In this document: positions 1-34,558 of the stretch, one piece after another
Position numbering within the stretch: position 1 is the stretch's first letter
Layout of the letters: every line of letters starts with the position of its first letter
Assembly: GCA_903904515.1 (NCBI GenBank)
Contig: CAIVCR010000088.1
Span: 1 to 34,558 of the forward strand
Length of the DNA stretch: 34,558 bases
Reading direction: 5' to 3'
Source: an uncultured Bacteroidia bacterium
GTDB lineage: Bacteria; Bacteroidota; Bacteroidia; Bacteroidales; Prolixibacteraceae
Notes under the pieces: model-generated
What the model was told of the DNA's origin: nothing
Database searches by the model: none
What the model saw: the letters and a program-made list of their open reading frames with translations, nothing else
Position numbers and translations under genes: made by a program

Positions 1-129
1 CTGGCGGCACAGCCGCCAGCCCTTCCCATCTCTCTTCTCTCCGCATTTCACCTGTCATTGCGAGGAGCTTAGCTTAACAAAATGTTCAGCAGAAACTTAG
101 TCAGTCTGATGCGACGAAGCAATCTTTAG
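1..129. repeat. Intergenic repeat remnants at the window edge
   Basis: Bases 1-19 form a perfect hairpin with 8-bp arms (ctggcggc / gccgccag) around a 3-nt loop. Bases 52-129 start with tgtcattgcgagga and end with gcgacgaagcaatcttt. These are the two ends of a dispersed 'TCATTGCGAGG...CGAAGCAATCT' repeat known from many bacterial genomes, here separated by about 45 unrelated bases. No gene is visible in 1-227. The rest is AT-rich. Confidence 0.5.
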
Positions 130-227
130 GCCATTAAATTATTCTCATTATTTAATGGATTAAAAATATGTATTAGAATACTAAATAATTTAAAAATATT
201 TGAAACGGAATACAAAAATAAAATATA

Positions 228-1586
228 TCACAGACTCCAACCATTCCGGTATTCATAATGAAGAAATTTGTCGGCTTCAGGCAGATTCGGGAAGCTGAAT
301 TTTTCAGGATCCCAGTTTAATACCTGCGTGCTCATTTTTTCCTTTAGTTCTTTGCGGAGCGCAATATTTCCCATCAGTACAGTTTCAGTCAGCGGTCCGG
401 CCCAGTCAAAGTTGGATCCTGCAGGTGCGCCACCTTTGGCAGCAGCTATCCACTCCTCTTCATGTCCCGGAGAAGAGGGAAGGTATGGTGAAGGAACCTT
501 GTAGGTATCCCTTAACGACTTTGGCAGGATTTTATCATCCAGAATCTTTCCTTTATCTCCAATATAGAGGGTGCCGCCTGAGCCCATTTGCATCCCTTCG
601 TCCAGCTCCGGAATCCGCATAGGCCGTAATCCGCCGTCATACCAGGTGAGGGTAACGGGCACCATATTTTCGCGGGCGGGGAACTCATATTTTATCATTG
701 AACCCGATGGATAGGATTCCTGATTCACCAGCGTTGAGACTGCCTGAATACTTGTCGGATATTTCAGTTTAAGCGCACGAAATACAGGGTCAAGAGAATG
801 GCATCCAATATCTCCTAAAGAACCGGTCCCGAAGTCCCACCACCCCCTCCAGTTGAACGGATGATAGGCTGGGTTGTATGGCCGCATTGGTGCAGGTCCG
901 ATAAAAAGATCCCAGTCAACTTCAGCAGGAACAGGAGGGGTATCCGTCGGACGGGCAACTCCCTGAGGCCAGTAAGTATCAATAAATCCACGGTTTGGAC
1001 GGTCTGTCCAAACATGAACTTCATGGATCTGACCAATTACGCCATCCCAGATCATCTCCCTGAGGCGGCGGGTCGGTTCGCCCGCCTGTCCCTGATTCCC
1101 CATCTGGGTGGCGACCTTGTATTCCCTGGCTGCCTGCGTAAGAACTCTGGCTTCATGTACTGTATGGGTAAGCGGTTTTTGGGTAAAGGTATGTTTGCCT
1201 CGTTTGATTGCCTCAAGGCTTATTACTGCGTGGGTGTGGTCAGGTGTTGCGATAACTACTGCATCAATGTCTTTCTGATTGTCAAGCATGAGCCTGAAGT
1301 CTTTGTACTGTTTTGCTTTGGGATAAGTGGCAAAGACTTTCTGGGATGGCTCCCTCCAGTCGATATCGCACAAGGCAACGATATTTTCTGTCCTGGCGAC
1401 ATTGGCCAGATTTCCCTTTCCCATTCCTGCAATGCCAATACCAGCAACATTTAGTTTGTCACTGGGGGCAATGTGCCCTAATCCAGATACGGCATGAGCG
1501 GGAACAATCATCAATCCGGCGGAGGCCAAAGTGGAATTACCTATGAATCCTCTTCGGCTCATCGGTGTAGAAGCGCTGTTTTTCAT
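228..1586 (-). CDS. Tat-exported Gfo/Idh/MocA family oxidoreductase
   Basis: NAD(P)-dependent sugar or cyclitol oxidoreductase family, exported to the periplasm. From the chosen start the protein has 452 residues. A twin-arginine signal (SRRGFIG, then a hydrophobic stretch ending near AHA) is followed by a Rossmann domain with GIGIAGMGKGN and then DIDAVVIATPDHTHA. The family signature EKP-like motif appears as TQKPLTH. The C-terminal half has the GFO/IDH/MocA substrate domain with GTGSLGDIGCHSLDP. The ORF can be extended 16 codons upstream to 1634, but a promoter -7 box at 1632-1639 puts the transcription start inside that extension, so ATG at 1586 is preferred. The neighbouring gene is a sulfatase in the same orientation 0.84 kb upstream. 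Tat-exported members of this family are abundant in Bacteroidota and Planctomycetes. The substrate is unknown. Confidence 0.9.
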   Translation of the reverse strand: MKNSASTPMSRRGFIGNSTLASAGLMIVPAHAVSGLGHIAPSDKLNVAGIGIAGMGKGNLANVARTENIVALCDIDWREPSQKVFATYPKAKQYKDFRLMLDNQKDIDAVVIATPDHTHAVISLEAIKRGKHTFTQKPLTHTVHEARVLTQAAREYKVATQMGNQGQAGEPTRRLREMIWDGVIGQIHEVHVWTDRPNRGFIDTYWPQGVARPTDTPPVPAEVDWDLFIGPAPMRPYNPAYHPFNWRGWWDFGTGSLGDIGCHSLDPVFRALKLKYPTSIQAVSTLVNQESYPSGSMIKYEFPARENMVPVTLTWYDGGLRPMRIPELDEGMQMGSGGTLYIGDKGKILDDKILPKSLRDTYKVPSPYLPSSPGHEEEWIAAAKGGAPAGSNFDWAGPLTETVLMGNIALRKELKEKMSTQVLNWDPEKFSFPNLPEADKFLHYEYRNGWSL

Positions 1587-1631
1587 AAATGAAATATTTA
1601 AGGTGAGAAGTTTCGAGGGTAATCGGTATGA

Positions 1632-1663
1632 CAAATATAATAAAATGATTGATCACTAACAAC
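1632..1663 (-). promoter_or_regulatory. Bacteroidota-type promoter of the Gfo/Idh/MocA gene
   Basis: On the minus strand TATATTTG (1639-1632) matches the -7 consensus TAnnTTTG. GTTG (1663-1660) lies exactly 20 nt upstream and matches the -33 TTTG in three of four bases. The predicted transcription start is near 1625, which decides in favour of the start codon at 1586. Confidence 0.6.
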
Positions 1664-1734
1664 CTTCTTTTCAACAGGATGAATAATTAAGTAATAGGAA
1701 CAATATATTGTCGTATAATTAACAAACGTGCCGT

Positions 1735-1920
1735 CAGGCGCACAATATGGGTAGAAAATATTTCGGAATCTGTGTTTTCGTCCCAGAGTGGACGGGATCT
1801 TTTCCAGCGAGCCTGATTCATATTAAGAATATTCTTAATAAATTTTCTATTTCGTCCACTCTGGGACGAAGGTTCGAATAATAGGTCATTTTCTACCCAT
1901 ATCAAATCCCTGACGGGATT
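1735..1920. repeat. Nested inverted-repeat element, copy 1 (ATGGGTAGAAAAT ... CGTCCC family)
   Basis: Outer arms are ATGGGTAGAAAAT (1747-1759) and its exact complement (1888-1900). Inner arms are CGTCCCAGAGTGGACG (1779-1794) and its exact complement (1853-1868). Both pairs share one centre at 1823.5. A 20-bp perfect palindrome (1821-1840, TATTAAGAAT and its mirror) sits almost at that centre. The flank also carries agggattt / cgtcagg-like ends. A related, shorter copy lies at 23774-23870. The structure resembles a REP or MITE-like non-coding mobile repeat. No transposase is present. Confidence 0.8.
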
Positions 1921-1989
1921 ATCTAAAATTTTTTTTTCAGATAATCAAATATTAAATACGACATTATATCTTTCTTATTACTTATTAGA

Positions 1990-2038
1990 ATTTATCCCCG
2001 TAAAATTAAAATTACACTTTGAATTTACGGGGATAAAT
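1990..2038. repeat. Inverted repeat with 15-bp arms
   Basis: The arms atttatccccgtaaa (1990-2004) and tttacggggataaat (2024-2038) are perfect complements around a 19-nt loop. The element lies about 390 bp downstream of the sulfatase stop, too far for a standard terminator, and there is no T-tract. It could be an RNA hairpin or a repeat unit. Confidence 0.6.
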
Positions 2039-2430
2039 GTTTAAAAAATGTATATCAAAACATTGTTGTTTGGTAAAAACGGGATTTATTAGTTTTGTCA
2101 TAATAACTATTAGATAATTAAAAGATGTGGTAGCGATTTTCAAAAGTAAGCTCCCCCATTTTCTGGATAATGAATCTTAAGATTTGATTTTGTTTTCTTT
2201 TATTATTTCCCGACAAATCCCTTCGGAATCTTCATAAAAAAGGGAGATATTGATGTAATTCATTAACTGATTAAATATTATTGGTTTTTAAAAAAGTGAT
2301 AGATTAATGTATAAACGAAATAGATGGTCTTATTTTGAATTGTTTACGGTATACAGTAAATTTCTTAAATCGTAGTGAATTGAAATTTCACCTCAGTTAA
2401 CAATGAATGAAATTTAATATTTATGACTAC

Positions 2431-3972
2431 TTAATCCCCCAACGTCTTCATTTTAAATATCTCCTGCGTTGCCGGCACATGTTCCCTGACCATGATCTCC
2501 TCCATCTGGTTCACGATTTCAGGATATTGGGCTGAAACATCGTTCAGTTCCTGCAAATCGCTCTCCAGGTTAAATAGTTGGATATGGAGGTTTCCCTTTT
2601 TTATTTCCTGCCTGATCCCTTTCCATTTTCCAAGCCGGATAGCCTGTTGACCGTCTGTTTCGGGAAATTCCCAGTAGAGATATGGGTGAGCTTTTTGTTT
2701 TTCTCCTTGCAGTTCATGAAAGAAACTAATCCCATCTGTCTGTTCCGGTATTTTGACTCCCGTTATTTCACAAAGGGTAGGCAACACATCCCAGAATGCT
2801 GAAATATGGTTACTGACTACCCCTTTTTTAATTTTTTCCGGCCAGCTGGCAATCATCGGCACCCTGATTCCCCCTTCGTGTGTAAACCCTTTTCCCCAGC
2901 CGTATTCATTTTTAAAGGGCCCGGCACTTTTAAACCAGGGTGAGTCTGTCCCTCCGCTGTATGCAGGACCATTGTCAGAGGAAAAGATGATCAGGGTATT
3001 TTCGTACAGTCCAAGATCCTTGAGTTGACTGACCAATAAACCAACCTGCTCATCAAGGTATGAGATCATGGCCGCATATCCGGCGTGCGGATACCGGTGC
3101 GGAAAATAACCCTGATCACCCACATACGGTTTCTCATCCCCGAATTTTTTCACATAATAGTCAACCCACCGCTGGGGGGCCTGAATGGGAACATGCGGGA
3201 TCGTTGTGGCCCAATACATAAAAAACGGGTGATTGCTGTTCTGTTTTACAAATTCGGTCAGTTCTTCAAACATCGGATCACATGCATATTCCTTTAAGGT
3301 AAATTTAGAATAGCTTTTCAGATCATAGGGATCAGCCCCTTTTTCAAGCCCAGTATTGGGTGGAACGGTATCGTTTTTGAGATAAACCCTGCGATCGTTT
3401 TTGTACAAATGAACCGGGTAATAGGTATGTGCCTGTCTCTGACAATTGTAGCCATAGAAAAAGTCGAACCCTTTATGGAGCGGGGTGCTGTTTGTCTGGG
3501 GAGCTCCCAGTCCCCATTTCCCCACTATCCCATTTGTATAACCAGCGGTTTTCAATAGTTGAGCGAAAGTGTTCTCGTTTTCCGGAATAGGACGTTGACC
3601 CTCGAGGGTAGAGTCTGCCAGCATAGCCCGGTAGTCCCATACTTTCCCGCGTTCGGCCCATTCATCGTTTCCGCGGATATAGGCATGTCCTGTATGTTTA
3701 CCGGTAAGAAGTGAGCATCGGGACGGGGCGCATACCGGAGCCCCGGAATAGTGTTGTGTAAACCGTATCCCGGAGGATGCAAGCAAGTCGATATTTGGTG
3801 TTTCAATCAGTTTCTGACCATAACAGCCCAAATCGCCATAACCAAGGTCGTCTGCCAGAATATAGATGATATTGGGTGGAAGGGATTTGTTTTGGGTTTC
3901 TTTTTGGCCATTGGCTGTCTGGAAAGAAATGGCTGCCAAACAAAGTGCCGGAATTATGACTGGTTTTTTCAT
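2431..3972 (-). CDS. Secreted sulfatase (type I, formylglycine-dependent)
   Basis: Hydrolyses sulfate esters, most likely from sulfated carbohydrates, in the periplasm or outside the cell. The 513-residue protein starts with a signal peptide (residues 1-22, ending at NGQ). The metal-binding aspartates are in the ADDLGYGDLG motif near residues 40-49. The core signature CAPSR is at residues 81-85, where C81 would be converted to formylglycine, followed by CSLLTGKHTGH. The later SSDNGPAYSG motif carries the other metal ligands. No sulfatase-maturating enzyme gene is in the window, so an unlinked one is needed. The start has a good signal peptide directly after it. The exact substrate cannot be told from sequence. 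An arylsulfatase A-like annotation would fit. Confidence 0.93.
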   Translation of the reverse strand: MKKPVIIPALCLAAISFQTANGQKETQNKSLPPNIIYILADDLGYGDLGCYGQKLIETPNIDLLASSGIRFTQHYSGAPVCAPSRCSLLTGKHTGHAYIRGNDEWAERGKVWDYRAMLADSTLEGQRPIPENENTFAQLLKTAGYTNGIVGKWGLGAPQTNSTPLHKGFDFFYGYNCQRQAHTYYPVHLYKNDRRVYLKNDTVPPNTGLEKGADPYDLKSYSKFTLKEYACDPMFEELTEFVKQNSNHPFFMYWATTIPHVPIQAPQRWVDYYVKKFGDEKPYVGDQGYFPHRYPHAGYAAMISYLDEQVGLLVSQLKDLGLYENTLIIFSSDNGPAYSGGTDSPWFKSAGPFKNEYGWGKGFTHEGGIRVPMIASWPEKIKKGVVSNHISAFWDVLPTLCEITGVKIPEQTDGISFFHELQGEKQKAHPYLYWEFPETDGQQAIRLGKWKGIRQEIKKGNLHIQLFNLESDLQELNDVSAQYPEIVNQMEEIMVREHVPATQEIFKMKTLGD

Positions 3973-4102
3973 TTACCTGTTTTTAGGGGTCCTAAATGTA
4001 CGTATAAAACTTCAATTCAATCATTTTCTTAACTTTTTACGATCAATTTTCCTTTAACTTGATTGGGGATAACAAAGAGATTTTAAATATTTTTGCAATC
4101 CC

Positions 4103-4134
4103 TTTGGTAGAAAAGGATAGATTGTTTACTTTTG
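4103..4134 (+). promoter_or_regulatory. Promoter of rplU-rpmA
   Basis: TTTG (4103-4106), a 20-nt spacer, then TACTTTTG (4127-4134). This is a full match to the Bacteroidota consensus TTTG-N19-21-TAnnTTTG. The predicted start near 4141 leaves a leader of about 75 nt before rplU. Confidence 0.85.
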
Positions 4135-4215
4135 CACTCCAATTGTTCAGGTAGGCTTTAAAAGAGGAGACGTCGGTTTCCCGCCCACCGGACCCAAATA
4201 AAATAAATTGTAAGC

Positions 4216-4527
4216 ATGTACGCAATTGTAGAAATCGCCGGACAACAGTTTAAGGTTGAGAAAGAAAGAAAAGTTTATGTACACCGCCTTCCACAGGAAG
4301 AGGGTGCCGATGTAACTTTTGAAAAAGTTTTGTTAGTTGACAATGAGGGTGTTATCAGTATTGGTGCCCCGGTAGTTGAAGGTGCTAAAGTTACCGCTAC
4401 GGTACTTAAACATCTTAAGGGTGATAAAGTTATCGTCTTCAAGAAAAAACGCCGTAAGGGTTACAAGAAGAAAAACGGTCACCGTCAATACCTGACACAG
4501 ATTCAAATTACAGAAGTTTTAGCGTAA
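4216..4527 (+). CDS. rplU: 50S ribosomal protein L21
   Basis: Structural protein of the large ribosomal subunit that binds 23S rRNA. The 103-residue length is standard. It begins [15 protein letters not shown], the classic L21 N-terminus, and has the basic [16 protein letters not shown] segment near the C-terminus followed by TQIQITEV. It is followed after 19 nt by rpmA, the conserved partner. No Shine-Dalgarno sequence is visible, as is usual in the phylum. The 5' leader between 4141 and 4215 contains a short hairpin (gtcggt ... accggac, about 4171-4194) that might serve ribosomal protein autoregulation. Confidence 0.98.
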
Positions 4528-4546
4528 ATTTTAAAAAAGATTATCG

Positions 4547-4813
4547 ATGGCACATAAAAAAGGAGCCGGTAGTTCGAAGAACGGCCGCGAATCTCAAAGT
4601 AAACGTCTAGGCGTTAAAATTTATGGTGGACAGGCTGCAACAGCGGGTAATATCCTTATTCGTCAGCGCGGAACTGCTCATCACCCAGGTGCAAATGTTG
4701 GTATTGGCCGCGACCATACCCTTTTTGCATTGATCGATGGAACTGTTGAATTCCAGAAGAAGAGAAATGATAAATCATACGTTTCTGTTCTCCCTTTCAA
4801 AACGGTAGAGTAA
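4547..4813 (+). CDS. rpmA: 50S ribosomal protein L27
   Basis: Large-subunit protein whose N-terminal tail reaches the peptidyl transferase centre. The 88 residues start [16 protein letters not shown], so the N-terminus is of the non-cleaved type and lacks the extension removed by Prp in Firmicutes. The core motif [20 protein letters not shown]-like stretch is intact. It lies 19 nt after rplU and is closed by a terminator at 4836-4878. Confidence 0.98.
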
Positions 4814-4835
4814 CCCGTTCATAGGAAATATTATT

Positions 4836-4878
4836 AATCTCCTGTTTTGTTACATTGTAATGAAGCAGGAGATTTTTT
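4836..4878 (+). terminator. Rho-independent terminator after rpmA
   Basis: The arms aatctcctg (4836-4844) and caggagatt (4866-4874) form a perfect 9-bp stem that runs into a T-tract (4873-4878). Confidence 0.85.
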
Positions 4879-4883
4879 ATTTG

Positions 4884-4960
4884 TACTTTTGATAACGGTA
4901 TAAAAAACAAGCAGAAATAGGTTGAAATAAATAGAAATATCTGGAAATAAGTAGAAACTA
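4884..4960 (+). promoter_or_regulatory. serS promoter -7 box and a 10-bp phased GAAATA array in its leader
   Basis: TACTTTTG (4884-4891) matches the -7 consensus, but no TTTG lies at the right distance upstream. It is followed at 4911-4960 by five exact 10-bp periods of nnnGAAAnnn (gcagaaatag, gttgaaataa, atagaaatat, ctggaaataa, gtagaaacta). This would be curved DNA or an unstructured A-rich leader before serS. Confidence 0.5.
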
Positions 4961-4993
4961 CATAGACTATAGAAACAACAGAAACAATAAGAC

Positions 4994-6271
4994 ATGTTAA
5001 ACTTAAAATTCATTCAGGATAATCCTGAATTGGTTATTGAAAAGCTCGCTGTTAAGCGGTTTGACGCACGGGCAATTGTTGGAAAGGTCATCGATCTCTA
5101 CAAAAGGCGCAACGAGGTTCAAAATGAAGCAGAAACTCAGAAGGCTGAAATGAACAGGATTTCAAAAGAGATTGGAATACTGATTAAAGAGGGGAAGAAT
5201 ACTGAAGCAAACCAGGCGAAGGAGCAGACAGTGCAACTGAAGGAACAAATTAAGAGTTTTGAAGGAGAGTTCGGCGTTATTGACGAAGAGCTTGCACAAC
5301 TTCAGGTTTTGCTCCCTAACCTTCCTTCCTCACTGGTTCCCGCGGGAAAAGGGGCAGAGGATAATGAAATTGTTGCCACGGGTGGAGAGATGCCTGTTTT
5401 ACCGGAAGGGGCTAAACCACACTGGGAGTTAGCAACGCAATATGATTTGATTGACTTTGAGCTCGGTGTGAAGATCACAGGCGCCGGATTCCCTGTATAT
5501 AAAGGTTTTGGAGCCAGGATTCAACGTGCATTGATTAACTTCTTTCTCGATCAGGCCCGCGAGCAAGGGTATCTGGAGGTTCAACCGCCTTACCTGGTCA
5601 ATGAAGCCTCGGGATTTGGAACCGGACAGCTTCCCGATAAAGAGGGACAAATGTATCATGATGCCACAGACAACCTGTACCTTATACCAACAGCAGAGGT
5701 CCCTGTTACCAATATATTCCGTGACGTTATTGTGGAAGAAAAAGATCTTCCGATTAAGACTACTGCATATTCGGCTTGTTTCCGCAGGGAGGCTGGCTCT
5801 TACGGCAAAGATGTGCGCGGATTAAACCGGCTGCACCAGTTCGACAAAGTCGAGATTGTGCAGGTTGCCCATCCTGATAAATCGTATGACTCATTGACAG
5901 ATATGGTGGCTTATGTTCAGACTCTTGTTGAAAAACTCGGTTTACCTTACCGGATATTAAGGCTCTGTGGCGGCGATATGAGTTTCACATCTGCCCTTAC
6001 CTATGACTTTGAAGTGTGGTCTGCCGCCCAGGAACGTTGGCTGGAGGTCTCATCTGTCTCCAACTTTGAATCATTTCAGGCTACCCGTCTCAAGCTTCGT
6101 TTTCGCGAGGAGGGGCGCGCCAAGCCTACTATTGCCCATACACTGAACGGTAGCGCACTTGCTTTGCCGCGTATCGTGGCCGCAATTCTTGAAAATTATC
6201 AGACCCCTGAAGGAATTCGTATTCCCAAAGTGCTTATCCCTTATATGGGTGGATGTGAAATAATCCAATAA
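4994..6271 (+). CDS. serS: Seryl-tRNA synthetase
   Basis: Class II aminoacyl-tRNA synthetase that charges tRNA-Ser with serine in the cytoplasm. The 425-residue length is typical. The N-terminal coiled-coil arm spans about residues 25-105 (rich in K, E and Q) and would grip the long variable arm of tRNA-Ser. The catalytic domain has motif 2 (FRREAGSYGKDVRGLNRLHQ) and motif 3 (NGSALALPRIVAAILENYQ). The start ATG gives the usual MLNLKFIQDNPE N-terminus. It is monocistronic by spacing, with an inverted repeat following its stop. Confidence 0.98.
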   Translation: MLNLKFIQDNPELVIEKLAVKRFDARAIVGKVIDLYKRRNEVQNEAETQKAEMNRISKEIGILIKEGKNTEANQAKEQTVQLKEQIKSFEGEFGVIDEELAQLQVLLPNLPSSLVPAGKGAEDNEIVATGGEMPVLPEGAKPHWELATQYDLIDFELGVKITGAGFPVYKGFGARIQRALINFFLDQAREQGYLEVQPPYLVNEASGFGTGQLPDKEGQMYHDATDNLYLIPTAEVPVTNIFRDVIVEEKDLPIKTTAYSACFRREAGSYGKDVRGLNRLHQFDKVEIVQVAHPDKSYDSLTDMVAYVQTLVEKLGLPYRILRLCGGDMSFTSALTYDFEVWSAAQERWLEVSSVSNFESFQATRLKLRFREEGRAKPTIAHTLNGSALALPRIVAAILENYQTPEGIRIPKVLIPYMGGCEIIQ

Positions 6272-6320
6272 TCGGTCAATTTGTATTGCTGGGTCAGGAA
6301 GAGAATAGTGAAAAAACTAA

Positions 6321-6356
6321 TTTAAGAGCCGGCTTTTTTAAAAGCCGGCTCTTAAA
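6321..6356. terminator. Strong hairpin after serS, probable terminator
   Basis: The arms tttaagagccggctttt (6321-6337) and aaaagccggctcttaaa (6340-6356) are perfect complements of 17 bp. The inner T/A run may act as the T-tract on either strand, since no T-run follows the stem. Bases 6357-6554 hold the kup promoter candidate and nothing else I recognise. Confidence 0.6.
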
Positions 6357-6500
6357 TTTAACATTTATTAATTATTTAATATTGGATTAACAAATCTTAA
6401 TTGTCACATTGATAATTATATAGGTCTATATGAGAGCCTTATATTCTGATTTTAGTGACTTTATTCATTTCCCACAAGGATAATTTTTCAAATTGCTGAC

Positions 6501-6508
6501 TACATTTG
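6501..6508 (+). promoter_or_regulatory. Possible kup promoter -7 box
   Basis: TACATTTG matches TAnnTTTG and lies 47 nt before the kup start. No TTTG is found at the expected -33 position, so this is a weak call. Confidence 0.4.
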
Positions 6509-6554
6509 CCCCTGTTTTCTCTAAAAAAATCATAATAAAATTAGGTTAATCTTT

Positions 6555-8501
6555 ATGGATAAACAACATAGCGGGATTGCGAAAGTCTCATTTGCCGGGT
6601 TAGTGATCACTTTAGGTATTGTTTTTGGGGATCTTGGAACAAGCCCGCTTTACACAATGAGTGCAATCATTGATGCTTCAACTATTTACAACAAGGAGTT
6701 GATTTTTGGTGCTTTATCCTGTATCTTCTGGACCCTGACAATTCAAACGACAGTTAAATACGTAATCATTACCCTTCGGGCTGATAACCACGGTGAGGGG
6801 GGGATATTTGCCCTTTTTGCCCTGATCAGACGAAAAAATAACTGGATTGCCATCCTGACAATGATCGGAGGTAGTGCCTTACTGGCCGATGGTGTTATAA
6901 CACCTTCAATTACTGTTACATCTGCCGTTGAGGGTCTTGAATTGCTGTATCCGCATATTATGGTTGTGCCGGTTGTTCTTACCATTTTATCTGTTCTTTT
7001 CTTTTTTCAGCAATTTGGGACGGGTTTTATGGGTAAAGCATTTGGACCTGTGATGTTCATTTGGTTCTCGATGCTAGCGGTATTAGGGCTTAACTACCTG
7101 GTAAAGGATCCGGGCGTTTTGGCAGCGTTGAACCCTTATTATGCCATAAACTTCATTACGAACTACCCGAATGCCATTATCCTTCTTGGAGCTGTTTTCC
7201 TGGCAACCACCGGTGCTGAAGCCTTATATTCCGACCTTGGACATTGCGGCATACAGAATATTCGCATTTCCTGGATGTTTGTGAAATTATCATTACTGAT
7301 CAATTATTTCGGACAAGGGGCCTATTTGCTCAACCATATGGATCATATGAACAGCGCAAATCCATTTTTTGCCATAATGCCACAATGGTTTCTGCTGCCC
7401 GGAGTTATCATTGCAACTGCCGCTTCAGTCATTGCAAGTCAGGCTTTAATAAGCGGATCCTACACCTTGATCAGTGAGGCAGTCTCCTTGAATATCTGGC
7501 CAAAGATCAGAATAAACTATCCAACGGATATCAAGGGGCAGGTTTATATTCCTTTTGTAAACTGGTTCCTTTGGGTGGCATGTACATTTGTGGTATTATA
7601 TTTCAGGGAATCATCCAACATGCAGGCCGCTTACGGACTTTCAATAACCATTACCATGATTATGACAACATCCCTGCTGTCGTACCATTTAAGGAACAGA
7701 AAGGTTCCATGGGTATATATCATTCTTTTACTTACTGTATTTCTGTCAATTGAGGGGACATTTTTATATGCCAACCTGCATAAATTTGCAAATGGTGGTT
7801 GGTTGACCATTGCTTTAGCCTTTGTTTTCTTTATCGTAATGTATGGATGGTATTTTGGTCGGAAAATTAAGAATAAGTACATCAGTTTTGTAAATGTTAA
7901 TAAGGACCCGGGTATTTTCAGGGAGCTCAGTGCTGATACCTCAGTGCCAAAAATTGCAACAAACCTTATTTACATTACCAAAGCAAACCGGCGGGATCAG
8001 ATCGAGGCGAAAATCATGTATTCAATTTTCAATAAACACCCCAAAAGAGCCAGTACCTATTGGTTTCTTCATATCGATAACCTGGAAACTCCAAATACTT
8101 TTGAATATGTGGTTCATCATATGATACCTGGTGTACTGATTAAGGTAGACTTCAGGCTTGGCTTTAAGATTGAACGTAAAATTAACCTCTATTTTAAAGA
8201 AGTAATTGAAGATTTGGTTAGGAGTGGTGAGATAAGTATGGTCAGTCAGTACGATTCGCTTAAAGCTCACAATATTCCCGCAGATTGCCTCTATGTGAAC
8301 CTGGACAGGATACTGATCAGTGATTACAAACTGCCGCTGCAGCAAAGCTTTATTATGGGGCTTCATAACTTTATCCGGAAGATAAGTATCAATGATGTGA
8401 AGGCTCTGGGGCTCGATTCATCGAATGTTATCGAAGAGAAGGTACCAATTGTAATTGAGCAGCAACTTAAAAAGAGAATCATGCGGGTAAATCTCCCCTA
8501 A
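6555..8501 (+). CDS. kup: KUP/HAK/KT-family potassium uptake protein
   Basis: Inner-membrane K+ uptake carrier, probably proton-coupled. The 648 residues include about twelve membrane helices in the first 440 residues, followed by a cytoplasmic C-terminal domain typical of the family. Family signatures are GDLGTSPLYT near residue 25, DNHGEGGIFALFALIRR near residue 78 and ADGVITPSITVTSAVEGLE near residue 111. The gene has its own promoter candidate and is closed by a terminator at 8557-8606, so it is probably transcribed alone and is not part of the carotenoid operon that follows. Confidence 0.95.
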   Translation: MDKQHSGIAKVSFAGLVITLGIVFGDLGTSPLYTMSAIIDASTIYNKELIFGALSCIFWTLTIQTTVKYVIITLRADNHGEGGIFALFALIRRKNNWIAILTMIGGSALLADGVITPSITVTSAVEGLELLYPHIMVVPVVLTILSVLFFFQQFGTGFMGKAFGPVMFIWFSMLAVLGLNYLVKDPGVLAALNPYYAINFITNYPNAIILLGAVFLATTGAEALYSDLGHCGIQNIRISWMFVKLSLLINYFGQGAYLLNHMDHMNSANPFFAIMPQWFLLPGVIIATAASVIASQALISGSYTLISEAVSLNIWPKIRINYPTDIKGQVYIPFVNWFLWVACTFVVLYFRESSNMQAAYGLSITITMIMTTSLLSYHLRNRKVPWVYIILLLTVFLSIEGTFLYANLHKFANGGWLTIALAFVFFIVMYGWYFGRKIKNKYISFVNVNKDPGIFRELSADTSVPKIATNLIYITKANRRDQIEAKIMYSIFNKHPKRASTYWFLHIDNLETPNTFEYVVHHMIPGVLIKVDFRLGFKIERKINLYFKEVIEDLVRSGEISMVSQYDSLKAHNIPADCLYVNLDRILISDYKLPLQQSFIMGLHNFIRKISINDVKALGLDSSNVIEEKVPIVIEQQLKKRIMRVNLP

Positions 8502-8556
8502 TCCTCTGAAAGATTTGTAAAGCCGGTTTGAAACTCCGAAGGCACTTTCAGCAGTT

Positions 8557-8606
8557 AAGCCTTGTATCTTCTAATCCCAATTTCAGAAGCTACAAGGCTT
8601 TTCTAT
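8557..8606 (+). terminator. Terminator after kup
   Basis: The stem aagccttgta (8557-8566) plus cttct pairs with agaag (8585-8589) plus tacaaggctt (8591-8600), with one internal mismatch, and runs into a T-rich stretch. Confidence 0.8.
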
Positions 8607-8621
8607 TTTGCTTAAAAACAA

Positions 8622-8652
8622 TTTATTGATAAACTTTTAACCGCTAACTTTG
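8622..8652 (+). promoter_or_regulatory. Promoter of the carotenoid operon
   Basis: TTTA (8622-8625), a 19-nt spacer, then TAACTTTG (8645-8652). The -7 box is a full match and the -33 box matches three of four bases. The predicted start is near 8659, about 37 nt before crtB. Confidence 0.65.
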
Positions 8653-8695
8653 TTTCTATTAATATTAATGGCTGTTTTTTATTAATTAGTGTCCG

Positions 8696-9541
8696 ATGGA
8701 ATCTAAAAATCTCTATGATGAGGTTTCATTTAAAGTAAGTAAGGTGATAACCCAATCTTACAGTACCTCCTTCTCAATTGCAGTAAGCTTTTTAGATAAT
8801 GAGATGCAAAAGGCAATTTATAGTATCTATAGTTTTGTGCGTTCAGCCGATGAAATTGTTGACACCTTTCTGGAGCATGATAAAAAAACACTCCTTGATA
8901 AATTCGAAGCAGACTATTATGATGCCCTAAAGAACGGAATCAGCCTCAACCTGGTATTGCACTCCTTTCAGCTTACTGTTCAGAAATACCGGATTCCGGA
9001 TGAACTTATTCAGTCATTCCTGTCCAGTATGCGGTCAGATCTGGTTAAATCAACCTATAGCAGCAAATCAGAGATTGACACCTATATATATGGCTCAGCA
9101 GATGTTGTTGGGCTCATGTGTCTTGCTGTGTTTACAAACGGGAATAGTTCCATGTACGATTCGTTAAAGAAACCGGCAATGAAACTGGGATCAGCTTTCC
9201 AGAAGGTCAATTTTCTACGCGATCTAAGGAATGACACTGAATCTCTTGAAAGACAGTATTTCCCTGAAATGGGCGGAGGGGAATTTAACGATAAGATAAA
9301 GAATGAAATAATTACAGATATAGAAAGAGACTTTTCATCGGCCAGAACGGGGATTTCAGCCTTACCCGAGAATGCGAAACTAGCCGTACTTATTGCTTTT
9401 TACTATTACCAGAGGCTGGTCCGGAAAATCAAGTATACTCCAGCCAGTAAATTAATGACTACCCGGATCAGCGTATCCGGGACCCGAAAAATGGTGCTTC
9501 TGGCAAAGGCATTAATTATTGATAAACTTGGAATGATTTAA
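8696..9541 (+). CDS. crtB: Phytoene/squalene synthase family protein (phytoene synthase)
   Basis: Condenses two geranylgeranyl diphosphates to phytoene, the first committed step to C40 carotenoids. The 281-residue protein has the first aspartate-rich motif DEIVD at 52-56 and the second motif in NFLRDLRND, with D176 and D180 positioned to bind Mg-diphosphate. The segment GSADVVGLMCLAVF (residues 133-146) and the region around LERQYFP also match the family. Squalene synthases share this fold, but the lycopene cyclase and CruF genes directly downstream favour phytoene synthase. The next gene starts 10 nt after the stop, so this heads an operon. Confidence 0.92.
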   Translation: MESKNLYDEVSFKVSKVITQSYSTSFSIAVSFLDNEMQKAIYSIYSFVRSADEIVDTFLEHDKKTLLDKFEADYYDALKNGISLNLVLHSFQLTVQKYRIPDELIQSFLSSMRSDLVKSTYSSKSEIDTYIYGSADVVGLMCLAVFTNGNSSMYDSLKKPAMKLGSAFQKVNFLRDLRNDTESLERQYFPEMGGGEFNDKIKNEIITDIERDFSSARTGISALPENAKLAVLIAFYYYQRLVRKIKYTPASKLMTTRISVSGTRKMVLLAKALIIDKLGMI

Positions 9542-9551
9542 TCAGATCTTT

Positions 9552-10262
9552 ATGTTCGTTTACCTGGCCCTTGAAATTTGTGCAATCCTCATCCCTTTGC
9601 TTTACAGTTACGACCGCAAGCTTCAATTTTATCTAAAGTTAAAAGCGGTCATCTTTTCCCTTCTTTTTGTTGGTATTTTTTATGTTGGTGCGGATATTCT
9701 GTTCACTCAGCATGGAATCTGGGGATTTAACCCAAAGTATCATTCCGGAATTATCCTTTTGGGCTTGCCGTTGGAAGAGTGGCTGTTCTTTTTAATAATC
9801 CCGTATGCAAGCCTGTTTTTGCACGATACACTGGTATATTTATATCCCAATACTAAACTGAGTATTCGCCTTACGACCGTTGTTTCTATTCTTCTGGTCG
9901 TTTGCCTTGGAGCCTTGGTACTATTTAATTTAAATAAGGCCTATACCTCGATTTACTTTTCGGTAACTATATTTGCAATTATTCTTGCTCTTATCTCTTC
10001 AGTAAAAATTCTAAGCCAATTTTATCTTACTTTTCTTGTCATTCTGATTCCATTCTTCCTGGTAAATTCGGTACTTACCGGGAGTTTCATTTCAGAACCG
10101 GTTGTCTGGTATAATAATGCAGAAAATCTTGGGATCCGGATATTTACGGTCCCAGTGGAGGATATCAGTTATGGCTTTAGCCTGATCCTATTTAATTTAT
10201 TACTAATCAATAAATTAGCAATCTTCTTTGAAAAAAAATCTGTTAATGGCAATTCGATCTGA
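9552..10262 (+). CDS. Lycopene cyclase, fused CrtYc-CrtYd type
   Basis: Membrane-bound cyclase that forms beta-ionone rings on lycopene. The 236-residue protein is almost entirely hydrophobic with about seven helices. Its two halves each carry the family motif: PLEEWLFF (73-80) preceded by GIWGFNP (55-61), and PVEDISYGF (201-209) preceded by PVVWYNNAENLGIRI. In actinobacteria these halves are the separate CrtYc and CrtYd subunits. Here they are joined, as known in Bacteroidota and archaea. It sits 10 nt after crtB and 3 nt before the next gene. Confidence 0.9.
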   Translation: MFVYLALEICAILIPLLYSYDRKLQFYLKLKAVIFSLLFVGIFYVGADILFTQHGIWGFNPKYHSGIILLGLPLEEWLFFLIIPYASLFLHDTLVYLYPNTKLSIRLTTVVSILLVVCLGALVLFNLNKAYTSIYFSVTIFAIILALISSVKILSQFYLTFLVILIPFFLVNSVLTGSFISEPVVWYNNAENLGIRIFTVPVEDISYGFSLILFNLLLINKLAIFFEKKSVNGNSI

Positions 10263-10265
10263 AAT

Positions 10266-10922
10266 ATGGAAATAATTTCAAATTTTACGTTTAGGTATAA
10301 GGTTACAACGATTTTTGTCGTTATCCTTTTTTATGCTGTTGGAGTTTTAGGTATTGTAATCCCGATTACTCATGCGTTTTTTGTGGCTCTAATCCCCGTT
10401 GTGCTTCTGCTGAGCTTTGTTTTGGTGGTTATGTTTCATAATTCATCCCAAAACAGATCTGATTTTTTAGTTTTTTTGCTAATTTTTCTGTCCAGTTTCT
10501 TTGTTGAAGTTTTAGGTGTCAACACTCACCTGATATTTGGTAATTATAGTTATGGCGAAGGCTTAGGGATTAAAATATTTGGAACTCCCCTGATGATTGG
10601 CATAAATTGGGTGTTGCTAATCTACAGCAGCGCCTCAATTTTGGAATTAACAAGGTGGCCGGCTGTTATTCAGGTGTTTCTGGCCTCCTTTTTAATGGTT
10701 CTTTTTGATCTTATTTTGGAGCATGTTGCTCCTCTGCTGGATATGTGGGAATGGCATGAAAATACTATTCCAATCCAAAATTACCTCGCATGGTTTGCAC
10801 TGGCCCTTATTTTTCAGGGAATCCAAAAACGGATGAAGATTTCTACTGTGAACCCCGTGGCTTCAACTATCTTTATCTGTCAGTTCATTTTCTTTATCAC
10901 AATTCTGATTTTATTAAACTGA
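10266..10922 (+). CDS. CruF-like carotenoid 1,2-hydratase (DUF422 family)
   Basis: Integral membrane protein of the DUF422/COG2324 family, whose characterised members (CruF, bacterial and archaeal C-1' hydratases) add water to the acyclic psi end of carotenoids. The 218 residues contain six or seven hydrophobic helices. Diagnostic segments are FFVEVLGVNTHLIFGNYSYG (about 80-99), FGTPLMIGINW and DLILEHVAPLLDMWEW. Its spacing of 3 nt from the cyclase gene shows co-transcription. A hydratase next to a glycosyltransferase and an acyltransferase suggests a hydroxylated, glycosylated end group. That product is inferred. Confidence 0.82.
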   Translation: MEIISNFTFRYKVTTIFVVILFYAVGVLGIVIPITHAFFVALIPVVLLLSFVLVVMFHNSSQNRSDFLVFLLIFLSSFFVEVLGVNTHLIFGNYSYGEGLGIKIFGTPLMIGINWVLLIYSSASILELTRWPAVIQVFLASFLMVLFDLILEHVAPLLDMWEWHENTIPIQNYLAWFALALIFQGIQKRMKISTVNPVASTIFICQFIFFITILILLN

Positions 10923-10927
10923 ATTTT

Positions 10928-11554
10928 ATGGTTTTAAAAGCCAGACACCATTTTTTTATCTATCCGTTTTTCAGGTTTTATGCGGGTTGGATTATACGAA
11001 GGCATTTCGGAAGGGTTGAGGTATCGGGTGATTTCTCCGATCGCAAACTGCCTCTCCTTCTATTGGCAAACCATTTCAGCTGGTGGGACGGCTTTTTTGC
11101 CATGTACTTAAATGTAACTGTTTTAAAACGAAAATTTCATTTTATGATGTTGGAGGAACAGCTCATGAAATTCTCCTTCTTCAATAAAACCGGGGGCTTT
11201 TCAATTCGGAAGAATTCCAGAAGTATGATTGAATCAATGAATTATACCGCTGAATTGCTTCGGGATCATCGAAATATGGTGCTTCTATTTCCCCAGGGAA
11301 AAATAGAGTCATGCTATAAACAACCCATTCTTTTTGAACCCGGCGTTAATCGGATTATTGAAAAGATCGGTAGTCCGGTTCAGATTATCTTCATGGCTAA
11401 TCTTATCGACTATTTCTCAAGCCGAAAGCCCGGAATATTTATGTATATATATGAATATAAAGAAGATAAATTTGATTTAGGCTCGATTCAGGAAGCTTAT
11501 AACCGTTTTTTCAACCAATGTATAACTTCAAATTCTCTTAAATTCAACGACTGA
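10928..11554 (+). CDS. PlsC-family acyltransferase
   Basis: Lysophospholipid/glycerolipid acyltransferase fold, 208 residues from the ATG at 10928. The catalytic HX4D motif is NHFSWWD (H49, D54). The glycerol-phosphate binding block reads LFPQGKIES (F121-S128), a variant of the usual FPEG. The ORF stays open upstream to 10790 but that part overlaps cruF. The start 5 nt after the cruF stop fits the compact operon. In green sulfur bacteria a similar pairing of glycosyltransferase (CruC) and acyltransferase (CruD) makes carotenoid glycoside esters. By analogy this enzyme may acylate a carotenoid glycoside, though a role in membrane lipids is possible. Confidence 0.82.
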   Translation: MVLKARHHFFIYPFFRFYAGWIIRRHFGRVEVSGDFSDRKLPLLLLANHFSWWDGFFAMYLNVTVLKRKFHFMMLEEQLMKFSFFNKTGGFSIRKNSRSMIESMNYTAELLRDHRNMVLLFPQGKIESCYKQPILFEPGVNRIIEKIGSPVQIIFMANLIDYFSSRKPGIFMYIYEYKEDKFDLGSIQEAYNRFFNQCITSNSLKFND

Positions 11555-12645
11555 TGTTTGCGCTGGCGATAGTTGTCCTTCTCTTCACGATTCTGCAATT
11601 TGCCGTTGCTGGGATAAACCTGATTTATAAACAGAAAATTGCTGGTTTGAAGCCTCAGCGTAATTATCTGGTTTCAGTCCTAATCCCTGCACGAAATGAG
11701 GCGAACAATATCGCAAATATCCTGAATGACCTCATCAATCAACCTTATCAGAACATTGAAATTATTGTTTTTGATGATCAATCGGAAGACCAGACTCCAC
11801 AAATTGTGGCACAATTGGCGGAAATCGATCCAAGGATTAAGCTGGTTACCTCTGACAGGTTACCTTCCGGGTGGCTTGGAAAAAACTATGCCTGTCATTC
11901 TTTATCAATTCTTGCAAAAGGTGATTACCTGTTGTTCTTAGATGCAGATGTTCGCGTTGGCAAAGATATTATCGGGTCAGGTGTGGCTTATGCAGACAAA
12001 CATAAATTGGGACTTCTTTCAATATTTCCGCGGCAATTGCTTTTCACAATTGGAGAAAAGAGTACTGTACCCATCATGAATTTCATCTTACTTACATTGC
12101 TCCCATTACCGATGGTCTTATGGTCTCATTTCCCCTCTTTGGCTGCGGCAAACGGACAATTTATGCTGTTTAGCGCTAAGATATATAAAGCGTTGTGGCC
12201 TCACAAACATGCGAAGAATAACAAAGTGGAAGACATTGCAATCGCCCGTCACTTCAAGGAGACCGGAATCCCTGTTGCCTGTCTGACCGGAGATGAATCC
12301 ATTCAATGTCGGATGTATAACGGCTTGAAAGAGTCCGTAAATGGATTTTCAAAGAATATTACCGCTTTTTTCGGAAATTCATTCCTACTTGCAATCGCCT
12401 TCTGGCTCATTACCAGCTTTGGCTTTATACCCGTTCTTATAGCCCTTCCAATCAACATTTCAATTGCCTACCTTTTTATTCTGTTAATTATCAGGGTATT
12501 TGTTACAAAAGTCAGTAATCAGCCTACCCTGACTAATTTTCTATATATTATTCCGCAACAACTGATTATCGGACTACTGATTTTCCGCGCATTTACTGGT
12601 AAATACTTATATCAATATCAATGGAAGGGAAGAAATATAGCTTAA
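11554..12645 (+). CDS. Family 2 glycosyltransferase, membrane-anchored (CruC/CrtQ-like)
   Basis: GT-A fold glycosyltransferase, 363 residues. An N-terminal membrane helix (1-24) precedes the nucleotide-sugar domain with SVLIPARNEANNI (41-53), VFDDQSEDQ (D74, D75) and the metal-binding LDADV (D130, D132). Two or three helices follow near 280-350. A conserved KVEDIAIARHFK block lies between them, as in carotenoid glucosyltransferases of the CruC/CrtQ type. The start shares its A with the TGA stop of the acyltransferase (TGATG), so translation is coupled. The position in the cluster suggests glycosylation of the CruF product. The sugar is unknown. Confidence 0.85.
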   Translation: MFALAIVVLLFTILQFAVAGINLIYKQKIAGLKPQRNYLVSVLIPARNEANNIANILNDLINQPYQNIEIIVFDDQSEDQTPQIVAQLAEIDPRIKLVTSDRLPSGWLGKNYACHSLSILAKGDYLLFLDADVRVGKDIIGSGVAYADKHKLGLLSIFPRQLLFTIGEKSTVPIMNFILLTLLPLPMVLWSHFPSLAAANGQFMLFSAKIYKALWPHKHAKNNKVEDIAIARHFKETGIPVACLTGDESIQCRMYNGLKESVNGFSKNITAFFGNSFLLAIAFWLITSFGFIPVLIALPINISIAYLFILLIIRVFVTKVSNQPTLTNFLYIIPQQLIIGLLIFRAFTGKYLYQYQWKGRNIA

Positions 12646-13361
12646 TTATTGTACTTTTCTTAGTATTGTTTGGCTCCAACCTGAAGGGGAGTAACAAAGG
12701 AGAAATCTATAATGCTTACATCAATAATAAGATGTTGGTTTGGAAAGGAATAATTGATCAACTGCAAGATACACCTCAAAAGGGTGACACCCTTGTTCTT
12801 GAACTGATCAATTACCAGTACGGATATATTGGCTGGTGTATTGGCAAAAATAATAAAGACGAGGCGCAGGAATATTTAAAGCTGGTGGAGGGGAATTTAA
12901 AGTCGCTTGAGACGAGAAAATTTGCATCCTCCAAAATTGCCGGATATAAATCTGCCTTATATGGATTCCGTATCGGTTTAAATCCGTTTACTGCCCCGTT
13001 TATAGGACCTAAAAGTTCTGCATGCGCCAAAGAGGCCGTTGCTCTCGATCCGCAGGATTTTTTCGGTTATATTCAGCTGGCAAATGTCCAGTTTCACGCC
13101 CCGGCACTGGTGGGCGGATCCAAACAGGAAGCTTTGAAGAACTATTTAAAAGCGAAAGCATTGATGGAGAAAAATAATCAGGCGGAGGTGCGGGAAGACT
13201 GGAACTATCTTGGTTTAATGATATCTATTTCAAAGACATACGAAGAGATGAATAATTATGAACAGGCAAAATTAATTTACGAGGAGATCCTTAAAACTGA
13301 GCCGCAGTTTAAATGGGTGAGAGATGAGTTATATCCTCAACTTTTAAAGAAATTAAAATAA
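12621..13361 (+). CDS. Exported TPR-like protein at the end of the carotenoid operon
   Basis: The 246-residue protein has a hydrophobic N-terminal signal (residues 5-24) that supports the start at 12621, which overlaps the glycosyltransferase gene by 25 nt. The C-terminal part contains tetratricopeptide-like helices: AVALDPQDFFGYIQLANVQF, then KTYEEMNNYEQAKLIYEEIL and KTEPQFKW. I do not recognise a specific function. As an exported TPR protein it may be a scaffold for the membrane carotenoid enzymes or may be unrelated and only co-transcribed. Confidence 0.75.
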   Translation: MEGKKYSLIIVLFLVLFGSNLKGSNKGEIYNAYINNKMLVWKGIIDQLQDTPQKGDTLVLELINYQYGYIGWCIGKNNKDEAQEYLKLVEGNLKSLETRKFASSKIAGYKSALYGFRIGLNPFTAPFIGPKSSACAKEAVALDPQDFFGYIQLANVQFHAPALVGGSKQEALKNYLKAKALMEKNNQAEVREDWNYLGLMISISKTYEEMNNYEQAKLIYEEILKTEPQFKWVRDELYPQLLKKLK

Positions 13362-13362
13362 G

Positions 13363-13521
13363 ATGTTACAGATTGGCGCCTTCCACCTGACAAATTTTGA
13401 CGAAGTTTACTAGAATGTCTTTTATGTGGGGGCCTCCACCGTTCCGGGGACGGGATTACCGATCACGATGATCAGTTCAAAACTGGTGGTAAAAAGGATT
13501 GAGAAGCTTGACAGGAGATAA
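13363..13521 (+). pseudogene. Decayed C-terminal fragment resembling phytoene desaturase CrtI
   Basis: Reading from ATG 13363 gives a short peptide up to TAG at 13411, then continues in the same frame as NVFYVGASTVPGTGLP and ISSKLVVKRIEKL to TAA at 13519-13521. The block YVGAST-PGTGLP followed by SSKLV is the characteristic C-terminal FAD-binding signature of CrtI-type desaturases. The fragment has about 52 codons against roughly 490 in a complete enzyme. It lies immediately after the carotenoid operon, where a crtI would be expected. The rest of the gene is absent, so this is a remnant left by deletion. The identification rests on one motif. Confidence 0.75.
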
Positions 13522-13535
13522 TTGGGGAATAGATC

Positions 13536-13745
13536 TTATAATAATTCGAAGTGTCTTTTTACTTTAACGTATTTCGTTGAGGTCTCCCTGCAGGTTCTTT
13601 TATCAGATTTTACATTTTCTTCATCAAGAAAAGAGATCTCTGCCCCATCTGGTATTTTATCCAGCGAATCAGGATTATCAAATATTTGTTCAACGAATTC
13701 GAATGCAATGGCCAGATCGTGGTTAATTTGTTTTTTATTTTTCAT
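13536..13745 (-). CDS. Small DUF5647-like protein, second gene of an overlapping pair
   Basis: 69 residues, with a pattern LAIAFEFVEQIFDNPDSLDK-x-PDGAEISFLDEE in the middle and a basic, strand-like end (KYVKVKRHFE). This resembles my recollection of the DUF5647 family of small proteins but I cannot confirm it. Its start overlaps the end of the 108-codon gene by 11 nt, so the two are co-translated. Size, overlap and order are those of a toxin-antitoxin pair. No known toxin or DNA-binding motif is visible. Confidence 0.6.
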   Translation of the reverse strand: MKNKKQINHDLAIAFEFVEQIFDNPDSLDKIPDGAEISFLDEENVKSDKRTCRETSTKYVKVKRHFELL

Positions 13746-14061
13746 CTTTAAGTTTCTTTAAATATTGTTCTTTATACCATTCCCATCTGTCCTCCAGGTC
13801 GTTCTTTGCAAATATAAAACCAAATTTCAGGTTTGGTATTTCGATAACCCTTTTTTCTTCAGTTCCATTGGGATGTAACAAATCTCTGTGAAAAAATCCA
13901 TGTGCGCAATCGTATCGTACAATTGGAATCCATCTATCATTTATTGATGCTTCATATTGCAGAATCATATCTAAGATGTGCCCCTTCTCTTTTTTAAAAC
14001 GAATTCTGAGCCGGTCCTGATAATGGATACCTAAGTAAATATAGAATTCTTTCTCATTCAC
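13735..14061 (-). CDS. Hypothetical 108-residue protein, first gene of an overlapping pair
   Basis: Contains the sequence block YEASINDRWIPIVRYDCAHG followed by FHRDLLHPNGTEEKRVIE. H, D and R residues are well spaced (RYDCAHGFFHRD), suggesting a small beta-rich domain with possible catalytic histidines. I recall similar uncharacterised proteins paired with DUF5647-like partners in cyanobacteria and Bacteroidota, but cannot verify this. The gene starts ATG at 14061 and faces the nuclease pseudogene divergently. The codon composition is more AT-rich than the carotenoid genes, in keeping with accessory origin. Confidence 0.6.
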   Translation of the reverse strand: MNEKEFYIYLGIHYQDRLRIRFKKEKGHILDMILQYEASINDRWIPIVRYDCAHGFFHRDLLHPNGTEEKRVIEIPNLKFGFIFAKNDLEDRWEWYKEQYLKKLKDEK

Positions 14062-14105
14062 ATTAAGCCCTTTATACAGAGTTATTTAATTCCGGTCAAA
14101 TTAAG

Positions 14106-14113
14106 TAAATTTG
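14106..14113 (+). promoter_or_regulatory. -7 box before the nuclease pseudogene
   Basis: TAAATTTG matches TAnnTTTG exactly and lies 72 nt before ATG 14185. No TTTG is found at -33. Confidence 0.4.
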
Positions 14114-14184
14114 CATTACAATTTATTCAGCTTCGGACTAGATATTTCTCTTATTAACATAAATATTTAAAATTAGGCTTTTAT

Positions 14185-14944
14185 ATGAAAAACCTGTCAG
14201 ATTATTATTCCGTGATTTGATTCAGGAACTCGGATTAAAAAAGGGTGATATTCTCGATAAACAAAGAATTTATTCGTGGTTTAATCAAAAATATCCCCTT
14301 GTAAAGCAAGGGACCATTTCTGCTCATACTACCTTATTTTCGACTAATTCACCTAGCCGAATCCATCATACTATTGATCCAAATGGGAAAGATGATTTGT
14401 TCTATCAAATTGATGGTAAAAGATTTCGTCTTTATGATTCCATATCTGATCCAAATCCAATATATGTCAGGTCAAAAGTGTCAATTCAAGACGAGGATCC
14501 AGAATTAATATTAAGCCCAACTGATGAAAATGTGATTGGTGATAATGAATTTGCTTTTGAGAAAGACTTACAGAATTTTTAGCCAAAAATCTTAATTTGA
14601 TTGAATACGGATTAACTCTCTATCAGGAGGAGGGAATCAGTGGAATAGAATTTCCTGTCGGCAACAGAGCCATTGATATTTTAGCTTTGGATTCAAATAA
14701 AAATTATGTTGTGATTGAGTTAAAGGTATCCCGGGGTTATGATAGAGTGGTAGGACAAATTCTCCGGTATATGGCTTGGATTAGGAAATATCAAACAGAG
14801 GTAAATCAAAAAGTCAGAGGTATTATTATTGCGCGTGAGATAACTGAGGATCTAATCCTTGCTTGTTCAGAAACTCAGAATGTTGAACTTTTTGAATATA
14901 GCCTGTCAGTTTCATTAAAAAAGATTGAAAAATCTGAATTATAA
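14185..14944 (+). pseudogene. NucS/DUF91-type nuclease gene with two homopolymer frameshifts
   Basis: Three in-phase pieces make one protein of about 252 residues. ATG 14185 reads into five A's (14188-14192). With a sixth A the frame becomes MKKPVRLLFRDLIQELGLKK and continues to DLQNF, where TAG stops it at about 14580. With a sixth T in the run of five T's there, reading continues as FLAKNLNLIEYGLTLY to the end at 14944. The N-terminal part resembles a small winged-helix domain (IYSWFNQKYP to FRLYD). The C-terminal part has the PD-(D/E)XK core: EFPVGNRAIDILALD, then YVVIELKVSRG and VGQILRYMAWI, as in NucS/DUF91 endonucleases. Either the gene is freshly broken or both gaps are homopolymer sequencing errors. 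Confidence 0.8.
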
Positions 14945-14971
14945 AGGTTTGATCAGTATTTATAAAAATAA

Positions 14972-15006
14972 AAAAAGAGGTCTTCCATTGCGGAAGACCT
15001 CTTTTT
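14972..15006. terminator. Bidirectional terminator between the nuclease pseudogene and the FadL gene
   Basis: The 15-bp perfect arms aaaaagaggtcttcc and ggaagacctcttttt surround a 5-nt loop, with A and T runs at either end. It serves both converging genes. Confidence 0.9.
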
Positions 15007-15024
15007 GAAATAATCTCCTTTGTG

Positions 15025-16323
15025 CTAAAATGTAAATGCAACTTCAAATTCCAGCTGATTCATTTTTAAATTAATTGTTTGATTGGGCACCATATTTCCT
15101 GCCGCGGCCTGAGTGGCATCGAAATCCATCGGGTTATAACCCGTAACACTGCCCGGAAGCGCATAAACCAGCGCAAAATGAACGGCACTTTTGGATGCAC
15201 CAAGTTGTTTTGAAAATCCGACAGTAAGGTGATCTGTTGTGACTGCAGGAGCAAGGATATTAAACAGCGTCTGTGTAGTTTGAACCGGTTGATCGCTGTG
15301 AGAATATCCACCCCTTAATGTCCAGCCATTACTTCCGGCAAATTCGATACCTGCTTTATAGACGTTGATATCCTTCCATCCAAAACCGGCACCCTTGTCA
15401 GAACCTAGTGGAGCAGTTGCTAAAGCCTGGGGATCAAATTCATTGGAAACAGATGCCACATCGGTATAATTGATTCGCTTGTAGTCTGCCAGGATAGCCC
15501 ATTTTTTATTGAGTTCCCAGGCTAAACCAGCTGAGAAGTTTGACGGAATATCAAAGTTCCCCTTTTCTGCAAAAAGACCGGCATATTTACTGAATTTGGC
15601 CATTGTGATCTTAGGCTGATAATTTACACCTAAGGTTAATCCTTTTGCCAGCTGTCCCATGTAGCCGAGTTTGAATCCAAGACCTGTTGCGTTATCAGTA
15701 CCATTTCCGCTAACTTTGGTTGGATCCTGAGACATTTGGCTAAATGAAGCTACCCCTTTTGCACTGAAATATTGATATACTACTAAAGCCGTCACACCAA
15801 GACTTTGTTTTTCAGCAATCTTCCGCGAATAGGTGAGTCCAAGAAACATCTGTGCCAGGTTAATTCCGGTACTTTCTGAACTTGGATCATAAAAGGTTTT
15901 GGTTTTGTAATCGGTATTCATCCCTCCATTTCCAAAAAGTGTTGCGGAGAAACTGCTCTTTTCATTGAGCATCCAGTTGGCTCCAAGTGTTGGTTCCAAA
16001 AAGGCTTTTGAACCGCTTTCAACCGTTCCGGGGGTCAATCCCATGGTGCCCTGCATCCCGGATGGGTTACCCGATATGGTATATTCCCTGTTGGGATTAA
16101 AAATTTCAAACCCCACCAGGTATTTTTTGCCCAGAAATACATTTCCTGCAGGGTTCCCGTTGATCAATCCGTTTTTGTACCATGCTGTACCGGCCCCCGC
16201 TAATCCCTTATTTTGAGCGCCATAGCCTACCCCAAAATAGCCGTCAGTTGCATATGCCTTTTCAGTTAGACCCATGCCAGTCAGTACAAGAATCAAAAGA
16301 GCAATTCTAAAAATTGTTTTCAT
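15025..16323 (-). CDS. OmpP1/FadL-family outer membrane transporter
   Basis: Outer-membrane beta-barrel for uptake of hydrophobic molecules. From ATG 16323 the protein has 432 residues with a clear signal peptide (MKTIFRIALLILVL to AYA). The mature N-terminus starts DGYFGVGYGAQNKGLAGAG, the hatch motif of the family with the tell-tale 'G...N.GLAGAGTA' pattern and then INGNPAG. Alternating strands follow, and the chain ends in a C-terminal phenylalanine (EFEVAFTF), as expected for an outer-membrane barrel. The longer ORF to 16371 lacks a signal at its very start. It is the last gene before a block of sulfur genes on the same strand, so it might pass hydrophobic sulfur species. That is inference. 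Fatty acids or aromatics are alternatives. Confidence 0.88.
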   Translation of the reverse strand: MKTIFRIALLILVLTGMGLTEKAYATDGYFGVGYGAQNKGLAGAGTAWYKNGLINGNPAGNVFLGKKYLVGFEIFNPNREYTISGNPSGMQGTMGLTPGTVESGSKAFLEPTLGANWMLNEKSSFSATLFGNGGMNTDYKTKTFYDPSSESTGINLAQMFLGLTYSRKIAEKQSLGVTALVVYQYFSAKGVASFSQMSQDPTKVSGNGTDNATGLGFKLGYMGQLAKGLTLGVNYQPKITMAKFSKYAGLFAEKGNFDIPSNFSAGLAWELNKKWAILADYKRINYTDVASVSNEFDPQALATAPLGSDKGAGFGWKDINVYKAGIEFAGSNGWTLRGGYSHSDQPVQTTQTLFNILAPAVTTDHLTVGFSKQLGASKSAVHFALVYALPGSVTGYNPMDFDATQAAAGNMVPNQTINLKMNQLEFEVAFTF

Positions 16324-16457
16324 AATATAAGGTAAATTAAGTAATGAAATAAAACGTGTTGCGAGATGCAATTATTATTTTCCCTGGATATACAGAGCTA
16401 AATATATATGTTGTTTATATCTTTTGAATAGTGAATTTTATACATCCTGGGGTATGA

Positions 16458-17054
16458 TCAACATCCACCTCCTGCAGAAGCCCCTTTGCGAACTGGTATC
16501 ACCGCTTCGCCTTTCTTCAAAGTCGGTGCAGAAACCGGTAAATTTATTAGTTCTGATTTCCCATGAATTGCCGCAGTGTCTGCAAGGGAGATCTCCGTTG
16601 TGGCAAGATCAGGGAGGCTAAATTCATTGATTGGATTTATTCCTCCTTTCAATAGTTTCACATTTTTGTACCCCAATTGTCGCAACAAAAACAGCGGAGC
16701 GGTAGCCTGCAATTGGTCATTTCCATACAATACCGCCTCCTTCCCGCTGTTCAACAGGTTGTCGAACAGTTCGAGCGATGGTTTGTCCAATAGTTGGCGT
16801 ATGGGTATATTTATAGCACTTAGGGGGTGTCCTTTGGAATACAATTCCGCTGAGCGGATATCGATCAATTGTTTACCGGCAATATTTTTTATTTCAACTT
16901 CAATTGACCGGTCATTCATCACCTTTATTGTTTCATTGGCATTAAGCAGATAATGCGGCGATTTAGGTCTGAAAACAAAGGCCAATACGACAATTACCAC
17001 TGCTAATCCGAGCAGGCTGAGCCAGAGTGAATTGGTTTTGATGAAACGGTTCAT
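16458..17054 (-). CDS. Membrane-anchored rhodanese-like protein with C-terminal GGGC
   Basis: 198 residues. A transmembrane anchor (about 9-28) puts the rest in the periplasm. The single rhodanese fold covers about 55-145: the first block is QLIDIRSAELYSKGHPLSAINIP (split here as LIDIRSAELY and HPLSAINIP), then AVLYGNDQL at 108-115 and NVKLLKGGINP. The active-site loop normally starts with cysteine in this place. Here it reads YGN, so classical sulfurtransferase activity is not expected. A linker rich in P, K and A leads to a C-terminal SAGGGC, with the cysteine as the last residue. The neighbouring gene at 17201 has the same architecture. The pattern suggests sulfane sulfur carriage on the tail. 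Confidence 0.85.
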   Translation of the reverse strand: MNRFIKTNSLWLSLLGLAVVIVVLAFVFRPKSPHYLLNANETIKVMNDRSIEVEIKNIAGKQLIDIRSAELYSKGHPLSAINIPIRQLLDKPSLELFDNLLNSGKEAVLYGNDQLQATAPLFLLRQLGYKNVKLLKGGINPINEFSLPDLATTEISLADTAAIHGKSELINLPVSAPTLKKGEAVIPVRKGASAGGGC

Positions 17055-17142
17055 TTTATTGGTGTTTGTGGTTTAACTGTAAAACAACTGCATAATTATC
17101 ATAATAAATCACTATTATCGCAGGAAATGGAAATCAGTATTA

Positions 17143-17176
17143 AAAGATTCTTCGCTACACTTCGTTCAGAATCTTT
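17143..17176 (-). terminator. Hairpin between the two rhodanese-like genes
   Basis: The arms aaagattct (17143-17151) and agaatcttt (17168-17176) form a 9-bp stem. On the minus strand it lies 24 nt after the stop of the 207-residue rhodanese gene. The loop contains cttcg, as in a common type of dispersed repeat, so it may be a repeat unit used as a terminator or attenuator. Confidence 0.55.
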
Positions 17177-17200
17177 GATTTTTCGCTATGATTATATTTC

Positions 17201-17824
17201 TTAACAGCCACCACCGGCAGCTGCTTTAGGGGCCTTTCTGATAACCTGAACCTTTTCCTTAACGGTTACAGCAGCTGAAGTGCTCGCAGTTTCACCCGTT
17301 CCAATTAAAAACATTCGGGCAGCCTTTCTGAAACTGACCAAATCAAGGTCGGCTGTGGAAGGGGTTCCGGAAACGGGTTTTTCGCTGACAATGGTTGTGA
17401 ACCATTCATTCATTCCCCCTTTCATGATATAGATTCTTTTTAAGGCATATCGCGAACAAAGGAGCCAGGCTTTTTCAGCCGTGAGATCGGCATTGCCATA
17501 TAGCACTTTATCCTTTCCTGGCTGACTGAAAAGTTCCATATTCGTTTTAGAAAGGAGCGAATCGGGAGGAATATTGAGTGATCCTGGTAAGGCGAAGGTT
17601 TTATACTGATCTGCCTTTCGCAGGTCGATCAGCATTAAGGTAGGATCGTTTTCAATAATCCGGTGAGTAACCTGATCAACAGTTAGATAACGCGATTTTT
17701 GCACTGCCTCTGAGAGAAGTACCTTGGGGTCAGTCTCCTTTAACTCGTTTTTCTTTGGAAGGATAACCAGTCCTAAGGCCAATACAATCAGGAGAATAGC
17801 AAGTATCGTATATTTTCGTTCCAT
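17201..17824 (-). CDS. Second membrane-anchored rhodanese-like protein with C-terminal GGGC
   Basis: 207 residues, with an N-terminal anchor (about 5-23) and one rhodanese domain (about 48-145): LMLIDLRKADQYKTFALPG, then KVLYGNADL at 106-114 and IYIMKGGMNEWF. The canonical catalytic cysteine is replaced by G110 in YGN. C123 lies in the next helix, where it would be buried. The tail (165-207) is low complexity and ends RKAPKAAAGGGC. The tail matches its neighbour at 16458-17054 in the last four residues and in the basic VIRK/IPVRK preceding segment. It lies 12 nt downstream of a YeeE/YedE gene, so transport and carriage are linked. Duplication of one ancestor is likely. Confidence 0.87.
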   Translation of the reverse strand: MERKYTILAILLIVLALGLVILPKKNELKETDPKVLLSEAVQKSRYLTVDQVTHRIIENDPTLMLIDLRKADQYKTFALPGSLNIPPDSLLSKTNMELFSQPGKDKVLYGNADLTAEKAWLLCSRYALKRIYIMKGGMNEWFTTIVSEKPVSGTPSTADLDLVSFRKAARMFLIGTGETASTSAAVTVKEKVQVIRKAPKAAAGGGC

Positions 17825-17836
17825 AATTTGAGTTGT

Positions 17837-18430
17837 TTAATATTCAATCTTCTTTATGTTCTTCTGAATCCGCCCGGCACCCACGAACATGCCAATAGCG
17901 GCTAAAACAAGGAAGAATGTAAACAGTTCGGGTGAAATGCCAAAGACTGTATTAATCATTTTGGCCCCCTGTGAACCACTATAGTACATATTTTCGAAAA
18001 TCGGGAACGATTCGGAAAACAGAAACACGCCGATAAACATTCCTCCGAAGAAAACAAGGCCGTCAATGCGACCAACTGCGGTAGCACACAAACTTGTTCC
18101 GGGGCAAAATCCACCCATTGCAAAACCAATTCCCATAATAATTCCACCCACAATTGCGGAAGTCAAAAAGGTTGGCTGTATGTACAGGGTTGAAAAATCG
18201 ACGAGTCCGAGGTAACTAAAATAGAGCAAACCTAAGGATGCAACTATGGCTGCGGTAAAGAATACCTTCACCACAACGAAGTCATATCCAAAGAATGTGC
18301 CGATTATCTTACGTGATGAAGAAAAGCCTGATGCTTCGAGGGCAAAGCCAAAACCCATGCCAAGGATGACGGCAAACAGATTGTCCCATGCGGGGGAAAC
18401 CATTCCTGATGAGATGATAGATCCGATCAT
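17837..18430 (-). CDS. YeeE/YedE family sulfur transporter, half-protein 1
   Basis: Inner-membrane protein of the DUF395/YeeE-YedE family, whose characterised member TsuA takes up thiosulfate through a line of cysteines. 197 residues with about six helices. The signature GFAMGGFCPGTSLCATAVG (102-120) has C109 and C115 in the transport path. The N-terminal half-motif GFGFALEASGFSSSRK (26-41) lacks a cysteine. The family's full-length members have about 350-400 residues, so this and the following 175-residue gene would form the two halves. It lies 20 nt downstream of the other half. TusA, a common partner, is absent. Confidence 0.88.
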   Translation of the reverse strand: MIGSIISSGMVSPAWDNLFAVILGMGFGFALEASGFSSSRKIIGTFFGYDFVVVKVFFTAAIVASLGLLYFSYLGLVDFSTLYIQPTFLTSAIVGGIIMGIGFAMGGFCPGTSLCATAVGRIDGLVFFGGMFIGVFLFSESFPIFENMYYSGSQGAKMINTVFGISPELFTFFLVLAAIGMFVGAGRIQKNIKKIEY

Positions 18431-18450
18431 AATATTTTAACTTAAAATGG

Positions 18451-18978
18451 TTAAATCCAGTTTTTACGAAATATCCAGGCTGCGACAAAAGCGGTACCGA
18501 AGATGGCGATCATGGTGATATAACCACCAAACGACAGTACTGCCATGCCGCTCAGTGCGGCACCACTTGTACAACCCCGGGCCAGCTGAGAACCAAATCC
18601 AAAAATCAATCCGCCTGCCAGGGCAAAGACCAGTCTTCGACGGGAGGTGATTTTAGGTGAGTGTTCAACTTTGAATTTCAAACGGTTGAAAATAATTCCC
18701 GAGAAAAAGGCTCCGGCAAGAACTCCCAGCACTTCAAATACAAGCCAGTTGCTCATTGGCTGTTTGTCCCCACCGGCAAACTGACTATAGTAAGCTGAGT
18801 TAGCTACATGCCCCGGAGCAATTACATTCACAGTTGCTGCAACGCTGTTTTTTACAGCCCCGCTGGCACCAAGTCCGCGCCCGGAAATATAAAATGCCAG
18901 GAAAAGAAAGGTTCCCAGTATCACTCCACCCAAATATGGATTAAGGTAATACGATCCGTCGTTTTTTATTTTTTTCAT
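18451..18978 (-). CDS. YeeE/YedE family sulfur transporter, half-protein 2
   Basis: 175 residues with about four or five helices. The signature GFGSQLARGCTSGAALSG (127-144) contains C136, equivalent to one of the conserved cysteines of TsuA. The loop at 40-75 (ending FAGGDKQP) is probably periplasmic. Together with the 197-residue protein it makes a heteromeric transporter, similar to the split PmpA/PmpB proteins. It is the first gene of the run YeeE-YeeE-rhodanese-rhodanese on the minus strand and is separated from psrC by 203 bp with repeats. Likely substrates are thiosulfate or another sulfane sulfur compound. Confidence 0.87.
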   Translation of the reverse strand: MKKIKNDGSYYLNPYLGGVILGTFLFLAFYISGRGLGASGAVKNSVAATVNVIAPGHVANSAYYSQFAGGDKQPMSNWLVFEVLGVLAGAFFSGIIFNRLKFKVEHSPKITSRRRLVFALAGGLIFGFGSQLARGCTSGAALSGMAVLSFGGYITMIAIFGTAFVAAWIFRKNWI

Positions 18979-19043
18979 ATTATAATTTAATTAACATGCT
19001 AAAATAACAGGGTAATGTTAAGTAGTGAGTGATTCATCGTTTT

Positions 19044-19138
19044 GACCTCCCCTTCCCCCTGCGAGGGAGGGGGAAAGGAAAATCTTCTGGGGGTGTGTAT
19101 CTGAAGTCTCCCCTTTGGGGAGATTTAGAGGGGTCAGC
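19044..19138. repeat. Dispersed Bacteroidota hairpin repeat (CTCCCCTTTGGGGAG type)
   Basis: Two G/C-run hairpins stand next to each other. The first is ccttccccct / agggagggggaaagg (19051-19078, imperfect). The second is tctcccc-ttt-ggggaga (19107-19123, perfect), followed by tttagaggggtc. I recognise this as a frequent intergenic repeat in Bacteroidota. It fills the space between psrC and the YeeE gene. Confidence 0.7.
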
Positions 19139-19181
19139 AGTTGAAATCTGAATACTAAATCCTTCATTATTCCTATCAAAA

Positions 19182-20123
19182 TTAATAGAGAAACCTCGTA
19201 ATTTGTCCTGCTTCAACCATAAGAAATCTGAAAATCAGACCACCTAACAGTACCAGAATAGCCGGTACATAAATTGGCACTTTGAATCCTTTCAATTCGA
19301 AAATTTCGAGAACAGCGGGGAAGATCAGCCCAAGAAGGACCACGAAGGTGAAAAATGGGGCAGTGAATTTTCCCCCCAGGAAGAGGTTAGCGGCATTGAT
19401 CTGAGCTTCTGATCCGGCAAGAAATCCCATAAGGAGGTGGACGATAAAGAAGAGTTCAATGACGATAAGCAGAATGTCGATTCTACCCATGATTTTCCGC
19501 TCTTTATGATCTTTGCTGAGCATGATGATTATTGCTGCCGCGGTCGACATTCCGGAGACCAGAAAAAGGGGCCCCAGTATAGAAGTGTTCCACAACGGTC
19601 GTGCATTGAATGCCGAAAGTAAAATCCCTGTATAAATCCCGAGGATAACAGCATATATAGCCATAGGCCAGGCAATCCATAGCCTGTATTTTATCAGCCA
19701 GGATTCAGCGGTTTTCAGAAAATCGAATTTCCAATCCCAATTTGGGAAGACCTCCCTCACATAGCTGGCCGACCACAAAATGGAAATCGGTGTAATGATC
19801 ATTAAAACCCACGCGCCCCAACCCATCGGAGACTCGAGTCGGATTGTGGTATAAAGCTGCCAGAAAAATAGTTTATGTTTCAGATCGAGGAAAAGCATAA
19901 ATAGCCCGAAAACCAGCAGAAATGGAACCAGCAACGGAGCCTTTTTAACTGTAGCTGTCATTTTATTCTCCTTGCCAAGAATTGTAAACACACCGGCAAA
20001 AAAAAGGATTCCTGCAGCAACTCCACCCAGAAAAAGGTAGATCGGAATCTGCCAGTGCCAGATATTCAGATAAGGATCAATATTGGGGATGTTGCGCCCG
20101 CTTACAAATAATTCTTCTCTCAT
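19182..20123 (-). CDS. psrC: NrfD/PsrC-type membrane subunit of the molybdoenzyme
   Basis: Quinone-interacting membrane anchor of a CISM-type complex. 313 residues with eight or more helices, starting with WHWQIPIYLFLGGVAAGILF (22-41), the classic NrfD/PsrC first helix. Further helices follow, including VPFLLVFGLFMLFLDL and FLVSGMSTAAAIIIML, and the chain ends QITRFLY. It transfers electrons between quinone and the PsrB iron-sulfur protein without heme. It sits 18 nt downstream of psrB in an A-B-C operon. The name follows the polysulfide reductase family. The true substrate could also be thiosulfate or tetrathionate. Confidence 0.9.
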   Translation of the reverse strand: MREELFVSGRNIPNIDPYLNIWHWQIPIYLFLGGVAAGILFFAGVFTILGKENKMTATVKKAPLLVPFLLVFGLFMLFLDLKHKLFFWQLYTTIRLESPMGWGAWVLMIITPISILWSASYVREVFPNWDWKFDFLKTAESWLIKYRLWIAWPMAIYAVILGIYTGILLSAFNARPLWNTSILGPLFLVSGMSTAAAIIIMLSKDHKERKIMGRIDILLIVIELFFIVHLLMGFLAGSEAQINAANLFLGGKFTAPFFTFVVLLGLIFPAVLEIFELKGFKVPIYVPAILVLLGGLIFRFLMVEAGQITRFLY

Positions 20124-20141
20124 TTTTTTATTTTTTGCAGG

Positions 20142-20675
20142 TTAAACCAGGTAAAATATCTGAGGTTTCGTGCCGGCTTCGGGAGCCAGTGACTTGAATT
20201 TCCTGTTTTTCAGTACATTTACGATTTTGGAGTTCTGATCGTCGAGATCTCCAAAATAGATGCAGCTCGTTGGACAAACGCTAACGCAGGCCGGATCATT
20301 CCCTTCGCGTACACGGTGAATGCAAAAGGTGCATTTGTCAACATAACCATCCGGATGTGAATAACGCGCATCGTATGGGCATGCCTCAATACATGCTCCG
20401 CAGCCAATACACTTGTTATGTTCCACAAGTACAATTCCACCCTCTTCGAAATGACTTGCCCCTGTTGGACAACATCTTACGCATGGGGAATTGGCACAAT
20501 GGTTACAGCGTTCTGACCGAAGTTCAATACTTACGTTTGGATAGGTTCCGTCAACTACTTCGACTACCCAGTCGCGGCAAAATCCAACCGGTACATTATT
20601 CTCGGTCTGGCAGGCTACCACACAGTCGCTGCAGCCCACACATTTTCGGGTATCAATAGCCATTCCGTACCTCAT
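20142..20675 (-). CDS. psrB: Four-cluster ferredoxin subunit (PsrB/PhsB/NrfC type)
   Basis: 177 residues with 16 cysteines for four [4Fe-4S] clusters: CVGCSDCVVACQTENNVP near the N-terminus, CNHCANSPCVRCCPTGA, CIGCGACIEACPYDARY, then CTFCIHRV to ACVSVCPTSC. It lacks a signal peptide and would be carried across the membrane with the Tat-exported PsrA partner. Its ATG overlaps the TGA of psrA by four bases (ATGA), so translation is coupled. It relays electrons between PsrC and PsrA. Confidence 0.94.
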   Translation of the reverse strand: MRYGMAIDTRKCVGCSDCVVACQTENNVPVGFCRDWVVEVVDGTYPNVSIELRSERCNHCANSPCVRCCPTGASHFEEGGIVLVEHNKCIGCGACIEACPYDARYSHPDGYVDKCTFCIHRVREGNDPACVSVCPTSCIYFGDLDDQNSKIVNVLKNRKFKSLAPEAGTKPQIFYLV

Positions 20676-22930
20676 GATTTAGCCTCCTTTTTTGCTGCGT
20701 CTTTAATAAATGTGACAAAGTTGCCGCGCATACCGGTTCCACCCATTATCGGGTCGATCTTTACATCTGAAATTAACTCGGTATCGTTAACCCCCCGTCC
20801 GAAAGCGTATGTTAATGGTTTATGGTGGTGTCCGAATCCATGAACGATGTAAACCGAGTCCCAACGGATTCGCTCTGTGATTCTCACTTTAACCGAAAAG
20901 TTTGAAACTACACCAGCCTGGTTTTTTAGAAAAACATACTGATCTTTTTTCAGTCCCCAGAGTTCAGCAACCTGAGGATTGATCCAAACCGAGTTTTCGG
21001 GCATCAATGCCACGAGGTTGCGGTTGTTGGCTGTCCGGCTGAAGGTGTGCATCGGTGCCCGTCCATAAATCAACCGGTAAAATCCCTCTTCAGGCTGAGG
21101 GTGAAGAGTCAGTTTTGGCATGGGATCAAAGCCGGCTGCTTCGAGTTCGTGTGAATAGAGTTGTATTTTCCCGCTTGCAGTTTTGAATTTGTAATCCGAT
21201 CCGGGCAGAATATATACTGGTGTTTTACGTTCGAACTTCTTTAAGCCGATCTTTTCCATTTCACTGAGCGAGGTGCCTGCCTGTTTGAGTTGCCAGTCAA
21301 GGACCTCCTTGAAATCCTTATAGTTATAGTAGGCTCCAAGACCCAGTCGTTCGCCGATCTGCTTGGAGATCCACCAGGCGGGTTTCGTTTCGTACATTGG
21401 CTCAACCGCCGGCATCCGAAGTGCGATTGTTGGCTCGCGATGGGCTGTGGCCCGTAAATCATCATGCCGCTCGAGATAGGTACACTCAGGTAAGACTACG
21501 TCGGCATAGCCGGTAATCTCCATCGGCATTGTATCCACAACAACGAGTAAATCGAGCGATTGCATCGCCTTCATCAATTGTTCCTTCAACGGAATCGATA
21601 CGATCAGGTTTGTGCCAGAAACAATCCACCCTTTTATAACATGCTCATTCCCTTCCGCAGGAATTGAAGCTTCTATGATTGTATTTGTAACTGCCTCTTT
21701 TGCAAATGGATATCTGCCTTTTAGAGTGTCCTGCCACGACCAGGCTGGTTTTGGGTATGCAGGATGCGGAAAATCGGGAATCTTAATCCCCTCCTTAAAG
21801 AAGATACCACCCCTGTTTCCCCAGGTTCCCAGTAATGCGTTTAAGATAGCGATTGCGCGTGAACGTTGCACATCATCGCCATACCACGAGGTATGTCTCC
21901 CCGGATGGATGATTGCTGAAGGGGCAGCATTAGCCATCTCCCGGGCAGTCTGGCGGACGAGTTCCGGTTTTAGGGTAGTTATCCCGTAAGCCCATTCAGG
22001 CGTATAATTTTTTACATGCTCCTTAAGCTCATTGAATCCTTCTGCATATTTGTCAACATACTCTTTGTTATAAAGCTCATCGTATATGAGAACATGAATC
22101 CATGCCAGCAGAAGTGCCAGATCTGTTGATGGTTTGATTGGTAGCCAATATTTCGATTTGCTGGCGGCAGTCGAGAGGCGTGGATCTACTGTTATTATGA
22201 CCGCGCCGCGGTCAATGGCCTCCGACATCTCCTGCACCTGTCCGTTGTGCATATTCTCGCCGATATGTGATCCGATCAGAACCAGGCACCGTGTGTCCCG
22301 TATATCGGTTACCTCGGGACTGCTTACCGATTCGCCGAAGGTGAGTTCAAAACCGGTATCCCGTGGTCCGCGGCATTGGGCAAATGATGGTGCAGCAACA
22401 TTGTTTGATCCGAAGGCGTTGAGCAAATGGGTGAAATATTTTCCGGAACTGCCGTGGTTGAACAATGCCATACTCTCAGGCCCGTGCTTTTCGGCAATCG
22501 CCTTCATCTTTGTGGCAATATAGTCAAGCGCCTCATCCCAGGTTGCTGTTCTGTATGTTTGCTCGCCGTTTTTAGTAATTCGTATTAATGGTGTTTTAAG
22601 GCGATCGGGATCTGTAAACATCCCAACGCCACCAGTGCCACGCGGACAAAGCCTTCCGTTGCACTGAGGGTCATCGGCATTCCCAATGATTTTTTGAATC
22701 TGGCCATTTTCTGTAACATAGGACCATCCTGCGCATTTCCAGAAACAAACTTCACAATAGGTTGGCACTCTTCTAACTCCTCTGAAATTCTTCAAATCGG
22801 TTTTTGGCGCAGAGGCTCCTGCAACCCATTGAACAGCACCACCGGTTAAGACAGTCGCTCCTAATCCTAATGAACAAATTTTAATAAAATCCCTCCTCGT
22901 ACGCATCATTCTGATATTTAGGGTTTTCAT
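20672..22930 (-). CDS. psrA: Molybdopterin-guanine dinucleotide oxidoreductase, PsrA/PhsA type
   Basis: Periplasmic catalytic subunit of the DMSO reductase family, 752 residues. The Tat signal is RTRRDFIKICS (10-20). The proximal [4Fe-4S] ligands are C59, C62 and C66 in the CEVCFWKC segment and C95 in LCPRG. The molybdenum ligand is C186 in SFAQCRGP, the cysteine type found in polysulfide and thiosulfate reductases and not the serine of DMSO reductases. Later, bis-MGD contacts include VSGTNLIVS and VDTMPMEITGYADVVLPECTYLERHD (split by position). The chain ends in the MGD-binding domain (RIRWDSVYIVHGFGHHHKPL). Neighbouring YeeE and rhodanese genes favour a sulfur substrate, though arsenate or tetrathionate reductase relatives cannot be excluded. 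Confidence 0.92.
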   Translation of the reverse strand: MKTLNIRMMRTRRDFIKICSLGLGATVLTGGAVQWVAGASAPKTDLKNFRGVRRVPTYCEVCFWKCAGWSYVTENGQIQKIIGNADDPQCNGRLCPRGTGGVGMFTDPDRLKTPLIRITKNGEQTYRTATWDEALDYIATKMKAIAEKHGPESMALFNHGSSGKYFTHLLNAFGSNNVAAPSFAQCRGPRDTGFELTFGESVSSPEVTDIRDTRCLVLIGSHIGENMHNGQVQEMSEAIDRGAVIITVDPRLSTAASKSKYWLPIKPSTDLALLLAWIHVLIYDELYNKEYVDKYAEGFNELKEHVKNYTPEWAYGITTLKPELVRQTAREMANAAPSAIIHPGRHTSWYGDDVQRSRAIAILNALLGTWGNRGGIFFKEGIKIPDFPHPAYPKPAWSWQDTLKGRYPFAKEAVTNTIIEASIPAEGNEHVIKGWIVSGTNLIVSIPLKEQLMKAMQSLDLLVVVDTMPMEITGYADVVLPECTYLERHDDLRATAHREPTIALRMPAVEPMYETKPAWWISKQIGERLGLGAYYNYKDFKEVLDWQLKQAGTSLSEMEKIGLKKFERKTPVYILPGSDYKFKTASGKIQLYSHELEAAGFDPMPKLTLHPQPEEGFYRLIYGRAPMHTFSRTANNRNLVALMPENSVWINPQVAELWGLKKDQYVFLKNQAGVVSNFSVKVRITERIRWDSVYIVHGFGHHHKPLTYAFGRGVNDTELISDVKIDPIMGGTGMRGNFVTFIKDAAKKEAKS

Positions 22931-23325
22931 AGTTATTTAAGACCGCTTATTGTGCTTGCGCTCTATGATTAAAGCCAAAAGTATTTGATTGATTTTTGAT
23001 ATACAAATAGCAATTCGTGACCCATGGATTTGTAATTAAATGATTATTAGATATATATGACTTTGTGATTTTGCGAGTGAAAATCAAATATGGGTTTAAC
23101 ACACTGAAATACAGCAGTTTGTAAAACCTTATTTATATTTATTATTAGTTATTTAAATTCTATTAAAATACTGAATATCAAGATTATATGGTTTCATTGA
23201 TATTCTCACAATGGATTATGATATGTATCATAAAAAAAGCTGATGTAAAGCATATTTTGTTAAATCAGGCTGATGATGATCAAAAATAAATTGTAGTAGC
23301 TTTGGAAGCCTCAAGGTCGTGCCAA
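22931..23325. other. Divergent regulatory region between psrA and the Rieske gene
   Basis: AT-rich, no gene. It contains the psrA promoter (22976-23007) and a -7 box TAGCTTTG for the Rieske gene (23297-23304). An inverted repeat with 7-bp arms, TGATTTT (23066-23072) and AAAATCA (23080-23086) separated by 7 nt, lies between them and could be an operator for a dimeric regulator such as the Crp/Fnr protein encoded at 27047. It does not match the Escherichia coli FNR or CRP consensus. Confidence 0.5.
22976..23007 (-). promoter_or_regulatory. Promoter of psrABC
   Basis: On the minus strand TTTG (23007-23004), a 20-nt spacer and TACTTTTG (22983-22976) form a complete match to the Bacteroidota consensus. 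The predicted transcription start is near 22969, leaving a leader of about 39 nt. Confidence 0.85.
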
Positions 23326-23745
23326 ATGGAAACTCAAAAGCGGATATCCCGGAAAATATTTATTCGATGGACAACTCGTGTGATCGTTGGTCTTACTTTA
23401 TGGATATGGTACCGACTCTCCAGGTTTCAAAATGAACAGGAAAAGGGTATTGAATTTGCTCATGGCAATGATATTCCATTGGGAATCAGTTATTATGGAA
23501 GGTATTATCTTTTTCGGACCAAGGATTCGATTCGTGCTTTTTCAACAACCTGCACCCATGCTGGTTGCCGGATAGGGCGGGGGAGCGGTGATACCCTTCA
23601 ATGCAGTTGTCATGGCTCTCAGTTTGAAGGAATGAGCGGCAAACCATTAAAGGGCCCGGCGATCAAACCGCTGCGGGAACTTGAATGCAGGTTCAATGGT
23701 AAAACGGGTCAATGGATCGTGAAATTTAATTCCGGAATAGTCTAA
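23326..23745 (+). CDS. Rieske [2Fe-2S] protein
   Basis: Electron-transfer subunit of a cytochrome bc/b6f-like quinol-oxidising complex. 139 residues from ATG 23326. A membrane anchor spans about residues 11-27. The cluster motifs are CTHAGC and CSCHGSQF, with both histidine and both cysteine ligands present and the disulfide cysteines C and C in place. The ORF is open upstream to 23302 but a -7 box at 23297-23304 puts that start before transcription begins. The fused cytochrome b gene starts 310 bp downstream in the same direction, so the two may form one complex. It is divergent from psrABC. Confidence 0.9.
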   Translation: METQKRISRKIFIRWTTRVIVGLTLWIWYRLSRFQNEQEKGIEFAHGNDIPLGISYYGRYYLFRTKDSIRAFSTTCTHAGCRIGRGSGDTLQCSCHGSQFEGMSGKPLKGPAIKPLRELECRFNGKTGQWIVKFNSGIV

Positions 23746-23773
23746 AAACTGGTTTAATCTTTTTTCAGTCTCG

Positions 23774-23870
23774 TTAGGGATTTAATATGGGTAGAAAATG
23801 AATAAATATTGAAGGTTTCGTCCCGTACGGGACGAGATATTTGGCGACTAATTAACTTCTACCCATATTT
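23774..23870. repeat. Nested inverted-repeat element, copy 2
   Basis: Outer arms are ATGGGTAGAA near 23786-23795 and TTCTACCCAT at about 23857-23866. The centre has the perfect 16-bp palindrome CGTCCCGTACGGGACG (23819-23834). The start, agggattt-a/g-atatgggtagaaaatga, is nearly identical to the mirrored right end of the element at 1735-1920, and the inner CGTCCC motif is shared. Confidence 0.8.
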
Positions 23871-23877
23871 AATGGCT

Positions 23878-23959
23878 AAAGCACTAAGTTTCACTAAGTA
23901 TTAAAAGTGTTGATTACGAACCTTTGTGTACCTTTGATTCTTAGAGCCTTAGTGGCAAA
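23878..23959. repeat. CTTAGTG/CTTTGTG-type dispersed repeat, copy 1
   Basis: Contains aaagcactaagtttcactaag, then acctttgtgtacctttg and cttagagccttagtggc. A related unit with the same cttag-n-gccttag core is at 27826-27880. This repeat type is frequent between genes in Bacteroidota. Confidence 0.65.
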
Positions 23960-24055
23960 TTTTGTATTTCCTGTTATCATCAGTTATACTGTTTATTTTA
24001 GGCTTTAGAGGGTTGAAAATTAGTGGTTAATTTGTCTGTTATATCTTTCCGTTAG

Positions 24056-26758
24056 ATGGCTCTACGTAAATTTAAAAAGCTGATACAATTTGATACTGCC
24101 GGTTGGATTGCGCTAACCGGTTTGCTGATCTGCGTAATAAGCGGAGTTTTACTGGCCATTCCGTATGATTTTACCCGTTCGTACCAGTCTGTTGCTGCGA
24201 TACTCCTATTTAATCCTTCGGGTGTTTTTGTGAGGAATCTCCATTATTTGAGTGCACAGCTATTCTTTGTTTTTACAATTCTGCATATTTACGATCACCT
24301 CAGAAAATCGACTGAAACAAAAATCAAGAAAAAAAGTACTTGGTTGATCTTGTGTATGGTTATCGCCATTATTGGTTATGAAATGATTTCGGGGTTTATC
24401 CTCAAAGGTGATGCAGGCGGGATCCAGGCTCGTCGTATTGTCGCCTCGCTGCTCGAATCGATCCCTTTTGCAGGTCAAATGTTGAGTTCTGCACTAACCG
24501 GGACCGATGAGAACTGGCAGATCGTTTATATTCAGCACGTGGCTGCCGGAACAATCTTTTTGTTTATTGCAATTTACGAGCATGTCAAAACAGTCTGGCC
24601 CAAACAAAGAACCTTTGTTCTGATTTTCGCAATGCTGCTCCTGACGAGTATACTTTTCAGGGCACCGTTAGGCCAGGTTGAGAGCAGTCAGATCAAAGGG
24701 CCATGGTTTTTTATCGGGATACAGGAAATCTTACATCTGACAAGCCATCCTTTTTATGTTATTTCACTTATAGGAATTGTTTTTTTGATGTTTTACCTTC
24801 TTCCGCGGATGTCGCCTAAAATCAGGCATATTTTTAAATTTTGCCTTTTGACTTTTAGTATTTTATATTTAGCAATGACCTTTTTTGTCCTGTTATTCCG
24901 TGGTGAGAACTGGCAACGGCAAGGGTGGAACGATTTCAAACAATCGGAGGAGAGGCTCCTGATTTTTGATCCGGTCAATTTGGTTAGGAATGACCGTTCA
25001 ACAGTAACCAATGAGGGTCAAAAAAAGGAGGGTTGCCTGGTTTGCCATGGTGGAATGACCGGTTTGTCAGAGTCACACAAACCTTCGATAATGGGTTGTT
25101 TTGCCTGCCACAAAGGGGATCCGTTTTCTACCGATAAATTTGTCGCACACCGGAATATGATAATGGTTCCGGGGAATTTTTCAAATGTCCGGCAGACCTG
25201 TGGGACTCAAAATTGTCACCCCGATATTGCCGGAAGGATATTGAATTCGCTGATGACGACCCAGAGCGGGATTATAGGTGTTGATAAATTTGTATTTGGT
25301 GAATCACCATCGTTAAATGACACATTTCAGGTTAAAAATCTGGGCCATTCAGCGGCCGACACCCATCTGCGTAATCTTTGTGCGGGTTGCCACCTGGGAA
25401 ATGATAAGCTTACGACAGGAAATTCAGCCTGGCTCGAACGGGGAGGAGGATGTAATGGCTGCCACCTTCATTACAACGATCAGGCATTAAAAAGTATGAG
25501 CAGGATGCAATCAAAGTTTCCGACCCCAGGTTTCGAGGTGCATCCCACCATCGATATTCAGGTTTCAAATGACCGGTGCAAAAGCTGTCATAGCCGGTCG
25601 GGTCGTATTTCGCTCAATTATGAAGGGTGGAATGAAACAACCCTCATAGCTACAGCGGTCACCGATTCGGTTCATCAAAAGGTGTTGCCCGATGAGAGGG
25701 TGGTGGAATATGTTCAGGCAGATATTCATCACCTGAAAGGAATGGCCTGTATTGATTGCCATGGATCTTATGAAATCATGGGTGATGGTAAACACGCGAC
25801 TCATAAGGAGGATGCAGTACATGTTCAATGTATTGACTGCCATCCTACAGGGAAACCAAATTCGCTGATTATTTCCAATCTTCCCGATCGGGAATCACAA
25901 TTGATCGCCTATTTGCGAAAGTGTGATCCGAAAACGCGCGTGGTTATTACCTCCAGTGGTAAATATCCGTTGATGAATTCAAGGGTCGATTCAACGGGGA
26001 ATATTTCGTTTACGGATAAGCTAACGGGCAAAAAACACCTCTCTAAACCAGCATTACCTGTTTGTACAAAGGGTAAAGGGCACAGCCGGCTGAGCTGCGA
26101 GACATGCCATACTTCATGGGTGCCGCAGTGTGTCGGGTGTCATAATGTCTTTGAAAAAGAGACAAAAGGTTTTGATCTGCTGACCAATAAACAGACCATC
26201 GGAACCTGGGTTGAATTTGCAGGGAAGAATTTTGCCCGCGCCCCAGTGCTGGGGATCAGTGAAAAGATTGAAAGCAAAGTAGTGACGGCTATGCCTGGAA
26301 TGGTTATGACAATCGACAGGGAATCCTTCGGAAAGGGTGAGGGTAATAAATTTCATCGGTTGTATGCTCCCTCCTCTGGGCACACCACTGTTCGTGAAGC
26401 ACGCAATTGTAAATCATGCCATAACAACCCGTTGGCCATTGGATTCGGAGAAGGCGAATTGAGTTACCGGATTTCCGGGAATGCTGGTAAATGGAGCTTT
26501 GAACCCAAATTTGCGATAAATGAACATGACTCACTTCCTGAAGATGCGTGGACCGGATTTTTAAAGGAGGCAAAGGGCCTAAATTCGACCCGAAGCTGGC
26601 TGAGGCCATTCACCGTTAAGGAGCAGCAGCACATTCTGGAAGTTGGGAGTTGTCTCACCTGTCATGACGGAAAATCCAAAGTTATGGAGCGGGCGCTGGA
26701 GGATTATTCTAAAATCCGTTTGGAGCGAAAAAGACAATGTGTTTTGCCAAGTTGGTAA
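24056..26758 (+). CDS. Fusion of b6-like cytochrome b with a twelve-heme cytochrome c domain
   Basis: 900 residues. The N-terminal 290 residues are a cytochrome b with about seven helices. Heme ligand pairs are H63/H77 (13 residues apart) and H161/H176 (14 residues apart). The 14-residue spacing is that of cytochrome b6 and not of mitochondrial cytochrome b. The quinol-site PEWY motif is replaced by GPWFF at 215-219. From residue 320 a periplasmic domain carries eleven CxxCH sites (first cysteines at 327, 348, 442, 466, 508, 565, 592, 681, 692, 785, 866) and one CX4CH (C382 to H388). It would accept electrons from quinol and pass them outwards or to a partner. The upstream Rieske protein suggests an alternative bc complex. 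Fusion at this scale is unusual. Confidence 0.93.
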   Translation: MALRKFKKLIQFDTAGWIALTGLLICVISGVLLAIPYDFTRSYQSVAAILLFNPSGVFVRNLHYLSAQLFFVFTILHIYDHLRKSTETKIKKKSTWLILCMVIAIIGYEMISGFILKGDAGGIQARRIVASLLESIPFAGQMLSSALTGTDENWQIVYIQHVAAGTIFLFIAIYEHVKTVWPKQRTFVLIFAMLLLTSILFRAPLGQVESSQIKGPWFFIGIQEILHLTSHPFYVISLIGIVFLMFYLLPRMSPKIRHIFKFCLLTFSILYLAMTFFVLLFRGENWQRQGWNDFKQSEERLLIFDPVNLVRNDRSTVTNEGQKKEGCLVCHGGMTGLSESHKPSIMGCFACHKGDPFSTDKFVAHRNMIMVPGNFSNVRQTCGTQNCHPDIAGRILNSLMTTQSGIIGVDKFVFGESPSLNDTFQVKNLGHSAADTHLRNLCAGCHLGNDKLTTGNSAWLERGGGCNGCHLHYNDQALKSMSRMQSKFPTPGFEVHPTIDIQVSNDRCKSCHSRSGRISLNYEGWNETTLIATAVTDSVHQKVLPDERVVEYVQADIHHLKGMACIDCHGSYEIMGDGKHATHKEDAVHVQCIDCHPTGKPNSLIISNLPDRESQLIAYLRKCDPKTRVVITSSGKYPLMNSRVDSTGNISFTDKLTGKKHLSKPALPVCTKGKGHSRLSCETCHTSWVPQCVGCHNVFEKETKGFDLLTNKQTIGTWVEFAGKNFARAPVLGISEKIESKVVTAMPGMVMTIDRESFGKGEGNKFHRLYAPSSGHTTVREARNCKSCHNNPLAIGFGEGELSYRISGNAGKWSFEPKFAINEHDSLPEDAWTGFLKEAKGLNSTRSWLRPFTVKEQQHILEVGSCLTCHDGKSKVMERALEDYSKIRLERKRQCVLPSW

Positions 26759-26810
26759 AATGATTTCTTTATTCGCAAATACGGTTTGGGATTGATACTG
26801 AAATCATATG

Positions 26811-26885
26811 GCTACTAAGGTTAAGGGAAAAAGAAAAGGTTAAAAATGCCAAAAACCTTATTTTTAAATTTTCAACCTTAGTAGC
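26811..26885. repeat. Nested inverted repeat after the cytochrome gene
   Basis: The outer arms gctactaaggtt (26811-26822) and aaccttagtagc (26874-26885) are perfect complements. Inside, aaggtt (26836-26841) and aacctt (26854-26859) form a second stem. It could act as a transcription terminator hairpin or be a dispersed repeat unit. Confidence 0.65.
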
Positions 26886-27012
26886 TCCAGAAAATCCCAT
26901 ACACCAACCTTATTCACCTTCTTCTTCAATATATCCGGACTATAAACAAAATATTAATGCTTACTAACGCAAAACCTCTCAAATCTCATAAAAATAAATG
27001 ACATTAAACACC

Positions 27013-27020
27013 TATTTTTG
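27013..27020 (+). promoter_or_regulatory. -7 box of the Crp/Fnr regulator gene
   Basis: TATTTTTG matches TAnnTTTG. It overlaps a possible GTG start at 27020, so the ATG at 27047 is the likely true start, about 20 nt after the expected transcription start. No -33 TTTG is visible. Confidence 0.5.
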
Positions 27021-27046
27021 TGTCTGATAAAATAATAAAAACCGTT

Positions 27047-27754
27047 ATGAATCAGTCTGATGAAATAAATGGTGGAATAAGTCGCTGCTCAGCCTTTGAT
27101 TTTGAGCAAAGCTGGTACGAGATCCTGACCGAAGAGGAGAAAATAACGATCGATTCCAATTCGGTAAGCATTGATTTTAAAAAAGGTGAAACAGTCTGTA
27201 AGCGAGGGGCTTTTGCCTCACATATCTTCTTCCTGGAGGAGGGGCTGGTGAAAGTTTATTTGGAAGAGAAGAGTAAGAATCTCATTATCACCCTTTATAA
27301 GAAAAATAGTCTGCTGGGTTTATCCGCTATTTTTGACGGAAACGATAAGTTGCCATACTCCATTGCAACCTACACCGATTCGAGGATCAGAATGATCGAT
27401 ATTCAGGTATTTAAACAACTTTTAAAGCACAATTCCGCATTCTCCTACCATATTATCAGTCTGTTAAACGAAAGTACCTCTCAAATTTATGGTCGGTTTT
27501 TCTCGCTCACTCAGAAGCAGTTGCATGGCCGTCTTGCCGATATTCTCCTTTGTTTCTCGCACCGGATCTTTCTTAGTGATTCGTTTGAACTCCCCCTTTC
27601 AAGGGCCGATCTGGGGGATCTGACTGGAATGTCAACTGAAAGTGTGATCCGGATTATGAAGGAATTTAAGGATGACGGACTAATCGATATGCACAGCAAA
27701 CAAATTCACCTGCTGGATATTGCCCGGTTGGAGAGGATCAGCGAATTTGGATAA
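27047..27754 (+). CDS. Crp/Fnr family transcription regulator
   Basis: 235 residues from ATG 27047. An effector-binding domain of the cyclic-nucleotide fold spans about 20-125 (GETVCKRGAFASHIFFLEEG, then VKVYLEEKSKN). A dimer helix follows, and the C-terminal winged helix-turn-helix has PLSRADLGDLTGMSTESVIR, with the recognition helix in MSTESVIRIMKEF. There is no N-terminal cluster of four cysteines, so it is not a classical [4Fe-4S] FNR. The few cysteines (near residues 14 and 48) could still be redox sensors. Location between the cytochrome and Moco genes suggests it controls this respiratory island. An inverted repeat at 23066-23086 is a candidate site. Confidence 0.9.
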   Translation: MNQSDEINGGISRCSAFDFEQSWYEILTEEEKITIDSNSVSIDFKKGETVCKRGAFASHIFFLEEGLVKVYLEEKSKNLIITLYKKNSLLGLSAIFDGNDKLPYSIATYTDSRIRMIDIQVFKQLLKHNSAFSYHIISLLNESTSQIYGRFFSLTQKQLHGRLADILLCFSHRIFLSDSFELPLSRADLGDLTGMSTESVIRIMKEFKDDGLIDMHSKQIHLLDIARLERISEFG

Positions 27755-27825
27755 CAGGGTATCTGGACCAAGAACAGTAATTTGTCGAATTTGATATATA
27801 GGCCACACTAAATAACTAGTTTACT

Positions 27826-27880
27826 CACGCAAAGCCGCAAAGTCGCAAAGTTTTATTTCTTAGCGCCTTAGCGTGATTTT
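27826..27880. repeat. CTTAGCG/CTTTGCG-type dispersed repeat, copy 2
   Basis: cacgcaaagccgcaaagtcgc... (27826-27850) followed by cttagcgccttagcgtg (27859-27875). It is related to the unit at 23878-23959. It lies between the Crp/Fnr gene and mobA. Confidence 0.65.
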
Positions 27881-27919
27881 TTAATCTCCATCTGTCTACT
27901 TACGTTTCTTATAACCGGA

Positions 27920-28507
27920 TTATTCTTCCGACAACAAATACCCAAAATCGGTTGGGGTATTGATGTTTAGGAATAAATTGGGTGAATTGCACGGGATTTG
28001 TGCATCAACGGCGATAAACTGGTGAGATGCCGACCGGATGCACTCATTTAACCTGAAGTTTTTGTTATCGATAAACTCCTTTAAAATACCCAGAGATGAT
28101 TTCTTATAGATGCCACAAAGGGGTTCAATTTGTCCGTTTTCATGCATTGGGACAGTAATTGCATAATCCGAAGATTTCGCGACAAGAAACCCGATCATTG
28201 AGGTACTTATCAGTGGCATATCGCAGGAAAGAATAATATTAAGCTCTGTTTCGGATCGTTTGAGACACGAATAGATTCCAATAATAGGTGCCTGATCAGT
28301 TAACTCGTCAGGCCACACTTCACATCCGGTGAATTCGCAATTGGGATTGTTGGAACTGATGATAACCTTGCTGCACAATGGTTTCAATGCATCGATTGAA
28401 TATTCAACCAATGATTTTCCGTTCAGTTTCATGAGCGATTTATCTTCGCCCATTCGACTGCTGCGGCCGCCGGCAAGAACTATTCCGGTTATTTTAGGAG
28501 TTGTCAT
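27920..28507 (-). CDS. mobA: Molybdenum cofactor guanylyltransferase
   Basis: Transfers GMP to Mo-molybdopterin to make the MGD cofactor needed by PsrA-type enzymes. 195 residues. The nucleotide-binding signature GIVLAGGRSSRMGEDKSLMK is at 8-27. Other family motifs are PDELTDQAPIIGIYS and the metal-binding ILSCDMPLIS. It is 295 bp downstream of the other Moco genes, with a repeat element in between, and on the same strand. Confidence 0.95.
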   Translation of the reverse strand: MTTPKITGIVLAGGRSSRMGEDKSLMKLNGKSLVEYSIDALKPLCSKVIISSNNPNCEFTGCEVWPDELTDQAPIIGIYSCLKRSETELNIILSCDMPLISTSMIGFLVAKSSDYAITVPMHENGQIEPLCGIYKKSSLGILKEFIDNKNFRLNECIRSASHQFIAVDAQIPCNSPNLFLNINTPTDFGYLLSEE

Positions 28508-28532
28508 AATTTTTTATTTTACTCAACAATGG

Positions 28533-28621
28533 AAACCCCGCCAGGGTTTCTGAGTCGGTACTGTTTTGTTTACCCCCCAGTTTGCACTGGGGGGTATTTA
28601 CGGAGAACTCCTGTCGGAGTT
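28533..28621. repeat. Three-hairpin dispersed repeat between mobA and mosC-mogA
   Basis: Perfect stems are aaaccc/gggttt (28533-28549), taccccccag/ctggggggta (28571-28596) and aactcc/ggagtt (28606-28621). I recognise the aactcctgtcggagtt block as a common Bacteroidota intergenic element of REP type. The rest of the 28508-28802 gap is AT-rich with no gene. Confidence 0.7.
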
Positions 28622-28802
28622 TTACAAACTTTTAAAATATCACATTAATTAGGTGATATTGCCAATTTATAAATGCCTATTTAATTTAATTTCAATTTGT
28701 TAAAAGCCAGTGTCCGGACTAAAAATGATTAAATAAAATGGTTAATTTAATCTGAAATATACCTAAAAGTCTAAACCCTAATCGCCTAATCTCCTTCCCT
28801 CC

Positions 28803-29735
28803 TCAATGTTCATCAATATTATAAAGCATCCTGAAGGAGTGTTCCACAGTTTTGAAGATTTCGTCGCTATACTCTTTCACTGCCTTTGGATTGCCCGGTA
28901 GAGCATAGATCAGCGTCTTTCCGGCCACTCCGGCTATGCTTCTGCTGATGAGGACATTGGGAAACTGCATTCCGTATTTTACCCGGATCATCTCCATGAT
29001 TCCAGGGATCTCCTTGTCGAGAAGGGCTTTAACTACGTCGGGAGTGATATCGCGCGGACCAATTCCTGTGCCACCTGTGGTGAAGATGATGTCCGTATTT
29101 TTTTCAATCAATGATTTTAAAAGCTCTTCCAGAAGTATCTCATCATCCGGGATTCCCGAATTTTCGATGGAAACTGAACGACCCGCTTCAGCAAAGAAAG
29201 ATTCGGTTAACTTCTTTAAAAGCGGACCGCTCTTATCCTCGTAAATCCCCTGGCTGGCTCTGTCGCTGAGGGTAATAATATGGGTCCGGATTATTCGGGG
29301 ATGATATTCGAGAAGGTCGCCTTTTTTAAGTTCACCATCCTGTATTACCCTGCAGAAGATCCCCTCTTTGGGCATCACGCAATTGCCGGTCTCCTGGTAG
29401 ATGGCGCAGTTTGTCCCATGGCATTTTTTCCCGATCTGGGTAACTTCGAGGAGTAGATTTCCGCAAACCAACCGGTCGAACGGTTTCATCTGATAGAGTG
29501 GGAACCCTTCTGTCGTTATATTTTCGGCAAATTCGCCATAGGTCAGTTTTCGTCCGATTTCCTGTTCCGCTTTATCAATACTTTCTTTGCCAAGCAGACT
29601 TACCTGCCTGTGCCATTTCCCCGCATGGGCATCACCTAAAATTCCAATATTAGTCAGGGAAATTTTATCAACCGGGATTTTTATGGTCCCCTTCCATTCG
29701 GAGATATTTACCGATAGTACTTTTATCTTTTCCAT
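28803..29735 (-). CDS. Fusion of a MOSC domain with MogA-type molybdopterin adenylyltransferase
   Basis: 310 residues. Residues 1-145 form a MOSC domain (NIGILGDAHAGKWHRQVSLL, then GEFAENITTEGF and LLEVTQIGKKC) as in sulfur-carrier or Mo-cofactor handling proteins. Residues 150-310 are MogA/MoaB-like (IITLSDRASQGIYEDKSGP, then FTTGGTGIGPRDITPD and ALPGNPKAVKEY), which activates molybdopterin by adenylation for molybdate insertion. It starts 1 nt after moaC stops, so it is part of the operon. The domain fusion puts cofactor activation and sulfuration-type function in one chain. Confidence 0.93.
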   Translation of the reverse strand: MEKIKVLSVNISEWKGTIKIPVDKISLTNIGILGDAHAGKWHRQVSLLGKESIDKAEQEIGRKLTYGEFAENITTEGFPLYQMKPFDRLVCGNLLLEVTQIGKKCHGTNCAIYQETGNCVMPKEGIFCRVIQDGELKKGDLLEYHPRIIRTHIITLSDRASQGIYEDKSGPLLKKLTESFFAEAGRSVSIENSGIPDDEILLEELLKSLIEKNTDIIFTTGGTGIGPRDITPDVVKALLDKEIPGIMEMIRVKYGMQFPNVLISRSIAGVAGKTLIYALPGNPKAVKEYSDEIFKTVEHSFRMLYNIDEH

Positions 29736-29736
29736 G

Positions 29737-30195
29737 TTAACCAGGTATATTGGTTTTGGTTTTTTCGACCAGTTTTATTGCTCTGATAACCATCGTTTTA
29801 TCGACCGCTTTGCACATGTCGTAGATAGTGAGTAGTCCTACACTTACTGCTGTCAGTGCCTCCATTTCAACACCGGTAATACCGGTGCACCTCACTTCGC
29901 TTTGAATTGAGACACCATCTTCCAGCAGGGCCGCCTTTACCAAAACTTTGCTTAATGCAATGTTATGGCAGAGCGGAATAAGTTCCGCGGTTCGTTTGGC
30001 TGCCTGGATCCCTGCAATTTCAGCAACAGTGAGGACGTCCCCCTTTTTCATAAGGTTCTGTCTGATCAGATTTAGTGTATCGCGAGAAAGGGAAATCGTT
30101 CCTGAGGCTTTTGCGATCCTCAATTGGATCGTTTTATCCCCAACATCTACCATGCGGGCATTCCCTTCTGAATCGGTATGCGTTAATTTTTCCAT
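29737..30195 (-). CDS. moaC: Cyclic pyranopterin monophosphate synthase
   Basis: Converts the MoaA product to cyclic pyranopterin monophosphate. 152 residues of standard length. Motifs are MVDVGDKTIQLRIAKASG, then AAKRTAELIPLCHNI and the CTGITGVEMEALTAVSVG stretch with the conserved E and M residues. It is 8 nt downstream of moaA. Confidence 0.97.
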   Translation of the reverse strand: MEKLTHTDSEGNARMVDVGDKTIQLRIAKASGTISLSRDTLNLIRQNLMKKGDVLTVAEIAGIQAAKRTAELIPLCHNIALSKVLVKAALLEDGVSIQSEVRCTGITGVEMEALTAVSVGLLTIYDMCKAVDKTMVIRAIKLVEKTKTNIPG

Positions 30196-30203
30196 GTTTT
30201 GTA

Positions 30204-31004
30204 TTATCCTCCAATGTTATAAAAACTTCCTTTGGTATTCAAACATCCATTCAATGGTTTAATGTTCAGGGCGGCCAGAAGCGCTTTTTCAGCTCCCAGT
30301 TCGCGGACCGAAAATTCATCTTCATCGAAAAGGCAGGGCTTAACCATTCCATTGGCGGTAAGCCTCAATCGGTTGCACAGGTGGCAATTTCCCCCTTCGC
30401 CTCCTTCGACAACTGAAAATTCACCGGTCTCGAGATTCATCTGGTGGATAAACCGAACCTGAAGCTTATTCAGTCTGCAAAATTCTTTGACCTGTTTCGC
30501 ATCGCCTTCGTTGGATGACTTATAAACGACACAATTGATTTTTATGGGTTCAAGTCCGGCTCTTTTTGCAGCTTCGATCCCTTTCAGCACTCTGTTGATA
30601 TCTCCGCCGCGGGTGATCTCCTTAAATTTCTCCTCGTTTGTTGTATCAAGACTAATATTCACACGTTTTAAACCGGCTTCTTTAAGCGGAAGGGCGAGTT
30701 GCTCAAGCAAAATTCCGTTTGTTGTCATGGAGAGATCTTTGACACCTTCAATCGCCGCAATCATCGAGACCAGTGTCACGATATCCTTTCGAACCAGGGG
30801 TTCTCCTCCGGTGATGCGAAATTTGTCGACTCCCAGCGAAACGGCTACCTTTACAACTTCAGTAATCTCTTCAAATGACAGAATATCCCTGTGATCCATC
30901 AGGGTAACACCCTCTTCGGGCATGCAATACCTGCACCGGAGATTGCACCGGTCGGTAACTGAAATTCTCAGGTAGTTGATGTGTCGGTTATAGCGGTCGT
31001 ACAC
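30204..31004 (-). CDS. moaA: GTP 3',8-cyclase, short form
   Basis: Radical SAM enzyme that starts molybdopterin synthesis from GTP. 266 residues, against about 320-340 in most MoaA proteins. The SAM cluster ligands C20, C24 and C27 lie in DRCNLRCRYCMP. The C-terminal cluster ligands C207, C210 and C224 lie in GGNCHLCNRLRL and VKPC. The C-terminal GG (NIGG) is present. The missing part is the link between the TIM barrel and the second cluster, so it is compact and not truncated. Its start overlaps the end of moeA by 17 nt. Confidence 0.95.
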   Translation of the reverse strand: MYDRYNRHINYLRISVTDRCNLRCRYCMPEEGVTLMDHRDILSFEEITEVVKVAVSLGVDKFRITGGEPLVRKDIVTLVSMIAAIEGVKDLSMTTNGILLEQLALPLKEAGLKRVNISLDTTNEEKFKEITRGGDINRVLKGIEAAKRAGLEPIKINCVVYKSSNEGDAKQVKEFCRLNKLQVRFIHQMNLETGEFSVVEGGEGGNCHLCNRLRLTANGMVKPCLFDEDEFSVRELGAEKALLAALNIKPLNGCLNTKGSFYNIGG

Positions 31005-32163
31005 GGACGTTTTCTCCTTTTTTTAGGATTGAAATGCCTTTTGGAATTTCCATGATTCCCCATGCGTTAACATACGAATGGATGTGAGCCGAGCCATGAT
31101 ATTCCAATGGCAGTATGGTACTTTGTGTTGTCAGCGAAACAGGTACAAAAATCATCAGATCCCCTTTCTTTCGGATATAATCCTCCTCAAGCGGCAAACT
31201 GATTGATGCGTGTTCTGCGGTTTTTCCCATCAGGGCATTCAGGAATGGTTTGACCAATACCTCGAACTGCACAAATGAAGAGACAGGATTGCCAGGCATA
31301 CCAAAAATAAAATGGCTGGCTTCTTCACCGAACAGCTGATGTTTGCCGGGTCTTACATCCATTCCATGGATTTTGATATTTACATGGAGTTCGTTGAGAA
31401 TCTTAGGAACAAAGTCGAAATCACCCACGGAAACTCCCCCGGAGATAATTGTGACATCATATTTATCGAGCGCCCGGGACAGGATCTCCAGCAAAGAGTT
31501 CTCATCATCGCGCACAATCCCAAGATAATCAGGTTTGATTCCAAGTTGCTGAACCTGCGCAATTAGTTGATAACCATTGCTATTTCTGATTTTTGATATG
31601 CCCGGGATTACAGTTGGCTCAACCAGTTCGTTGCCGGTAGAAATGACGGCCACCGTAGGAATTTGGTAAACCCTAGGATGGCTGCAACCCACCGAGGCAA
31701 GGATGGCGATGTGCGCGGGCAGGATGACATCGCCGTTTTTTAATACCAGGTCGCCGTTTTTAACGTCTTCCCCTTTATAACAGATATTATCCTTTGAAGT
31801 TTCCTTTGTACATTGAACGGAATCCTGGTTAACCTCCTCAATATCCTCTTTCATAATTACAAAATCGGCCCCATCGGGGACCATTGCCCCAGTCATAATA
31901 CGCGCGCACTGATTTTCGCAGATTTTCTTTAATGGAACCGATCCGGCGGGAATCTCTTCGATAATCTGCAGCCGGTTTTTCAGATCAGATTTGCGGCAGG
32001 CATATCCGTCCATTGCAGATTTATTGAAGGGGGGCATCGAAATATCGGAAAAAATATCCTCTGCCAATGTTCTGCCCAGCGCCTGGAATAAATCGACCTG
32101 CACGGTATCTCGAGGAAGTGCAAATTTTTGAGAGATAGCCAACGCTTCATGGAATGGTATCAT
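30988..32163 (-). CDS. moeA: Molybdopterin molybdenumtransferase
   Basis: Inserts molybdate into adenylylated molybdopterin. 391 residues of family length. N-terminal MoeA domain with MPPFNKSAMDGYA and GAMVPDGADFVIMKED. The central domain has AVISTGNELV and IISGGVSVGDFDFVPKIL, followed by DVRPGKHQLFG and FGMPGNPVSSFVQFE. The C-terminal beta domain ends KKGENVRVRPL. It begins 1 nt after the mobB-like gene and overlaps moaA. Confidence 0.97.
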   Translation of the reverse strand: MIPFHEALAISQKFALPRDTVQVDLFQALGRTLAEDIFSDISMPPFNKSAMDGYACRKSDLKNRLQIIEEIPAGSVPLKKICENQCARIMTGAMVPDGADFVIMKEDIEEVNQDSVQCTKETSKDNICYKGEDVKNGDLVLKNGDVILPAHIAILASVGCSHPRVYQIPTVAVISTGNELVEPTVIPGISKIRNSNGYQLIAQVQQLGIKPDYLGIVRDDENSLLEILSRALDKYDVTIISGGVSVGDFDFVPKILNELHVNIKIHGMDVRPGKHQLFGEEASHFIFGMPGNPVSSFVQFEVLVKPFLNALMGKTAEHASISLPLEEDYIRKKGDLMIFVPVSLTTQSTILPLEYHGSAHIHSYVNAWGIMEIPKGISILKKGENVRVRPL

Positions 32164-32164
32164 C

Positions 32165-32701
32165 TTATGTTTGTTTTAAGGACCATTGATTATCAGTTAT
32201 TTCAATTGTATTGGTGTCAAAATCAATTTTCTCGCCATTTAAGGTGATCACCCGATCGGCAAGCTGAATCAGCTTTTCTGCACGCTGTTTAATTTCACCG
32301 GGAACGTTATTTTTCATCATAAGAAAAAGACCCGGAATAACATGGTGCCGTAATCCCCCGGATTCGCAAATCAACATAGAATCCGAAGGAATGAAGTTGA
32401 GAATTTCACCGAAAGCTTCCTCCAGAAATTCATCAGTGGTCATTATGAAATATGAAATTGTCGCGCCGGCTTTAAGCATCAGTGAACTGTCTTTTCCGGT
32501 TGTAGAGTTGGTCTCCTCCGCAATATAAAAGTTTTCATTGTCGGCTAAGACTTTTCCGCTTTGGATGTTTTTATGGAAGTGCGGGGTTATTTTTAAAGCA
32601 ATAATCGATTTTTCAGGGCTAAATCTCCGTATAATTTCACAGGCTATGGTCGTCTTTCCCGTGTTTCTCCCGGTTCCGGCAATAATCAACAGCTGTGGCA
32701 T
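32165..32701 (-). CDS. MobB-like P-loop protein of molybdenum cofactor synthesis
   Basis: 178 residues from ATG 32701 (MPQLLIIAGTGRNTGKTT). A start at 32716 is possible too. The P-loop GTGRNTGKTT and the C-terminal half resemble MobB, a GTP-binding helper of MGD synthesis, but the sequence departs from Escherichia coli MobB (no typical DTD motif that I can see). Residues 98-125 have DSMLICESGGLRHHVIPG, reminiscent of dethiobiotin synthetase-like or cobyrinate amidase-like P-loop folds. It is coupled by position to moeA (1 nt) and to the transporter gene (2 to 17 nt). Confidence 0.72.
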   Translation of the reverse strand: MPQLLIIAGTGRNTGKTTIACEIIRRFSPEKSIIALKITPHFHKNIQSGKVLADNENFYIAEETNSTTGKDSSLMLKAGATISYFIMTTDEFLEEAFGEILNFIPSDSMLICESGGLRHHVIPGLFLMMKNNVPGEIKQRAEKLIQLADRVITLNGEKIDFDTNTIEITDNQWSLKQT

Positions 32702-32718
32702 CAGTAAATTTCCCATGC

Positions 32719-33444
32719 TTAAAGAATGAAGAGTTTGATACTTGCCATCAATAAAACAGACGCCAGCACGAATTTGAGTTTATCGGGTTTTAGCCTGAAA
32801 CTTCCAATGTAAGAACCTGTAATTCCGCCGATGATTCCAACGATGATCCAGCCTATCAGGTGAGGGTCAAACTTGAATCCTCCGCTCACCAGTGCAGTTA
32901 ATCCCGAGAGGGAATTAAGAAAAATAAAGAGAGCAGAAGCTGCTGCAGATTCCTTTACATTTGCCCAATGGAACAGGATTATAACCGGACTAAGGATAAT
33001 TCCACCCCCGATACCGATCATTCCTGAGAAAAACCCGAGAAAAGCACCAATGGTCAAAGCAGGAATAAATGGCATTTTTTTGGAATTTTCGGTGACAGCA
33101 TTTGGAACCAGCAACATTCGCCCGATCGCGATCAGCAAAAATATGCCGAGTACGATTTTATAGGTAGCTGGATTTACCTTAGTCAAAGCGCCAAGGTAGG
33201 CCAGGGGGATGGATGAGATCAAAAACGGGAAAATCAGTTTCCATTTGAAACATCCGGCTTTGTAATAGGCGAAAAAGGCAATGGCTGAAACAAAAACATT
33301 CAGGGTTAATGCGGTAGGCTTCATCAGGACCGGGGCAATTCCATAGAGCGCCAACAAGGCAAGATATCCTGTTCCTCCTCCATGTCCAACAGATGAATAG
33401 AGGATGGCGATGAGAAAGAGAGACAAAAGAAACAGATATTCCAT
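32719..33444 (-). CDS. TauE/SafE (TSUP) family anion transporter
   Basis: Inner-membrane transporter family linked to export or import of sulfite, sulfoacetate or other anions. 241 residues with about eight helices, from ATG 33444 (MEYLFLLSLFLIAIL). The longer ORF to 33588 has no hydrophobic start and covers the leader. The two family repeats are SSVGHGGGTGYLALLALYGI and SGMIGIGGGIILSPVI. As first gene of the Moco operon it may import an oxyanion needed for cofactor supply (molybdate, sulfate) or export sulfite made by the neighbouring sulfur genes. Either role is inference. Confidence 0.85.
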   Translation of the reverse strand: MEYLFLLSLFLIAILYSSVGHGGGTGYLALLALYGIAPVLMKPTALTLNVFVSAIAFFAYYKAGCFKWKLIFPFLISSIPLAYLGALTKVNPATYKIVLGIFLLIAIGRMLLVPNAVTENSKKMPFIPALTIGAFLGFFSGMIGIGGGIILSPVIILFHWANVKESAAASALFIFLNSLSGLTALVSGGFKFDPHLIGWIIVGIIGGITGSYIGSFRLKPDKLKFVLASVLLMASIKLFIL

Positions 33445-33622
33445 AGTTTGAATATTTATTTCTCCTTTCCCGAACCAACATGGAAATACGGAAATCCCCC
33501 GACGATGAGCTGCCGGACAAGAGTCCAAAACTGTATCTCCTTTCCAAATTGAGGAAATTATTCCTTCGGGAGGCATCCGCGTTTCCAATGATACCCATCG
33601 GTTTATATTTCATATGTTCATA
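33445..33622 (-). promoter_or_regulatory. Long structured leader of the Moco operon
   Basis: The promoter at 33629-33659 gives a predicted start near 33622, so the untranslated leader is about 178 nt. On the minus strand it can form GUAUC/GAUAC, GGAC-UCUU-GUCC and CCGGC/GUCGG stems, and CCCGAA near 33570 can pair with UUCGGG near 33470. An AAAGGAG run lies 3' of that arm. Such length and structure before a cofactor operon suggests a cis-regulatory RNA. I could not match it securely to the Moco RNA motif or another riboswitch. Confidence 0.4.
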
Positions 33623-33628
33623 CACTTA

Positions 33629-33659
33629 GAAAGATAAACTCGGAGAAAACTTTAACAAA
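33629..33659 (-). promoter_or_regulatory. Promoter of the Moco operon
   Basis: On the minus strand TTTG (33659-33656), a 19-nt spacer and TATCTTTC (33636-33629). Only the last base of the -7 box departs from TAnnTTTG. Confidence 0.7.
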
Positions 33660-33725
33660 AGAATTAAAAATATATCACATTTTAAGAATGGAAAATAATA
33701 CAGAATGATTCCAACTAAGATCGCT

Positions 33726-33733
33726 TATCTTTG
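33726..33733 (+). promoter_or_regulatory. -7 box of recX
   Basis: TATCTTTG is an exact TAnnTTTG match. It overlaps the longest-ORF start at 33731, so recX must start at the ATG at 33758. Confidence 0.5.
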
Positions 33734-33757
33734 CCCTATATTCTTGAATTCGCTCAA

Positions 33758-34234
33758 ATGGAGGGTAATGTAAACTATCGGCAGGCGCTTACAAAAGCGA
33801 TGGCTATGTGCAGTCAATCAGAGCGGTGTCGTTTTGATGTAGTGACAAAACTTAGGCTATGGGAACTTCCTGAAGAGGAGATCTCAACGGCAATTGATTA
33901 CCTGGTCAAAGAGCGTTTTCTAAATGAGGAACGGTTTGTTGATTTCTACATCAATGACAAACTCCGGTTTAATAAATGGGGAAAAATTAAACTCACCTAT
34001 ATGCTGCGCCAGAAGCAGATTCCCGGGGAGTTAATCAGATCAGCCTTGAGTCGGATTGAAGATGATCTGTATAAAAAAATACTTTCCGACCTGCTTAAAT
34101 CAAAAATCAAATCGGTTAAAGGGGCTTCCGGATATGAGCGGAAAGGAAAGCTCGCAGTGTTCGCCCAGAGTCACGGTTTCGAGGCTGAACTGGCTTTTCA
34201 GGTTGCAGGACAAATTATTGGGAATGAGGAATGA
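33758..34234 (+). CDS. recX: RecX-type regulatory protein
   Basis: Modulator of RecA filaments in recombination and SOS response. 158 residues from ATG 33758 (MEGNVNYRQALTKAM). The three-helix repeats typical of RecX are visible: CSQSERCRFDVVTKLRLWEL, then ISTAIDYLVKERFLNEERFV and WGKIKLTYMLRQKQIPGELI. RecX usually sits next to recA. Here it stands alone, with recA outside the window. Confidence 0.9.
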   Translation: MEGNVNYRQALTKAMAMCSQSERCRFDVVTKLRLWELPEEEISTAIDYLVKERFLNEERFVDFYINDKLRFNKWGKIKLTYMLRQKQIPGELIRSALSRIEDDLYKKILSDLLKSKIKSVKGASGYERKGKLAVFAQSHGFEAELAFQVAGQIIGNEE

Positions 34235-34373
34235 AGAATGAAGAATTAAGAATGCAAAATTAAGAATGCAAAATGCAAATGGCAAAATAGGTTGTATTCA
34301 GGAGAATATTGCTTTATCGAAGAATTTTTATATCAATTGAAATCGCCCAATCGCCTCATTTTAAATTTTTCAT
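34235..34373 (+). repeat. Low-complexity gaatgaagaattaagaatg tract and AT-rich spacer
   Basis: Directly after recX, 34228-34290 consists of imperfect repeats of gaatgaagaa / taagaatgcaaaat. No gene is visible. The tract ends at 34290, before the 78-bp array. Confidence 0.6.
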
Positions 34374-34558
34374 TAGCAAATTGGCACATTACTGCATTTC
34401 ACCTCCCCCATTTTCAGATTTTCAAATTGCCACATTGGCATATTAGCAAATTGTCTCATTAGCACATTGCCGCATTTCACCTCCCCCATTTTCAGATTTT
34501 CAAATTGCCACATTGGCATATTAGCAAATTGTCTCATTAGCACATTACAGCATTTCAC
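34374..34558. repeat. Nested tandem repeat, 78-bp units built of 8-bp units
   Basis: Unit starts (gcatttcacctccccc) are at 34394 and 34472, and a third is cut by the window end at 34550. Spacing is 78 bp exactly. Each unit has seven octamers of form cNcATTgN (caaattgc, cacattgg, catattag, caaattgt, ctcattag, cacattgc, cgcatttc), 56 bp, plus a 22-bp insert (acctcccccattttcag and atttt). Because 78 is divisible by 3 the minus strand stays open. I regard this as an artefact of periodicity and not as a gene. Confidence 0.85.

Follow-up and report, generated by a model that had tools for sequence, protein, structure and literature searches.

Paired rhodanese-fold proteins with a C-terminal cysteine arm beside split YeeE transporters in Bacteroidota: candidate carriers of sulfane sulfur

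SoxY has a C-terminal arm of sequence GGCGG. In DsrC and TusE, which are cytoplasmic, a C-terminal arm carries the functional cysteine close to its tip, Sud works through the cysteine of its loop, and QbsE is a carrier that forms a thiocarboxylate at a Gly-Gly end. The inner partner of YeeE transporters is known, with TusA as the known inner acceptor family; how sulfur gets to the outer mouth of YeeE has, to our knowledge, no answer for most organisms. Excerpts of published reports add that the SoxY arm swings (PMC11237559), that thiosulfate moves through StYeeE by way of three cysteines, YeeD giving a "fourth cysteine" inside (PMC11073785), that the halves of split YeeE keep only the second and third of these cysteines and are without the first (PMC11582611), and that the Desulfurivibrio Psr operon encodes an exported three-domain sulfurtransferase (PMC12142623).

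We have analyzed a contig of 34,558 nucleotides (the window) from an uncultured bacterium of the Prolixibacteraceae. On its minus strand the gene order is psrA-psrB-nrfD-yeeE_C-yeeE_N-rhdB-rhdA, followed by a gene for a FadL-type porin, and psrA to rhdA apparently make up one operon, as read from the sequence. The features are listed below.

17201..17824, minus strand: RhdB, 207 aa, with N-terminal membrane anchor, rhodanese fold without catalytic Cys, K/P/A-rich linker and C-terminal GGGC (Pfam, AlphaFold, Foldseek)
17204..17215, minus strand: codons of the terminal Gly-Gly-Gly-Cys of RhdB (sequence; conservation in relatives)
16458..17054, minus strand: RhdA, 198 aa, paralogue of RhdB with a layout identical in kind and C-terminal GGGC (Pfam, pairwise alignment)
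16461..16472, minus strand: codons of the terminal Gly-Gly-Gly-Cys of RhdA (sequence)
17837..18430, minus strand: YeeE_N, PmpB-like first half of a YeeE/TsuA transporter, Cys109 in GGFCPGT (profile match; half assigned after an excerpt of PMC11582611)
18451..18978, minus strand: YeeE_C, PmpA-like second half of the transporter, Cys136 in RGCTSG (Pfam and NCBIfam profile matches)
19182..20123, minus strand: membrane subunit of NrfD/PsrC type (PF03916, 2.8e-40)
20142..20675, minus strand: 4Fe-4S subunit of PsrB type (profile matches)
20672..22930, minus strand: molybdopterin subunit, PsrA/PhsA-like, with Tat-type signal RTRRDFIK (profile matches; PhsA equivalog 486.9 against a cut-off of 694 bits)
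15025..16371, minus strand: outer-membrane porin of FadL/OmpP1 type, downstream of RhdA (PF03349, 6.9e-18)
23302..23745, plus strand: Rieske protein, divergent from the operon (profile match)
24056..26758, plus strand: cytochrome b / multihaem cytochrome c protein, divergent (profile matches)

The original prediction described two paired, membrane-anchored rhodanese-fold proteins that lack the active-site cysteine and end in GGGC, and both genes are present as described, with profile and fold in agreement. The Pfam Rhodanese domain is matched by RhdA (1.2e-13) and RhdB (1e-11), which are 32% identical over 155 columns and each carry an N-terminal hydrophobic segment. By both fold and profile they belong to the Rhodanese family (PF00581); neither has the catalytic loop cysteine of a rhodanese sulfurtransferase, since both read LYGN at the active-site loop, with G in place of the cysteine. 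The AlphaFold model of RhdB (mean pLDDT 88.9) is confident in the rhodanese domain; confidence is low over the final ~27 residues, where the blocks score 55, 69 and 57. Foldseek with this model returned mostly single-domain rhodanese-like structures, the top entry being titled a protein of unknown function, and RhdB also shows a weak sequence match (8.4e-4) to 1qxn, titled "sulfide dehydrogenase", which we take to be Sud. NCBIfam held no family above cut-off for RhdA or RhdB and PHROGs no match at all. The predicted lack of a named family agrees with the Pfam, NCBIfam and PHROGs scans and with the literature, where among the papers listed, mostly open-access, no title or abstract opening describes a rhodanese with a terminal cysteine beside YeeE. 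In the window genome (3.57 Mb, 82.9% complete), GGNGGNTGY followed by a stop occurs at 23 places (22 + 1), among which only those of RhdA and RhdB are the ends of open reading frames of at least 60 aa, and the three other rhodaneses found there by a PF00581 search are without a Cys end.

RhdA and RhdB resemble SoxY in the idea of a periplasmic carrier with a cysteine among glycines on a C-terminal arm, which may also be mobile here, with a low-confidence tail in the RhdB model and a conserved G-C end; unlike SoxY, they have a rhodanese fold and the cysteine at the very end. The SoxY domain PF13501 has no Pfam match in either protein, and an accessory role to SoxYZ was rejected on the occurrence of SoxY in just 1 of 61 related genomes (G046, where RhdB is also present); SoxY was not found in the window genome. 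TsuB/YeeD, the partner of TsuA/YeeE, is likewise a small protein or fused domain that presents a cysteine to YeeE (excerpt of PMC11073785), but it is cytoplasmic, of the TusA family and with a CPxP motif, whereas RhdA and RhdB are exported rhodanese-fold proteins with the cysteine in the tail, and neither matches the TusA domain PF01206 in Pfam. A cysteine placed at or near the tip of a C-terminal arm, functional in DsrC/TusE and predicted to be so here, is shared with DsrC/TusE, which differ in being cytoplasmic and of another family (PF04358, with no Pfam match in RhdA or RhdB, is a separate downstream gene in some loci). With Sud and the periplasmic rhodaneses beside Psr they share a rhodanese fold near Psr, but the loop cysteine through which Sud works is gone. 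The transporter halves of the window are of the PmpA/PmpB sort, with the two matching cysteines; the excerpts of PMC11582611 and PMC10812762 contain no mention of a tailed rhodanese. The terminal thiol may carry sulfane sulfur, as in SoxY.

We then examined tail conservation with a profile blind to the tail, covering just the rhodanese core (residues 40-150 of RhdB), and dropped proteins with identical last 120 residues. The loci came from overlapping samples (relatives, contig profile search, phylum), so that all counts are of distinct proteins and not of independent events; the genome searches sampled Bacteroidota only, and the contig profile search, represented by the best 80 of 470 loci, spans other phyla. 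A GC or GCx end was found in 37 of the 38 rhodaneses fused to YeeE_N and in 211 of the 217 lying no more than 1.7 kb from YeeE_N on its strand, and in 8 of the 42 elsewhere. Orthologues retain the tail, and its absence from them, which the original prediction had named as a refuting outcome, did not occur. The seven exceptions at YeeE are a fused protein ending in GGLCS (L248), one ending in FQC (L245), two frameshifted genes with the GC end readable in another frame or fragment (L246 and L049), a second copy without a tail (L023) and two multi-domain rhodaneses (L106 and L245). The eight tailed rhodaneses away from YeeE are two at a contig edge (L045), two in L120 and one each in L082, L101, L109 and L114. 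Among control loci with ordinary rhodaneses away from YeeE, picked from weak matches, a terminal cysteine was present in 0 of 18; one more locus picked in this way, L174, turned out to be linked to YeeE and has the tail. In the best 80 of the 470 loci, 161 of 2394 open reading frames of at least 80 aa end in GGC followed by zero to two residues, and 160 of these 161 are rhodanese matches. Plasmids gave no tblastn match.

The tail shows synonymous variation, with GGA, GGT, GGC and GGG all in use and the cysteine encoded by TGT in 130 cases and TGC in 100. This indicates that selection acts on the protein and, together with the fact that only two open reading frames of at least 60 aa end in this way in the window genome, rules out chance or a DNA-level artefact as the source of the tail. 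The linker varies in sequence among family members; K+R make up 33% of residues -18 to -4 (the 15 residues before the last three) as against 12% overall, and the arm has a median length of 64 residues from a GGxxW-type motif to the end (138 unfused proteins in which the motif was found). Paralogues at the same locus have similar tails, sharing 3.93 of the 5 residues before GC (85 pairs; shuffled mean 1.96 and maximum 2.35 in 2000 shuffles). Much of this likeness is due to shared ancestry, since the score against the nearest other locus is already 3.35; the likeness within a locus modestly exceeds it (higher in 41 loci and lower in 20).

Two details of the predicted architecture hold for the window proteins and not for the family as a whole. 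The YGN loop is present in both RhdA and RhdB, but the loop residue family-wide is mostly G, S or A; a cysteine occupies the catalytic column in 9 of 259 domain rows of the tail set versus 31 of 41 in tail-less rhodaneses. Similarly, both window proteins end in GGGC, but only the final G-C is near-constant: the 256 distinct tail-bearing proteins, which were chosen for a GC(x) end, end in GGC (219), EGC (21), GGCx (11), MGC (4) and DGC (1). The predominance of GGC would fit a carrier of the QbsE kind, in which the cysteine is cleaved off and the bared Gly-Gly becomes a thiocarboxylate. Activation would then require periplasmic ATP, and EGC, MGC, DGC, FQC and GGLCS ends occur; these ends without Gly-Gly speak against such a carrier, to which we give almost no credence. 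It is also very unlikely that the terminal cysteine is a structural or modified residue (disulfide, lipid or metal) instead of a sulfur carrier. Another cysteine past residue 30 is available in 96 of the 210 unfused tail proteins, but the remaining 114 have none, the cysteine is surrounded by sulfur enzymes, an extra residue after it is tolerated in 11 of the 256, and the sequences inspected by eye have no hydrophobic stretch after the linker. The last two observations speak against a sorting or lipidation signal.

A few tailed proteins have a cysteine in the domain itself. Exported-looking rhodaneses that end in GGC and have a readable Cys-containing catalytic loop are located at L082:1352-1870, L101:3717-4616, L114:1958-2863 and L109:7082-8212; those of L082 and L109 have lipoprotein-like starts, and the L109 protein shares its end, EEEGGC, with both adjoining inactive paralogues. 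Five RhdB-type proteins (L072, L080, L062, L148 and L149), all of them tailed, place a cysteine in the catalytic column (FYCNDD, LYCED, LYCEN) but do not have the usual CxxGxR loop.

In 27 YeeE_N-rhodanese fusions, the mean K+R per loop before the sixth helix is 0.04, 1.96, 0.07, 1.00, 1.00 and 1.78, that is, 1.96, 1.00 and 1.78 in the presumed inner loops and 0.04, 0.07 and 1.00 in the outer ones, with helices taken from a structure model of mean pLDDT 71.2, which is too weak for placing the arm. This alternation agrees with a rhodanese in the periplasm and an N-terminus on the outer side. A lipobox-like start occurs in three tail proteins by the pattern used (L008, L082 and L084), and 65 of 66 distinct PsrA proteins have a Tat-type motif, the exception containing masked letters. 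The anchor of unfused RhdB is flanked by K+R of 2.41 before and 2.58 after, so that charge alone leaves its topology undecided. The fusion charges, the lipoprotein-like forms and the Tat-type PsrA together support the view that the tailed rhodaneses are exported and membrane-tethered on the periplasmic side.

The recurrence of YeeE beside tailed rhodaneses, which had been put forward as support for the prediction, is evident from both directions. Starting from the rhodanese, YeeE_N was found in 79 and YeeE_C in 78 of the best 80 of 470 loci. Conversely, a YeeE_N search of 296 genomes of the phylum gave 57 matches in 51 genomes, and in all 53 strong ones (E <1e-30) a rhodanese-type gene is either fused to YeeE_N or adjoins it. 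This partner was picked up by the core model in 52 of the 53 (the fused part in L207 is too diverged) and ends in GC(x) in 50 of the 53 (the exceptions are L245, L246 and L248). The four weak matches, of other YeeE types, have no rhodanese within the ~4 kb fetched. In the window, the Sulf_transp domain is split into two halves at 17837-18978 (profile positions 13-151 and 177-309 of 310) with one conserved cysteine each, in keeping with YeeE/PmpAB. The distinct homologues that were aligned all keep Cys109 of YeeE_N (173 of 173) and Cys136 of YeeE_C (169 of 169). Tailed rhodaneses thus have a near-constant partner in the split YeeE pair, with one genome lacking it: in G356 (locus L120, 99% complete) the gene order is psrB-nrfD-rhdB-rhdA, both rhodaneses end in VEEGGC, and neither YeeE_N nor PF04143 gave a match at E 0.001. 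YeeE is thus not required for the tail, and its standing as an obligate partner is weakened. TusA shows no association as a matched inner partner: in 61 relatives, RhdB is present in 30, TusA in 31 and both in 12, where ~15 would be expected (by eye).

This pairing raises the possibility that the tailed rhodaneses are dedicated feeders of YeeE and work only with it, the terminal thiol being a mobile "first cysteine" of the relay in place of the outer Cys22 of TsuA. Besides the near-constant pairing and the fusions, 170 of 173 YeeE_N have no cysteine in the 105 residues before GFCPGT, and the excerpts mentioned above point the same way, in the outer cysteine, relay and fourth-cysteine idea (PMC11073785) and in the two cysteines left to the split halves (PMC11582611). 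However, four YeeE forms without an adjoining rhodanese (L250-L253) also lack a cysteine in that region (by eye), which weakens the specific claim of a replaced Cys22, and G356 is tailed with no YeeE found. We consider an exclusive feeder unlikely; a carrier shared between YeeE and an enzyme fits both the fusions and G356.

The module occurs with three unrelated enzyme types. The first, PsrABC/PhsA-like, is that of the window, whose own molybdopterin subunit falls below the NCBIfam PhsA equivalog cut-off and is PsrA/PhsA-like only. The best 80 of 470 loci contain NrfD in 74, PsrA in 64 and PsrB in 60, counts that are limited by contig ends. For all distinct YeeE_C taken together, NrfD lies immediately upstream of 95 of the 134 unfused and of 1 of the 38 fused ones, within stretches that were often short. 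In the second setting, an octaheme c-type cytochrome cluster takes the place of PsrABC in all 13 wide fused loci (L184-L196); the member scanned belongs to the tetrathionate reductase family (567.7 bits, cut-off 375). A cytochrome b cluster is also present in 12 of the 13, and its one scanned member is similar to thiosulfate reductase cytochrome b. The third is a sulfurtransferase: in L247, of the MGC form, YeeE_C is preceded by what reads as the gene of a sulfurtransferase with two domains and a signal peptide, and L202 has a broken sulfurtransferase remnant there (PF00581 match of its piece), with neither Psr nor octaheme cytochrome within 16.5 kb. The predicted co-occurrence with PsrABC therefore holds as a frequent association but not as a constant one, and PsrABC as an obligate partner is ruled out by the octaheme settings and L202. 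Judging from the named families, the settings probably have sulfane sulfur chemistry in common (thiosulfate, tetrathionate, polysulfide). One fused locus, L141, has NrfD upstream, unlike L184-L196.

The enzymes themselves could be the recipients: the arm, like Sud of Wolinella, would bind polysulfide sulfur, which PsrA or the octaheme cytochrome would then receive and reduce, with YeeE as a side route. A Tat-type PsrA adjoins, G356 retains Psr and the tails without a YeeE being found, and the weak match of RhdB to 1qxn agrees with such a role. Against this, L202 has YeeE and a tail without Psr or octaheme cytochrome in 16.5 kb, the fusion partner is YeeE_N, and a Psr subunit is the best match for none of the 256 tail proteins. 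A donor to respiratory enzymes seems decidedly improbable.

The explanation that we prefer, at slightly better than an even chance, is that RhdA and RhdB are membrane-tethered periplasmic carriers of sulfane sulfur, whose terminal thiol would shuttle between a periplasmic S-S bond enzyme and split YeeE; the loading, transfer and direction of sulfur are predicted. A former sulfur-transfer domain, having lost its catalytic cysteine, would serve as a scaffold or docking head, and the flexible, strongly basic linker would bear the G-C with the working thiol at the arm tip. This thiol may take up sulfane sulfur as a persulfide or thiosulfate adduct and carry it between split YeeE and the enzyme, which is the PhsA/PsrA-like Mo enzyme in the window and the octaheme tetrathionate-reductase-family cytochrome or sulfurtransferase in relatives. 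The arm would meet the YeeE channel on its outer side, where it could supply the first cysteine that split YeeE is without, and the two conserved cysteines would relay sulfur across the membrane. A shuttle between enzyme and transporter accounts for the YeeE fusions and for the persistence of the tail with Psr alone. The four tailed rhodaneses with an intact loop, the five RhdB-type proteins with a catalytic-column cysteine, G356 with no YeeE found and the unassociated TusA stand as counterpoints. Somewhat short of an even chance is the broader proposal of a new class of periplasmic sulfur carrier, in which a rhodanese scaffold has its working cysteine no longer in the loop but at the end of a basic C-terminal arm, and arm-fed group translocation of sulfur with split YeeE is coupled to at least three unrelated periplasmic sulfur enzymes across Bacteroidota.

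Many Bacteroidota carry, adjoining a split sulfur transporter, a tailed inactive rhodanese that probably passes sulfur between partners outside the inner membrane. A tethered arm with a single conserved thiol, fused to YeeE in many species, is a simple possible answer to outer sulfur delivery, and would tie import to the chemistry of thiosulfate, tetrathionate or polysulfide in the periplasm. The family is large and unnamed, its members currently being labeled just "rhodanese" by profile libraries.

Several neighboring genes recur to different extents. In 10-12 of the best 80 of 470 loci, genes for a PF07992 flavoprotein (sulfide:quinone-reductase-like, by reading), DUF1641, DsrC and DsrE-like proteins are located downstream of the module (one member each scanned); the DsrC/DUF1641/DsrE-like genes at L069:14068-14379 and L101:13464-15006 hint at cytoplasmic sulfur handling. 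Of 20 wide loci, 9 contain a MerR-type gene cluster, and these belong to the first and second settings. The FadL-type porin only tentatively belongs with the module, few relatives showing a porin by BLAST (L036, L128 and L138). Among the same 80 best loci, 38 have a Rieske homologue on the strand opposite to YeeE and 34 a homologue of the divergent cytochrome b/multihaem gene. The latter gene in the window, 24056-26758, encodes a cytochrome b joined to a multihaem portion, which is similar to ExtM, a cytochrome of the selenite/tellurite operon (245 bits, cut-off 800). Beyond a Crp-like regulator gene, 27920-32716 reads as a putative molybdenum-cofactor cluster with MobA-, MOSC/MoaB-, MoaC-, MoaA-, MoeA- and MobB-like genes.
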